From: Phycisphaerae bacterium
Lineage (GTDB): Bacteria; Planctomycetota; Phycisphaerae; Phycisphaerales; SM1A02
Direction of reading: 5' to 3'
DNA: 55,383 nt
Assembly: GCA_016873275.1 (NCBI GenBank)
Contig: VGXO01000015.1
Location: 1-55,383 of the forward strand
Made by a program: the position numbers and the translations under genes. Below, in pieces: positions 1-55,383 of this stretch. The notes under the pieces were generated by a model that was not told the DNA's origin, searched no databases, and worked only from the letters and a program-made list of their open reading frames with translations. Each line of letters opens with the position of its first letter. Position 1 is the first letter of the stretch.

Positions 1-5
1 CCGAA

Positions 6-500
6 AGCCCGTGCTTCGGAAGGCATCCGCCCGTCACTGCAGCGCTTCGACCACCCAGTTGTCCACCGGGTCCACTGGGTCCACCGGGTCCACCGGGTCC
101 ACGTCCACCGATTCAAAGTCCCACGACGACGGAAGGCGGCCGCCGCGCGAGCCTGTGCTGCGGAAGGCGTGCGTGACTCTGGAAGCCCGTGCTTCGGCAG
201 GCATCCATCATCCAGGTGCAGCGCTTCGCCCACCCAGTTGTCCACCGGGTCCACTGGGTCCACCGGGTCCACGTCCACCGATCCGAAGTCCCACGACGAC
301 GGAAGGCGGCCGCCGCGCGAGCCTGTGCGACGGAAGGCGTCCGCGACTCCGCTTGCCCGTGCTTCGGCAGGCTTCCGCCCGTCACTGCAGCGCTTCGCCC
401 ACCCAGTTGTCCACCGGGTCCACTGGGTCCACCGGGTCCACGTCCACCGATTCAAAGTCCCACGACGACGGAAGGCGTCCGCCGCGCGAGCCCGTGCGAC
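6..500. repeat. Three tandem copies of a ~175-bp repeat
   Basis: Units begin near 6, 184 and 354, each at the motif GCCCGTGCTTCGG; the third is cut off near 500. Within each unit is a run of 9-bp GGGTCCACC modules followed by a block ending in CCGCGCGAGCC. Unit 1 has one extra 9-bp module compared with units 2 and 3, which is the mark of slippage inside a larger tandem duplication. The array lies directly downstream of the dinB stop codon. Reading frames run through it in several phases only because stop codons are rare at this GC content, so I do not call a gene here. Confidence 0.9.
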
Positions 501-519
501 GCAGCCCCCGCCCCACCCC

Positions 520-1716
520 TCATGAACCTCGCCGTGGCTCCGGTCCGCCCCGTTGCACCGATCCCCTGCCGAAGCGGTCGCGCACCGAGTCCGCCGCCCG
601 ATCGATCCGCCGGTCGCGCTCGCGGCTCGGATCCTCGAAGAGAGGTCGCTGCGCGCCCGGACCCTCCTTCGGCGTCAGCGCCGACGCGGTCACGCCGAGG
701 AGACGCAGCGGCTGCGGACGACCGCGGGCGAACTCCCGCAGGAACTCGTCGAGCAGGGCGCACGCGACGTCGCCGATCGCGCCGGTCGTGTCGGCGCCCT
801 CGTCGAGGCGGCGGCTCCGCGAGAAGGTGCGGTACTCGGGCGTGCGGATCTTGACGGAGACCTCCCACGCCATGCGGTGGTGGCGGCGCAGTCGCTCGCC
901 GATCTGCTCGGCGAAGCGCCGCAGCTCCGCCTGCTGCTGCTCGGGATCCTCGAGGTCCACCGAGAACGTGCGCTCCTGCCCGACGCTCTTCGCCTCGCGA
1001 TCGGGCGTCACCGCGCGGTCGTCGAGACCGGCGGCGAGCGCCCTGAGCCGCACCGATCCCTCGCCGAATCGCTTGGCGAGGTCGCGCTCGTCGGCCTTCT
1101 GAAGGTCGCCGAACGTGCGGTAGCCCGCGGCGCGGAACTTCGCGGCGCCCGCGGGTCCGACCCCCCACATCTTCTCGATGGGAAGCTCCGCGAGCGCCTC
1201 GGCGAGCCCCTCCTCGGCGAGCACCGCGAGACCGTCGGGCTTCGCCATGTCGGAGGCGAGCTTCGCGCAGAACTTGTTCGGTCCCACGCCCGCCGAGCAG
1301 GGAAGATCGAGGGCGTCCTTCACCTTGCGGCGGATCGCGCGGGCGATGGTCGGACCATCGCCGAGCAGCCGCTCGCAGCCGGTCGCGTCGAGGAACGCCT
1401 CGTCGATCGAGACCGGCTCGACGAGCGGGCTGAACTGCTCGAGGATCGCGAGGATCTCCCGCGAGACCTCCTGGTAGCGCTGCATCCGCGGCTTGATCTG
1501 CACCGCCTCGGGCGAGCGCCGCATCGCCATCGCCATCGGCATCGCCGAGGAGACGCCCTTCGCCCGCGCCTCGTAGCTCGCGGAGGCGACCACGCCGCGA
1601 CCGCCGCTGCCGCCGACGATCACCGGCTTGCCGCGGAGCTCGGGGCGGTCGCGCTGCTCGACCGACGCGTAGAACGCGTCCATGTCGACGTGGAGGATGG
1701 TGCGGGGAGCCGCCAT
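520..1716 (-). CDS. dinB: DNA polymerase IV (Y-family translesion polymerase)
   Basis: A 398-residue Y-family polymerase that copies past damaged bases. The N-terminus reads ILHVDMDAFYASVEQRD, which carries the first catalytic aspartates of the palm. The second acidic motif is PVSIDEAFLDATG near residue 100, followed by the thumb helix-hairpin-helix region (EKMWGVGPAGAAKF) and a little-finger domain. Length is slightly above the usual ~350 because of a basic, low-complexity C-terminus. It starts 15 bp after the stop codon of the ABC substrate-binding gene and probably shares its transcript. No LexA-like operator is visible in that gap, so SOS control is not evident from the sequence. The 3' end runs into the ~175-bp tandem repeats. 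Confidence 0.95.
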   Translation of the reverse strand: MAAPRTILHVDMDAFYASVEQRDRPELRGKPVIVGGSGGRGVVASASYEARAKGVSSAMPMAMAMRRSPEAVQIKPRMQRYQEVSREILAILEQFSPLVEPVSIDEAFLDATGCERLLGDGPTIARAIRRKVKDALDLPCSAGVGPNKFCAKLASDMAKPDGLAVLAEEGLAEALAELPIEKMWGVGPAGAAKFRAAGYRTFGDLQKADERDLAKRFGEGSVRLRALAAGLDDRAVTPDREAKSVGQERTFSVDLEDPEQQQAELRRFAEQIGERLRRHHRMAWEVSVKIRTPEYRTFSRSRRLDEGADTTGAIGDVACALLDEFLREFARGRPQPLRLLGVTASALTPKEGPGAQRPLFEDPSRERDRRIDRAADSVRDRFGRGSVQRGGPEPRRGS

Positions 1717-1731
1717 GGCGATCCGGCGGGG

Positions 1732-2745
1732 TCAGCCCGCGTCGCCGCCCAAGGGCGGCGCGACGGGCGGCTGCCAGAACACGTCGCCCTCGAGGGTCGA
1801 GGGCACCGCCTTGAGCTTCTCGAGCGAGATCATCTGCTCGGCGAGGGTCCGCCAACGATCGCTGGTCATCCAGCCGACCGCGTGCGCGCGGGTGGTCTCG
1901 TCCTCGACGAGGAACCGCTGCTTCTCGGCGGCGAGGTTCATCGCCTCGAGGCTCATGGCGGGGTTGAGCTTCGTCATCGCCGCATTCGCCGCGGCGGGAT
2001 CCTCGAGATAGCGCACCCAGCCGCGCCGAAGCGCCAGCACCATCGCCCGGCAGGTCCCCGGGTTCTCGTCGAGGTATCGGCGGCTCGTCACCACCACCGC
2101 GGTGTAGGGATCGAAGCCGGACTCCCGCGCGGGGAAGACCCGCGTGCGGATCCCCTGCAGCTCGAGGGTCACCGGCTCGGCGAAGACGAAGCACTGCTTC
2201 GCGAGGCGCGGATCGTTCACGAAGTCCGCGAGCCCCGTCGAGTGCCCGACGAACTTGAGCCGCGAGCCGCCATGGGTGCGGTTGAGCATGATCACGAAGG
2301 GCAGGCTCGACTCGCACGCGAGGGTTGCGTCGCTCGCCCAGAGCTCCGCGAGCGTCCGCCACGGGCTCGACTCGTGCACCATGATCGCGGTGGGATCGCC
2401 CTGGTAGGTCGCGAAGATCGCGACGAGCGAGGCGCCCTGCTCGTTGATCGAGAGGAGCTCGGGACCCGAGACCACGCCGAACGCCGCCTTGCCCGAGGCG
2501 ACCAGCTGCGCCGCGGGGACGCCGGGACCGCCGCTGATGAGCTGCACGTCGAGCCCGACCTTGGCGAACTCGCCGTCGAGCTCCGCCTGCCAGAAGCCGC
2601 CGAACTCGGGCTCCGGCACCCAGTTGAGCTGGACCGCGACCTTGGTCCGACCATCCGCGGTGGTGCCGCCGTCGCCGCAGCCGAGGAGGAGCGACGCCGC
2701 GACCGAGGTCGCCGCCGCACGGAGGATGGACGAGGACCAGTGCAT
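1732..2745 (-). CDS. ABC transporter substrate-binding lipoprotein, NMT1/THI5-like
   Basis: A 337-residue periplasmic binding protein of the NMT1/THI5/SsuA type. I chose the ATG at 2745 because it has a GAGGAG ribosome site just upstream and opens a lipoprotein signal peptide ending in the lipobox LLLGC. The mature part begins VQLNWVPEPEFGGFW, the typical first strand of this family, where pyrimidine or sulfonate-type ligands bind. It lies 40 bp after the permease gene and completes an importer. The family includes thiamine-pyrimidine (ThiY), sulfonate (SsuA) and riboflavin binders. The LNW-P---GGF pattern is closest to the ThiY-like group, but the ligand cannot be fixed from sequence and no TPP riboswitch is visible. 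Confidence 0.88.
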   Translation of the reverse strand: MHWSSSILRAAATSVAASLLLGCGDGGTTADGRTKVAVQLNWVPEPEFGGFWQAELDGEFAKVGLDVQLISGGPGVPAAQLVASGKAAFGVVSGPELLSINEQGASLVAIFATYQGDPTAIMVHESSPWRTLAELWASDATLACESSLPFVIMLNRTHGGSRLKFVGHSTGLADFVNDPRLAKQCFVFAEPVTLELQGIRTRVFPARESGFDPYTAVVVTSRRYLDENPGTCRAMVLALRRGWVRYLEDPAAANAAMTKLNPAMSLEAMNLAAEKQRFLVEDETTRAHAVGWMTSDRWRTLAEQMISLEKLKAVPSTLEGDVFWQPPVAPPLGGDAG

Positions 2746-2785
2746 CAGGGAACTCCTCAGGCGGAGGCGCGGACCACGCGGTCGC

Positions 2786-3580
2786 TCAGCGGCTCGGCTC
2801 CCGCGCCGAGGCATGCCAGCGGCGGAGGAGCAGCCAGCCTCCGAGGTTCACGATACCGAAGAGGAGGAAGCCCACGATCGCGGCGAGCCCGATCGCCCCG
2901 AACATGAGGTCGGTGCGGAAGTCCCGCATCGCCGCCACGATGACCATCCCCAGCGGCGCCCGCGGTCCGGCGTAGGCGCTGACGAACTCCCCGACGATCG
3001 CCCCGATCACCGCGAGACCCGCCGCGATGCGGAGACCGGTCACGATGCTCGGGATCGCCGCCGGGAGGCGGAGCCGCCACCACCGGGACGCCGCCCCCGC
3101 CCGCGCGAGGGTGAAGACCTCCTCCAGCTCCCGGTCGATCGACCGCATGCCGCCGAGGGTGTTCGCGATCACCGGGAACACCGCGACGATCGCCGCCGAG
3201 GTGATCACCGCGGGCGTCCCGTAGCCGAGCCAGACCACGATGATCGGGGCGAGGGCGATGAGCGGCACCATCTGGAGGAGGAGGGTCAGCGGATAGAACC
3301 CGCGCTCGAGGAACCGCGAGAGCCCGAGCACGCTGCCGATCGTCACGCCGACCACCGCCGCGACGGCGAAGCCGCTGGTCGCGCTGATCGCGGTCGAGAC
3401 CGCGCCCCAGCCGAGGCGCTCGCGGTCCGACCACGCCGCGTCGAGCACCGCCCCGGGCGCCGGGAGGAGGTAGGCAGGCACCTCGAAGATCCGCACGACC
3501 AGCCACCACGCGAGCAGCGTCGCGGCGATGACCGCGACCGGCGGGGCGATCACCAGAAGCCGGGTGCGCCAGCGGCTCAT
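2786..3580 (-). CDS. ABC transporter permease, SsuC/ThiX-like
   Basis: A 264-residue inner-membrane permease of the BPD_transp_1 type with about six hydrophobic segments. The EAA-like loop is near residues 150-170 (ELEEVFTLARAGAASRW...LPAAIPSIVTGLR), which docks onto the ATPase. The ATG at 3580 overlaps the stop codon of the ATPase gene by 4 bp (ATGA), so translation of the two is coupled. Together with the neighbouring ATPase and lipoprotein it forms a three-gene importer of the nitrate/sulfonate/thiamine-precursor class. The transported compound is unknown. Confidence 0.9.
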   Translation of the reverse strand: MSRWRTRLLVIAPPVAVIAATLLAWWLVVRIFEVPAYLLPAPGAVLDAAWSDRERLGWGAVSTAISATSGFAVAAVVGVTIGSVLGLSRFLERGFYPLTLLLQMVPLIALAPIIVVWLGYGTPAVITSAAIVAVFPVIANTLGGMRSIDRELEEVFTLARAGAASRWWRLRLPAAIPSIVTGLRIAAGLAVIGAIVGEFVSAYAGPRAPLGMVIVAAMRDFRTDLMFGAIGLAAIVGFLLFGIVNLGGWLLLRRWHASAREPSR

Positions 3581-4386
3581 GCGGCGCTCTCCATCGCGGC
3601 GAGGAGCAGCCGGTAGACCTGCTGGACGAGACGCGAGAACTGGTCGGATCCCCGCGCCTCCTTGGTCCGCTCGGGGAGGTCGATCGCGACCTCGCCGATG
3701 ATCCGACCGGGTCGCGGCGAGAGCACCACCACCCGCTCCGCGAGGAACACCGCCTCCGGGATCGAGTGGGTGACGAGCAGCGTGGTGAAGCGCTCGGTGC
3801 TCCAGAGCGCATGCAGCATCTCGTCGAGCCGGTACCGCGTGACGTCGTCGAGCGCCCCGAACGGCTCGTCGAGGAGGAGAAGCTGCGGGTCCGCCACGAT
3901 CGCGCGGGCGACCGACGCCCGCATCTTCATGCCGCCCGAGAGCGCGGCGGGCATCGCCCGCAGGAACCCCGAGAGCTCGACCTTGCCGAGCGCGGTCGCC
4001 GCCCGCATCCGCCGCTCCTGCTTCGGCACGCCGGAAAGCTCGAGCGGCAGCGCGACGTTGGCGGCGACGGTGCGCCACGGCAGGAGCCGCGGCTCCTGGA
4101 AGCAGTAGCCGAGCCGAGGCTCGGCGCCCTCGACGCCGCCCGCGTACTCGATCGTGCCCGAGGACGCCTCGTCGAGCCCCGCGAGGATCCGCAGGATCGT
4201 CGTCTTGCCGCAGCCGGAGGGACCGATCAGCGCCGTGAAGGAGCCGGGCGGGACCTCGAGGTCGACCGACCGCAGCGCCTCGACCGCCGCCGGCGTCCCC
4301 GGCGCGAACACGCGGGAGAGCGATCGAAGCCGCACCCCCGCCGCATGCGATCGAGCCGTGATGCCGCCGACGTCCGCCGCCGTCAT
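3577..4386 (-). CDS. ABC transporter ATP-binding protein, SsuB/ThiZ-like
   Basis: A 269-residue nucleotide-binding subunit. Walker A is GPSGCGKT (residues 55-62), the Q-loop Gln is in CFQEPRLLPW near 97, the signature is LSGGM at 149-153 and Walker B is LLLLDEP at 169-175; the switch His follows in LLVTHSIPEA. The LLPW--V--N block is typical of the nitrate/sulfonate/taurine ATPase group. The ATG at 4386 has no clear ribosome site but sits 7 bp after TACGCT, a candidate -10 box, so the mRNA may be leaderless. It is the first gene of the importer-dinB operon and is divergent from the metallopeptidase gene with only 72 bp between them. Confidence 0.92.
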   Translation of the reverse strand: MTAADVGGITARSHAAGVRLRSLSRVFAPGTPAAVEALRSVDLEVPPGSFTALIGPSGCGKTTILRILAGLDEASSGTIEYAGGVEGAEPRLGYCFQEPRLLPWRTVAANVALPLELSGVPKQERRMRAATALGKVELSGFLRAMPAALSGGMKMRASVARAIVADPQLLLLDEPFGALDDVTRYRLDEMLHALWSTERFTTLLVTHSIPEAVFLAERVVVLSPRPGRIIGEVAIDLPERTKEARGSDQFSRLVQQVYRLLLAAMESAA

Positions 4387-4393
4387 GACCGGG

Positions 4394-4399
4394 AGCGTA
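4394..4399 (-). promoter_or_regulatory. Candidate -10 box, leaderless type, for the ABC operon
   Basis: TACGCT on the minus strand ends 7 bp before the ATG of the ATPase gene. A start site the usual ~7 bp downstream would fall at or next to the initiation codon. No good -35 is visible. The same arrangement recurs at several other genes in this window. Confidence 0.4.
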
Positions 4400-4446
4400 C
4401 CGGATCGCGCGGCGGGAGCCCGGTCGGCGCGAGGCGCTCGCGCGGC

Positions 4447-4452
4447 TACCTT
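4447..4452 (+). promoter_or_regulatory. Candidate -10 box, leaderless type, for the metallopeptidase
   Basis: TACCTT ends 6 bp before the ATG at 4459. It is divergent from the matching box of the ABC operon, so the 72-bp gap would hold two back-to-back leaderless promoters. The TCGGAG between box and ATG could also be read as a weak ribosome site. Confidence 0.35.
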
Positions 4453-4458
4453 TCGGAG

Positions 4459-6450
4459 ATGACCACCACCGAGATGCCCCGCGTCGCCCCCGCCCTCGCC
4501 GACTCCGACCGCGCCGCCGCGGTCGAGGCGATCGTCGCCGCGCATGGCGCCGCCTCGCGCGATCGCGCCGCGCTCGGGGTCGCCCAGTGCGCCCGGTCGT
4601 GGCGCGGCTCCGACGGCGACGCCGCGGCGTTCCGGCAGTTCTGCGTCGATCACTTCGCGGCATCCCCCGAGGACCGCCGGCGCCTGCTCGACCGCCTCGA
4701 GGTCGCCCTCGAGCAGGTCGAGGGACACCTCTACGAGATGCGGCGGAACCTGCGCCGCTGGAGCGACCTCGTCGGCGACGACATGCCGAAGGTCGACGCG
4801 ATGCTCGCGACCTTCGACCCGGCGCCCGACCTCGCCGAGCAGTGCTACGCGCAGAAGCTCGCGTTCGTCGCGCTCCTCAACTTCGAGAAGCCGACCCTCG
4901 ACCGCATGCTCGCGGAGGGTCGCGCCTGGAGCCCCGACCGCTGGGCGGAGGCACGGGTCGCCGGATCCTTCTCGCCGCGGATTCCCAAGGAGGTCGCGGA
5001 CCTCGCGCGCCGCATCTCCTTCGAGGCGAACGACTGGGTCGCCCACTTCCACGTGCCGGTCGGCACGATGGTCGACCCGCAGGGCAAGCGGTGGTTCGAG
5101 CCGGACCGGGCGCTCCTCACCCACTGGCTCGTCCGCGAGGAGATCAAGGCGGGCTACAACGATCCCGAGGGCGTCCGCAAGCAGCGGGCGCTCGCGTGGG
5201 TCCTCGCCCGCACCATCGACGGCAGCGTGCCGAAGGCGGTACTGGACCGCGCCGCCAAGGAGGACTGGGATCCCGCCCGCAACACGATCGGCGGGCGACC
5301 GGCGGGCGAGACGATGGGGCTCGCCCGCTACGAGCGGTGGATCGACCAGTTCCGCCTCGCCCGCGCGGTCGATCCGCACCATCCGGATCACCCGACCGCG
5401 ATCGACCGCAAGTTCGGGCTCGACCGCGAGATCCCCGAGGCGGTGGGCGAGCAGCTGCTCGTCGACCTGCTCCGGGCGCCGGTCCGCCGCGACCTCGCGG
5501 CGCTGCTGCGGCGTCGGCTGAACCGTCCGCTCGAGCCCTTCGACGTCTACTTCGACGACCTCTTCGAGAAGCGTCCCGCGGAGGAGCTCAACGCCGCGGT
5601 CCGCCGGCTCTGCCGCGACGAGCGGGAGCTCGAGGCGCGCCTGCCCGAGATCCTCCGCGGGCTCGGCTTCGCCGAAGGCGACGCGGAGTTCCTCGGGCGC
5701 CGCGTGCGGGTCGAGATCGCCCGGGGCTCGGGGCACGCGATGCGGCCGCAGCTCGGCGAGTACGGCGCCTGGCTCCGCACGAACCGCCTGAAGGACGAGC
5801 TCGGCTGGGACGGCTTCGACACCGCGATGCACGAGCTCGGGCACAACCTCGAGCAGCTCTGCTCGACCTTCTTCGTCCCGCGGACCTCCCTGCGCGGCGT
5901 GCCCAACACCGCCTGCACCGAGGCGTTCGCGTTCCTCTATCAGGGACTCGCGAAGCGGGTGCTCGGGCTGGAGGACCCCGCCGCCGCGGCGCGGGCGGAG
6001 CACGAGTCCACCATCTCCGGGATGCTGATGGCCTGCCAGATCGCGGGACCAGGACTCGTCGAGCTCCGCACCTGGCGCTGGCTGTACTCGCAGGGCGACG
6101 CCGCGACTCCCGCCTCCCTCCGCGAGGCGCTGCTGCGGATCTCCCGGGAGGTCTGGGCGGAGTTCTTCGCCGAGGACTTCGGCGCCGATCCCTACCACCT
6201 GCTCGGCGCGTACCAGCACATGATCGCCCACCCGCTCTACCTGCCCGACTACGCGCTTGGGCGGATGATCTCGCAGCAGGTCGCGACCGCGATGCGCGGG
6301 AAGGACCTCGCCGCGGAGACGAAGCGGATCTGCTCGATCGGGCTCCTGACGCCCGACGCATGGATGCGGCAGGCGGTGGGCGGGCCGCTCTCCGCGCAGT
6401 CGCTCGTCGACGAGGCGACGACGGCGCTGCGGGCGATCGAGCGATCGTGA
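4459..6450 (+). CDS. Putative zinc metallopeptidase (HELGH, M3-like gluzincin)
   Basis: A 663-residue soluble protein with no signal peptide. HELGH lies at residues 458-462 within DTAMHELGHNLEQL, and the likely third zinc ligand is Glu488 in the helix ACTEAFAFLYQ, a gluzincin spacing close to peptidase family M3. The long helical N-terminal half also fits M3 oligopeptidases, which are cytosolic and clear short peptides. I do not recognise a named member: the usual M3 text around the site (HEFGH, then a VE-PSQ motif) is changed. The ATG at 4459 was chosen over longer in-frame starts because those would run through the divergent ABC gene. Its 3' end faces a minus-strand gene, with a hairpin between. 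Confidence 0.72.
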   Translation: MTTTEMPRVAPALADSDRAAAVEAIVAAHGAASRDRAALGVAQCARSWRGSDGDAAAFRQFCVDHFAASPEDRRRLLDRLEVALEQVEGHLYEMRRNLRRWSDLVGDDMPKVDAMLATFDPAPDLAEQCYAQKLAFVALLNFEKPTLDRMLAEGRAWSPDRWAEARVAGSFSPRIPKEVADLARRISFEANDWVAHFHVPVGTMVDPQGKRWFEPDRALLTHWLVREEIKAGYNDPEGVRKQRALAWVLARTIDGSVPKAVLDRAAKEDWDPARNTIGGRPAGETMGLARYERWIDQFRLARAVDPHHPDHPTAIDRKFGLDREIPEAVGEQLLVDLLRAPVRRDLAALLRRRLNRPLEPFDVYFDDLFEKRPAEELNAAVRRLCRDERELEARLPEILRGLGFAEGDAEFLGRRVRVEIARGSGHAMRPQLGEYGAWLRTNRLKDELGWDGFDTAMHELGHNLEQLCSTFFVPRTSLRGVPNTACTEAFAFLYQGLAKRVLGLEDPAAAARAEHESTISGMLMACQIAGPGLVELRTWRWLYSQGDAATPASLREALLRISREVWAEFFAEDFGADPYHLLGAYQHMIAHPLYLPDYALGRMISQQVATAMRGKDLAAETKRICSIGLLTPDAWMRQAVGGPLSAQSLVDEATTALRAIERS

Positions 6451-6465
6451 GCCCCGTGCCGAGCA

Positions 6466-6504
6466 TCGCGAGGCGCGGCATGAAGGACGCTTCATGCGTC
6501 GCGA
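6466..6504. terminator. Hairpin between convergent genes, probable terminator
   Basis: An 8-bp perfect stem (GCATGAAG at 6478-6485 with CTTCATGC at 6490-6497, loop GACG) is flanked by TCGCGA on both sides, extending the structure to 6466-6504. It begins 15 bp after the metallopeptidase stop codon. There is no T-run, so efficiency is uncertain. It overlaps the 3' end of the small minus-strand gene. Confidence 0.5.
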
Positions 6505-6553
6505 GCAACCTCAAGAACTCGCGCAAGTCGTCCGCGAACGGCGACTCGTCCAT
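6479..6553 (-). pseudogene. Possible truncated start of a DUF6036-type nucleotidyltransferase
   Basis: From an ATG at 6553 the minus strand encodes MDESPFADDLREFLRLLATH, which resembles the opening helix (dFreflrlLn-hgv-YLvvGGyA) of the nucleotidyltransferases usually encoded right after small proteins like the one at 6492-6719. The resemblance ends after about 25 codons, before the GG and the catalytic acidic residues would appear, and the frame then runs antisense through the metallopeptidase gene. It overlaps its upstream partner by 62 bp in another frame. I read it as a decayed remnant; chance similarity is possible. Confidence 0.3.
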
Positions 6554-6719
6554 AGCAAGCCTCCCGACAAAGCTCGAGTGCCGCGATCCGCTCCGCGTCG
6601 CTGCGATCGAGCCAGAAGTCCGCGTCTGGATCAGGAGCGCCGAGCTCGCCCGGGCCGAGGACCCGCGCCATGCGGCGGGGATCGCTTCCGGGATCGGACT
6701 CTTGCTCGCGCCGGGTCAT
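6492..6719 (-). CDS. Small protein, antitoxin-like partner of a nucleotidyltransferase
   Basis: A 75-residue protein. The core DFWLDRSDAERIAALELCRE, then CYG and a C-terminal RLARVLEVARD, resembles a widespread small family (FWLs-pPEERl-al--lR---YG ... RlqRv--vv) usually encoded just before a DUF6036-type nucleotidyltransferase. The pair is thought of as toxin-antitoxin-like, but its biochemistry is not well defined. Here the expected partner is missing or reduced to a short remnant. The family match is from memory of the pattern and should be confirmed by a profile search. Confidence 0.5.
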   Translation of the reverse strand: MTRREQESDPGSDPRRMARVLGPGELGAPDPDADFWLDRSDAERIAALELCREACYGRVAVRGRLARVLEVARDA

Positions 6720-6762
6720 GTCCCGGGTCTATCCGAGGCGACGGTCGCTCCCGACACGAGAA

Positions 6763-6790
6763 ACGCCCGCCGTCCGGGGACGGCGGGCGT
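6763..6790 (-). terminator. Rho-independent terminator of the isc operon
   Basis: A perfect 12-bp GC-rich stem (ACGCCCGCCGTC at 6763-6774, GACGGCGGGCGT at 6779-6790) with a 4-base loop. On the minus strand it is followed by TTTCTC. It lies 35 bp after the iscA stop codon in the correct direction. Confidence 0.85.
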
Positions 6791-6825
6791 CGGGAGGTCG
6801 AGGGCGGGTCTCGCCGCGGTCGCGG

Positions 6826-7236
6826 TCAGGCGCTGAAGCTCGAGCCGCAGCCGCAGCTGCTCGTCGCGTTCGGGTTGTTGAAGACGAAGCCGCGACCCAT
6901 GATCTCGTCCTTGAAGTCGACGACGGTGCCGTCGAGGTAGAGGTAGCTCTTGGGATCGCAGATCACGCGGACGCTGAACCGCTCGGGGGCGGTCGCGACG
7001 GCGGTGCCGCCGCCCGCGAGCGCCGCGGTCGAGGGCGCCGCCTTGCGCTCGAAGGAGTAGTCCCAGGACTCGTCGGTCTCCTTCTGCACCTCGGTGAGGT
7101 CGAGGAGGTAGGAGAAGCCGCTGCAGCCGCCGCCCTTCACGCCGACGCGGAGGCGGATCTTCGCGGGATCGAGTCCCTGCTGGCGGACGATGGTGTCGAT
7201 CTCTCGGGCGGCGTTCTCGGTGACGATCACGGGCAT
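6826..7236 (-). CDS. iscA: A-type iron-sulfur carrier protein (IscA/SufA/ErpA family)
   Basis: A 136-residue Fe-S carrier. The three cluster-binding cysteines are present: Cys38 in KGGGCSGF and Cys128/Cys130 in SSCGCGSSFSA. VICDPKSYLYLDG and GFVFNNPNA are standard family blocks. The usual length is about 107-115. The excess is an Ala/Gly/Thr-rich insertion at residues ~65-88, between the strand ending WDYSFER and the strand SVRVICDP. It follows iscU by 49 bp and ends the iscS-iscU-iscA operon. It probably passes clusters from IscU to target proteins. Which of IscA, SufA or ErpA it best matches cannot be decided from sequence alone. Confidence 0.93.
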   Translation of the reverse strand: MPVIVTENAAREIDTIVRQQGLDPAKIRLRVGVKGGGCSGFSYLLDLTEVQKETDESWDYSFERKAAPSTAALAGGGTAVATAPERFSVRVICDPKSYLYLDGTVVDFKDEIMGRGFVFNNPNATSSCGCGSSFSA

Positions 7237-7285
7237 GGCGTTGGTTCCTGGAGAGGGTTCGCCCCGCGCGAGGGTCGCGGCGGGA

Positions 7286-7723
7286 TCAGTGCGAGGCGGC
7301 GCCGGCGGTCGGGGAGGACGCGGCGGCGAGGCCGTTCTTGCGACGATAGTCGGCGATGGCGCTTCGGATCGAGTCCTCCGCGAGCACCGAGCAGTGGATC
7401 TTGACCGGCGGGAGGCTCAGCTCCTCGACGATCTGGGTGTTGCGGATTCCCTCCGCCTCGTCGAGCGTCCGCCCCTTGATCCACTCGGTGGCGAGGGAGC
7501 TCGAGGCGATCGCGGAGCCGCAGCCGAAGCACTTGAACTTGGCGTCCTCGATCACCCCCTGCGGGGTGACCTTGATCTGAAGCTGCATCACGTCGCCGCA
7601 CTCGGGCGCGCCGACGATGCCGACGCCGACGTCCCGCCGCTCCTTGACCTCCTTGGAGGTGCCGAAGCTGCCGACGTTGCGGGGGTTCTGGTAGTGGTCG
7701 ACGACCTTGTCGCTGTACGCCAT
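7286..7723 (-). CDS. iscU: Iron-sulfur cluster assembly scaffold protein IscU
   Basis: A 145-residue scaffold on which Fe-S clusters are built from IscS-derived sulfur. The conserved ligands are all there: Cys42 and Asp44 in APECGDVMQL, Cys65 in KFKCFGCGSA and Cys111 in KIHCSVLAED. The LPPVKIHC segment is also the region that HscA-type chaperones bind in other bacteria. The C-terminal ~15 residues are an Ala/Ser-rich tail. It lies 64 bp after iscS and before iscA; no hscA, hscB or fdx gene follows, so this is a minimal isc set. Confidence 0.96.
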   Translation of the reverse strand: MAYSDKVVDHYQNPRNVGSFGTSKEVKERRDVGVGIVGAPECGDVMQLQIKVTPQGVIEDAKFKCFGCGSAIASSSLATEWIKGRTLDEAEGIRNTQIVEELSLPPVKIHCSVLAEDSIRSAIADYRRKNGLAAASSPTAGAASH

Positions 7724-7787
7724 GGTCTGAGGTCCTTTCGTGCACGGGACGCCCGGGGCGCCGCCGTCGGTTCCGTCGGGTCGTTCG

Positions 7788-9026
7788 CTAGTGCGCCTGC
7801 CACTGGATGGTGCTGAGGTCGATGCCCTCGCGGTGCAGGTCGTAGAGGGGGCTCATCGCGCGGAGGTGGTTCACCGCCTTCACGATCGAGTCGATCGCCT
7901 CGGTCACCTCGGCGTCGGTGCTCCATCGACCGAGGGAGAGCCGCAGCGAGCTGTGGGCGAGGTCGTCGCCCACGCCGAGGCTCTTGAGGACGTAGCTCGG
8001 CTCGAGGCTCGCGCTCGTGCAGGCGGAACCCGAGGAGCAGGCGATGTTCTTGATCCCCATCATCAGGCTCTCGCCCTCGACGAAGCCGAAGCTGATGTTC
8101 GCGAGGTGCGGGAGCCGCCGCTCGGCGTGACCGTTCACCTTCACCACGTCGAGGCGCTTGGCGAGCTCGACCTCGAGGCGGCGGCGCAACGCGAGCAGGC
8201 GGGCGCCCTCGCCGTCCATCCCCGTCTTGCAGAGCTCGCACGCCTTGCCGAAGCCGACGATGCCGGTGACGTCGAGGGTGCCCGAGCGCATCCCCCGCTC
8301 GTGCCCGCCGCCGTCGAGGAGCGCCTCGAGCCGGACCCGCGGCTTGCGGCGGCGCACGTAGAGCGCCCCGACGCCCTTCGGTCCGTAGATCTTGTGACCC
8401 GACCAGCTGAGCAGGTCGACGTGGTCGCGCTCGACGTCGGTCGGCATCTTGCCGACCCACTGCGTCGCGTCGGTGTGCAGGATCACCTCGCGGTCATGGC
8501 AGAGCCGACCGATCTCGGGCACCTCGTTGATGGTGCCGATCTCGTTGTTCGCCCACATGATCGAGACGAGGATGGTGTCGGGCCGCATCGCCGCCTCGAC
8601 CGCCTTCGCGGTGATCACGCCGTCCGCCGGCGGATCGAGGAAGGTGACGTCGAAGCCCTCGCGCTGGAGCCGCTTGCACGGGTCGAGCACCGCCTTGTGC
8701 TCGTGCGCCGCGGTGATGACGTGCCCGCGACCGGTGGTGCCGTCGGGACCCTTCGCGTACATCCGCGCGGCGCCCTTGATGGCGAGGTTGTTGCCCTCGG
8801 TCGCGCCGGAGGTCCAGACGATCTCCTTGGGATTCGCCCCGATCAGCGCCGCCGCCTGCTCGCGGGCGTGCTCGACCGCGTCCTCCGCCTCCCACCCGAA
8901 GGCGTGGTTGCGGCTCGAGGAGTTGCCGTACTTCTCGGTGAAGTACGGAAGCATCGCCTCCACCACCCGCGGATCGCAGCGGGTCGTCGAGGCGTTGTCC
9001 ATGTAGATGGGTCGCTTGGCAGCCAT
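7788..9026 (-). CDS. iscS: Cysteine desulfurase IscS
   Basis: A 412-residue PLP enzyme that removes sulfur from cysteine and hands it to IscU. The PLP lysine is Lys212 in [12 protein letters not shown], the ring-stacking His is in TAAHEHKA near 109, and the catalytic cysteine is Cys336 in SSGSACTS on the mobile loop. The long loop and length place it in the IscS/NifS group rather than SufS. The ATG at 9026 follows GGGAGAG at ribosome-site distance; the in-frame extension upstream has no family similarity. It is the first gene of the isc operon. No IscR-type Rrf2 regulator is adjacent. Confidence 0.96.
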
Positions 9027-9116
9027 CGAGGGGACTCTCCCTTGGGTTCGGGCGGAGGAACCCGCCGTCGCCGTCATCTCATGGGGTGATCCGACGCGGA
9101 ATGCGCTGGGTCGCCG

Positions 9117-9145
9117 AGTGTAGGCGGAACCGCCGACCCCGGAAA
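9117..9145 (-). promoter_or_regulatory. Candidate sigma70-type promoter of the isc operon
   Basis: On the minus strand TTTCCG (9145-9140) and TACACT (9122-9117) are 17 bp apart. The predicted start lies ~85 nt upstream of iscS. The same TACACT hexamer is found at the nusA, rnr and glycosyltransferase promoters proposed here. Confidence 0.5.
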
Positions 9146-9225
9146 GAGGGTCGGGATTTCGGGCCGCCTCGCTCGTCGCCCTTCGCCCCGCGACGCGACT
9201 CGGAGTCGGGACTCCGGATCGAACT

Positions 9226-10770
9226 TCACTCCTCGGTCGTCGCCTCGCCAGCGCCAGACTCGACCCCCAACTCGACCGCACCCTCAACCTCAGCCTCAAC
9301 CTCAGCCTCAACCTCAGCCTCGACCTCAGCCTCGACCTCAGCCTCGACCTCAAGAGCCTCGAGCAGCGGCCCGAGGATCTGGCGATCGTCGAACCGCTGC
9401 ACGCCGGCGAAGCTCTCGCCGAAGCGGACGACGACGAGCCCGTGATCGGGAAGGACGTGGAGCCGCTGCTTGCCGAGACCCGCCGCCATCCAGATCCGGA
9501 GCGACGGATCGGGATCTCCACCGCCCGCGCGTCCGGAAACCGCGCCGCGAGGAACCTGGCTCACCTGCCGCTGCAGTCCCCGCGCCACCACCCGCTCGCC
9601 GATCGAGCCGTCCGCCTCCGGCGCCGCCTCCACCGCGTCCGCGCGAGGCAGCCACCAGGTCAGACCGTACGCGGGGTTCGCGGCGCTCGGCTCGAAGCAG
9701 CGAAGGAGCACCTCCTCGTCGATCGCCGAGACCTCGCCGCCCTCCGCATCCACGCGACCGCCGCGGCGCACGAACTCGCCGAAGCGCGCCCACTCCCGAG
9801 CCGTGAGCCGGGCACCCCCTGGCAGGTTCAGGTTTCCCGCGCGATCGCGACCCCAGCTGCGGCTCGCGCCGCCGAGCCCGCTCGGCGCGAGGACGCGGCG
9901 GTCGAGATACGCCTCGAGCGACTCGTCCTCGAGGCGACCCTCGCTGCGTGCGTCGGCGAGCACCCGCTCGAGCATCTCGCCGAACGCGAAGAAGTGGCTC
10001 GGTCCATAGCGGAACCGAGCCCCCGGCTCGTCGCGCATCGGCACCTCGATGCTCGCGGCGAACTTGTCCCTCACCGGCGCGGCGTCCGACGACGCGCCCC
10101 GACGCGAGGGGCGGTCGGCGCCGATCATTCGACCGATCAGACCACCACCGCGGCTTCCGAGGGTCGAGTCGGCGGGATCGAGCCCGCTCGAGAGCTCGAG
10201 CAGCTGCCGCACGGTGATCCTCGACTTGCGAGGATCATCCCGCCACTCGGTGATCACCTCCGCGACCGGCTGCTCCCACGTGATCAACCCATCCTCGACC
10301 GCCGCCGCCGCGAGGACCCCGACGAAGCTCTTCGTCCCGCTCGCGAGGGGATGGCGGCTAGTCGCGGTCCAGGGCGCCTCGTAGCGCTCGTAGACGATCT
10401 CGCCGTCGAGGAGGACGAGGAGGGCGTGCCCCTTGAAGCGGCGGGAGTACTCGGCGGCGACCTCGCCGGCGGCGGCGAGGGCGGCGCGGCGGTCCTCGAC
10501 GGACTCCGACCTCGCGGCGTCCGGCTCCGCTCGCGGCGGATCGGTCGGCGCACGTGGGCTCACCACGTCGTCGATGCTCGCGACCTCGGCGCTCGACGCG
10601 CTCGGATCCTCCTGCCGAGCAGCCCCCGCGGGCGGCGCCTCGGCGCAGGCGGCGAGCACCGCGAGCAGGAGGCTCGCGGGCGCGACGCGGGTCATCCAGG
10701 AGGTCATCCCGGAGGTCATCCAGGAGGAGGCTGTCTCACGTCGAGCGATCGAGGCTCCGGGTTCGAGCAT
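9226..10770 (-). CDS. Serine hydrolase lipoprotein, beta-lactamase/class C family
   Basis: A 514-residue exported protein of the beta-lactamase-related family (Pfam Beta-lactamase). The SxxK motif is SGTK near residues 144-147 ([11 protein letters not shown]) and is followed by the helix [26 protein letters not shown] lies where the YxN motif is expected but lacks a clear YxN. The family covers esterases, D-aminopeptidases and beta-lactamases, so the substrate is open. I chose the ATG at 10770 for the AAGGGAAG ahead of it; ATGs at 10719, 10707 and 10695 also precede the lipobox LAAC. The region before the lipobox holds three 12-bp repeats (M-T-S-W/G) and the C-terminus holds six 12-bp repeats giving an acidic (EVEA)n tail. 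Confidence 0.8.
9282..9353. repeat. In-frame 12-bp repeat, six units
   Basis: Six consecutive units of CCTCAACCTCAG or CCTCGACCTCAG. They encode the acidic EVEA repeat at the C-terminus of the serine hydrolase. The first three units use AAC and the last three GAC, suggesting two rounds of duplication. Confidence 0.9.
10690..10725. repeat. In-frame 12-bp repeat, three units
   Basis: Three units of GGTCATCC(A/C)GGA. On the minus strand each contains an ATG, so the array supplies three alternative start codons just before the serine hydrolase signal peptide. Confidence 0.8.
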
Positions 10771-10912
10771 CGAGCTTCCCTTCGGATCATCGGCGAGTCG
10801 CGCGGCGCGGTCAGGATCGTCCGCGCGAGTCGGCAACGGGACGCCGCCCTCCGCATTGCATGCCGCATCGTCGCCCCCGCCCCCGACGCCGTATCGTGCC
10901 GGGTCGATCGGC

Positions 10913-12469
10913 ATGTCGAGCCACCGCGACCACAACCTCGCCTCGCTCCTCCTCGAGGGCTCGCGCGACCCTCGTGCGGCGGCGATCGTCGAGCCGGAGG
11001 GCGAGACGCTCTCGCATGGGGAACTCGAACGTCGGATCCGCCGGCTCGTGGGGACCCTCCGCTCGCTCGGCGTCGCGCCGGGCGACCGCGTCGCGGTGCA
11101 GTCCGAGAAGTCGGTCGAGTCCGTCCTTCTTTATGTGGCGTGCCTCCGGGTCGGCGCCGTCTACCTGCCCCTGCAGGGCGGGGCGACGCCGGTCGAGTGC
11201 GGGCGGTTCATCGAGGACGCGCGACCCCAACTCGTCGTCTGCCGTCCGGGCGACGAGCCGCGGCACGCCGCGACGGTCGCGGCGGCGGGCGTCCGGGAGG
11301 TGCGGTCGCTCGGAGCACGAACCGGCTCGCTCCTCGTCGATGCCTCGCTCGCGAGCGAGGATCCGTCGATCGAGGCGGTCGCGCCGGACGACCTCGCCGC
11401 GATCCTCTACACCTCCGGCACGACCGGTCGCAGCAAGGGCGCGATGCTGAGCCACCGGAACCTCGCGGCGAACGCCCGATCGCTCCTCGAGGCGTGGCGG
11501 TTCGATCATCCCGCGGCGGGCGAGCGTCGGAGCGGCCGCGACCGCCTGCTCCACGTCCTTCCCATCGACCACGTGCACGGGCTCTTCGTCGCGCTCCACA
11601 CCCTGCTCGCAAGCGGCGGCGAGATCCTCTGGCGACCGCGCTTCGACGCCGCGGAGGCGGCGCGGCTCCTCGACGGGTGCACGCTCTTCATGGGCGTCCC
11701 GACGCACTACGTCCGGCTGCTCGCCGAGCCGTCCTTCCAACGGAACCGTCTCGGCGGGATCCGCGCGTTCATCAGCGGCTCGGCGCCGCTCCTCGAGGAG
11801 ACCTTCCTCGAGTTCGAGGCGCGGACGGGTCGGCGCATCCTCGAGCGATACGGCATGACCGAGGCGGGCATGATCGCCTCGAACCCCTACGACGACGAGT
11901 CGGCGCGGCGACCGGGCGTGGTCGGTCGGGCGCTGCCCGGCGTCGAGCTGCGCCTCGCCGACGACGAGGGTCGCGCGGTCGCGCCCGGCGGGGTCGGGGC
12001 GGTCGAGATCCGCGGCGAGAGCGTCTCCCGCGGCTACTGGAACATGCCCGAGCGCCGCGCGACCGACTTCCGACCCGACGGCTTCTTCGTGAGCGGCGAC
12101 CTCGGGCGCCTCGAGCCGGACGGCATGCTGCGCCTCGTCGGGCGAGCGAGCGACATGGTGATCTCCGGCGGGCTCAACGTGTACCCCAAGGAGATCGAGA
12201 TGGTGCTCGACCGCCTGCCCGGCGTGGGGGAGAGCGCCGTCTTCGGCGTGCCGCATCCGGACCTCGGCGAGGCGGTGGTCGCGGCGGTCGTCGCGACGGA
12301 GCCCGCGGCGCCGCCCGAGGAGCGGAGCCTCATCGCCGCGGCGCGGGAGAGCCTCGCGGGGTTCAAGTGCCCCAAGCGGGTGATCGTCCTCGCCGAGCTT
12401 CCCCGCAACGCGATGGGCAAGGTCCAGAAGCGGGTGCTCCGCGACGCGCACCGGTCGCTCTTCGCCTGA
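10913..12469 (+). CDS. matB: Malonyl-CoA synthetase-like acyl-CoA ligase
   Basis: A 518-residue adenylate-forming enzyme. The P-loop is YTSGTTGRSKG (residues ~166-176), the A5 motif is ERYGMTEAGM near 311, and the C-terminal lysine motif is PRNAMGKVQKR. Several blocks match MatB (malonyl/methylmalonyl-CoA synthetase) better than fatty acyl ligases: VLPIDHVHGLFVALH, FMGVPTHYVRLL, FISGSAPLLEETF and ASNPYDD. MatB makes malonyl-CoA from malonate, ATP and CoA in the cytosol. No malonyl-CoA decarboxylase or malonate transporter is adjacent, so the pathway context is missing and specificity is inferred. It is divergent from the serine hydrolase gene. A TATCGT hexamer lies 15 bp before the ATG. Confidence 0.82.
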   Translation: MSSHRDHNLASLLLEGSRDPRAAAIVEPEGETLSHGELERRIRRLVGTLRSLGVAPGDRVAVQSEKSVESVLLYVACLRVGAVYLPLQGGATPVECGRFIEDARPQLVVCRPGDEPRHAATVAAAGVREVRSLGARTGSLLVDASLASEDPSIEAVAPDDLAAILYTSGTTGRSKGAMLSHRNLAANARSLLEAWRFDHPAAGERRSGRDRLLHVLPIDHVHGLFVALHTLLASGGEILWRPRFDAAEAARLLDGCTLFMGVPTHYVRLLAEPSFQRNRLGGIRAFISGSAPLLEETFLEFEARTGRRILERYGMTEAGMIASNPYDDESARRPGVVGRALPGVELRLADDEGRAVAPGGVGAVEIRGESVSRGYWNMPERRATDFRPDGFFVSGDLGRLEPDGMLRLVGRASDMVISGGLNVYPKEIEMVLDRLPGVGESAVFGVPHPDLGEAVVAAVVATEPAAPPEERSLIAAARESLAGFKCPKRVIVLAELPRNAMGKVQKRVLRDAHRSLFA

Positions 12470-12691
12470 ACGACCGGGCGACCCGGCGCCCCCTCCGCGG
12501 TCCGCGGGGTCGCGACGAAGGACGATCGCTTGCGAAGTTGCCCGGTGACGCTTCCGCCGCGATCCGCGACGGCGACAATCCGACCTCCCGCTAGGTCCCG
12601 CGGCACGGACGCCGCGACGACCACGAGGGGCATGAACGCGACGCGATCCGCCGACCTCCGCCCACGCGGAGGTCGCGGCACGGAGGCTGGC

Positions 12692-13612
12692 ATGGAGACG
12701 CGGACTCATCGACGGCTCAGGGCGACGGCGGTGCGGTGGCTCCTCGAGATCGGCTGCCGCGCGGTCGCGACCGAGGTCACCTGCCCGATCGGGCGATGGC
12801 GCCTCGACGCGGCGGGCTGGCTCGACGATGCCGAGGAAGGTCCCCTGCCCGAGCCGAGACCGCTGCGTCGGAGCGCTGCGCCCGTCAAGCTCGGCGCGTC
12901 GGAATCGATCGACGCGGGACCGGGGCTCTTCGAGGCGATGGTCGATCCATCCGGCGAGGCGCGTCGAGGTCCGCGGCGACGCGGCGGTCCGCGTCGCCCC
13001 CGCACGATCGTCATCGAGTGCAAGCAGTCCCGCGCCGACTTCCACCGAAACGACTCGACGCGCGAGGCGCTCCTCGCCGAGCGCGAGCGGCTGCGGGCGC
13101 AGGCCCGCCGCATCGAGGAGGTCCGCATCAAGCGTCACGAGCCGCACCTCCGGAAGATCGAGGCGGGGCTCTTCGAGGAGGAGGAGTCCTGGGACTTCTC
13201 CGCGACCCGCATCGGCGCCTACCGCACGGTGCTCGAGCGGCTCGAGACCATCGAGCGGGAGCTCTACGGGCGCAGCAAGTTCGACCTCCTCCGCCGATAC
13301 CGCCTCGCCGATCACTGCTTCGTGCTGTGTCCGCGGGGGCTTCTCCAGCCGCGCGAGGTGCCGGAGGGATGGGGTCTGCTCGAGTGGTCGCGTCCCCGGA
13401 CGTCGCGCCCCCACACGTCGCGTGCCGACGCGGCGGAGACGGATCGCGCCGCGGCGACCGCCGCCGCTCGCGCCGACCTCGCCCCCATCCGACGCCGGCT
13501 CGACGCCCCGCGCCTCGAGACCGCGGACACCCGCCGGGCGAGGCTCCTCCGCAACGTCGCGGTCGCCGCGACCCGCGCGGCCTGGCGGCGATGGCGCGAG
13601 GATGCACGATGA
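12692..13612 (+). CDS. PD-(D/E)XK nuclease-fold protein, MmcB-like
   Basis: A 306-residue protein. The ATG at 12692 has a GGAGG site 6 bp ahead. The N-terminal part fits the restriction-endonuclease fold of the MmcB type: an N-terminal helix, Asp39 in RWRLDAAGW, and Glu109-x-Lys111 in IVIECKQSRADFH. After a long charged helix (residues ~122-205) the last strands of the fold return as DHCFVLCPRG and WGLLEW. Two insertions, a basic loop (55-105) and the helical segment, make it far longer than MmcB (~150). A DNA repair or processing role is a family-based guess. It stands alone between the MatB-like gene and tRNA-Arg. A GACAAT hexamer at 12574-12579 could be its -10. Confidence 0.65.
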   Translation: METRTHRRLRATAVRWLLEIGCRAVATEVTCPIGRWRLDAAGWLDDAEEGPLPEPRPLRRSAAPVKLGASESIDAGPGLFEAMVDPSGEARRGPRRRGGPRRPRTIVIECKQSRADFHRNDSTREALLAERERLRAQARRIEEVRIKRHEPHLRKIEAGLFEEEESWDFSATRIGAYRTVLERLETIERELYGRSKFDLLRRYRLADHCFVLCPRGLLQPREVPEGWGLLEWSRPRTSRPHTSRADAAETDRAAATAAARADLAPIRRRLDAPRLETADTRRARLLRNVAVAATRAAWRRWREDAR

Positions 13613-13672
13613 GTCGACGGTGGCGCGGATCGACGACGATCCGCGATCGACGACGGCTCGCGTTGAGAACGA

Positions 13673-13702
13673 CCCGCGACGACCCGCGACGACCCGCGAC
13701 CA
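13673..13702. repeat. Short 10-bp tandem repeat, three units
   Basis: Three units of ACGACCCGCG in the spacer between the PD-(D/E)XK gene and tRNA-Arg. The rest of 13613-13781 shows no gene or recognisable signal. Confidence 0.7.
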
Positions 13703-13781
13703 CTCGCGCCGCGAGGGCGCCTCGACGTCGCGATCGACCCGCGGGCGTGGGCGCCGCCCTCCCCTGAGGCTTCGTTCGGAA

Positions 13782-13855
13782 CGCCCCCGGCCCGATTCGA
13801 ACGGGCGACCTAGCGCTTAGAAGGCGCTTGCTCTATCCGCCTGAGCTACGGGGGC
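13782..13855 (-). tRNA. tRNA-Arg (anticodon TCT)
   Basis: A 74-base cloverleaf on the minus strand. The acceptor stem GCCCCCG pairs with CGGGGGC, followed by discriminator G. The D-arm contains TAGCTCAGGCGGATAGAGCA, the anticodon stem-loop is AGCGC-CTTCTAA-GCGCT with anticodon TCT, and the T-arm contains the standard GTTCGAATC. The CCA end is not encoded. It reads AGA codons, which are rare in such a GC-rich genome. Confidence 0.96.
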
Positions 13856-13950
13856 AGCACGAGGTTGTCCGAGAAAGTCTATCGGTCGATCCTGCCGCCT
13901 CCCGCACAGGGATGGCGGGGTGCCGCGGCGATGCCGCCATCGCGGGAGCA

Positions 13951-14124
13951 GGGTTCAAAGGGGTTCAAGGACACCCAGAGGGTTCAAAGGGATTCAGGGA
14001 TTCAAGGACACGCAGGCTTCAAGGACACGCAGGGTTCAAGGACACGCAGGGTTCAAGGGATTCAAGGACACGCAGGGTTCAAGGACACGCAGAGGGTTCA
14101 AGGACACGCAGGGTTCAAGGACAC
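13951..14124. repeat. 16-bp tandem repeat array
   Basis: Eight or so complete or near-complete units of GGTTCAAGGACACGCA, mixed with shorter derived units (GGTTCAAAGG, GGATTCA). It lies between tRNA-Arg and the first exported-protein gene. With the flanks, 13856-14315 holds this array, a strong hairpin at its right end, and no convincing gene. Confidence 0.9.
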
Positions 14125-14257
14125 GAGCGGGCCGGCACGCGACGCGTCGCGCCGAGAGATGCGCGATCGATCGCCAGCACCGATCCTCGGAACTTCCGCC
14201 TCGATCCGAGGTCCCCCGCTCGGCGAGCCGTAGGTTCCGCCCTCGACCCGGCGACAC

Positions 14258-14292
14258 GGCGGGAACCCGCGGGATGGTCCCGCGGTCCCGCC
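14258..14292 (+). promoter_or_regulatory. Strong hairpin in the 5' leader of the next gene
   Basis: An 8-bp inner stem (CCGCGGGA/TCCCGCGG, loop TGG) stacks on a 7-bp outer stem (GGCGGGA/TCCCGCC) with a two-base bulge. It ends 23 bp before the ATG at 14316, just upstream of the GAGGAG ribosome site. There is no T-run, so it is more likely a leader structure or mRNA stabiliser than a terminator. Confidence 0.5.
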
Positions 14293-14315
14293 GGTCGGGG
14301 TCCGAGGAGTCCGTC

Positions 14316-15314
14316 ATGTCGAGCCCCCACGTCAGCGTGCCTTGTCCGCTTGATGCATCGACCTCGACCGTCGCCGATGCCTCTGCCGCCTCGATCGGGG
14401 TCGCGTCCTCGCTCCGCGCCGCAGGATCCCTGACGCTGCTGATCGCCGCGATCCTCGGCGTGACCAGCGCCGCCGCGGCGAGTCCGCCTCCGTGCCCGCC
14501 CTACGTCGAGCTTCCCTGCGTGCCGCCGGATCCGGACGGCGAGGAGGGCGGCGTGCCGCCGACCTTCGTCTGCCAGCCCGGTCCCGGCGGTTGGGTGCGC
14601 CCGCCGATCAGCCATGCCGGCAGCCCCGCGCAGCCGATCGACGATCGCCTCGAGTTCACCATGGGTCTCACGCGCTGGCACCGCCATCGCACCGCGGAGA
14701 GCCGCCCCTCCTTCGCGAGCTGCATGACGATGCTCTCCGGTCAGTCAATCTTCGCCGGGACGGGAAGCCAGGCGACCTCGATCGCCGCCTCCTTCCAGAC
14801 CCAGATGCGCGAGTACTGGGAGGGCGCGGGACCGGCGTCGCCGCGGCTCGTCTCCCTCGCCGCGACCGGCTTCGCGGGCATGTCGATCAGCGTGACCTGC
14901 TCGCCCCAGATGGGCTGCGTCTCGACGGCGGCTTCGACCGTCGCCGGCAGTTGCGCGTCGCTCGGCAACGCCTCGGCGCTCCTCGAGCCGCGGGCGATCG
15001 ATGCCTCGGTCCGCTACGACGCGTCGAGCTCGCGGCTCGAGTTCGAGGGCAACATCGGCGCGTCGGTCGAGGACTCCAACTTGTCGATGATCGGCTCCAT
15101 GTCCCGCGAGGCGCGCTGGAGCCTCCAGGGGACCGGCGCCGCGAGCGGCGGCGCGAGCTACGCGGTCCGACCCGACCGCACCTACTGCGCCTTCACGAAC
15201 CGACCGATCACCCGCCGCGGCAGCGCCGGCATGAGCACCAGCGTCGCCGCGACGGTGAACGCCGGCTCGGCGGCCGCGACCGCGATCGCCGTCGCCGGCT
15301 TCGAGGTCAACTGA
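14316..15314 (+). CDS. Exported protein of unknown function
   Basis: A 332-residue protein I do not recognise. The ATG at 14316 has GAGGAG 7 bp upstream. A long N-terminal region ends in a hydrophobic segment (SLTLLIAAILGVTSAAAAS, residues ~35-55) that looks like a signal peptide preceded by a 30-residue Ser/Ala/Thr-rich stretch. The mature part has a Cys/Pro-rich opening (PPPCPPYVELPCVPPD), a middle region rich in Ser/Ala/Gly and small hydrophobics (SMTMLSGQ, ISVTCSPQMGC) and alternating-strand character towards the end. Its six or more cysteines suggest disulfides in the periplasm or outside the cell. The hairpin just upstream may affect expression. Confidence 0.65.
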   Translation: MSSPHVSVPCPLDASTSTVADASAASIGVASSLRAAGSLTLLIAAILGVTSAAAASPPPCPPYVELPCVPPDPDGEEGGVPPTFVCQPGPGGWVRPPISHAGSPAQPIDDRLEFTMGLTRWHRHRTAESRPSFASCMTMLSGQSIFAGTGSQATSIAASFQTQMREYWEGAGPASPRLVSLAATGFAGMSISVTCSPQMGCVSTAASTVAGSCASLGNASALLEPRAIDASVRYDASSSRLEFEGNIGASVEDSNLSMIGSMSREARWSLQGTGAASGGASYAVRPDRTYCAFTNRPITRRGSAGMSTSVAATVNAGSAAATAIAVAGFEVN

Positions 15315-15352
15315 CCTCGCGCCCTGCCTCATCGGACCCTCCCCTTCCCGAT

Positions 15353-15382
15353 CCGCGTGGTCGTCCTCGCGCGACCACGCGG
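15353..15382. terminator. 11-bp hairpin between exported-protein genes
   Basis: CCGCGTGGTCG at 15353-15363 pairs perfectly with CGACCACGCGG at 15372-15382, loop of 8. It is 38 bp after one stop codon and 50 bp before the next ATG, with no T-run. It could end the first transcript or structure the leader of the second. Confidence 0.4.
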
Positions 15383-15431
15383 GCGGGGCGGGGTCGACGT
15401 CGCCGCGCCCGCCTCCAGGCACGAGCCCGCC

Positions 15432-17408
15432 ATGCCCGTGATCACTCGTGGTCGATCCCCACGGTCCATCGCTCGCCCGCTGCGCATCGCCCTCGCCGTG
15501 GCACTCGCGGGTCCGGGCGCGCCCCGCGCCTCGGCCGACGATGCGCCGCGCCCTTCCGACCAGATCGTGGAGGGCGCGACGGCGCTCGTCGATCGGATCG
15601 TCGACGAGCGTCTCGCGTCGCTCGCCGAGGAGATCGATGAGCTCGAGTCGTCTCGCCCGCGCGAGCCGCTCCTCGCGAGGAGGTTCACCGTCGAGACCTT
15701 CCTGATCGCCGCGACGCTTCCGCTTGGGCTCCTTCGCGGCGTCGAGGAGTCGACGCCGATCGACCCCTGTCCGCTCTGGCGGCACGACTTCCGAGGGAGC
15801 CTTCCCCCACTGCGCGTCGTGCCTGGCGTGATCGCGGGCGATGGACTCCGGGCGATCGCGCCCCGGCTCGCGCCGGCGGGCTCTGCGGGAGATCGCCCTG
15901 CCGCCGCGATCGCGGGCGAGTTCCTCGTCGAGCTGCGGCGCGGGGTCGACGGGGACGACCCCGTCGCGATCGGCGGGCTCGTGCTGGTCGCCGTCGAGCG
16001 GGATGGCTCGCGATCGCTCGCGATCCTCGCGACGCGCTGCGAGCCCTGCCTGTCGCCGGGCTCGGTCGACTTCCCGATCGTCCCGGAGCGGTTCCTCCTC
16101 GAGTCGGACGCGCGGGAGACCCGCATCGCCGTGCTCGAGCCGGAACCGCTCTCGCACCGGGAGGCGCGACGATCGGAGCCGCCGCGCCTCGATCAGCCGG
16201 AGGACCTCTACGACCTCCTCGACGGCGTGCGACCGCTCGTGCTCGGCGCGGCGCCCGAGGTTGATCCGCCCTCTCCCCACGACTCGCCGATCGCCGCTCG
16301 AGGAGGCGTCGCCTGCTCGATGGACGACGTTCCTCGTTCCGCGTCGGGCGTGCCGACCTCGACCTGGGAGTCGCGGGACGGAGCGGACCGGCTGCTCCAG
16401 CGGGTGACGCTGCGGCGCGACGGCGATGATCTCGCGGAGCTTCTCGTCGAGCAGCCGCCCGTCGAGGTCGAGTGGACGAGCAGCGAGCTCTACCAGCTCG
16501 ACGGTCACCGTCCCGACGGATCGCTCGATCGACGCTGGCTCCGCCCGCGCGGGAGCGTGACCGCCCACCGCGGCGGACTCGTGGCGACCTTCCGCTTCTC
16601 CGGACCGCCGACCGGCGCCGTCGCCACGGTCGACGCCGAGGTCATCCGAGGCGAGGACCGGCTCGCGACGCTTCGGTGGAGCCACCTCCGCGCGATCGAT
16701 TCGAAGGAAGTCGAGTCGACCCGCGGCGCGTGGCGGCGGATCTTCGCCCCGGCGATCGCCCGCCCGGTCGAGGCGGAGCGAGGTCCCGACGAGGATCGGC
16801 GGGCGACGCCGCGGCTTCCGGACGCCTCCGCCGACCGCAGCCTCGACCCTCGTGCGGTCGAGCGGGACGCGGCGCGGCGGGCGCTCCGTCTTGCTCTTGC
16901 CTCGCGGGATGCACACGTCCTCCGCGACGCGACCCTCCGTCATCGTCGAGCGATCGAGGTCGACGAACTCTCCTCCTCGATGACGCTCCGCTCGCTGGAG
17001 GGACTCGCGGAGTCGCTCGCGGCGGTCGGCGACCGCTCCTCGCTGGAGCGACTCCTCGGCGCCCCGTGGTCCGACGCCGTCGCGGCGATCCCGACGCCGG
17101 AACTCGCCCGTCTCGTCCGCGAGCGCGTCGCGCAGGGGCGCTGGGCGTCGTCGATGCTGCTCGCATCGTCGCTCGCGTCGCGGACGGACCTGCCGTCCGT
17201 CGAGCGGGAGACGCTTGATGGCTTGTCGTCGAGGCTGGCGGTCCTGATCGGGGATGACCCCTCCTCGAGACCTCGACCCGACTGGTTCGTGCCTCCGGGA
17301 CGACCCGCCCTCGAGGCGTTCATCCACGAGCGCGAACGCCGGGCCCCGTCGGCATCCGCGCCGGGATCTCCCACGCTCGCCACGGCGCCGAAGGAGCGAT
17401 CGCGATGA
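15432..17408 (+). CDS. Large exported protein of unknown function
   Basis: A 658-residue protein with no family I can name. A probable signal peptide (ALAVALAGPGAPRASA, cleavage near residue 36) is followed by a helical charged stretch (VDRIVDERLASLAEEIDELE). The middle is rich in Arg/Glu/Asp with alternating strand patterns, and the last third looks alpha-helical (ARRALRLALASRDAH, SLEGLAESLAAVGDRSSLERLL). No transmembrane segment follows the signal. Its stop codon overlaps the next ATG by 4 bp (ATGA), so the two proteins are translationally coupled and may act together in the periplasm. The start at 15432 is chosen because the signal peptide follows directly. Confidence 0.65.
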   Translation: MPVITRGRSPRSIARPLRIALAVALAGPGAPRASADDAPRPSDQIVEGATALVDRIVDERLASLAEEIDELESSRPREPLLARRFTVETFLIAATLPLGLLRGVEESTPIDPCPLWRHDFRGSLPPLRVVPGVIAGDGLRAIAPRLAPAGSAGDRPAAAIAGEFLVELRRGVDGDDPVAIGGLVLVAVERDGSRSLAILATRCEPCLSPGSVDFPIVPERFLLESDARETRIAVLEPEPLSHREARRSEPPRLDQPEDLYDLLDGVRPLVLGAAPEVDPPSPHDSPIAARGGVACSMDDVPRSASGVPTSTWESRDGADRLLQRVTLRRDGDDLAELLVEQPPVEVEWTSSELYQLDGHRPDGSLDRRWLRPRGSVTAHRGGLVATFRFSGPPTGAVATVDAEVIRGEDRLATLRWSHLRAIDSKEVESTRGAWRRIFAPAIARPVEAERGPDEDRRATPRLPDASADRSLDPRAVERDAARRALRLALASRDAHVLRDATLRHRRAIEVDELSSSMTLRSLEGLAESLAAVGDRSSLERLLGAPWSDAVAAIPTPELARLVRERVAQGRWASSMLLASSLASRTDLPSVERETLDGLSSRLAVLIGDDPSSRPRPDWFVPPGRPALEAFIHERERRAPSASAPGSPTLATAPKERSR

Positions 17409-18598
17409 GCCCGGCACCAACACCCGCCTCGCCAGGTCGCTGCCTCGCCTGCTCGCGGCTCCGGCGCGGCGCGAGCGCCCTCGCATCGACCCTCCTCGTG
17501 TCGACGGCGACCGCGAGCGCGATCGCCCACCCCGCCGCGACGACTCGAGTCGAGGTGGACCGAGGGACGACGGCTCGACTCGTGTCGTCGTCGCAGGACG
17601 TCGCGCTGCGTCCCCGGGATCCGCACGCGGTCAGCGACGACGATCCACTCCGAGGCGCGGTGCGCGAGGTGGTCCTCGCGCTTGACGAGCCCCGCGAGGT
17701 CCGCGAGGCGCTTGCGCGGGCGATCGACGCCGAGATCTCGTCGGCGCCACCACTCACCGGCGACAAGGCACGGCGCTTCCCCACGGACCTGGCTCGCTTC
17801 CTCGCCTCGGAGAACTGGCGGTCGCCCACGCGGGACCTCGGGGGCGGCGAGGAGGCGATCGACCTCGCTTCATCGGTGCTTCGGTGGAAGATCGACGCGG
17901 TCCGCGCGACGCCGGAGATCGACGACGCGACCCGCCGAGCCGCGATCGCCGAGGAGATGCTCCTGCTCGCGCCGGCGCTTGCCGCCGCGGACGACCACGC
18001 GAAGCGGAGCGGACTCGACGAGCGGGCGACCATCCGGCTCCGCGCGGCGGTGATCGCCTGGTCCGACCGCCGCGTCGCGCGACGCGGCGACTACTTCCAC
18101 CCGGAGCTCCTGCGTCCAAGCCCGCAGCCCCCTCTCGATCTCCTCGCGATGGTCGAGGACCGCCTGCAGACGGATCCGCTCCTCGTCACGCTCGTTGCCC
18201 AGCTCGCGGCGGAGACGAGGCTGCTCCGACTCGACGAGTCCACCCGTCGATTCCGCGAGTGGATGCAGTCGGCGCAGGTGGACGCGACGGCGTCACGGAT
18301 CGGCGCGCTCGTCGAGGAGGCGTGGCTCGACTCCCTCTCCTCCTCTGGCTCCGCGGCAACCATGCCCTTCTCGGAGCCGCCCGACGCGGATCCTCGCGAC
18401 GACGATCCGCGCGACGACGATCCGCCGGTCGATCCGATCCTCCGTCGACCGATGCCGGAGGACCTCGCCTCGCGCTGGACGCGGAGCCGCGACGAGGCGC
18501 CGCCGAAGGAGACCTTCGAACAGCTGGTGCGCGATCTCCTCGCGCCGATGGCGGACGATCCCGAGCCGCCGATCGCAGCGTCGGAAGATGACCGCTGA
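17405..18598 (+). CDS. Exported helical protein of unknown function, coupled to upstream gene
   Basis: A 397-residue protein, not recognised. The ATG overlaps the previous stop codon. A hydrophobic segment (ASTLLVSTATASAIAHP, residues ~25-42) suggests a signal peptide, although CLACSRLRRG before it is unusual. The body is almost all predicted helix with many Ala, Leu, Arg and Glu, and it ends in a short Asp-rich repeat (DPRDDD twice, from a 15-bp duplication) and a Pro/Glu tail. Its overall make-up resembles the helical C-terminal third of its partner. Function unknown. Confidence 0.65.
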   Translation: MSPAPTPASPGRCLACSRLRRGASALASTLLVSTATASAIAHPAATTRVEVDRGTTARLVSSSQDVALRPRDPHAVSDDDPLRGAVREVVLALDEPREVREALARAIDAEISSAPPLTGDKARRFPTDLARFLASENWRSPTRDLGGGEEAIDLASSVLRWKIDAVRATPEIDDATRRAAIAEEMLLLAPALAAADDHAKRSGLDERATIRLRAAVIAWSDRRVARRGDYFHPELLRPSPQPPLDLLAMVEDRLQTDPLLVTLVAQLAAETRLLRLDESTRRFREWMQSAQVDATASRIGALVEEAWLDSLSSSGSAATMPFSEPPDADPRDDDPRDDDPPVDPILRRPMPEDLASRWTRSRDEAPPKETFEQLVRDLLAPMADDPEPPIAASEDDR

Positions 18599-18630
18599 GC
18601 CTTCTCCTCGTGCCGAAGCCTCGGGTGAGA

Positions 18631-18749
18631 CCGCGCGTGTCAGACCCCGCGCGTCAGTCCCCGCCGGTCAGCCACCGCGCGTCATCCCACCGCGTGTCAT
18701 CCCACCGCGCGTCATCCCACCGCGCGTCATCCCACCGCGCGTCATCCCG
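18631..18749. repeat. 15-bp tandem repeat array
   Basis: Five clean units of CCGCGCGTCATCCCA (18675-18749) preceded by about three decayed units back to ~18631. The last unit overlaps the final codons of the minus-strand DUF2231-cytochrome gene, so the array has grown up to the edge of that gene. Confidence 0.9.
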
Positions 18750-19752
18750 CGCTCGGCAGCGACTCGATCCACGCGCGGATCGCCGAGATCTCCGCCTCCG
18801 TAAGTCCGTCGCCCGAGGGCGGCATCGCGTCCTCCGCATCGCGCGGAAGCATCACGCGGTGGATGAGCTCGCTCGCGTCGGGATCCCCCGCGACGACCAC
18901 CGCCTCGCCCTTCGCGCCGGCAAGCACCGCCTCGAGCGAGTCGAGGCGGAGTCCCGCCTTCGACTTGTCCGGTCCGTGGCACTCGACGCAGCGGGCCTGC
19001 ATGGCGGGCAGCACGGCGGAGGCGAAGATCTCGGCGGGATCGAGCGGCAGGCCCACGACCTCAATCACCTCGACCGCCGCGCCCGGGACGCCCTCACCGC
19101 CGCCCGTCGCGCCGCCGGCGGTCGGGGTCGTCGCGGACGCTGCTCCGCGCCCGGCCCCGGAGACCGCGTCCTTCGACTCCTCCTGCTCGTGCTCGGCGTC
19201 GCCCTCGTCGTCGCCGCTCGGCCACGCCTTCATCAGGTAGTTCTCGCCGTAGACCATCTCGCCGCCGAGGTGTCCGACGGCGCCGACGAGGATCGCGGTG
19301 CCGAAGAGTCCCAACCGGAAGATGGTCATCGCCCGCGAGGGCTCGCGCCGCGACGAGGCGGACCTCGCCTGCGCCGCCACGAGGAGGAGCCCGAGCGACA
19401 GGACCACCACCGCGATCCCGAGCCAGCGGTGGAGGAAGAGCGTGCGGCCTTCCTCCGCCGACTCATGCTCGGCGTTGAGCCAGCCGGTCGAGCTTGCCAG
19501 CAACGCCGCGATCGCCGCGAAGGCGATCGCCGTCGAGCTGAACGGCGTGGGTCGGTCGAGCCGCGCGACGAGCAGCCTCCAGAACTCCACGATCGCCGCC
19601 ACGACCAGGAGCGCGATGGGGAAGTGCACGAGGACCGGATGCATGCGCCCGAAGAACCGCCCGAAGCCCTCCTCGGCGAGGAGGACCGGCAGTCCGTCCA
19701 TCGCGAGCGAGGACGAGGAGGCGAGGGCGATCGACGAGAGGTGATCGGTCAT
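18742..19752 (-). CDS. DUF2231 membrane protein fused to planctomycete-type cytochrome c
   Basis: A 336-residue inner-membrane protein. The N-terminal half has four hydrophobic helices (~38-55, 73-90, 108-128, 143-162) with MHPVLVHFPIALL, the opening of the DUF2231 family. A Gly/Ala/acidic linker (~180-235) leads to a planctomycete cytochrome c domain with one haem-binding CVECH at 255-259, followed by GPDKSKAGLRLDS and a distal MPPSG that may supply the axial Met. Such domains are usually periplasmic and take part in electron transfer. The fusion suggests a membrane-tethered haem protein; partners are unknown. TACGCT lies 7 bp before the ATG. Confidence 0.88.
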   Translation of the reverse strand: MTDHLSSIALASSSSLAMDGLPVLLAEEGFGRFFGRMHPVLVHFPIALLVVAAIVEFWRLLVARLDRPTPFSSTAIAFAAIAALLASSTGWLNAEHESAEEGRTLFLHRWLGIAVVVLSLGLLLVAAQARSASSRREPSRAMTIFRLGLFGTAILVGAVGHLGGEMVYGENYLMKAWPSGDDEGDAEHEQEESKDAVSGAGRGAASATTPTAGGATGGGEGVPGAAVEVIEVVGLPLDPAEIFASAVLPAMQARCVECHGPDKSKAGLRLDSLEAVLAGAKGEAVVVAGDPDASELIHRVMLPRDAEDAMPPSGDGLTEAEISAIRAWIESLPSAG

Positions 19753-19759
19753 GGCGCGG

Positions 19760-19765
19760 AGCGTA
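19760..19765 (-). promoter_or_regulatory. Candidate -10 box, leaderless type, for the DUF2231-cytochrome gene
   Basis: TACGCT on the minus strand with 7 bp to the ATG at 19752, identical in sequence and spacing to the box of the ABC operon. A TTGACC lies only 13 bp further upstream, too close to be a normal -35. Confidence 0.4.
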
Positions 19766-19784
19766 GCGGACGTGCCGAGGTCAA

Positions 19785-19979
19785 GTTCGTCCGAGGCGTT
19801 CGCCCGAGGCGTTCGCCCGAGGCGTTCGTCCGAGGCGTTCGTGCGAGGCGTTCGCCCGAGGCGTTCGTCAGAGGTGTTCGTCCGAGGCGTTCGTCAGAGG
19901 CGTTCGTCCGGGGCGTTCGTCCGGGGCGTTCGTCCGGGGCGTTCGTCCGGGGCGTTCGTCAGAGGCGTTCGTCAGAGGC
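19785..19979. repeat. 13-bp tandem repeat array, exactly fifteen units
   Basis: Fifteen units of GTTCGTCCGAGGC fill 195 bp without an insertion or deletion. Variation is confined almost entirely to unit positions 6, 7, 8 and 10 (T/C, C/G, C/A, A/G). Four identical GTTCGTCCGGGGC units are adjacent, showing recent duplication. The array sits between two divergent genes, close to their proposed promoters. The remaining parts of 19753-20158 contain no gene I can support. Confidence 0.95.
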
Positions 19980-20146
19980 AAGAGTCGTCCGCCGCGACGC
20001 GGGTCGAGCCACGCCCCGATCGAGTCGCGCTACAGACCGAAGGGATAGGTCTCCGGATCGCCCTCGATGCCGCGGGGCGCGGCGCGACGGCGCCTCGCGC
20101 TCGACCGCCGCCGCGGCGCCGCGCCGGTTCGCGTCGCGCCTGCCCG

Positions 20147-20152
20147 TACACT
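20147..20152 (+). promoter_or_regulatory. Candidate -10 box, leaderless type, for rnr
   Basis: TACACT ends 6 bp before the ATG at 20159. No Shine-Dalgarno sequence is present in those six bases (CCGCCG), which favours a leaderless mRNA. Confidence 0.45.
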
Positions 20153-20158
20153 CCGCCG

Positions 20159-22573
20159 ATGAATCACGCCTACCGGGATCGGATCCTCGATCACCTGCGG
20201 CACGACCGCTACTCCCCCTCGCCCGCGGACGTGCTCGCCCGGCAGCTGCGGGTGCCGCCCGAGGCACGCGAGTCCTTCCACGCCGCGCTCGACGCGCTCG
20301 TCCGCGAGGGCACGATCGAGGAAGGCTCCGATCGCCGCCTTCGTCTCCCCACGCTTCCCGACGTCGTCGAGGGCCGCATCCGCGTGACCCCGCGCGGCTT
20401 CGGCTTCGTGATCACGACGCAGGCGTTTCGGGAGGGCGACGTCTTCATCCCTCCCGACGCGGTCGGCGACGCGATCAGCGGCGACATGGTCCGGGCTCGG
20501 GTCTTCCGCCGCGGTCGCGAGCGCGGTCGAGGTTCCTCGCGCGACGAGGGTCGCTCGCTCTACGGCCGCGTCGAGGAGGTGGTCGCCCGCGGTCGCACCC
20601 GCTTCAGCGGGCTCCTCCGCAAGGAGGGACGCCAGTGGATCGCGGTGCCCGACGGGAAGGTGCTGCATGACCCCGTGGTGATCCGCGATCCCGGCGCGAA
20701 GAACGCGCGGGAGGGCGACAAGATCGTCTTCGAGCTCGTGCATCACCCCGGCGAGGGCATGCTCGGCGAGGGCGTCGTCCTCGAGGTGCTCGGCGAGGCC
20801 GGGCGCCTCGACGTCGAGACGCAGGCGGTGATCGCCGCGCACGGGCTCCCCGGCGAGTTCCCGGAGCCGGCGCTCGAGGACGCCCGCGCCGCGTCGGCGT
20901 CCTTCGAGCGCCATGCCCACGGTCCGTGGACCGACCGCGAGGACCTCACCTCGCTCCTCACCGTGACCATCGATCCCCCCGATGCCCGCGACTTCGACGA
21001 CGCGATCAGCGTCGAGCGGCTCGAGGGCGAGCCGCCCCGCTGGCGGCTCGGCGTGCACATCGCCGACGTCGCGGCGTTCGTCCCGATGGGCGGCTCGCTC
21101 GACAGCGAGGCGCGCGCCCGCGGCAACAGCACGTACCTCCCGCGGCACGTGATCCCGATGCTGCCGGAGGTGCTCTCGAACGGCGTCTGCTCGCTGCAGG
21201 AGGGCGTGAACCGCTTCACGAAGAGCATCTTCGTCGTGCTCGACGAGCGCGGCCGCGTGCTCGAGCAGCGGCTCTCCCGCAGCGTGATCCGCTCGCGGCG
21301 GCGCCTCACCTACCTCGAGGCGCAGGCGGTGATCGACGGCGACCTGCAGAAGGCGCGGCAGCACGCCAAGACCGAGCCGGACTATCCCGAGGAGGTCATC
21401 GAGCTCCTCCGCCGCGCCGAGCGGCTCGCCCGGATCCTCCGCGAGCGCCGCATGAAGTCAGGGCAGCTGGTGCTGCAGCTCCCGGAGTTCGAGCTCGTCT
21501 TCGACGAGGAAGGCAAGGTCGTCGACGCGGAGCCGGAGGACGACGCGTTCACGCACGTCCTGATCGAGATGTTCATGGTCGAGGCGAACGAGGCGGTCGC
21601 CCGCACCTTCGCCGACCTCGGGATCGCGCTCCTCCGCCGCATCCACCCCGATCCCGGCTTCGCGGACGTCGAGGAGCTCCGCACCTTCGCCCGCGTGGCG
21701 GGCTTCTCGATCCCCGAGGAGCCGGACCGCCGCGACCTGCAGGCGCTCCTCGAGTCGACCCGCGAGCATCCCGCGGCGCGGGCGGTGCACCTCGCGGTCC
21801 TCAAGACCCTCGCGAAGGCGACCTACGCCCCCGCGATGATCGGGCACTACGCCCTCGCGAGCGACCACTACGCGCACTTCACGAGCCCGATCCGCCGCTA
21901 TCCCGACTTGACCGTGCACCGCGCCTGCGACGCCTACCTCGACCTCACCGAGAACGGCATGCGCGTCCCGGGCGGCCGCGGACAGGCGAGGCTTCGCGAG
22001 CACCTCGGGCAGGACGAGCGGGCGCTCGGCGAGCGGCAGCTCTTCGAGCTCGGCGCCCACTGCAGCGGCACCGAGGTCAACTCCGAGGAGGCGGAGCGGA
22101 GCCTGCGGAGCTTCCTCGTCCTGCGCTTCCTCGCGGAGAAGCACCTCGGCGACGACCTGCCGGCGGCGGTCACCGGCGTGATGCCCTCGGGCAGCGTCTT
22201 CGTCAGCCTCGACCGCTTCCTCGTCGAGGGCTTGGTGAAGCCGCAGGACCTGCCGGGCGGCGGTCGCTCCGCCTCGCAGTGGAGCTACCACCCCGGCTCG
22301 ATGCGGCTCATCGCGCCGCGGAGCGGCGCGTCGATCGGTCTCGGCGACGAGGTGACCGCGCGGATCCTTCGGGTCGATCCGGCGTCGCGCACGATGGACC
22401 TCGCGATCGTCGAGGTGCGGAGCCAGGCGCCGCGCGTCGGCGAGGCGCCGCTCAAGGAGCTGCAGCACCCGCGCCGCGGCGGTCGCCCGGGCGGGAAGCC
22501 GGGCTTCCGCAAGAGCGACGGCTCGTTCCGCAAGGGTCGCGGCAAGGCGAAGCTGCGGAAGCGGCGGAAGTAG
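20159..22573 (+). CDS. rnr: Ribonuclease R
   Basis: An 804-residue 3'-to-5' exoribonuclease of the RNB family, used in mRNA and structured-RNA turnover. In order: an N-terminal winged-helix region (1-65), cold-shock domains (ca. 70-230), the RNB catalytic domain with the aspartate cluster Asp272, Asp278, Asp280 and Asp281 in IDPPDARDFDDAIS, and an S1 domain followed by a basic Lys/Arg/Gly tail (RKGRGKAKLRKRRK). TSPIRRYPDLTVHR is the usual RNB signature. The ATG at 20159 matches the family N-terminus; longer in-frame starts would read through the 13-bp repeat array. Confidence 0.96.
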   Translation: MNHAYRDRILDHLRHDRYSPSPADVLARQLRVPPEARESFHAALDALVREGTIEEGSDRRLRLPTLPDVVEGRIRVTPRGFGFVITTQAFREGDVFIPPDAVGDAISGDMVRARVFRRGRERGRGSSRDEGRSLYGRVEEVVARGRTRFSGLLRKEGRQWIAVPDGKVLHDPVVIRDPGAKNAREGDKIVFELVHHPGEGMLGEGVVLEVLGEAGRLDVETQAVIAAHGLPGEFPEPALEDARAASASFERHAHGPWTDREDLTSLLTVTIDPPDARDFDDAISVERLEGEPPRWRLGVHIADVAAFVPMGGSLDSEARARGNSTYLPRHVIPMLPEVLSNGVCSLQEGVNRFTKSIFVVLDERGRVLEQRLSRSVIRSRRRLTYLEAQAVIDGDLQKARQHAKTEPDYPEEVIELLRRAERLARILRERRMKSGQLVLQLPEFELVFDEEGKVVDAEPEDDAFTHVLIEMFMVEANEAVARTFADLGIALLRRIHPDPGFADVEELRTFARVAGFSIPEEPDRRDLQALLESTREHPAARAVHLAVLKTLAKATYAPAMIGHYALASDHYAHFTSPIRRYPDLTVHRACDAYLDLTENGMRVPGGRGQARLREHLGQDERALGERQLFELGAHCSGTEVNSEEAERSLRSFLVLRFLAEKHLGDDLPAAVTGVMPSGSVFVSLDRFLVEGLVKPQDLPGGGRSASQWSYHPGSMRLIAPRSGASIGLGDEVTARILRVDPASRTMDLAIVEVRSQAPRVGEAPLKELQHPRRGGRPGGKPGFRKSDGSFRKGRGKAKLRKRRK

Positions 22574-22634
22574 CGCGAGATCGCGAGGTCGGGCCAGAGG
22601 AGCCCACGCCGTCGATGGTCGTGGCGGACCCGAT

Positions 22635-22908
22635 GCGGGCAGGATGCCCGCGGTCCACGTCGGGCTCGAACGAGTCCTCTGCGGGCAGGATGCCCGCGGT
22701 CCACGTCGGGCTCGAACGAGTCCTCTGCGGGCAGGATGCCCGCGGTCCACGTCGGGCTCGAACGAGTCCGCTGCGGGCGGGATGCCCGCGGTCCACGTCG
22801 GGCTCGAACGAGTCCTCTGCGGGCAGGATGCCCGCGGTCCACGTCGGGCTCGAACGAGTCCTCTGCGGGCAGGATGCCCGCGGTCCACGTCGGGCTCGAA
22901 CGAGTCCG
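22635..22908. repeat. 46-bp hairpin repeat, six tandem units
   Basis: Units start at 22635, 22681, 22727, 22773, 22819 and 22865. Each begins with the inverted repeat GCGGGCA-GGA-TGCCCGC, able to fold into a 7-bp hairpin, followed by CGGTCCACGTCGGGCTCGAA and CGAGTCCTCT. Only one unit differs clearly (CGCTGCGGGCGG). The unit-to-unit identity is far too regular for CRISPR, which needs unique spacers. A GGCAGGATGCCCGCGG core is, to my knowledge, common in intergenic regions of planctomycetes and verrucomicrobia. Confidence 0.95.
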
Positions 22909-22911
22909 GCA

Positions 22912-23141
22912 CTCTCCCGCGAGCGCAGCGACGCGGGGGAGTCGGACTTCGAGCGCAGCTCGAAGTCCGGTGGGGGTGCTCCGAAGCACGACGAACGGGA
23001 CCATGACGACGTCTCGATCCGCGACGTCTCGATCGAGCGCCGCGCGACCGTCGTCGCGAGTCGGACCACCCTCACCCGGGTCGGGACCTTCGTTCCCGAC
23101 CCGACCTCTCCCGCTCGTCGCTGCGCTCCTCGCGGGAGAGG
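22912..23141. repeat. 230-bp element with ~35-40 bp imperfect terminal inverted repeats
   Basis: The left arm (22912-22945, starting CTCTCCCGCGAGCGCAGCGA) and the right arm (23101-23141) are imperfect reverse complements, the right one having small insertions. Inside are a 12-bp perfect hairpin (CGGACTTCGAGC at 22943-22954 with 22958-22969) and a 10-bp one (CGGGTCGGGA at 23077-23086 with 23094-23103). It has no coding capacity. It directly abuts the 46-bp array in the gap between convergent rnr and the dienelactone hydrolase gene, and could be a MITE- or REP-like element. Confidence 0.65.
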
Positions 23142-23188
23142 TGAAGTGCTGCGGAACCCGCCCGCGCCGGATCGCGGTCGCCCTCGCC

Positions 23189-23926
23189 TCAGCACGCCTC
23201 CTTGAGGAAGTCCCGCAGCGCCTCCCACGAGCGGGCGTCCGCCTTGGGCTCGTACATGATGCCCCGCCCCGGATCGTTCGCCTCCGGGTTCGTGAAGGCG
23301 TGCTTCGCGTGCCCGTAGGCGTGCAGCTGCCAGTCCGCATTCGCGGCGGTCATCTCCCGCGCGAAGGCGAGGACCGCGTCGGGCGTCGCCATCGGGTCGT
23401 CCCAACCGTGGCAGGCGAGCACCTTCGCCTTGATCGGCGCCTGCGGACCGAGATCCGGCGGCGTGAAGAGCCCGTGGAAGCTCACCGCGCCGACCACGCC
23501 CGGCGCGTTCGCGCGGGCGAGGTCGAGCGCGCACAGCCCGCCGAAGCAGTAGCCGATCGCGACGACCTTCGAGGGATCCGCCTCGGGCAGCTTCCTCGCC
23601 GCCTCGACCGCCGCGATCAGCCGGTCGCGGAGCGTGCGGCGGTCCTCGACGAGCGGCGTCATCAGCGCACCACACTCCTCGGGCGTCCTGCCGCGGCGGG
23701 GCCTTCCCGCGGCATCGTGCCCGTAGACGTCCGCGGCGAAGCCGAGGTAGCCGAGCGACGCGAGCGCCCTCGCCTTCTCGTGCACGAACTCGTCCCGCCC
23801 GGCCCAGGCGTGGCAGATCACGACGACCGGGCGCCGTCCCGGTCGCGACTCGCCGGCGGCGGCGCACGCCTCGAAGCGGACGCCGCCGCAGGAGAAGGGC
23901 ACGAAGTGCTCGTGGATCGTGGTCAT
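23189..23926 (-). CDS. Dienelactone hydrolase family protein
   Basis: A 245-residue alpha/beta hydrolase. The nucleophile elbow is GYCFGG with Cys127, and the other triad residues are likely Asp176 or Asp177 (CHGWDDP) and His209 (HAKHAF), the Cys-Asp-His set of the dienelactone hydrolase family. RRPVVVICHAWAGRDEF near residue 31 supplies the oxyanion region. There is no signal peptide, so it should be cytosolic. The family cleaves cyclic enol esters and other small esters; the substrate here is unknown. TACGAT lies 6 bp before the ATG with no ribosome site, another leaderless-type start. Confidence 0.9.
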   Translation of the reverse strand: MTTIHEHFVPFSCGGVRFEACAAAGESRPGRRPVVVICHAWAGRDEFVHEKARALASLGYLGFAADVYGHDAAGRPRRGRTPEECGALMTPLVEDRRTLRDRLIAAVEAARKLPEADPSKVVAIGYCFGGLCALDLARANAPGVVGAVSFHGLFTPPDLGPQAPIKAKVLACHGWDDPMATPDAVLAFAREMTAANADWQLHAYGHAKHAFTNPEANDPGRGIMYEPKADARSWEALRDFLKEAC

Positions 23927-23932
23927 GCGCGG

Positions 23933-23938
23933 ATCGTA
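23933..23938 (-). promoter_or_regulatory. Candidate -10 box, leaderless type, for the dienelactone hydrolase
   Basis: TACGAT on the minus strand with 6 bp (CCGCGC) to the ATG at 23926. No -35 is evident. Confidence 0.4.
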
Positions 23939-23994
23939 CCGATGCCCTGCGACGCGTCGCCCCCCGCCGCCCCCTCACGCGGACCCGAAACGAA

Positions 23995-24024
23995 CCGCGA
24001 CCCGGACGAAGGTCCGGGTCGCGG
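23995..24024 (-). terminator. Rho-independent terminator after the redoxin gene
   Basis: A perfect 13-bp stem (CCGCGACCCGGAC with GTCCGGGTCGCGG) and a 4-base loop. On the minus strand it is followed by the T-rich TTCGTTTCGGG. It lies 47 bp after the redoxin stop codon. Confidence 0.85.
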
Positions 24025-24071
24025 CTGGATCGCGCCCGCCGCGAGCGAGCGCGGCAGGATCTCGGGTCTGC

Positions 24072-24788
24072 TCAGTTGCTGCTGCCCTTGGCGTACTTCA
24101 CGCCGCAGCCCCACGGCCTGCTGGTCGCGGTCGCCGGCGCCTCGCCGCTCTTGACCGCGGTCACCGCCGCGAGGACGTAGTTCTCCGCGTCCATGTCCTT
24201 GCCGTCCTTGTCGAAGGCGCCCGCGTAGCGGAGCACGCCGTCGCCGTCGATCACGTAGCAGTGCGGCGTGGTCTTCGCGCCGTACATCTTGCCGACGGCG
24301 CCGTCGTAGTCCATCAGGATCGGAAGCTTCACGCCGGTCGCGGCGACCACCGCGTCGGAGTCCTTCGCGATCTCCGCCTCGGGCTTGCCCATGTTCGTCG
24401 AGTTGACGAGCAGGTAGACGACGTTCGGATCGACCGCCTTGAGCCCATCGGCGAGCTTCTTCACCTTGCCGTTGTGGTGCACGCTGTTCGAGCCCTCCTG
24501 GCCGCTCCACGGGCAGTAGGGGCTGAACCACTCGAGCACCACGATCTTGCCCTTGAAGTCGGTGAGGCTGTGGCTGGTGCCCGCGGTGTCCTTGAGGGTG
24601 AAGTTCGGCGCCGGCTTGCCGACCTCCGCCATCACCTGGCTCGACTTGGCGTTGTTCTTGCCGTCCTTCTTGCCGCCGTCCTGCTTGGAGGGGGTGCCGC
24701 CGTCCTGCGCGAAGGCGAGCATGGCGGCGGCGAGGGCGATGCCTCCCACCAGGGCGAGGCGACGGGAGATGCTGCTGGACCTGAACAT
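24072..24788 (-). CDS. Exported thioredoxin-like/AhpC-TSA redoxin
   Basis: A 238-residue protein with a GGAGGA ribosome site before the ATG at 24788 and a signal peptide (ALVGGIALAAAMLAFAQ). After a Lys/Gly/Asn-rich linker the redoxin fold starts at VGKPAPNFTLKDTAG. The active site is SPYCPWSGQ with Cys92 as peroxidatic-type cysteine, and TTPHCYVID is the cis-proline region. A C-terminal RPWGCGVKY carries a further cysteine, a tail seen in redoxins of this kind. A single-Cys CPWS site rather than CxxC favours a peroxidase or sensor role over disulfide isomerase. It is 88 bp after the nDsbD-like gene, with which it may be co-transcribed. Confidence 0.87.
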   Translation of the reverse strand: MFRSSSISRRLALVGGIALAAAMLAFAQDGGTPSKQDGGKKDGKNNAKSSQVMAEVGKPAPNFTLKDTAGTSHSLTDFKGKIVVLEWFSPYCPWSGQEGSNSVHHNGKVKKLADGLKAVDPNVVYLLVNSTNMGKPEAEIAKDSDAVVAATGVKLPILMDYDGAVGKMYGAKTTPHCYVIDGDGVLRYAGAFDKDGKDMDAENYVLAAVTAVKSGEAPATATSRPWGCGVKYAKGSSN

Positions 24789-24876
24789 GGATTCCTCCGA
24801 ACGAGATGCGCCCCGCAGGGCGTCGAGTGACTCGGGTCGGTTCCGCCACCGCGGGCGGCTCCCGAGGGGATGTCGG

Positions 24877-25818
24877 TCAGGGACTGCCGGAGCCGCCCAC
24901 CGGCGGCGACGCGGATGCGGATGACGAGCCGGACGACGGGATCTTCTCGCCGACCTCGAGGCTCGGGTCGAGCAGTGAATCGCCCCAAAGCACGAGCCCC
25001 GAGATGCGCCGCGCTTCGCCCGCCGCCGCGTTCGGAGGCAGGGAGAACGGAACCTCGATGCGGAAGTGGTCCGACTCGATCGCGCCGAGGAAGGGACCGG
25101 TCTCGCCGATCTCGACGCCTGGATCCGAGTGCGGCAGGAAGGTGACCGCGTCGAAGCCACGGGTCGGTCCGCTGATCTCGAGCATCGACCCGACGATCCG
25201 GGTGCGGACGCCTTGCGACGAGGTCCCGACGTCGGGCAGGCGCGGCAGCCAGTGCCGCACCACCTCGGGCGGCAGCGAGACGTTGCCGCCATCGGAGACG
25301 CGCAGGCGGACCGTCGCGGAGCCCTTCCCCATCAGGCACGCCTCCTTGCAGACCATCCACGACGCCTCGCAGGTCAGCACGACCTCTTCGGCCGCGTGGT
25401 CGGGGGCGATCTGGATCGGCACCACGAGTCCGACCTCGCCCTCGTAGCCGAAGGTGGTCTCGTGCTCGCCCGCGAAGACCTGCGGACGCGGCCACATCGG
25501 CGCTCCCACCGTCACCCCGTGGGGCGCGGTCCAGCGCAGCGCTGGCGCCACGCCGCTGTCGCCGGGATTCCGCCAGTAGACGTGCCATCCCGGCGAGATG
25601 CGGAGCAGCGCGACCGCCGTCGCATGGCTGCCGCGAGGGGCGACCAGGTCCCCCGGCTCGATCGTGAACTTGACCAGGTTCGAGCCGGTCGCGCCCGCGG
25701 GCGAGCCCGGGAGATTGGGCGCCTGGGCGAGGGCGTCGCCCGCGAGGATCGCCGTGGACCAGGGGACCAGCCACGCCAGACGACGCAGCACTCGATGGAC
25801 CGATCTCGATGGGATCAT
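24877..25818 (-). CDS. Exported protein with a DsbD N-terminal (DsbC-corrector) domain
   Basis: A 313-residue periplasmic protein. A signal peptide (LVPWSTAILAGDALAQ) is followed by a domain like the N-terminal, periplasmic part of DsbD: NLVKFTIEPGDLVAPRG, SPGWHVYWRNPGDSG, and the redox pair in CEASWMVCKEACLMGKG. In full DsbD this domain takes electrons from the membrane domain and passes them to periplasmic partners. Here it stands alone, without membrane or thioredoxin domain, and ends in a Ser/Pro-rich tail. A separate full-length DsbD is encoded at 40353. The redoxin encoded just downstream is a plausible partner. The start at 25818 is set by the signal peptide; its ribosome site is weak. 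Confidence 0.82.
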   Translation of the reverse strand: MIPSRSVHRVLRRLAWLVPWSTAILAGDALAQAPNLPGSPAGATGSNLVKFTIEPGDLVAPRGSHATAVALLRISPGWHVYWRNPGDSGVAPALRWTAPHGVTVGAPMWPRPQVFAGEHETTFGYEGEVGLVVPIQIAPDHAAEEVVLTCEASWMVCKEACLMGKGSATVRLRVSDGGNVSLPPEVVRHWLPRLPDVGTSSQGVRTRIVGSMLEISGPTRGFDAVTFLPHSDPGVEIGETGPFLGAIESDHFRIEVPFSLPPNAAAGEARRISGLVLWGDSLLDPSLEVGEKIPSSGSSSASASPPVGGSGSP

Positions 25819-25972
25819 CGCGCTCGACTCTCGCCGGAGTGGTTCCTTCGTTCTGCGGGGACTCCGTCGCCCTCGCCGACGAACGGAGGGTACCTTCACC
25901 CCCCGAGCAGCGGACCCCGAGGGTCGCCGCAACGCCGCCCGGTCCTTCTTGATGCCTCCTTCGCGAGCCGCC

Positions 25973-26488
25973 ATGCGAATTCGCCGCACCAGCCTGGTCG
26001 TGATCCTCGGAAGCCTTGCCCTGCTCGCGACCGCGGGGTGCGACCCCAAGACCAGCGACCGGGACCTCGTCTGGGTCGATCCGACCGCCGCGATGGAGGT
26101 CGGCATGGCCCGCCGGAACGTCCTCGGCATCGGCCGGGCGACCCGCGTCTGCTGGCTCGATCCCCGGAGCGTCGCCGACTACGAGAAGGAGCACATCCCC
26201 AACGCCGTCAACCTGCCCTTCCCCGCGATCAGCGACCGGGCGCAGGTGGACCTCGCGGGATACGACGAGTTCGTCGTCTACGGGACCGACTACGCCGACC
26301 CCCTGCCCGCCTCGGCGAGCAAGCGCCTCATGGAGATGGGCTTCAAGAAGGTCTACACCCTGAAGGGCGGACTGCGGGCGTGGAAGCGCGACGGTCAGCC
26401 GGTGGTCAGCGGTCCGACCCCCGAGGGCACGAGCCCGGCGGCTCCAGCGGCGCCCGCGACCGCCGGCACGACGCCGCCGGCGGGCTGA
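25973..26488 (+). CDS. Rhodanese-fold lipoprotein lacking the catalytic cysteine
   Basis: A 171-residue protein. I chose the ATG at 25973, which opens a lipoprotein signal (ILGSLALLATAGC); 25952 is an alternative 7 codons upstream. The rhodanese fold is clear: WLDPRSVADYEKEHIPNAVNLPF and the end GFKKVYTLKGGLRAWKRDGQPV. The active-site loop, normally VYCRSG-xS, reads VVYGTDYADPLPAS with no cysteine, so sulfur transfer is not expected; such forms usually bind ligands or act as structural modules. It ends in an Ala/Pro/Thr tail and converges on the next gene with a 28-bp gap. Confidence 0.85.
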   Translation: MRIRRTSLVVILGSLALLATAGCDPKTSDRDLVWVDPTAAMEVGMARRNVLGIGRATRVCWLDPRSVADYEKEHIPNAVNLPFPAISDRAQVDLAGYDEFVVYGTDYADPLPASASKRLMEMGFKKVYTLKGGLRAWKRDGQPVVSGPTPEGTSPAAPAAPATAGTTPPAG

Positions 26489-26516
26489 ACGTGACGATCG
26501 AGTCGGTCGATCCGCG

Positions 26517-26999
26517 CTACTCGCCGCGCACCGCGGAGGGTGGCGCCGTGGAGGACGCCTTCGGCGCGGGCGGCACCTTCACCTCGCCGAGCAGCTCGCC
26601 GACCGCGGTGAAGTAGCGCTCCGCCTCGTCCTTCAGCCGCGCCGGCAGCACCATCGCCGTCGAGGCGAAGGTGACCTTCGGCGGCTTCCCCTCCTGCGGT
26701 GGGTCGAGGGTGATCTCGAAGCTCCACTCGCGCTTCATCTCGACCGGCGATGCCCCGACCGCCTGCCTCATGACCTCCAGCCTGCGGTAGACGAGGATCC
26801 GGCTCCGATCCGGGATGATCGACACCTCGTTCTCGATCAGGTTCCAGTCGGGGTACTCCGGCTGCTCGGCGACGGCGACCATCGCGGTCCAGACCTGCTC
26901 GCGCGGTCTCCCGTCGAAGGTCGCGGAGTCCGAGGCACATCCTCCGAGGAGGAGGATCGCGGCGAGCGAGGCGACGACGAGGGTGGCGGTCCTTCGCAT
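26517..26999 (-). CDS. Small lipoprotein of unknown function
   Basis: A 160-residue protein beginning MRRTATLVVASLAAILLLGGC, a textbook lipobox. The mature part (TFDGRPREQVWTAMVAVAEQ, then WNLIENEVSIIPDRSRILVYRRL) has a mixed alpha/beta pattern like SRPBCC- or DUF4410-type lipoproteins, but I cannot assign it. It ends in a Pro/Ala/Ser-rich tail. A start further upstream is possible but would place the signal peptide internally. Confidence 0.7.
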   Translation of the reverse strand: MRRTATLVVASLAAILLLGGCASDSATFDGRPREQVWTAMVAVAEQPEYPDWNLIENEVSIIPDRSRILVYRRLEVMRQAVGASPVEMKREWSFEITLDPPQEGKPPKVTFASTAMVLPARLKDEAERYFTAVGELLGEVKVPPAPKASSTAPPSAVRGE

Positions 27000-27124
27000 G
27001 GAGGCACTCGGGAGGGGGCTGGGGCGCGGTCTCGCCGCGCCTCTCGAAACGCCGTCATCGACCACCCGGGCGTCTCGGCGTCGAAATCACCGGTCCGAGC
27101 AGGACCTCTGCCCCGGGCACGCGA

Positions 27125-29092
27125 CTACCGCACGCGGCGACCGCCGGGGAACGGGAGCGACGCGGGCGCCGGCTGCGACCGCTCGAGCTCCCGCATCCCC
27201 CGCGCCCATGCCTCGAGCATGAGCGCCGGCATCATCACCTGCGCCGGTCGCCCGAGCGGGTCGAAGGGGCTTGGCACCCGGTCGAGGCGACGGACCACGT
27301 CCATCTCCGCGAGGACGCCGCTGCGCAGGTGCTCGCCGTGGGCGTCGAAGATCGCCTGCGTCCATCCGCGCCAGGGCGGGGTGAATCCGCGCTTGCGGCG
27401 GTCGAAGATCTCCCGCGGCACGTGCTCCTCGACCGCGTCTCGGAGCCACCGTCGGCGCGGCAGCTTCCAGTCCTCGAGGCGACGCCGGAGGCCGATCACC
27501 GTCTCGACCAGCCGGTAGTCGACGAGCGGCAGCCGGCACTCGACGCTTGCCGCCATCGAGAGGCGATCGGCTTGATTGATCCCGTTGCAGAGGAGGTACG
27601 TGCGGACCAGCAGGTCGGTGATGGCGAGGTCCGGTCGCTCCGGGAGCGCCGCGTAGGTGAAGTGGCGCTCGGGACGGATGCCGCCGACGCGCTTGAGGAA
27701 CCCCGGGCTCGCCAGGTCTCGAAGCCCCGCCTCCGCCCGCCGCCACGAGGCATGGCGGTCCCAGAAGACCATCTGACCCGGGGGGCTCGTCCGGTCGCGC
27801 CGCCATGCCCGGACGCCATCGACGAGACCCGCCGCATGGAGCGCCCAGGTGACTCCCTCGCCATAGGAGCGCGGTGGTCGGCGCAGGCGGAGGTAGGACG
27901 GAAGACCCGCGCGACCTGCGAGCAGGTCGATCTTGCGGAGGTTGTCCCGGACCGCCTCGATCGTCCAGGGATAGCCCCAGAAGAGCTCGTCTCCGCCCTG
28001 TCCGAAGATCAGCACCGGGACTCCCGCCGCGCGAGACGCCTCCATCAGCGCGAGGTAGGCGGGCCCGGTGATGTCGGAGTTCGGCTCGTCGCGCGCCCGG
28101 CACATCCGCGCGAAGTCCTCGACGACCCGCCGCTTCTCGAGCCGCACGCGGTGGTGGCGGATCCCGAGCCGACCGGCGTACTCCGCGGCGAGGGCGCTCT
28201 CGTCGTACTGGCTCGACCCCTCGTAGCCGACCGTGAAGGCATGCACCTCGCCGGAGGCGTTCCGCCGGGCGAGCGACGCCACCATGCTCGAGTCGATCCC
28301 GCTCGAGAGCGCGACGCCGATCGGGACGTCCGAGCGGACGATCAGGCGACCCACCTCGTCGAGCACCCCCGCCACGTGCTCCCCGGGATCGCCGGCGATC
28401 TCGGGAGGCGAGTCGAGGATCGACCACCAGCGCCGCTCACGCACCTGCCACGGGTCGAGCGAGATCTCGAGGCAGCTCCCGGCGGGAAGCTTGCGGGTGC
28501 CGAGGACCGCGGAGCGCGGCTCGGGCACGAAGTCCCACATGAAGTAGTCGAGCACCGCCGCCTCGTCGAGGGCGAAGGGCACCACGCCGGCGCCGACGAG
28601 GGACTGGAGCTCGCTCGCGAAGACGATCCGGTCGCCCCGCTCCGCGAGGTAGAGCGGCTTCTCGCCGAGCCGGTCGCGGGCGATGAGCACCGTGCGCTTC
28701 TCGAGGTCGAGCAGGGCGAAGGCGAACATGCCGCGAAGCCGCTCGAGGCAGCCGCTGCCGAGCTCCTCGTAGAGGTGGACGATCACCTCGCAGTCGCTGC
28801 CGGTCGCGAAGCGATGCCCGCGCGACTCGAGCTCCTTGCGTCGCTCGACGAAGTCGTAGACCTCGCCGTTGGCGACGAGGGCGATGGTGCGCCGCTCGTT
28901 CCACAAGGGCTGCATCCCGCCCGCGAGGTCGATGATCGAGAGCCGCCGCATGCCGATCGCGGCGCGGTCGGAGGCGAACTGGTCGCCGCCGTCGGGACCC
29001 CGATGCTCGAGGTTCCGGGCGAGCGCAGAGAGCAGCGCCGGGTCCCCGTGCCGGAGACCGCCTCGATCGATGATGCCATAGATGCCGCACAC
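27125..29092 (-). CDS. asnB: Asparagine synthetase, glutamine-hydrolysing
   Basis: A 655-residue amidotransferase that makes asparagine from aspartate, glutamine and ATP. It must start at the GTG at 29092, because Cys2 is the glutaminase nucleophile and the sequence opens (V)CGIYGIIDRGG. The N-terminal Ntn domain includes LEHRGPDG and ANGEVYD. The C-terminal synthetase domain has the PP-loop LSSGIDSSM, the YDES motif and GQGGDELFWGYPW. It is slightly long and belongs to the broad asnB family, which also contains amidotransferases for surface polysaccharide and exosortase loci; none of those partners is nearby. A hairpin lies ~80 bp upstream of the start. Confidence 0.88.
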   Translation of the reverse strand: MCGIYGIIDRGGLRHGDPALLSALARNLEHRGPDGGDQFASDRAAIGMRRLSIIDLAGGMQPLWNERRTIALVANGEVYDFVERRKELESRGHRFATGSDCEVIVHLYEELGSGCLERLRGMFAFALLDLEKRTVLIARDRLGEKPLYLAERGDRIVFASELQSLVGAGVVPFALDEAAVLDYFMWDFVPEPRSAVLGTRKLPAGSCLEISLDPWQVRERRWWSILDSPPEIAGDPGEHVAGVLDEVGRLIVRSDVPIGVALSSGIDSSMVASLARRNASGEVHAFTVGYEGSSQYDESALAAEYAGRLGIRHHRVRLEKRRVVEDFARMCRARDEPNSDITGPAYLALMEASRAAGVPVLIFGQGGDELFWGYPWTIEAVRDNLRKIDLLAGRAGLPSYLRLRRPPRSYGEGVTWALHAAGLVDGVRAWRRDRTSPPGQMVFWDRHASWRRAEAGLRDLASPGFLKRVGGIRPERHFTYAALPERPDLAITDLLVRTYLLCNGINQADRLSMAASVECRLPLVDYRLVETVIGLRRRLEDWKLPRRRWLRDAVEEHVPREIFDRRKRGFTPPWRGWTQAIFDAHGEHLRSGVLAEMDVVRRLDRVPSPFDPLGRPAQVMMPALMLEAWARGMRELERSQPAPASLPFPGGRRVR

Positions 29093-29168
29093 GCCCCACG
29101 ACCCCCACGACGATCGAGCGCCGCCGAACCGACCCCGCCGCGGAGATCCCCGCGACGAGACCGCCGGA

Positions 29169-29200
29169 ACGTCGTCGGATGCGCTCGGCTCCGACGACGT
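29169..29200. terminator. 11-bp hairpin between acylphosphatase and asnB
   Basis: ACGTCGTCGGA at 29169-29179 pairs perfectly with TCCGACGACGT at 29190-29200, loop of 10. It may end the nusA-acylphosphatase operon or structure the asnB leader. The rest of 29093-29476 (384 bp) holds a weak hairpin at 29249-29262 and a doubtful 42-codon plus-strand frame, and nothing else I can support. Confidence 0.45.
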
Positions 29201-29476
29201 CCTCGGTGGATCACGGAGGGTGGATGACCCGCTGCGCTGCGCGGGTGCCGATGCCGCCATCGGAGGGAGGCGCCTCGCGACGCCGCGCCCGACGCGACAG
29301 AAGTCCGAACCTCGACGTCCTGTTCCACCCGTCACGGCGACCCGCCGCCATGCCAGACTGGACCCGATGGACGATCACGAGGACTCCTCGAGGCGATGCT
29401 CGGTCGCGAACCGCGCCGCCGGCACCCGAACGCGTCCCGCACGCCGGGACTTCATGCAAACCATACATCGGTCGAT

Positions 29477-29761
29477 TCACCCGCGCAGGATATGAAACGA
29501 GCGAAGGTCGGCCGCGGGCGGCAACTCGCGCCGCTCGAAGCGACTGATGCGACCCGCCATGGCGCTCCCGAGCTCGTCGAGGAACCGCGCGAGGTCGGCG
29601 GGGTCGCCCTGCACCTCCGCGGAGACGGTCCCATCGACCTCGTTCCGCACCCATCCCTTGAGGGCGAGGGCGGTTGCGATCGACGCCGAGGTCGCGCGGA
29701 AGCCGACGCGCTGCACGGTGCCGTGGAACCGAAGGGCGATCCTCGCCTCGCCCGCGCTCAC
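29477..29761 (-). CDS. Acylphosphatase
   Basis: A 94-residue enzyme that hydrolyses acyl phosphates. It starts at a GTG whose first bases overlap the yebC stop codon (GTGA), giving the usual family length. The P-loop signature is HGTVQRVGFRATS with the phosphate-binding Arg in GFR, and the catalytic Asn is in GWVRNEVDGTV; the end reads FERRELPP then FHIL in place of the common F-I. A longer ATG-initiated reading frame exists but lacks similarity. It is the last gene of the long nusA-infB-yebC run. Confidence 0.92.
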   Translation of the reverse strand: MSAGEARIALRFHGTVQRVGFRATSASIATALALKGWVRNEVDGTVSAEVQGDPADLARFLDELGSAMAGRISRFERRELPPAADLRSFHILRG

Positions 29762-30498
29762 GACTGCAGGATCTCGGCGGGGAGGTCGGCGTTGGTCCAG
29801 ACCTTCTGGACGTCGTCGTGGTCCTCGAGCGCCTCGATGAGCCGAAGCACCTTGGCGCCATCCTCCGCGCCGCAGGAGACCCTCACGAGCGGCACCCACG
29901 AGACCTCCGCCTGCTCGAGGGGGATCCCCGCCGCCTCGAGCCGCTCCCGCACGGCGAGGAACTGCGACGGCGCACAGGTCACCTCAAGGATCCCCTCGGC
30001 GGCGACCACGTCCTCGGCGCCCGCGTCGAGGGCGACCTCCATGAGGCGATCCTCCGCGACCACCGAGGCATCGACGAGGAACTGCCCCTTCTGCACGAAG
30101 GAGTAGAGGACCGAGCCGGGCACCCCGAGGTTGCCGCCGTGCTTGTCGAAGAGCATGCGGACCTCGGCGGCGGTCTTGTTCGCGTTGGCGATGAGGCAGT
30201 CGAGGAGGAACGCCACGCCGCCCGGTCCGTAGCCCTCGTAGCGCACCGCGTCGTACTGCTCGCCGCCGAGCTCCCCGGTGCCCCGCTTGACCAGCTTCTC
30301 GATGGTGTCGCGCGGCATGTTCGCCGCGCGGGCGTCGTCGATCGCGTAGCGGAGCGAGACGTTGAACTTGGGATCGCCGCCTCCGGTCCGCGCCGCGACG
30401 AGGATCGCCCGGCTGCACTTCGACCAGACCTTGCCGCGCTTCTTGTCGACGGCGGCCTTCTTGTGCTTGATGTTCGCCCAGTGACTGTGTCCGGCCAT
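29758..30498 (-). CDS. yebC: YebC/PmpR family DNA-binding / translation-associated protein
   Basis: A 246-residue protein of normal family length with the hallmark N-terminus MAGHSHWANIKHKKAAVDKK and the YEGYGPGGVA block near residue 90. Family members have been described as transcriptional regulators, and more recently as factors easing ribosome stalling at proline runs. Its place in an operon with nusA, infB and rbfA would fit the translation role, which is inference. A GAGGCG ribosome site precedes the ATG. It lies 59 bp after the TPR gene and overlaps the acylphosphatase gene by 4 bp. Confidence 0.95.
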   Translation of the reverse strand: MAGHSHWANIKHKKAAVDKKRGKVWSKCSRAILVAARTGGGDPKFNVSLRYAIDDARAANMPRDTIEKLVKRGTGELGGEQYDAVRYEGYGPGGVAFLLDCLIANANKTAAEVRMLFDKHGGNLGVPGSVLYSFVQKGQFLVDASVVAEDRLMEVALDAGAEDVVAAEGILEVTCAPSQFLAVRERLEAAGIPLEQAEVSWVPLVRVSCGAEDGAKVLRLIEALEDHDDVQKVWTNADLPAEILQS

Positions 30499-30557
30499 CG
30501 AAGGCGCCTCGTGGTGATGCTCGTGGTTCGTCGTGCTCGTGGACGCGTCGTCGCCGT

Positions 30558-33500
30558 TCAGGCGCCTCCGCCGGCGGCGGGCTCGAGCGGCGGCTCGATG
30601 GGTGCGACCTCCGGCTCGCGCCGGTCGGTGATCGCCCGCAGCTTCGCCCGCACGCGGTCGAGGATCTCCCCGTAGTTCTGCTCGTAGAAGTCCGCGGGAT
30701 CCCGCAGGACGAGCCCGAACTCGCCGCGCTGGAACGCCTCGATGCCGCGGATCGTTCCCTCGCGCTCGAAGCGGCGGAGCCCTGCCTCGACCGCCCGCTG
30801 CCACGCGCGGATCGCCTCCTCGCGCCGACCGATCCGCCACATCGCATCGCCGAGGTGATCGAGACCCTCGAGGCTCGCCGACTCGCCGTTCAGGCGCACC
30901 GCCTCCTCGATCAGCGAGACGGCGCCAGGACCCGCCGGGCGGTCCTCGATCCAACCACGCCGATAGCGCAGCCATCCGAGGCTGTCGAGGATGTGCGGGT
31001 CCGATGGACGAAGCTCGTGCGCCTCCCCGAGCAGCTCGATGGTGCGCTCGTCGAGCCGTCCGTCCTCGAGCCGCCCGTAGCCAAGGTTGTTGAGCGCCAT
31101 CGCGTCGCCGGGATCGCGCTCGACCACCCGCTCGAGGATGGCGAGCGATCCGGCGCGGTCGCCGACGATCGAGTAGATGCTCGATGCCTCGAGGATGGGA
31201 TTGGAGGGCTCGCCCTCCTGGCTTGGTCGCATCAGGCTTCCGCCCATGCCGAGGCGACCGAGCGCCGCGAGTTCGTCGAGGTAGGCGAGCGTCCGGTCGG
31301 CGCGACCGCCGCAGCGGGCGTCGAGCCCCACGGTCGCCGCCTGCAGCGTCCGTCTCGCCTCGCCATCGGGGAAGGGAATCGCGAGCGTCGCGACCCGCAG
31401 CACGAGCGCCGCCGCCTCCGGCTCCCCGGAGGAGAGCAGCCGCTCCGCGATCCCGAGCCAGCGGACCGCCGCCTCGTCGTCGTTCGCCTGCGCCGCGGGG
31501 CTCGCGACCGCCCGCGCCGCGAGCTCCGCGAGCGTGACCTCGTCCGCGCCCTCGAGCGCCGCCCCGAGGATCGCCGCGCCGTGCACCGCGAGCGGCGAGC
31601 CGGGATCCGCCGCGAGGACCTCCTCGGCGAGGTCGCGGATGGCGGGCGACCGCGAGGGCAGGCTCGGCGGCGCCTGCAGGGGGATCGTGAGCAGCCGCCA
31701 GCGCTGGTCGCGGGTGAGCGACGGCATCGAGCGGGCGAGCGCCATCGCGCGATCGATCGCCTCGCCGCCCGCCGCATCGATCGCGGCGGCGTCCACGCCG
31801 GCGCCGGGTCGCGCGGGTCGGGCGAGCCGACCGCACCGCTCGAGGCTCCACGACGCGAGGTCGAGGTCCCGCGCGAGGGTCGGCGGTCGCGCGGAGATCC
31901 GCGCGAGCGACATCGACTCCGCCTGCTCCGCCTTGCCGGTCGCCCGCTCGAGCGCCTCGAGCAGTCCCTTGGCGAAGGGATGGGCGGGATCCGCCTCGAG
32001 GAGCGCCCGCAGCGCCTGCTCCGCCTCCGCGGCGCGACCGGCGCGGATCATCGCGGCGGTCCAGAGATCCCAGCCCGCGGGCTCGCCGGGGCTCTCGGCG
32101 CGTCGCCGATCGAGCCGAGGCAGGATCTCGTTCGTGCGCCCGGCGCGGGAGAGCGACGCGACGATCGCCTGGAGCGCCGCCACGTCGGCGGGATGCTGCT
32201 CGACCACCGCCTCGAGCCGCTCGAGCGCCGCATCCACGCGGCCGCGGGCGAGCTCCTCCTCCGCCCGGAGCCGCTCGACGATCGGCTCGCCCTCGAGCGC
32301 CGCCGCCATGCGGGCGATCGCCCGACCATGGGCACCCGCGTCCGCCGCGGCGCCGCCGCGGGGATCGCGGAGCGAGATCAGCCACTCCCACGCGCCGACG
32401 GCGCGGGGATCCGCCTCGACGGCGCCCTCCGCGGCACGGACCGCGATCGAGAGGAGGAGCCCCCGCTCGGTCCCCACCGCCGCCGCCGCCTCCGCCGCCG
32501 CCGCGCGGGACTCGAGGACGAGCCACGCCGCGCGGGTCGCCGGCGGAAGCCCCGACGCGTCGCCCGCCGCCTCGACGATCCGCCATGCCTCCTCGCTCGC
32601 TCCCGCCGCGAGGTAGCCCGCCACGAGCGGCATCGACTCGACCACGCCCCGCGGCGCCCGCCACGCCTCGACCTCGCGGACGAGCTGCGGGTCGGCGAGC
32701 GCCGCCGCCGCCAGCACCCGTGCCCGGGCGAGCGCCGGGTCGGGACCATGCTTCGCCGCGGCGCCGGCGAGGAGCGCCCACGCCGCGACCGGATCACGCT
32801 CCGCGACGAGGATCGCGCCCTCGAGCGCATCCCGCGCCGGCGAGTCGGGAAGCCGTCGCACGCGATCACGGAGCTCCCCGGGCGTCGCGGCGGACGCGAC
32901 GAGCCGCAGCGCCGCCGGCTCGAGGACCTCGTCGTTGCGGGCGACGAGGTCGACCGCGATCGCGACGGCGCCCGCCGGATCGACCTGCTCGAGCCAGTCG
33001 AGGAGCTGCTCGGCGCCCTCGCCGCCGGGGGAACGCGCGGCGAGCTCGCTCAGGAGCCGGACCGTCGCCGGCGGATCGAGCCGCGCGAGGATCCGCACCA
33101 GCGCCGGCTCGTCGGGACGCTCGAGGCTCATCGACTCGATCGCCCGCGCCATCCGCCGCGCGTCGATCCCCTGCTCGGCGAGGTAGCCCGCGAGGGCGAC
33201 CTCCGCGTCGCCGGCGCTTCCGGCGACCGCGATCGAGTCGAGGAACTCCGACTGCGCCGCGATCGGACGACCCGCCACGAGGAGGGCAAGGACGATCCTC
33301 GTCCGCAGCGTCCGCGGATCCGCGGTCGGCAGCGCCGCCGCGGCGCGGTACTGCGCGACCGCCGCGTCCGCCTCGCCGAGCCGCAGCATCGCGTCGCCCA
33401 TCTGCTGCGCAAGCTCGCTCCGTCGGCGGAAGAGCTCCCCGATCCGCGCCGAGTCCTGACCGCCCGCCGCCGCGAGCGGCTCGAGCGGATGCGACGTCGC

Positions 33501-34262
33501 GCGGCGGGCGGCGTCGAGGAACGCCGCGTCGTAGCCGAGCTCCGCGAGCGAGGTCGCGAGGGCGAAGTCGACCGCGATCACCGTCGCGAGGTTGGCGTCG
33601 CTCCGCCCCTCGTCGAGGAGGCGCCGCAGCACCGCGAGGTACGCCGCCGCCTCCTCCCACTGGCGGCGGTTCGCCGCGTTCATGCCGATCGTGAAGAGCG
33701 CCTCGGAGTCGTCCGGCTCGAGCGCCCGCAGGCGCCGAAACGCCTCGGCGGCGCGCGGTCCGTTGCCCGCGAGCGAGTACGCCCGCCCGAGCTGCCGAAG
33801 CACCTCGGGCGAGGATGGATCGAGGACGTGCGCCTGCTCGAGCTCGCCCACCGCCTGCGGGAGCTCGCCCGCGGTCACCGCGGCGCGACCGCGGAGGTAC
33901 GCCTTCAGCGCCTCGCGGCGCTGCTCGGCGGTCGGCGGAGGCACCGAGGGAGGCGACGGAGGCGCCGCGACGTCGCTCCGCGACGCGACGATGCGGGCGG
34001 TCGCCTCCGCGAGCGGGAGTCGTGCCTTCTCGGGATCGGCGGAGGGCGCCACCGCGACGTCCTCGACGCCAGGCGGTGCCGGGGGCGGCGCTGCGGGCGG
34101 TCGCGGACGCTCCTGCTGCGCCGCCGACGCGAGCGGGTTCCGCGCATCGCCGGTCGTCGTGCAGGACGCCGCCGCGAGCGCGACGACGAGGATCACCGCC
34201 GCGGCGCGACCGGCGCGACCGGCGAGGAGACTCCGGAGGTCGCGGCGGAGGCGATCGGTCAC
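30558..34262 (-). CDS. Very large TPR-repeat lipoprotein
   Basis: A 1,234-residue protein starting at a GTG (34262), 4 bp after the stop codon of the HhH gene. The signal peptide ends in a lipobox (ALAAASC), so it is probably membrane-anchored in the periplasm. A Pro/Ala-rich linker (~50-110) is followed by tandem TPR-like helical pairs over most of the length. The clearest are near the start (GELEQAHVLDPSSPEVLRQLG, then AAEAFRRLRALEPDDSEALF) and at the end (AILERVVERDPGDAMALNNLGY, then DHLGDAMWRIGRREEAIRAWQ). TPR lipoproteins usually scaffold other proteins. Its presence downstream of translation genes is unexplained. The exact domain boundaries need a profile search. Confidence 0.88.
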   Translation of the reverse strand: MTDRLRRDLRSLLAGRAGRAAAVILVVALAAASCTTTGDARNPLASAAQQERPRPPAAPPPAPPGVEDVAVAPSADPEKARLPLAEATARIVASRSDVAAPPSPPSVPPPTAEQRREALKAYLRGRAAVTAGELPQAVGELEQAHVLDPSSPEVLRQLGRAYSLAGNGPRAAEAFRRLRALEPDDSEALFTIGMNAANRRQWEEAAAYLAVLRRLLDEGRSDANLATVIAVDFALATSLAELGYDAAFLDAARRATSHPLEPLAAAGGQDSARIGELFRRRSELAQQMGDAMLRLGEADAAVAQYRAAAALPTADPRTLRTRIVLALLVAGRPIAAQSEFLDSIAVAGSAGDAEVALAGYLAEQGIDARRMARAIESMSLERPDEPALVRILARLDPPATVRLLSELAARSPGGEGAEQLLDWLEQVDPAGAVAIAVDLVARNDEVLEPAALRLVASAATPGELRDRVRRLPDSPARDALEGAILVAERDPVAAWALLAGAAAKHGPDPALARARVLAAAALADPQLVREVEAWRAPRGVVESMPLVAGYLAAGASEEAWRIVEAAGDASGLPPATRAAWLVLESRAAAAEAAAAVGTERGLLLSIAVRAAEGAVEADPRAVGAWEWLISLRDPRGGAAADAGAHGRAIARMAAALEGEPIVERLRAEEELARGRVDAALERLEAVVEQHPADVAALQAIVASLSRAGRTNEILPRLDRRRAESPGEPAGWDLWTAAMIRAGRAAEAEQALRALLEADPAHPFAKGLLEALERATGKAEQAESMSLARISARPPTLARDLDLASWSLERCGRLARPARPGAGVDAAAIDAAGGEAIDRAMALARSMPSLTRDQRWRLLTIPLQAPPSLPSRSPAIRDLAEEVLAADPGSPLAVHGAAILGAALEGADEVTLAELAARAVASPAAQANDDEAAVRWLGIAERLLSSGEPEAAALVLRVATLAIPFPDGEARRTLQAATVGLDARCGGRADRTLAYLDELAALGRLGMGGSLMRPSQEGEPSNPILEASSIYSIVGDRAGSLAILERVVERDPGDAMALNNLGYGRLEDGRLDERTIELLGEAHELRPSDPHILDSLGWLRYRRGWIEDRPAGPGAVSLIEEAVRLNGESASLEGLDHLGDAMWRIGRREEAIRAWQRAVEAGLRRFEREGTIRGIEAFQRGEFGLVLRDPADFYEQNYGEILDRVRAKLRAITDRREPEVAPIEPPLEPAAGGGA

Positions 34263-34266
34263 CGGA

Positions 34267-35193
34267 TCAGCCCTTCGACTTGGAGGCGGTCTTCCGGGCG
34301 CCGGACCGCGCGACGCTCCCCAGGGGCGACTTCTTCAGGGGCGACTTCTTCAGGGGCGGCTTCTTCAGGAGCGGCTTCTTCGCGGCAGCGGGGCGAGCCG
34401 CCGACTTGGCGGAGGGCGTGGAGGAGGAGCTCTTGGAAGACGCCTTCTCCGCATCCTTCGCCACCGGACCCGCCGCGGGCTTGGTCTGGGGCTTGGTCTG
34501 GGGTTTGGTCTGGGGCTTGGCCTGGGGTTTGGTCTGGGGTTTGGTCTCGGTGATCGCGGTCTTGATCGGCTTGTCGGGCGTCGAGTCGGCGAAGGCGTGA
34601 AGCGCGTGGTGTGCCGCGACGGACCGCTCCGCCCCGACTTCCTTCGAGATCCAGGCGGCGGCGTCGGCGGTGCTGACGCCCGGCGCGATCACGCCCGCGT
34701 CCTGCAGCTTCCCGAGCAGGCGGGCGTCGACCGGCACGAGCGGCTGCCCGAAGACCAGCAGCAGCGTGCGGTGCGCGACGAACGCGGGCACGCCAGGCAG
34801 TCCCTCGAGGTACGCCCGTGCCTCCCGCTTGCCGGCGGAGGCGAGATGCGCGAGGTCGACCTTGTGGTGCCGCTGATAGACCGCGGTCAGCGAGGTCCGC
34901 ATGATCCGCAGGCGCTCGAAGGCGAGCGGATAGCGCACCCCGATGATCTCCATCGTCTCCTCGACGAGGCAGACCCGCAGGTCGTTCCAGTCGATGAGGC
35001 GGTCGGCGAGCTTCACGAACGCCGCGTCGGCGGAGGCGAGGGCCGCCTCCCAGGCGAGGACCGAGTGCACGAAGGCGCCGACCGGGTCGGTCGCGGTCTC
35101 CGCGGACCAGGTCGGCATCGTCGGCGCCTCGCTCGGCGCGTGCTTCTTGAGGAGCGAGGAGAGCTTGGTGGCGTGTCCGGCAGGGCCCTTCAC
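34267..35193 (-). CDS. HhH-GPD-like protein with a histone-H1-like Lys/Pro tail
   Basis: A 308-residue protein between rbfA and the TPR gene; its ATG overlaps the rbfA stop codon. Residues ~40-195 resemble the endonuclease III (HhH-GPD) fold: a hairpin-like GLPGVPAFVAHRTLLLVFGQ followed by PLVPVDARLLGKLQ, where the Asp matches the conserved catalytic Asp. The lysine expected after LPGVG in Nth is absent, and there is no C-terminal Fe-S cysteine cluster. The last ~100 residues are low-complexity and very basic, built from 12-bp repeats (TKPQ) and 15-bp repeats (KKSPL), like bacterial H1-type DNA-binding tails. Catalysis is doubtful; DNA binding is likely. Domain identity is inferred from pattern. 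Confidence 0.6.
   Translation of the reverse strand: MKGPAGHATKLSSLLKKHAPSEAPTMPTWSAETATDPVGAFVHSVLAWEAALASADAAFVKLADRLIDWNDLRVCLVEETMEIIGVRYPLAFERLRIMRTSLTAVYQRHHKVDLAHLASAGKREARAYLEGLPGVPAFVAHRTLLLVFGQPLVPVDARLLGKLQDAGVIAPGVSTADAAAWISKEVGAERSVAAHHALHAFADSTPDKPIKTAITETKPQTKPQAKPQTKPQTKPQTKPAAGPVAKDAEKASSKSSSSTPSAKSAARPAAAKKPLLKKPPLKKSPLKKSPLGSVARSGARKTASKSKG
34321..34380. repeat. In-frame 15-bp repeat, four units
   Basis: Four units of CAGGGGCGACTTCTT with one or two changes. They encode the KKSPL-type repeats at the basic C-terminus of the HhH protein. Confidence 0.9.
34480..34551. repeat. In-frame 12-bp repeat, six units
   Basis: Six units of CTTGGTCTGGGG or TTTGGTCTGGGG, encoding KPQT repeats in the linker between the HhH-like domain and the KKSPL tail. 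Confidence 0.9.
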
Positions 35194-35654
35194 GGCGTCG
35201 ATCCTCCGTCGTTCATGGCGTCGGTCATGGCGTCGGTCATGGCGTTGGTCTGGTCGTTGGCGTCGCGGATCGCCTGCTCCACCGCGGCGACCCGCTTGAG
35301 GCGGTCGTCGAGGCGGAAGTGGAGCCGCGGGATGCGGCGGAGCGCCGTGCGCTCGCGGAGCTTCGTGGCGAGGTGCCCCTTGGCGTGGTCGAGCGCGGCG
35401 ACCGAGAGGGGACCCTGCGCCTCCGGCAGCACCGAGACCGCGACGGTCGCGTCGGCGAGGTCCTTGGAGACCTCCACGTCGAGGATCGAGACGAGCCCGC
35501 GGTAGCGAGGGTCGTTGAGTCCCCGCGCGAGGATCCCGCGGAGCTCGCGGGCGAGCAGCGACCCCACCTGCGCGGTCCGCGAGGGACCGCCCTGCGGCGA
35601 CGAGGGCAGGTGGAACGAGCCGGGACCCGACGCGTTCGGCGAGGCGTCCTCCAT
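35190..35654 (-). CDS. rbfA: Ribosome-binding factor A
   Basis: A 154-residue 30S maturation factor. RTAQVGSLLARELRGILARGLNDPR opens the KH-like domain, followed by VSILDVEVSKDLADATVAVSVL and the closing helix LRERTALRRIPRLHFRLDD. It starts 5 bp after the infB stop codon, the standard gene order. The C-terminus carries a short in-frame 12-bp repeat (NAMTDAMTDAM). Its stop codon overlaps the start of the HhH gene. Confidence 0.93.
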   Translation of the reverse strand: MEDASPNASGPGSFHLPSSPQGGPSRTAQVGSLLARELRGILARGLNDPRYRGLVSILDVEVSKDLADATVAVSVLPEAQGPLSVAALDHAKGHLATKLRERTALRRIPRLHFRLDDRLKRVAAVEQAIRDANDQTNAMTDAMTDAMNDGGSTP

Positions 35655-35659
35655 GGGGG

Positions 35660-38422
<2,763 letters not shown>

Positions 38423-38455
38423 GCAGCGCTCCTGGGTCGTTCGTGGACGGACCGA

Positions 38456-39781
38456 TCAGCTCCCGCGGTCGTCCGGCGCCGGACCGCCGCCGAGGATCGC
38501 GTCCGCGGCCGCCTCGGCCGCGGCGTCGGTGGGACCAGCGCCGAGCACGGCGTCGGTCGCCGCCTGCTCGGCGGCGCGGCGGACCTCCGCCTCCTCCTTC
38601 TCGCGGGCCTGCTGCTCGGCGACCTCCTTCGCCTTCTCCGAGCAGACCGAGACCACCAGGTCGGCGGTCTCGGCGGACATCCCGAGCTCCTGCTCGAGGA
38701 CCTCGGCGCCGAGCTCCTCGACGTCGAACACGCTGATCATGCCGAGCGCGCCCATCTTGTCGAGCGTCTCGTCGGTGATGCCCTCCACCGAGCGGACGGT
38801 CTGCTCGAGGATCTCGAGTCCCTTCTGGAACTCGGGCGGGGTGAGGATGTCGATGTCCCAGCCGGTGAGCCGCGCCGCGAGGCGGACGTTCTGCCCGCGG
38901 CGACCGATGGCGAGCGAGAGCTGGTCCTCGCGGACGATGATCGTCGCGCGACCAAGCTCGAAGCAGAGGCTGACCTCCTCGACCTCCGCGGGCTTCAGGG
39001 CGTTCGCGATGAGGATCTGGCTCGACTCGTTCCAGCGGACGATGTCGATCTTCTCGCCGCCGAGCTCGTCGACGATGTTCCGGATGCGGCTGCCGCGGAC
39101 GCCGACGCAGGCGCCGACCGCGTCGACCTTCGAGTCGATCGAGCTCACCGCGACCTTGGTGCGGAAGCCCGGCTCGCGGGACATCGCCTTGATCTCGATG
39201 ATCCGCTCGGCGACCTCGGGGACCTCGGTCTCGAAGAGGCGGCGGATGAAGTCGGGGTGCCCGCGGCTCAGGACGATCTTGACCTGCGGTCCGACGTCGC
39301 GGACGTCGAGGATCAGGCAGCGGACGCGGTCGCCCGGATGGAACTGCTCGCCGGGGATCTGCTCCGAGCGGGGCATGAAGCCCTCGGCGCGGTCGATCTG
39401 CACGACCAGCGCCCCGCCCTCGTAGCGGGCGGCGGTCCCGGTGACGAGCTCGCCCTGGCGCTTGGAGAACTCCTCGAGGAGGCTGTTGCGCTCGTCCTCG
39501 CGGAACTTCTGGATCATCACCTGCTTCGCGGTCTGCGCCGGGATTCGCCCGAGCGTGGCGAGCGGGATGTCCTCGCGGGTGCCGTCGAGCCGGTTGCGCC
39601 AGATCGTGATCGCGCCGGTGAGGCGGTCGATCTCGCAGCCGAACTCCTCGGCGTCGAGGCTGTTGAAGTGCTTGCGGGCGGCGCTCACCATCGCCTGCTC
39701 GAGGTCCCGGATGAGCAGGTCCCGGTCGATGTTCCGGTCGCGGGCGATGGAGTCGAGGATGCGGAGGGTTTCGGAGTTCAT
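38456..39781 (-). CDS. nusA: Transcription termination/antitermination factor NusA
   Basis: A 441-residue RNA polymerase-associated factor. The N-terminal domain begins MNSETLRILDSIARDRNID, the S1 domain lies at about 135-200 (GELVTGTAARYEGGALVVQI), and two KH domains follow with GVRGSRIRNIVDELGGEKID and LAIGRRGQNVRLAARLTGW. The C-terminus is helical (helix-hairpin-helix) and then acidic/Ala-rich. It heads the nusA-infB-rbfA operon. An in-frame extension to 40000 exists upstream but is unlike the family. The long structured leader suggests attenuation, possibly by NusA itself as in Escherichia coli; that is inference. Confidence 0.97.
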   Translation of the reverse strand: MNSETLRILDSIARDRNIDRDLLIRDLEQAMVSAARKHFNSLDAEEFGCEIDRLTGAITIWRNRLDGTREDIPLATLGRIPAQTAKQVMIQKFREDERNSLLEEFSKRQGELVTGTAARYEGGALVVQIDRAEGFMPRSEQIPGEQFHPGDRVRCLILDVRDVGPQVKIVLSRGHPDFIRRLFETEVPEVAERIIEIKAMSREPGFRTKVAVSSIDSKVDAVGACVGVRGSRIRNIVDELGGEKIDIVRWNESSQILIANALKPAEVEEVSLCFELGRATIIVREDQLSLAIGRRGQNVRLAARLTGWDIDILTPPEFQKGLEILEQTVRSVEGITDETLDKMGALGMISVFDVEELGAEVLEQELGMSAETADLVVSVCSEKAKEVAEQQAREKEEAEVRRAAEQAATDAVLGAGPTDAAAEAAADAILGGGPAPDDRGS

Positions 39782-39857
39782 GGGTGGACTGCTTGGTTGT
39801 CGCGCCAGGTTGTCACGACGCGGAGGGGACCACGAAGGGACCGAGCCGCTCGGTCCC

Positions 39858-39911
39858 GGAAGAAACGCAAGGGCCACCGGCGCTCCGCACCGCGTGGAGC
39901 ACCCGTGGCCC
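39858..39911 (-). terminator. Terminator-like hairpin in the nusA leader (possible attenuator)
   Basis: The outer stem GGGCCAC/GTGGCCC (39871-39877 with 39905-39911) and inner stem GCTCC/GGAGC are followed on the minus strand by TTGCGTTTCTTCC. It ends 77 nt before the nusA start. Further upstream in the same leader are three more hairpins: GGCGCC-GAG-GGCGCC at 39930-39944, a perfect 9-bp stem at 39955-39982, and CATGGA/TCCATG at 39982-39997. Confidence 0.6.
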
Positions 39912-40189
39912 GTCGCCTCCGACCCGCCCGGCGCCGAGGGCGCCGCACGAGCCGGTCCTGACCCTTGGGGGTCGGTCAGGACATGGAAGCCTCCATGCAC
40001 GAACCCGCGGCGAGCCGACCCGCCGAACGGGTCCCGCGCTCTCCGCCCCGAGGCTTCATGCCTTGGGTCCGACCATCGCCGCCCGGAAGATCATGCTCGG
40101 CTCGAGGCATCGCATGAGGATTGGATCGGCGAAGGTCGAAGGAGAGGAAGGACGACGACGCTTCGGCGACCGCCGCCGAAGAATCCGCG

Positions 40190-40219
40190 AGTGTATCGGG
40201 ACCTCGCCAAGGCGGTCAA
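40190..40219 (-). promoter_or_regulatory. Sigma70-type promoter of the nusA-infB operon
   Basis: TTGACC (40219-40214) and TACACT (40195-40190) are 18 bp apart on the minus strand, the best -35/-10 pair seen in the window. Transcription would start near 40183, giving a nusA leader of about 400 nt. The rest of 39782-40352 holds the leader hairpins and the dsbD upstream region (TAGGAT at 40300-40305 is a weak -10 candidate), with no gene. Confidence 0.65.
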
Positions 40220-40352
40220 CGAACCTCCCGAGTTCGCGCCCAATGACGCGCCTGAGCCGACCTCGCGCCGGACCTCGACGGTCCCGCCGAGCATCGCCGT
40301 AGGATCCGTTCCGCCCCGGAGGGCGATCTCGCCGATCCCCGACCCACCTCCC

Positions 40353-42308
40353 ATGCCGCGACGCGTCCTCGCTCCCCTGCTCTGCTTCGTCCTTTCATGG
40401 GGTCTCGCCGCCCCCGCCCTCCGCGGGCAGGTCCCGGGGATCCCGGCGCTTGGGAAGCCTGCCGCCCCTGCGTCGTTCGGCGACTCCCGGGACGTCGTGA
40501 AGGTGCGGGCGATCCCCGCCTCCTCGACCGTCCGCCGCGGCGGCGACCTGCCGCTGGCGGTCGAGCTCGCGATCGACGCCGGCTGGCACCTCTGGACCAA
40601 CGAGGGCAGCACCCTCGAGGGCGCGGTCGAGTTCGAGGGCGCGATCCGAACCGAGATCAAGGTGACGGTCCCTCCCGGCTTCTCGGCGCCCGCGGGGTTC
40701 ACCCAGTGGCCGACCCCGCACCTCATCAGCGCCGACCTCGGCGAGGGACCGCGGAGCTACGCCGTCTTCGAGGGTCGCGCGGTCGCCTTCCAGCCGATCG
40801 TGATCGCGCCCGACGCGCCGCCCGGTCCGGCGGAGATCTCCATCGAGGTCTCCTTCCAGGCGTGCGACGACCGGAGCTGCCTCGCGCCCGCGACGGTCGT
40901 CGTGAGCGCGCCGATCACCGTCGCCGCCGACGCCGCCACCAGCGCCCCCGGCGACGCGTTCGCGTCCTTCGATCCCGCGGTGTTCGGTCGCATCCGCGCC
41001 GGCGAGAAGGCGCCGGAGGTCGTCGACTTCGACGCGTTCGGGCTCCGGCTCTCGGTGGACATCCGCGGGGCGGGGTTCCTGCTGCTGCTCCTCCTCGCGG
41101 CGGTCGGCGGGCTCCTCCTCAACTTCACGCCCTGCGTGCTGCCGGTGATCCCGCTCAAGATCATGGCGCTCTCGCAGGCGGCGGGGAACCGCGGTCGCTG
41201 CCTCGTGCTCGGGCTCGCGATGAGCCTCGGGGTGATCGCCTTCTGGCTCGGGCTCGGCGTGGCGGTCGCCTCGATCAGCGGCTTCACCACGACGAACCAG
41301 CTCTTCCAGTCGCCGGTCTTCACGATCTCGGTCGGCGTGGTGATCGCGTTGCTCGCGATCGGCATGATGGGGCTCTTCTCGCTGCGGCTGCCGCAGGCGC
41401 TCTACATGATCGAGCCGCGGCACGACACCGTGCTCGGCTCCTTCGGCTTCGGGATCATGACCGCGGTGCTCTCGACGCCCTGCACCGCGCCCTTCATGGG
41501 CTCGGCGGTGGTGTGGGCGGTGACCGGCTCGATCGCGACGGTGCTTGCCGTCTTCGGCGCGGTGGGGGCAGGCATGGCGCTTCCCTACCTCGTCCTCGCG
41601 GCGTTCCCGGCGCTCGTCAAGAACATGCCGCGGAGCGGTCCGGCAAGCGACCTCATCAAGCAGGTGATGGGGCTCCTGCTCCTCGCGGCGGCGGCGTACT
41701 TCGCGGGCGCCGGGCTCAGCGGGCTCCTCGTCGAGCCGCCCACCCCGCCCGCGCGGGCGTACTGGTGGGTGGTCGGGATCGTCGCCGCCTCGGCGGGATT
41801 CCTGCTTCTCGCCCGGACCTTCCGCATCACGCCGCGGCTCGGTCCGCGGGTCGTCTACGGAGGACTCGGCGCGATGATCGCGGCGCTCTCGCTCGGCGTC
41901 GCGGTGCGGATGACCGACGAGGGACCGATCAAGTGGACGTACTACTCGCCCGAGCTCCTCGCCGACGCGCAGCGCGAGGGGATGGTGGTGGTCCTCGACT
42001 TCACCGCGGAGTGGTGCCTCAACTGCAAGACCCTCGAGGCGACGGTGCTCTCGCAGCCCGCCGTCGCCGACGAGATGAACTCCCCCGGCGTCGTCTCGAT
42101 GAAGGTGGACCTCACCGGCAACAACGAGGCGGGGAACGCCCTCCTGCGGCAGTCCGGTCGCCTGACGATTCCCCTGCTCGTCGTGCTTGCCCCGGACGGT
42201 CGGGAGGTCTTCAAGAGCGACGCCTACACCGCCGCGCAGGTGATCGACGCGATCAACGAGGCGCGGGGCGGCGTGCCCGCCGCGACGAGCACGGAAGGCT
42301 CCTCGTGA
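40353..42308 (+). CDS. dsbD: Thiol:disulfide interchange protein DsbD, full length
   Basis: A 651-residue inner-membrane protein that carries electrons from cytosolic thioredoxin to the periplasm. A signal peptide is followed by the N-terminal domain with the pair Cys171/Cys176 (QACDDRSCLAP). The membrane domain (~240-520) holds Cys261 in NFTPCVLPVIPLK and Cys377 in STPCTAPF. The C-terminal thioredoxin domain has the CxxC pair Cys555/Cys558 in TAEWCLNCK. All three redox pairs are intact. The stop codon overlaps the start of the DUF4286 gene. Substrates could include the redoxin and nDsbD-like proteins encoded ~15 kb away, or cytochrome c maturation; neither is shown. Confidence 0.95.
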   Translation: MPRRVLAPLLCFVLSWGLAAPALRGQVPGIPALGKPAAPASFGDSRDVVKVRAIPASSTVRRGGDLPLAVELAIDAGWHLWTNEGSTLEGAVEFEGAIRTEIKVTVPPGFSAPAGFTQWPTPHLISADLGEGPRSYAVFEGRAVAFQPIVIAPDAPPGPAEISIEVSFQACDDRSCLAPATVVVSAPITVAADAATSAPGDAFASFDPAVFGRIRAGEKAPEVVDFDAFGLRLSVDIRGAGFLLLLLLAAVGGLLLNFTPCVLPVIPLKIMALSQAAGNRGRCLVLGLAMSLGVIAFWLGLGVAVASISGFTTTNQLFQSPVFTISVGVVIALLAIGMMGLFSLRLPQALYMIEPRHDTVLGSFGFGIMTAVLSTPCTAPFMGSAVVWAVTGSIATVLAVFGAVGAGMALPYLVLAAFPALVKNMPRSGPASDLIKQVMGLLLLAAAAYFAGAGLSGLLVEPPTPPARAYWWVVGIVAASAGFLLLARTFRITPRLGPRVVYGGLGAMIAALSLGVAVRMTDEGPIKWTYYSPELLADAQREGMVVVLDFTAEWCLNCKTLEATVLSQPAVADEMNSPGVVSMKVDLTGNNEAGNALLRQSGRLTIPLLVVLAPDGREVFKSDAYTAAQVIDAINEARGGVPAATSTEGSS

Positions 42309-42676
42309 GCGCGACCGGACCGGTCCGCTACACCGTGACGGCGGAGTTCGACGACCGGGCGGTCCTCGACGAGTGGATCGCGTGGCTCCGCGACGGGCAC
42401 CTCGCCGAGGTGCTCGCGGGCGGCGCCGAGCACGCCGAGGTCATCCTCCTCGACCGCGAGCCGGACGCCGCCTTCGCCGCGGAGGTCCGCTACCGATTCC
42501 GCGACCGCGGATCGCTTGCCTCCTATCTCCGCGACCACGCGCCTCGGCTCCGCGAGGAAGGTCTTCGCCGCTTCCCGCCGAGCCGCGGCGTGCGCTACCG
42601 GCGCACGACCGGCGAGGTCGCGCCTACTCCGCGAGCCGAACCTCGAGCTCCCGCCGACGGGCCTCGGGGAGCCTGA
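42305..42676 (+). CDS. DUF4286 family protein
   Basis: A 123-residue protein starting at a GTG that overlaps the dsbD stop codon (GTGA). The ferredoxin-like dimeric alpha/beta-barrel pattern of DUF4286 is visible: VRYTVTAEFDDRAVLDEWIAWLRDGH, then EVRYRFRDRGSLASYLRDHAP and LREEGLRRFP. The function of the family is not known. The last 53 bp overlap the 3' end of the convergent membrane-protein gene, so the end of this protein is encoded antisense to the end of the other. Confidence 0.85.
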   Translation: MSATGPVRYTVTAEFDDRAVLDEWIAWLRDGHLAEVLAGGAEHAEVILLDREPDAAFAAEVRYRFRDRGSLASYLRDHAPRLREEGLRRFPPSRGVRYRRTTGEVAPTPRAEPRAPADGPRGA

Positions 42677-44837
42677 CGAGCGGATCGAGCTCGAGCGCCG
42701 CGTCGAGCTCGAGCGCCGTGCGCCACGCCGCGCGGGCATCGACGAGGTCGCCCGCGTCGCGCCGCGCGTCGCCGAGGTCGATCCAGAGCCCGACGTCCTG
42801 CGGCTGGAGGACGAGCGCCTGCGCGATCGCCTCGGCGAGCATGCGGGGGTCGACTCCGCCTGGCTCGATCGCCCGCCAGACCAGAAGCACCCGCGCCCGC
42901 TCGGCGAGCCGCCGCGCGGAGTGACCGAACGCCAGGTTCGCCTCCGCGCGGGTCCTCGCGGCGGCAAGGTCCTCCCGCGTCCCCGTCTCGGCGGCGACCG
43001 CGAGCTGCTGCTCGAGGGCAAGCGATCCCGCCCGCGCCGCGGCGGGACCGCCCTCGTCCGCGAGCGCCGAGAGCCCCGCGGCGGCACGACGGCGGGCATC
43101 AAGCGGATCGAGCGCCGGCGCCCGACGCTCCTCGATCGCTCGCCCGACCTCGTCGAGGGGCTCCGCCGCGAGGGCGAGCCGCGACTCCGCCTGCACCGCG
43201 GCGCGAAAGGGTCCCGCGAGGACGAGCAGGGCGATCGCCGCCGGCACGCCCGCGATCACGACCGCCACCCGCGAGCGCCTCGTCGGGTCGCCGCGCCGCG
43301 GCGCCGGCGGGCTGCCCGCGAGACCGACCGCGAGCATCGCCCACGCGATCGAGCCCGGGGCGAAGAAGGTCATCTCGATCTGCCCCTGCAGCAGCAGCAC
43401 GAACGCGACCGAGCCGAGGATCCACGCGAGCCGCGGGGGATCGACCGCGGCGAGGATCGACCGCGCGACGATCGCGGTCGGCAGGAAGAGGAGGATCCCG
43501 ATCCACCGCGCCATCCCGCTCCCGCCGCGCGAGGAGGGCTCGATCGCCCACAGGACCGCGGTCGCCGCCGCGAGCGCCACCACGAGGAGAAGGATGCCTC
43601 CGCGGCTCGGCGCGACGGATCCCGTGCTCCCGCCCGGCTCGTCGCGGCGCCACAGCACCCTCGCGAGCGCCGCGAACCACGCGAGCCCGACGACGCCCAC
43701 CGCGAGGAGCGAGTCGGCGACGAGCGAGTGGGCGCTCTGCACCGCCTCGGGGCTCCGGATCGGCTTCACGAGGAGGTACCACTCCTGGAAGCCCGCCGGA
43801 CCCACGCCGCGGAGCGGCTCCGCACGCAGCGTCCACGCGCTGCCGAGGAGGTAGTGCCAGCGGAACACCATGCTCTTCTCGCCGAGGAATCCCTCGGGGA
43901 GCAGGCCCCGCAGCAGCACCGCGGCGATCCCGAGGGGAATGCCGAGGAGCGCGATCCGTCCGGCGGCGCTCCGCCATCCTCGCGGCGGCGCGTCCCCCGT
44001 CGTCCGCCCGCTCCTCGATCCGATCGCCGCGACGGCGAGACCGGCGAGGAGCGCCGCGATCGCGCCCTTCGAGCCGTTGATGGCGACGCCGACGACCGCC
44101 GCGAGCGCGACGACGCCCGCAAGAAGCACCGTGCCTCCGCCGAGCGAGCGACCGCGCGTCGCGAGGGTCAGCTGCATCCACGCGACCGCGCACGCGGCGA
44201 GCAGCGCGGAGAAGACGTTCGCGAGCCCGAACCACGCCCCCGCCTCCGCCTGCGCGAGCCGCCGCTCGTAGAGGAGCGCCGCCTCGCTGCCCTCGCTCCA
44301 CCCGAAGGAGGCGAGGACCTCGGCGCGGTTCGCCTCGAAGTGGGCGATCGAGGCGGGGATCTCGACGAGCCACTGCTCGCCCGCCCGCGCGAGCCAGGGC
44401 ACCGCCGCGGCGAGGAGTCCCGCCGCGAGGAGCACGCGGAGGCGGCGATCATCTCGAAGGTGCGCCGCCGCGACGAGCCCGATCCAGCCCGCCGCAAGGC
44501 TCGCGCCGCGCCACGCCTGCTCGAGGTCTCCGCGGGCATGCCACGCGAGGATCGGCACCGGCAGGACCACGAGGAGGAGCGAGAGACCGTCGAGGCGCCG
44601 ACCCCGCAGCGCCCGCGACGCGAGCAGCAGCGACGCCGAGAGGAGGAGCGCCGCGTCGAGGAGAATCCCCCCCGACGCGCCCACCGCCTCGAGGGCGCCG
44701 GGCGAGCGAATCGGATCGACGTCGAACCACCGCCACGCCGCCTGCATCGAGGTCGAGCGGACGAGCGCGACCGCGAGCATGCCCGCGACCCCAAGCCACG
44801 CGAGCAGGTCCGCGGTGCGGGAGCGTTCAGCCCGCAT
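42624..44837 (-). CDS. O-antigen ligase-like polytopic membrane protein
   Basis: A 737-residue protein with about 11-13 hydrophobic helices in the first ~560 residues and a soluble, TPR-like helical C-terminus (~590-737: AEAIAQALVLQPQDVGLWIDLGDARRDAGD). The segments NGSKGAIAALLAGLAVA and the long periplasmic loop before EPLRGVGPAGFQEWY fit the O-antigen ligase/WaaL-PglL family, where the loop RG-G---F is typical. It would join glycan to lipid or protein at the periplasmic face; the substrate is unknown. I chose the ATG at 44837; an upstream in-frame ATG at 44939 lies beyond the likely leader. Its 3' end overlaps the DUF4286 gene. Confidence 0.75.
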   Translation of the reverse strand: MRAERSRTADLLAWLGVAGMLAVALVRSTSMQAAWRWFDVDPIRSPGALEAVGASGGILLDAALLLSASLLLASRALRGRRLDGLSLLLVVLPVPILAWHARGDLEQAWRGASLAAGWIGLVAAAHLRDDRRLRVLLAAGLLAAAVPWLARAGEQWLVEIPASIAHFEANRAEVLASFGWSEGSEAALLYERRLAQAEAGAWFGLANVFSALLAACAVAWMQLTLATRGRSLGGGTVLLAGVVALAAVVGVAINGSKGAIAALLAGLAVAAIGSRSGRTTGDAPPRGWRSAAGRIALLGIPLGIAAVLLRGLLPEGFLGEKSMVFRWHYLLGSAWTLRAEPLRGVGPAGFQEWYLLVKPIRSPEAVQSAHSLVADSLLAVGVVGLAWFAALARVLWRRDEPGGSTGSVAPSRGGILLLVVALAAATAVLWAIEPSSRGGSGMARWIGILLFLPTAIVARSILAAVDPPRLAWILGSVAFVLLLQGQIEMTFFAPGSIAWAMLAVGLAGSPPAPRRGDPTRRSRVAVVIAGVPAAIALLVLAGPFRAAVQAESRLALAAEPLDEVGRAIEERRAPALDPLDARRRAAAGLSALADEGGPAAARAGSLALEQQLAVAAETGTREDLAAARTRAEANLAFGHSARRLAERARVLLVWRAIEPGGVDPRMLAEAIAQALVLQPQDVGLWIDLGDARRDAGDLVDARAAWRTALELDAALELDPLVRLPEARRRELEVRLAE

Positions 44838-44920
44838 GGCTCGTTCCCGCGGCGCGATCGCCGTGCCAGGTCCTCGAGCCGCCGCCGATGGGACGCCCGC
44901 CGTGCATGCGGGGCAGTCTA
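44830..44920 (-). other. Possible leader ORF upstream of the ligase-like gene
   Basis: TAGACT (44920-44915) is followed after 7 bp by an ATG at 44907 in a different frame from the ligase. It opens a 26-codon frame (MHGGRPIGGGSRTWHG...) whose stop codon lies just past the ligase ATG at 44837. This could be a leaderless leader peptide with translational coupling, or chance. Confidence 0.25.
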
Positions 44921-44961
44921 CGGAGGGGAGCGGCTCCACTTGTCGCGCGGGCCGATTCGGT

Positions 44962-44967
44962 CAGACT
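44962..44967 (+). promoter_or_regulatory. Candidate -10 box, leaderless type, for the LOG gene
   Basis: CAGACT ends 7 bp (CCCGCCG) before the ATG at 44975. The same spacing and a near-identical spacer are found at rnr. The first base deviates from TANNNT. Confidence 0.3.
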
Positions 44968-44974
44968 CCCGCCG

Positions 44975-45622
44975 ATGCTCCGCAGCCTCACCGTCTACTG
45001 CGCCTCGTCGATCAACCTGAAGCCGCACTTCGTGGACCTCGCGCGGCGGGTCGGCGAGATCCTCGCCGAGCGGCGGATCGACCTCGTCTACGGCGGCGGC
45101 GGCATCGGGCTCATGGGAGCGATGGCGAAGGCGATGCACGCCCGCGGCGGCCGCGTGACCGGCGTGATCACCCGGCACCTCCTCGACCACGAGCAGGGCT
45201 GGGACGGCTGCGACGAACTCCTCGTGGTGGACACCATGCGCGAGCGGAAGCGGCTCCTCGTCGAGCGAGGCGACGCCTTCCTCGTGCTGCCGGGCGGGCT
45301 CGGCACCTACGAGGAGTTCTTCGAGACCTTGGTCGGACGGCAGCTCCGCGAGCACGACAAGCCGATCGGCATCGTGAACGAGCGGGGCTACTTCGATCCG
45401 CTCGTCGCGATGATCGACCATGGCATCGCGGAGCGGTTCATCAAGCCCGCGGTGCGGGAGCTCTACCGCATCGATCCCGATCCGATCGTGGTGCTCGACT
45501 GGCTCGCGACCGCGCCGCCGGTCGAGATCGACCCGCAGCGGTTCCTTCCGATGGGACGCGTCGAGGAGCCGCCCGATCCGGACCTGCCCCACGAGCACGC
45601 GCCCGAGCGGGTGACGCCGTAG
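44975..45622 (+). CDS. LOG family protein (nucleotide 5'-monophosphate phosphoribohydrolase-like)
   Basis: A 215-residue Rossmann-like protein of the TIGR00730/LOG family. The signature PGGLGTYEE is at 106-114 and the MRERK motif at 88-92, both part of the active site in cytokinin-activating LOG enzymes and related bacterial nucleotide hydrolases. VYGGGGIGLMGAMAKA near residue 38 is the nucleotide-binding loop. The protein is cytosolic. In bacteria the physiological substrate is generally unclear. The ATG at 44975 starts exactly at the family N-terminus (MLRSLTVYCASS). Confidence 0.92.
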   Translation: MLRSLTVYCASSINLKPHFVDLARRVGEILAERRIDLVYGGGGIGLMGAMAKAMHARGGRVTGVITRHLLDHEQGWDGCDELLVVDTMRERKRLLVERGDAFLVLPGGLGTYEEFFETLVGRQLREHDKPIGIVNERGYFDPLVAMIDHGIAERFIKPAVRELYRIDPDPIVVLDWLATAPPVEIDPQRFLPMGRVEEPPDPDLPHEHAPERVTP

Positions 45623-45634
45623 GCGGGCGCCGGA

Positions 45635-45656
45635 CCGGCCGGATCGCTCCGACCGG
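45635..45656. terminator. Hairpin between convergent LOG and hsp20 genes
   Basis: CCGGCCGGA pairs with TCCGACCGG with one mismatch, loop TCGC. It lies in the 52-bp gap between two convergent stop codons and could serve both directions. No T-run is present. Confidence 0.5.
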
Positions 45657-45674
45657 CCCGACGCGTCCGCCGGC

Positions 45675-46136
45675 TCAGTTGACCTTCACCTCGATCTGCC
45701 GCGGCTGGCTCTCCGGGCGCTTCGGAAGGTGGACCTGCAGCACGCCCGCGCGGAACTCCGCGTGCACCTTCGACGCCTCGGCGTCCTCGGGCATGCGGAA
45801 GACCCGCCGGAAGCTCCCGTAGACCCGCTCGACGCGGTGGACCTTCGCGTCCTTCTCCTCGGAGGCGAACCGACGCTCGCCCTCGATGATCAGGCTGCCG
45901 TCCTCGACGCTCACCTTGACCTGCTCGCGCTCGATGCCGGGCAGCTCGACCGCGATCGAGTAGGCGTCCTTCGACTCCACGATGTCGACCGCGGGCACCC
46001 ACCGCGCCGCCGACGCCGCGTCCGCGACCGCCTTCGCGGGCGCGCGACCGAAGAAGCCGCCGAGGCGGCGGGAGAACTCGTCGAGGTCGCGGAAGGGATC
46101 CCAGCTCGACACCGTCGTTCCGTGCATGAGGTTCAT
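45675..46136 (-). CDS. Small heat-shock protein, Hsp20/alpha-crystallin family
   Basis: A 153-residue holding chaperone. The alpha-crystallin domain runs from about residue 46 (WVPAVDIVESKDAYSIAVEL) to the end. PGIEREQVKVSVEDGSLIIEGER and the closing FRAGVLQVHLPK (G-L motif) are typical. The N-terminal 45 residues begin with a WDPFRDLDEFSRRLGGFF arm. The GGGAGG ribosome site is well placed before the ATG at 46136. A sigma54-type promoter lies ~100 bp upstream, so expression should depend on RpoN and an activator. Confidence 0.95.
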   Translation of the reverse strand: MNLMHGTTVSSWDPFRDLDEFSRRLGGFFGRAPAKAVADAASAARWVPAVDIVESKDAYSIAVELPGIEREQVKVSVEDGSLIIEGERRFASEEKDAKVHRVERVYGSFRRVFRMPEDAEASKVHAEFRAGVLQVHLPKRPESQPRQIEVKVN

Positions 46137-46236
46137 GGAGACCTCCCGTGTCGCCGGCATGGACTCCCGCGTCGAGCCGACCGTTCGGCCGTCGCGTCCC
46201 GCGGCGACCGGCGCGCCGCGGCGAGGCGGAGGGAAA

Positions 46237-46253
46237 GGCAAGCAGCGTGCCAA
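46237..46253 (-). promoter_or_regulatory. Sigma54 (RpoN) promoter of hsp20
   Basis: On the minus strand TTGGCACG-CTGC-TTGCC matches the RpoN consensus TGGCACG-N4-TTGC, with GG and GC exactly 10 bp apart. Transcription should start near 46226, ~90 nt before the ATG. A dyad TGCCG-ATC-CGGCA at 46316-46328, about 70 bp upstream of the -24 element, is a candidate activator site. The rest of 46137-46462 contains no gene. Confidence 0.85.
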
Positions 46254-46448
46254 TCCGCACGACGCGCGGCGCAACGCCCGCCGCGCCCGGACCGCCGTCG
46301 TCCTTGCTCGCGGACTGCCGATCCGGCACCGCGCGGCGCGGGCGCGGCAGGCGGCGACGAGAGAAGGGAAGGACGCGCGAGCCGCGACGCGGCAAGGTCC
46401 CGGAACGCGCCGACGAGGTCTCCCCTCGCCGCGACCTCGCCTCTCAGG

Positions 46449-46454
46449 CACAAT
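46449..46454 (+). promoter_or_regulatory. Candidate -10 box, leaderless type, for lpxI
   Basis: CACAAT ends 8 bp (CCCCGTCG) before the ATG at 46463, with no ribosome site between. It resembles TACAAT upstream of gyrA, also followed by a C-rich run. Confidence 0.35.
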
Positions 46455-46462
46455 CCCCGTCG

Positions 46463-47371
46463 ATGCCCTCGGACCCCGGCGAGCACGACGACCCCACCGC
46501 GCCGATCGGCGTGATCGCGGGCGGCGGTCTCCTTCCGGTGATCGTCGCGCGGGGAATCCGCGCGGCAGGTCGCGTCGCGGTCGGGATCGGCCTGCGCGGG
46601 CAGTTCCATCCGGAGCTCCCCGCCGCCTGCGACCGCTTCGCGACCGCGGGCACGCTGAAGATCGGGCAGTGGATCCGCGCGGCGCGGCGGATGGGCGCCC
46701 GCGACGCGATCATGGTCGGTCGCGTGTCGAAGGAACGGATGCACGATCCGATCGCGATCCTCCGCGACCTGCCCGACCTGCGCGGCGCGTGGTTCTGGTA
46801 CCGTCGAGTTCGAGGCAAGGACAACCGCTCGTCGCGGCTCCTCGCGGCGGTCGCGGAGGAGCTTCTCCGAGGAGGCGTCCGGTTGATCGACTCGACCCGC
46901 TTCATCCCCGACCAGCTCTCGACCGAGGGCGTGATGAACGCGGTCCGCCCGACCGACCGCCAGTGGGGCGAGGTCTCCTTCGGCTGGCCGATCCTGCATC
47001 AGATCGCGGCGCTCGACGTGGGTCAGGCGATCGCCGTGCGGGCGGGCGACGTGATCGCCGTCGAGGCGGTCGAGGGCACCGACGCGCTGATCGCGCGGGC
47101 GGGCGAGCTCTCCCGCTTCCGCGGATGGACGCTCCTCAAGACCGCCCGCGACGATCACGACCTCCGCGCCGACGTGCCGACCGTCGGCGTCGCGACCATC
47201 GAGAACCTCGCGCGGGCAGGCGCCGGCTGCCTCGCCCTCGGCGCCGGTCGCGTCATCCTGCTCGACAAGCCCGCGGTCCTCGCGGCGGCGGACCGCCACG
47301 CGATCGCGGTGGTCGGCGTGCCGCGCGCCGGAGGCAGCCCGGAGGCGCTCGCCGCCCTCGGCGCCCGCTGA
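46463..47371 (+). CDS. lpxI: UDP-2,3-diacylglucosamine diphosphatase LpxI
   Basis: A 302-residue enzyme of the DUF1009/LpxI family that makes lipid X from UDP-2,3-diacylglucosamine in lipid A synthesis, in place of LpxH. The N-terminal Rossmann-like part begins IGVIAGGGLLPVIVARG; KIGQWIRAARRMGARDAIMVGRV follows. The C-terminal part has FGWPILHQIAALDVGQAIAV, VEAVEGTDALIARAG with the family's conserved Asp, and LKTARDDHDLRADVPTVGV. Its presence implies an outer membrane with lipid A or a relative. It is 1 bp ahead of the methyltransferase gene. Confidence 0.93.
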   Translation: MPSDPGEHDDPTAPIGVIAGGGLLPVIVARGIRAAGRVAVGIGLRGQFHPELPAACDRFATAGTLKIGQWIRAARRMGARDAIMVGRVSKERMHDPIAILRDLPDLRGAWFWYRRVRGKDNRSSRLLAAVAEELLRGGVRLIDSTRFIPDQLSTEGVMNAVRPTDRQWGEVSFGWPILHQIAALDVGQAIAVRAGDVIAVEAVEGTDALIARAGELSRFRGWTLLKTARDDHDLRADVPTVGVATIENLARAGAGCLALGAGRVILLDKPAVLAAADRHAIAVVGVPRAGGSPEALAALGAR

Positions 47372-47372
47372 G

Positions 47373-47990
47373 ATGGACCACCCGACCGAGCGCTCCTCGC
47401 CGGAGCCCGCGGTCGCCTCGCGGGCGTTCGCGAAGCTCGACGCCTCGCTCGAGCGCTTCGGGATCGTGGTCGCCGACCGATCCTGCGCCGACCTCGGCTG
47501 CAACGTGGGCGGCTTCACCGACTGCCTGCTCCGCCGCGGGGCGCGCACCGTGATCGCCCTCGACGTCGCCTACGGCGTGCTCGCGTGGCGGCTCCGCAAC
47601 GATCCGCGGGTCACGGTCAAGGAGCGGACCAACGCCCTGCATGCGCCGCCGCCCGAGGGAGGCGTCGACCTCGTCGTCATCGACCTCGGCTGGACGCCGC
47701 AGCGGCTCGCCCTGCCGGCAGCGCGGCGGTGGGTCCGCCCGGGCGGCGAGGTCGTGACCCTCGTGAAGCCGCACTACGAGCTCCTGCCCGAGGAGAAGCA
47801 CCTCCTCGACCGCGGTCGCCTCGCCGACGAGGTCGCCCGGACGATGGTCGCGCGGCTCGAGCCGACGCTTCCGGCGCTCGGGTTCGCGCTCGTCGACGCG
47901 GTCGAGTCGCCGATCCGCGGCGGCAAGAGCGGCAAGGGTCGCGCGGGCGAGGGAAACCTCGAGTTCCTGCTGCACCTGCGCCCCCGCTGA
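47373..47990 (+). CDS. FtsJ-like rRNA methyltransferase, TlyA type without S4 domain
   Basis: A 205-residue SAM-dependent methyltransferase. The SAM loop is CADLGCNVGGFTDCLLRRGA. The likely K-D-K-E tetrad of FtsJ/TlyA enzymes can be traced: Lys in SRAFAKLD, Asp in VVIDLGWTP, Lys in TLVKPHYE and Glu in GNLEFLL. TlyA (2'-O-methylation of 16S and 23S rRNA, hemolysin family) has an N-terminal S4 RNA-binding domain that is missing here, so RNA recognition would differ. The ATG at 47373 is one base after the lpxI stop codon. Confidence 0.85.
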   Translation: MDHPTERSSPEPAVASRAFAKLDASLERFGIVVADRSCADLGCNVGGFTDCLLRRGARTVIALDVAYGVLAWRLRNDPRVTVKERTNALHAPPPEGGVDLVVIDLGWTPQRLALPAARRWVRPGGEVVTLVKPHYELLPEEKHLLDRGRLADEVARTMVARLEPTLPALGFALVDAVESPIRGGKSGKGRAGEGNLEFLLHLRPR

Positions 47991-48073
47991 GCCGCGCGAT
48001 CGACGCCCGGAATGGTCGCCCGGGAGGTCGCCGGACGACCCTTCGTGGAGGCGACTTGGAGCGGTCGATTCCC

Positions 48074-48079
48074 TACAAT
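48074..48079 (+). promoter_or_regulatory. Candidate -10 box for gyrA
   Basis: TACAAT followed by CCGCCCC, ~100 bp before the gyrA ATG. No -35 at proper distance: TTGGAG ends only 12 bp upstream. Confidence 0.35.
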
Positions 48080-48180
48080 CCGCCCCTTCGAGCGATCCAA
48101 CGGTCGGACGCGGCGGTCGAGCCCGCGGATGACCCGGCGGGACCTCGCGCCGCCTCCCCTTCGAGAGACCGACCCGCCTC

Positions 48181-50910
48181 ATGGCCGAGACTCGCCCGCC
48201 CGATCCGAACGCCCCGCCCGCCGCCCCCGAGGCGCCGCGGGACCGCGTGGTGGACCTCGAGATCGACCGCGAGCTCCACGACAGCTACCTCACCTACGCG
48301 ATGAGCACCATCATGGACCGGGCGCTGCCCGACGTCCGTGACGGACTGAAGCCATCGCAGCGACGAATCCTCGTCGCGATGAACGACCTCAACCTGTCGC
48401 CCGGGCGGAAGCACATCAAGTGCGCGAAGATCGCCGGCGACACCTCCGGCAACTACCACCCCCACGGCGAGAGCGTGATCTATCCCACGCTCGTGAACCT
48501 CGGGCAGTGGTGGAAGACCCGCTACCTCCTCGTCGACAAGCAGGGCAACTTCGGCTCGATCGAGGGCGATCCGCCCGCGGCGATGCGGTACACCGAGGCC
48601 CGCATGACCGCCGTCGCGACGGCGATGCTCGAGGACCTCGACCAGGAGACGGTCGACTTCAAGGCGAACTACGACGAGCGGCTCGAGGAGCCGACCGTCC
48701 TGCCCGGCCGCTTCCCGAACCTCCTCTGCAACGGCTCGAGCGGCATCGCGGTCGGCATGGCGAGCTCGATCCCGCCGCACAACGCGGGCGAGATCGCCCG
48801 CGCGATCGTCGCGCTGATCGACGAGCCGACCCTCGGGCTCGACAAGCTCCTCGAGATCGTGCCCGGGCCCGACTTCCCCACCGGCGGGCGGATCATGGGT
48901 CGCCGCGGCATCGCCGAGGCGTACGCGACCGGTCGAGGTCGCGTGGTGGTGCGCGGCCGCGTCCACCGCGACAAGATCGGCGGTCGCGACGCGATCATCA
49001 TCGACGAGATCCCCTACCAGGTCGACCAGTCGAACCTCATCGAGAAGATCGTCGCCGCGGCGAAGAACGGTCGGATCCCCGACATCGCGGAGGTCCGCAA
49101 CCACTCCGGTCGCGACGCGGCGACGCGGATCCTCGTGATCCTCAAGCGGGGCGGCGACCCGGAGGTCGTCGAGCGGCAGCTCTACGAGTTCACGCCGCTC
49201 CAGGACACCTTCTCGATCATCAACATCGCGCTGGTCAACAGCCAGCCGCGGACGCTGTCGTTCAAGCAGCTGCTGCAGAGCTACGTGGAGCACCGCCGCG
49301 AGGTCATCCGCCGGCGGACGGAGTTCCAGCTGCGGCAGGCGCGGCAGCAGGCGCACCGGCTCGAGGGGCTCGTGCTCGCGGTGCTCGACCTCGACGAGGT
49401 CATCGCCACGATCCGCGCGAGCGAGTCCCGCGAGGAGGCGATCGAGAAGCTGATGCGGCTCCGCTTCCGCATCCCCGCGGACCATCCGCGGCGGAGCGAG
49501 GTGCCCCCGCGGCTCCTCGAGCGGGCGCAGGCGGGCGACGGCATCGCCCTCACCAAGCCGCAGGCCGAGGCGATCGGCGCGCTCCGGCTCATCCAGCTCA
49601 CCGGGCTCGAGATCGCCAAGCTCGTGAAGGAGCTCGCCGAGCTCACCGCGGAGATCGCCCGGCTCGAGGCGATCCTCGCCGATCCGCGGGCGCTCCTCGC
49701 GATCGTGCGGGCGGACGCGGAGGACATCGGCCGACGCTTCGGCGACGAGCGGCGCACCGCGATCGAGGACGTGGAGGCCGAGGACTACGTCATCGGCGAC
49801 CTCATCCCCGAGCATCCGGTGGCGGTCTCGGTGAGCCACGCGGGCTACATCAAGCGGCTCCCGCTCGACACCTACCGCACGCAGGGTCGCGGCGGCACCG
49901 GCATCAAGGGCGGCGAGGTCCACGAGGACGACTTCATCGAGCACCTGCTCGTCTGCTCCTCGCACGACGACCTGCTCTGCTTCACGAACACCGGCCGCGT
50001 GTTCCGCATGAAGGTCTACCAGCTCCCCGAGCTGAGCCGCACCAGCCGCGGTCGCGCGATCGTGAACCTGCTCGAGCTCCGCGAGGGCGAGACGATCCGG
50101 GCGTTCCTGCCGGTCGGCGACTTCGAGCGCGGCGAGAACTTCCTCTTCTTCGCGACCGCCAAGGGCCGCGTGAAGCGGAGCGCCCTGAAGGACTACCGCA
50201 ACGTCAACCGCGGCGGCATCATCGCGATCGGCCTGCAGGAGGACGACCGCCTGATCGACGTGGTGCTGACCTCGGGCAGCGACCAGGTGCTCCTCGCCAG
50301 CGCCACCGGCATGGCGATCCGCTTCGACGAGAACGATGCCCGCGTGATGGGTCGAAGCGCCGCCGGCGTGCGGGGCATGGACCTCCGCGAGGGCGACGAG
50401 CTCGTCGGGCTCGTCCGCTGCGACGAGGGCGGCGACCTGCTCACCGTCACCGCGCACGGCTATGGGAAGCGCACCGCGCTCGGGGAGTACCTCGTCCGCA
50501 GCGAGGACGGCACCGAGCGCCCGCAGAGCCGCGCCGGCAAGGGCCGCATCGACATCCGCACCACCACCCGCAACGGTCGGGTCGTGGCGGTGCGCTGCGT
50601 CCGCGACGGCGACGGCGTCCTCCTCATGAGCGAGGGCGGCATGGTCGTCCGCATCACCGCGGCGTCGATCTCCCGCATCGGTCGCGCGACGCAGGGCGTC
50701 CGCCTCGTGCGGGTCCGCGAGGGCGACCGCCTGATCGGCAGCGCCACCATCGCGAAGGAGCTCGGCGGCGGCGAGGGCGCCGCGAGCGCCGCGGAGTCCG
50801 CCGCCGACGCGCCGGACGCGGCGACCCCCGAGCCCGAGCCCGAGACCGAGACCGAGACCGACTCCGGGTCCGAGGGCGCCCCGCCCCCCGACGACGGCGA
50901 CGACGCCTGA
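48181..50910 (+). CDS. gyrA: DNA gyrase subunit A
   Basis: A 909-residue type IIA topoisomerase subunit. The catalytic Tyr137 is in [12 protein letters not shown], and the breakage-reunion domain includes [19 protein letters not shown]. The GyrA-box, needed for DNA wrapping and distinguishing it from ParC, is [10 protein letters not shown] near residue 565. Six beta-pinwheel repeats follow and the protein ends in an acidic tail ([13 protein letters not shown]). In the quinolone region Ser83 of Escherichia coli corresponds to Ser98 here, while Asp87 corresponds to Pro102. A 22-residue Pro/Ala-rich extension precedes the family start. exbD follows 6 bp later. Confidence 0.97.
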
Positions 50911-50916
50911 TCCGCG

Positions 50917-51408
50917 ATGCTCCGCATCCGCCGACCGACGCAGGAGGTCCGCATCGAGATCACGCCGATGATCGACGTGATCTTCCTCCTCATCACCTTC
51001 TTCATCTACTCGATGGTGCTGATGGTGCGGGTGGACCTGCTGCCCATCGAGCTTCGCCAGTACGTCTCCGGTCGTCCCGCGACGCCGGCGCCGGCGGTGA
51101 CGCTCTCGATCGACCTCGAGGGGCGCCTCTTCATCGACCGCGAGGAGACCACCATCGACCTCGCGATGCCGCGGATCATCGAGTCGCGGCAGAAGGATCC
51201 GACGACGGTCCTCTACCTCGCCATCGCCGACGGCGCCGGGACGATCGATCGCGCGCCCCTGCTCCAGGACCTGTGGGACCGCCTGAAGCAGGAGGGGATC
51301 CCGATCAACCTGGTAGGTCGCCCCATGGACCGCCGGGGCGACGCGGCGGCGGTGCCTGCGGCGACGGTTCCGACCTCGCCGGTGCCGCCCGCGACGCCCA
51401 CGCCCTGA
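50917..51408 (+). CDS. exbD: Biopolymer transport protein ExbD/TolR
   Basis: A 163-residue protein with one membrane helix. VRIEITPMIDVIFLLITFF contains the conserved proton-carrying Asp20 of the ExbD/TolR family. The periplasmic domain (AVTLSIDLEGRLFIDREE, ... LYLAIADGAGTIDRAPLLQDLWDRLKQEG) follows, then a Pro/Thr/Ala tail. It works with ExbB-type proteins to power TonB or Tol. No exbB is adjacent in the window; the gene upstream is gyrA. Confidence 0.93.
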   Translation: MLRIRRPTQEVRIEITPMIDVIFLLITFFIYSMVLMVRVDLLPIELRQYVSGRPATPAPAVTLSIDLEGRLFIDREETTIDLAMPRIIESRQKDPTTVLYLAIADGAGTIDRAPLLQDLWDRLKQEGIPINLVGRPMDRRGDAAAVPAATVPTSPVPPATPTP

Positions 51409-51428
51409 GCGGTCGACGTCGCGGTTCC

Positions 51429-51434
51429 TAGCAT
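51429..51434 (+). promoter_or_regulatory. Candidate -10 box, leaderless type, for tonB
   Basis: TAGCAT ends 9 bp (CGCCCCTCC) before the ATG at 51444, in the 35-bp gap after exbD. It would allow TonB to be transcribed separately from exbD. Confidence 0.3.
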
Positions 51435-51443
51435 CGCCCCTCC

Positions 51444-52874
51444 ATGAGTTCCCTCGCCGCGATCCCCGATCCGAGCCGTGACCCGCTCGAGGAGGACCTC
51501 CTCCCGAACTGGCCGATCGTGGTCGGCATCGCCGCGTCGCTCCTCCTGCATGCGCTGATCTTCATGCCGGTCCTCGAGTGGTCGATGTCCCCCGCGGAGG
51601 CGCGGGCGCTCGTCGCCGACCTGCCGCCCGAGACCGAGTCCGAGGAGAAGCAGGATCCGGACGCGCCGAAGGAGCCCGAGGTGCCGCTCGGCATCGAGCA
51701 GTCGGACGCGGTCACCCTCAACTGGATCGGCTACGCGGAGTACGAGGAGCACCTCGCGAAGCTCGCGGACTTCGAGCAGGCGGCGTTCCGCGACGACGAG
51801 GCGGGCGGCGCCGAGGGCACCATGGGCGCCTCGTTCACGCCGCAGGGCGAGGTGGACGCCGAGCCGATGCCGCCCGGCGCGGAGCCGTCGCCGCAGTCCG
51901 CCGCGAGTCCGCCCCCCACGCCCGCGAGCGAGCAGGCGACCGCGGCCCAGGGCGCGCCGGAGACGCCCGTCGAGACGACGCCCGCGGGCGCGGAGACCTC
52001 GACGGGTCGCCGACCGGAGGAGGCGCCTGCCGATCCGCGATCGACGCCGGCGCCGCCGACCGGTCCGCAGGCGCCGACGCCCGCCGGGCCCGATCTTCCG
52101 AGCGCCGACTCGCCCGATGCGCTTCCTCCCGGCGCCGGCGAGCCGCCCGCGGGCACGCCGCAGGAGGAGCCGCCGCCGGTCGATGACCCCAAGGCGCCGA
52201 AGCCGGTCGATCACCCGGCGCCGGATCCGGCGACCGATCCGACCGACGAGCCGACCCCCGCGGCGCCTCCGCCGAGCGAGTCGCCCAAGCCAGAACCTCC
52301 GCAGCCGAGCCCCGTCCCATCGACGGTGCCAGCGCCAGAGCCGACGCCTACGCCGACGACGGAGCCGTCTCCTCGTCCCTCCGAGACCCCGCAGCCGCAG
52401 CCGACTCCTCGGCCTGAGGCGCCGGCGACGCCCTCCGAGCCGAGACCCGAGGGTGGTGCGCCGAGCGGCTCGCCGGAGACCCCCGCGCCGGGTCCGCAGC
52501 GACCGGCGCCGCCGCAGGCGGGCGAGTCGGCGAAGCGCGAGTCGGACGCGTTCTCGGTGGTCGACGTGCCGCCGGAGAACTGGCGTGCCGGCAAGCCGCT
52601 CGCCATGCGTGGTCTCGAGATCGAGACCCGCAAGCCGAGGCTTCCGCTGCTCACGCAGCTCACCACCCGCCCGATGAGCCCGATCGTCGAGATGCGGTTC
52701 GACCGCACCGGCAAGGTGGTGCAGGCAAGGATGATCGCCTCGACCGGCTTCGAGCAGGTCGATGGTCCGATCCTCGACTCGCTCTACCGGTGGCGGGCGC
52801 GGGGCGAGCTGCTCAAGCGCCTCGGCGAGGGGCAGGTCTACGTCTACCGCATCCGCCTCGTGATGCGGGACTGA
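51444..52874 (+). CDS. tonB: TonB-like energy transducer with a very long Pro-rich region
   Basis: A 476-residue protein. One membrane anchor lies at ~23-45 (WPIVVGIAASLLLHALIFMPVL) after a short cytosolic N-terminus. Residues ~85-370 are Pro/Glu/Ala-rich and would be extended, long enough to span a wide periplasm. The C-terminal ~90 residues carry a TonB-type pattern: PIVEMRFDRTGKVVQARMIASTGFEQVDGPILDSLYRWRARG then YVYRIRLVMRD, though the classical YP motif is absent. With ExbD it should transmit proton-motive force to outer-membrane receptors. It converges on surE with a 9-bp gap. Confidence 0.85.
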   Translation: MSSLAAIPDPSRDPLEEDLLPNWPIVVGIAASLLLHALIFMPVLEWSMSPAEARALVADLPPETESEEKQDPDAPKEPEVPLGIEQSDAVTLNWIGYAEYEEHLAKLADFEQAAFRDDEAGGAEGTMGASFTPQGEVDAEPMPPGAEPSPQSAASPPPTPASEQATAAQGAPETPVETTPAGAETSTGRRPEEAPADPRSTPAPPTGPQAPTPAGPDLPSADSPDALPPGAGEPPAGTPQEEPPPVDDPKAPKPVDHPAPDPATDPTDEPTPAAPPPSESPKPEPPQPSPVPSTVPAPEPTPTPTTEPSPRPSETPQPQPTPRPEAPATPSEPRPEGGAPSGSPETPAPGPQRPAPPQAGESAKRESDAFSVVDVPPENWRAGKPLAMRGLEIETRKPRLPLLTQLTTRPMSPIVEMRFDRTGKVVQARMIASTGFEQVDGPILDSLYRWRARGELLKRLGEGQVYVYRIRLVMRD

Positions 52875-52883
52875 CCGCGCCAC

Positions 52884-53669
52884 TCAGCGGAGGCGATCGC
52901 GCCACCCCTGCAGTCGGACGTGGTCGGTGAGGTCGAAGGAGAGCGGCGTGATCGTCACCGCGCGGTCGAGGAGCGCCTCGACGTCGGTGTCCTCGGCGGT
53001 GTGGGTGAACTCCATGCCGTTGCCGGCGGGCCAGTAGTACACCTGCCCGCCGGGACTCGTCCGCTTCTCGTAGGCGTCGATCCCGGGCGCGGTGTTCATC
53101 GGCACCACCCGCATCGGCGGCATCGGGAGGTCGTCGCGCTCGGTGCAGGGCACGTTGACGTTGATCACCGCGTGCGGCTCGAGCGGTCGCTCGAGCACCC
53201 GGTCGATCGCCTTCCGGGCGATCTCGGCGGCGCGATCGAAGCGGGTCCGCGGCGGGTCGCCGATGTGCAGGCTCACCGCGATCGCGGGCACGCCGAGGAA
53301 GGCGCTCTCGACCGCCGCCGCGACGGTGCCCGAGTAGATGACGTTGATGCCGACGTTCGCGCCGACGTTCATGCCGCTGATCGTGACGTCCGGTCGCGAG
53401 CCCTTGCCGTGGAGCTCCTGCCAGAGGCTCCGCAGCGCCACCTTCGTGCAGTCCGCCGGACGACCATCGACCGACCAGCCATGCATCGAGTCGGTGACCC
53501 GCACGTGGCGGCACATCAGCGGCGAGTGGAAGGTGATCCCGTGCCCCGCCGCGGACTGGACCGTCGAGGGCGCGACCACCGTGACCTCGCCGAGGTCGGC
53601 GATCGCCCGATGGAGCGAGATGATGCCGGGAGCGTGGATGCCGTCGTCGTTGGTGAGGAGGATCTTCAT
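52884..53669 (-). CDS. surE: 5'/3'-nucleotidase SurE
   Basis: A 261-residue metal-dependent phosphatase. MKILLTNDDGIHAPGI carries the metal-binding Asp8/Asp9, SAAGHGITFHSP gives the conserved Ser/Gly loop, and SGMNVGANVGINVIYSGTVAAA holds the metal-binding Asn. It removes phosphate from nucleoside 5'- and 3'-monophosphates, and is often near survival or cell-envelope genes. Length is normal. It is followed upstream (same strand) by the glycosyltransferase gene, 38 bp away. Confidence 0.96.
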   Translation of the reverse strand: MKILLTNDDGIHAPGIISLHRAIADLGEVTVVAPSTVQSAAGHGITFHSPLMCRHVRVTDSMHGWSVDGRPADCTKVALRSLWQELHGKGSRPDVTISGMNVGANVGINVIYSGTVAAAVESAFLGVPAIAVSLHIGDPPRTRFDRAAEIARKAIDRVLERPLEPHAVINVNVPCTERDDLPMPPMRVVPMNTAPGIDAYEKRTSPGGQVYYWPAGNGMEFTHTAEDTDVEALLDRAVTITPLSFDLTDHVRLQGWRDRLR

Positions 53670-53707
53670 GGTCGGATTGGTCGGTGGCGCCGGGACGCCG
53701 GATCGGG

Positions 53708-54922
53708 CTACTCGAGGTTCGGCTCGAGCACGTACGCGCGGCCGCCCCAGCGCACGGGTCGTCGGTTCCAGAGGTCCTTCGCGCCGCGGCGGAGCTCGTT
53801 CGCGAGGATGAGGGAGCCGATCGCGAAGCAGGGCACCGCGGTGAGCGGCATCGACATCGAGCGGTAGATCCCGACGAGCGCCGCGGTCTGGGCGATGGTC
53901 GCGGCGGCGGCGACCGCGAGGAGCCCCGTCGCCTGCGGGACCTCGCCGCGGCTCGCCGCATGCAGCCCGAGGAGCACCGCCGCGAGGATCGCGAGCGGCA
54001 GGAGCGCCGATCCGGCGGTGCGGATCCCGTAGCGGAGCATCTTGCGGGGCGAGCGGTCGCACGCCTCGATGAAGATCCGCCGCCAGCCGCGGCGCATCGC
54101 GTCGAAGGAGGCGTACATGCTCACGCCCATGAGGTCCTTCGCGGTCGCGACGCCGATGCGACCGCCCGAGTCCCGCACGCGACGGGCGAAGGCGAGGTCC
54201 TCGAGCAGGTCGTCGTGCACCGCGGCGTGACCGCCGATCGACTCGTAGACGTCGCGGCGGAAGAGCATGAACTGCCCGTTCGCGAACGCCCGCGGGTTCT
54301 GCTCGCGGTTCGCGCGGTCGAGGGGATAGATGCGGAGGAGGCCGACCGCCGCCGGCGGCTGCAGCACCCGCTCGAACCACGCGCCCGCCTCGAGGCGACC
54401 CACGAGGCTCAGCAGACCGCATCCGAGCCGACGCGAGGTCGCGACCGACGCCCGCACGAGCCGCGGATCGAACTTGACGTCGGCGTCGCTGAAGAGGAGC
54501 CACTCGCCGCGCGCCGCCCTCGCCCCGACCGACGCGGCGTGGCACTTGCCCGCCCAGTCCGGCGGGCAGTGGTCGTTCTCGATGATGCGGAGCCGCGGAT
54601 CGCCGCCGGCGGTCTCGCGGAGGATCGCCGCGGTCCGGTCGGTGCAGCGGTCGAGCACGATGATCACCTCGAGGTCGGGATGATCCTGGGCAAGGAGCGC
54701 CCTCGCGCACTCCGCGATGACCCGCTCCTCGTCGTGGGCGGGCACCACCACGCTGACCTTGCCGGCATCGTCGCTGCGGGCGGAGAGCGAGTCCTCGATC
54801 CGGGGGACCTTGGGCAGCATCCGCCGGACCCGCCACGCGACCACGCTCCAGTAGGCGATGCCCGCGACGCACCCCCCCGCCGCGAGGAGCGCCAGCGGGA
54901 TGGTCACGAACTGCGGCAGCAT
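53708..54922 (-). CDS. Family 2 glycosyltransferase, membrane-anchored
   Basis: A 404-residue protein. An N-terminal membrane helix (IPLALLAAGGCVAGIAYWSVV) is followed by a GT-A domain: VSVVVPAHDEERVIAECARALL, VIIVLDRCTDRT, and the DxD motif in WLLFSDADVKFDP. WAGKCHAASVGARAARGEW resembles the HpnB/hopene-associated and carotenoid-type GT2 enzymes. EDLAFARRVRDSGG is the ED-x-R/K-like acceptor region, and the C-terminus holds two or three further membrane helices. The acceptor is unknown; no hopanoid or carotenoid gene is adjacent. I use the ATG at 54922 because the membrane helix follows it directly. TACACT at 54998-55003 is a candidate -10. Confidence 0.85.
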   Translation of the reverse strand: MLPQFVTIPLALLAAGGCVAGIAYWSVVAWRVRRMLPKVPRIEDSLSARSDDAGKVSVVVPAHDEERVIAECARALLAQDHPDLEVIIVLDRCTDRTAAILRETAGGDPRLRIIENDHCPPDWAGKCHAASVGARAARGEWLLFSDADVKFDPRLVRASVATSRRLGCGLLSLVGRLEAGAWFERVLQPPAAVGLLRIYPLDRANREQNPRAFANGQFMLFRRDVYESIGGHAAVHDDLLEDLAFARRVRDSGGRIGVATAKDLMGVSMYASFDAMRRGWRRIFIEACDRSPRKMLRYGIRTAGSALLPLAILAAVLLGLHAASRGEVPQATGLLAVAAAATIAQTAALVGIYRSMSMPLTAVPCFAIGSLILANELRRGAKDLWNRRPVRWGGRAYVLEPNLE

Positions 54923-54997
54923 CGAGCGCGGATCCGGTCGCGGAGGACGGCGGGCGGCATCGCCGGCGGAGGAGTCGTGGGGCGGAGCGAGGGGCGG

Positions 54998-55003
54998 AGT
55001 GTA
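54998..55003 (-). promoter_or_regulatory. Candidate -10 box for the glycosyltransferase gene
   Basis: TACACT on the minus strand, ~75 bp before the ATG. It repeats the hexamer seen at isc, nusA and rnr. No clear -35. Confidence 0.3.
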
Positions 55004-55061
55004 TCGCCCGCGCCCCGGGCTCCCCGACCGAGCACCGCGAGGTCGGGACGCCGTCTCACGG

Positions 55062-55106
55062 GCGTCGCGAGCGTCGCGAGCGTCGCGAGCGTCGCGAGCG
55101 TCGCGA
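55062..55106. repeat. 9-bp tandem repeat, five units
   Basis: Five exact units of GCGTCGCGA followed by a decayed sixth. It lies upstream of the glycosyltransferase gene. The stretch 54923-55383 contains this array, a second array at its right end and a candidate -10, but no gene. Confidence 0.95.
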
Positions 55107-55253
55107 GCGGATCGAAGGCGAGCGTCGAGCGGAGGGCTGCCCGCCCCGCGCGGCGCGCGGAGCCGCGCGCGGAGCCGCGGGCAGAGCACGTAAGCCGTCG
55201 GATCGTCCACGCTCCCCTCCAGAGTCCCGCCACGCCCTGTGATGCCCGCCCTG

Positions 55254-55383
55254 CGATGCCTGTCCGCGATTGCCCCCCGCGATTGCCCCTAGATCGATGC
55301 CTGTCCGCGATCGACCCCCGCGATCGACCCCCGCGATCGACCCCCGAGACCCGCCTGCTCTCAGATTCGATGCCTGTCCACGA
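55254..55383. repeat. Nested repeats at the window end, incomplete
   Basis: CGATGCCTGTCC occurs at 55254, 55295 and 55368. Between the last two are three exact 13-bp units of CGCGATCGACCCC (55306-55344), and a related CGCGATTGCCCC pair follows the first. The structure is a larger repeat containing a smaller one, cut off by the window boundary. Confidence 0.85.

Follow-up and report, generated by a model that had tools for sequence, protein, structure and literature searches.

The gene directly behind rbfA in this planctomycete genome encodes a protein with the fold of endonuclease III (EndoIII; HhH-GPD) in whose family the catalytic residues have decayed. Our leading interpretation, which we hold tentatively, is that the family comprises undescribed pseudo-glycosylases, so far seen only in Planctomycetota (by profile searches within the phylum and a motif scan beyond it), that are no longer base-excision enzymes and act in translation, most likely as partners of RbfA in 30S maturation. 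The window, i.e., the whole stretch of DNA that was analyzed (55,383 nucleotides), contains the following features:

29758..30546, minus strand, yebC/TACO1 translation factor gene, downstream of the lipoprotein gene (PF01709, 6.4e-51; PF20772, 7.2e-30)
30558..34262, minus strand, TPR lipoprotein of 1234 residues (TPR models; lipobox by eye), 4 bp downstream of the EndoIII-fold gene
34267..35193, minus strand, EndoIII-fold protein gene (308 residues, GTG start; homologues in 96 of 101 genomes, its own included)
34270..34578, minus strand, basic tail, residues 206-308 (26 K/R and 4 D/E among 103 residues)
34594..35193, minus strand, folded core, residues 1-200, with a predicted HhH-GPD/endonuclease III fold (AlphaFold2, PDB matches, profile match)
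34726..34728, minus strand, Asp156, aligned with the catalytic D138 of EndoIII; retained in the window copy, variable in the family
34780..34782, minus strand, Phe138, in the column of the catalytic Lys (E. coli EndoIII K120) in the alignment with canonical paralogues
34972..34992, minus strand, family motif D68-W-N-D-L-R-V74 (consensus D-x-N-[DE]-x-R-V), from the class and phylum alignments
35190..35654, minus strand, rbfA, 30S ribosome-binding factor (PF02033, 8.9e-21; TIGR00082, above its cut-off)
35660..38422, minus strand, infB (IF2), from the ORF start (TIGR00487)
38456..39781, minus strand, nusA, start inferred from the profile match (TIGR01953)

The rbfA stop codon (35190-35192) overlaps the start of the EndoIII-fold gene at 35193 in a GTGA junction, with GGAGG nine bases 5' of that start, and a 4-bp gap separates the gene end (34267) from the start of the lipoprotein ORF (34262). 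Upstream, infB ends 5 nt before rbfA and nusA lies 33 nt before the infB ORF, all on the same strand. A first-pass annotation made from the letters of the window had called this gene, its translational coupling to rbfA, its 4-bp distance from a giant TPR lipoprotein, and its setting in a nusA-infB-rbfA operon; the junctions and the profile matches bear out each of these calls. The corresponding order in E. coli is rimP-nusA-infB-rbfA-truB-rpsO-pnp-nlpI, so that the EndoIII-fold gene occupies the truB slot. The E. coli operon likewise ends with a lipoprotein gene (nlpI), a resemblance to the giant TPR lipoprotein at 30558-34262 that may be due to chance; a homologue of the latter lies downstream, on the same strand, in 24 of 60 opened class loci. 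Just ahead of the overlap, a 12-bp tandem repeat at 35207-35250 encodes AMTD repeats of the RbfA C-terminus. Near the cluster are genes for an asparagine synthase (27125-29335, minus strand), a protein resembling O-antigen ligase that scores under its Pfam cut-off (42624-44939, minus strand), and the A subunit of DNA gyrase/topoisomerase IV (48181-50910, plus strand), and the sole Rfam match in the window is one tRNA (13782-13855, minus strand).

AlphaFold2 modeling of residues 1-200 with a 61-member alignment yielded an all-helical core (mean pLDDT 93.5, pTM 0.90). By Foldseek and VIA-align 2, the best PDB match was EndoIII-3 (DR0928) of Deinococcus radiodurans (4uob), which shares the fold over 195 of the 200 residues (Z 18.9, rmsd 3.0, 17% identity), followed by ROS1, bacterial EndoIII, MagIII, MutY, and MIG. 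The best sequence match in a profile search was EndoIII-1 (DR2438) of the same organism (8a5f, E 3e-12). A relative from Gemmata sp. IIL30 that bears Fe-S cysteines was modeled through the cluster loop (pLDDT 88.9) and matched 4uob over 221 residues (Z 20.1, rmsd 3.6). The predicted structures and matches place the RbfA-linked protein in the endonuclease III (HhH-GPD) fold and among its homologues, as the first-pass annotation had supposed for the core. Family models scarcely register it: the window protein matched no Pfam family at E ≤ 1 and had no match in PHROGs or PADLOC, a single one of the 61 class members matched PF00730 (E 0.0089), with no class member recognized at the PF00730 cut-off, and PF00730 places never coincided with the best place of the gene in the 27 of 31 class genomes where that place is listed. 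EndoIII-3 keeps both the Lys and the Asp, both Deinococcus structures hold an Fe-S cluster, and EndoIII-3 is reported to be without detectable EndoIII activity (the available part of PMC9268735). Unlike these enzymes, the RbfA-linked family is without the Lys, often without the Asp, and mostly without the cluster, and it bears a motif of its own as well as a basic tail. The window genome encodes two further HhH-GPD proteins above the Pfam cut-off, by eye MutY and Nth, so base-excision repair appears to be covered there.

The family is widespread in the phylum. The 101 genomes of the same genus, family, and order include 81 well-assembled ones, all of which have a homologue, and the closest homologue from another genome gave E 2e-95. 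At class level, 187 of 198 sampled genomes have a homologue (153 of the 155 well-assembled ones); at phylum level, a profile search detected one in 230 of 246 (131 of the 134 well-assembled), the 230 possibly including canonical paralogues. Loci were opened from the listed matches with long contigs, strongest first rather than at random and none picked by synteny: 20 from the 95 relatives with a match, 40 from the 153 matching genomes in other orders of the class, and 40, in 39 genomes, from the 213 matching genomes beyond the class. Protein or profile searches had produced these class and phylum sets; a further 79 named loci came from a motif search. A scan of 84,980 species for V-D-W-N-[ED]-[VIL]-R-V gave 186 stretches, 144 of which were confirmed; the best 80 of the 144 were retained (79 loci), and these best 80 carry planctomycete titles, bar one titled only "Bacterium". 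Among the taxa named are Phycisphaerae, Sedimentisphaerales, Gemmata, Fimbriiglobus, Paludisphaera, Pirellula, and Brocadiaceae. The motif or a close variant was present at 39 of the 40 phylum loci; at the other, L107, an ORF (6771-8624, minus strand) joins an EndoIII-type domain that has Fe-S cysteines to an apparent cytosine-5 DNA methyltransferase, as judged by eye. We found no paper on an RbfA-linked EndoIII-fold gene in open-licence PubMed Central, and the available part of PMC11896706 holds nothing on the subject.

The 180 opened loci provided 177 cores for comparison after two identical cores had been merged and the L107 fusion, which is EndoIII-type but has no motif, had been dropped; at 95% identity, 167 remained. 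For the canonical proteins, 31 loci were tried and 28 HhH-GPD rows from class genomes, two of them from the window genome, were obtained by an HhH pattern that favors intact hairpins; L244 and L250, probably wrong-frame picks judging by their long branches and letters, were set aside to leave 26. Eleven of the 177 family cores were gapped at the catalytic columns. The family has no Lys at the K120 place (0/177; Phe 72, Tyr 48, His 12) versus Lys in 23 and Tyr in 3 of the 26 canonical proteins; the residues found there are F, Y, H, D, L, A, and others, with F/Y/H/W in 135 of 177 and no conserved Glu. Asp is present at the D138 place in 78 of 177 members (Thr 41, Asn 20, Ser 13) versus 26 of 26, and in the sets independent of the motif it is found in 42 of 61 (class) and 15 of 39 (phylum). 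At the Q41 place, the DNA wedge in the first intercalating loop, Gln occurs in one member (Glu in 39, Asp in 26) versus all 26 canonical proteins, and the window copy has Glu49. The GVG hairpin and loop, aligned in 167 relatives of which 10 are gapped, retain the second Gly in 10, the Pro in 143, and the Asp in 74. The window copy keeps LPGV, P154, and D156; the His of an H-A-x-P loop, found in 111 of 178, is Pro in the window copy.

A different stretch, the D-x-N-[DE]-x-R-V motif, is nearly invariant; the first-pass annotation had mentioned neither this diagnostic motif nor the yebC gene downstream. In the class set, R73 is kept in 61 of 61, N70 in 60, V74 in 59, and D68 in 58; in the phylum set, R73 and N70 are each kept in 39 of 39, D68 in 37, and V74 in 35. 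Arg fills the R73 place in 177 of 177 family cores versus 0 of 26 canonical ones, with the conservation of the motif in the 79 named loci being by construction, since the motif itself retrieved them. With L244 and L250 included, the canonical counts become K 23, Q 26, D 27, and R73 2 of 28. The canonical Nth and MutY proteins of class genomes thus share a homologous fold with the family, and the four Fe-S cysteines are kept in some relatives, but K120, Q41, D138, and the GVG hairpin are not kept in the family. We read this as constraint on catalysis and DNA entry having relaxed while other positions came under new constraint. That the catalytic residues have decayed is plain from the alignment, and a loss of enzyme activity in the family is the likely consequence.

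Loss of the Lys with retention of the Asp is a signature of monofunctional glycosylases as well, so this pair alone does not prove inactivity. The T/G glycosylase MIG has LPGV together with the Asp and an aromatic residue in place of the Lys, just as the window copy does, and 41 of 61 class members match the NCBIfam model MonDNAglycDR2438 (NF053634) at E ≤ 0.01. These features would suit a monofunctional glycosylase whose active site is altered but still works and which is expressed with the translation operon. Sis-HhH-GPD of Saccharolobus islandicus, likewise an HhH-GPD protein that has neither the catalytic Asp nor the catalytic Lys, is reported to be an active alkyl-base glycosylase with Ser for Asp and Glu (Glu134) for Lys (the available part of PMC11754123), which speaks against inferring inactivity from the missing residues and hence against the 30S reading. 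The RbfA-linked family, however, has no conserved Glu at that place, its Asp (78/177) and Lys-place residues vary freely, unlike those of an active site, while the other motif is fixed, and the window protein scores 31.6 bits with NF053634 against a curated cut-off of 400; we regard continued glycosylase activity as improbable. The first-pass annotation had described a lost Lys, a kept Asp, and a lost Fe-S cluster, which fits the window copy (Phe138, Asp156, no Fe-S cysteines), and had judged the protein probably non-catalytic. The Lys/Asp pair is by itself no sign of inactivity, but the active site has decayed family-wide (Lys 0/177, Gln 1/177, Asp 78/177), in keeping with that judgment.

The H1-like basic tail with KPQT and KKSPL repeats that had been noted earlier is evident from its composition, and it is probably disordered. 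Its repeats correspond to tandem repeats in the DNA (a 12-bp unit × 5.9 at 34477-34547 and a 15-bp unit × 4.1 at 34321-34381). The window core is neutral and the family median is -4 (range -18 to 10), compared with -5 to +13 for canonical cores, of which 23 of 28 are positive. The Fe-S cysteine pattern is absent from the window protein, but the cluster loss that had been noted earlier does not extend to the whole family, for 31 of 167 relatives retain the cysteines. This state is probably ancestral, given that it is shared with EndoIII and spread over several families. Of the 127 non-redundant members that are without the cysteines and have a tail of at least 20 residues, 98 have at least 25% K/R in the tail, versus 9 of 31 members with the cysteines; cysteines and a basic tail occur together in L094, L095, and L109.

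These properties bear on a second alternative, that of a non-catalytic DNA-binding protein (nucleoid-associated or a lesion sensor) whose H1-like tail binds DNA, whose core reads distorted DNA without cutting it, and whose proximity to nusA couples it to transcription. Lys-rich tails suit DNA too, the closest structure is EndoIII-3 of D. radiodurans, and the Fe-S loop cysteines persist in 31 of 167 relatives. NusA has been linked to genome integrity. A genome-integrity link is reported for IF2 as well (the available part of PMC3334882), so a DNA role in a nusA-infB operon would not be absurd. The core nevertheless lends no support to the DNA binding proposed in the first-pass annotation: it is neutral here and acidic on median, the Gln wedge is gone, with an acidic residue there in 65 of 177 members, and the GVG hairpin is lost. 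The neighbors, moreover, are translation genes. A ruv or DNA-repair cluster behind yebC was considered and rejected; no repair family was matched by eight ORFs of the window or by ten ORFs beside yebC elsewhere, many of which matched no family at all. We consider a DNA-binding role unlikely.

The position behind rbfA is conserved. All 60 opened class loci, of which 20 come from the order of the window genome and 40 from other orders, have the gene behind co-oriented rbfA and infB, and nusA was found in 58 of them. Among the 167 non-redundant homologues (95% identity), rbfA is directly upstream in 130, namely 59 of 59 from the class, 9 of 39 from the phylum, 61 of 68 named, and the window; outside the class, then, it is not adjacent in 30 of the 39 non-redundant homologues of the phylum sample. 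Before redundancy was removed, rbfA lay directly upstream in 9 and approximately 2.6 kb upstream in 3 of the 40 phylum loci, and directly upstream in 68 of the 79 named loci, where two of the other 11 (L173 and L198) begin at a contig edge. The lineages with direct linkage include Phycisphaerae, Gemmata, Paludisphaera, a Pirellula-labelled MAG, and Brocadiaceae. The first-pass annotation had called the position unusual and had raised a comparison of rbfA neighborhoods across Planctomycetota; the gene proves to stand at rbfA in every class locus opened and in several further planctomycete lineages, and "unusual" was an understatement. With gene starts picked by rule, the median gap to rbfA was 13 nt (141 loci) and 57 of the 141 starts overlapped rbfA, mostly in a 4-bp ATGA or GTGA. 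Junction distances disclosed no rbfA-gene fusion.

On a quick tree of 206 rows that includes near-copies and in which 78 of 203 inner branches have less than 80% support, the label "rbfA-adjacent" required 9 changes versus a mean of 57.9 for shuffled labels. The mirror-tree partial correlation between the family and RbfA was 0.35 over 104 loci, and within the class it was 0.20 versus 0.28 for the family and NusA, a weak signal of co-evolution with RbfA. A simple operon accident was rejected as the main reading because rbfA adjoins the gene in every opened class locus and in other lineages as well. The nusA-infB-rbfA operon is widespread and stable in bacteria, a stability that would also accommodate a passenger gene kept by translational coupling with no tie to translation. 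That reading seems very unlikely in view of the near-invariant motif, the conservation over most sampled genomes of the phylum, and locus L216, where infB and nusA sit on the opposite strand but rbfA and the gene are still paired, so that the pair has outlasted the break-up of the operon.

Another translation gene recurs in the neighborhood. On the same strand, yebC is found downstream in 40 of 60 class, 14 of 40 phylum, and 24 of 79 named loci. Among 40 unique loci without adjacent rbfA, yebC is downstream in 13, three of which have rbfA approximately 2.6 kb upstream and one of which (L173) is broken by a contig edge; the pairing of the gene with yebC without adjacent rbfA was observed in L116, L119, L122, L125, and L222. 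YebC is described as a translation factor (the available parts of PMC12234827 and PMC11990639), and the protein could thus be a translation factor unrelated to 30S assembly, e.g., a YebC helper at stalled ribosomes or an mRNA- or tRNA-binding regulator of the operon. Linkage to rbfA is, however, both commoner and closer, with rbfA linked in 136 of 176 loci versus 76 of 176 for yebC, a count that is lowered because flanks end early in some loci. We rate a function apart from 30S assembly as rather improbable.

The 30S maturation factors RimP, RimM, and RsgA belong to the RbfA pathway, which the family is proposed to share, and rimP is part of the E. coli nusA-infB-rbfA operon; no sequence relation of these factors to the RbfA-linked family was seen. 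RimM, scored as absent when PF01782 had no match at E ≤ 0.001, was found in none of the 31 class genomes and none of the 99 phylum genomes, and RimP (PF02576) in none of the 31 and in 11 of the 99 (10 above cut-off), whereas both families were detected in all 10 bacterial genomes among 14 controls. RsgA was strong (E <1e-40) in 15 of 31 class genomes and above cut-off in 16; no convincing RsgA/YjeQ GTPase was found in the window genome (best 7.9e-4) or in three other sampled genomes of its order. A hidden RimP upstream of nusA was rejected: the two ORFs compared with Pfam there, 40091-40726 and 40395-41423, had no match, and the ORFs upstream of nusA have homologues in at most 8 of 60 loci. 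According to the available part of PMC12641178, rimM and rimP are conserved in >90% of non-CPR bacteria, and CPR bacteria are also without RimM and RimP. We found no report of RimM loss in Planctomycetes in open-licence PubMed Central, and there is nothing on it in the available part of PMC11896706. RbfA, RimP, and RimM are reported to have overlapping roles and stages in 30S assembly and folding (the available part of PMC8201178), and this overlap, combined with the missing RimM and RimP, provides circumstantial grounds for proposing that the EndoIII-fold protein shares the task of RbfA. Its linkage to rbfA does not simply track the loss of RimP, because 30 of 39 phylum homologues are non-adjacent and 88 of 99 genomes are without RimP.

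A role with RbfA in 30S maturation is favored by the adjacency to rbfA in the class (60/60) and overall (130/167), the start overlaps, the intact pair of L216, and the downstream yebC, as well as by the decay of Lys, Gln, and Asp against a fixed R73, the median core charge of -4, and the presence of MutY and Nth. Weighing against it, membership in an operon can reflect shared expression only, and the mirror-tree signal is weak. Under the 30S reading, RbfA and the EndoIII-fold protein would be made together through translational coupling, and the Lys-rich tail would hold the latter on pre-16S rRNA. The D-x-N-[DE]-x-R-V motif would lie on the surface and dock on RbfA, a ribosomal protein, or rRNA, so that the protein would bind the ribosome, possibly in contact with RbfA, and may assist the folding or proofreading of the head or the decoding region of the 30S subunit. 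With RimM absent and RimP nearly so, 30S-maturation work would be left for it to do, and it may substitute for either factor. A more specific and more doubtful version is that, early in Planctomycetota, a DNA-repair fold became a ribosome-assembly factor, the base-flipping pocket of EndoIII now holding a flipped-out base of 16S rRNA while RbfA works on the decoding region. The remains of such a pocket would be the aromatic residue at the old Lys place and the H-A-x-P loop, of which the window copy keeps the Phe and has Pro for His.

The gene is widely conserved, nearly unannotated, and tied to rbfA in several lineages of one phylum. Because Fe-S-bearing relatives occupy the same place in Gemmata-type genomes, the decay from enzyme to pseudoenzyme may be traceable stepwise. 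If the protein does act on the ribosome, it would represent a rare recruitment of a repair-enzyme fold to ribosome assembly, and it would offer a handle on 30S maturation in planctomycetes, which appears to proceed without RimM (found in none of 99 sampled genomes) and, for the most part, without RimP.
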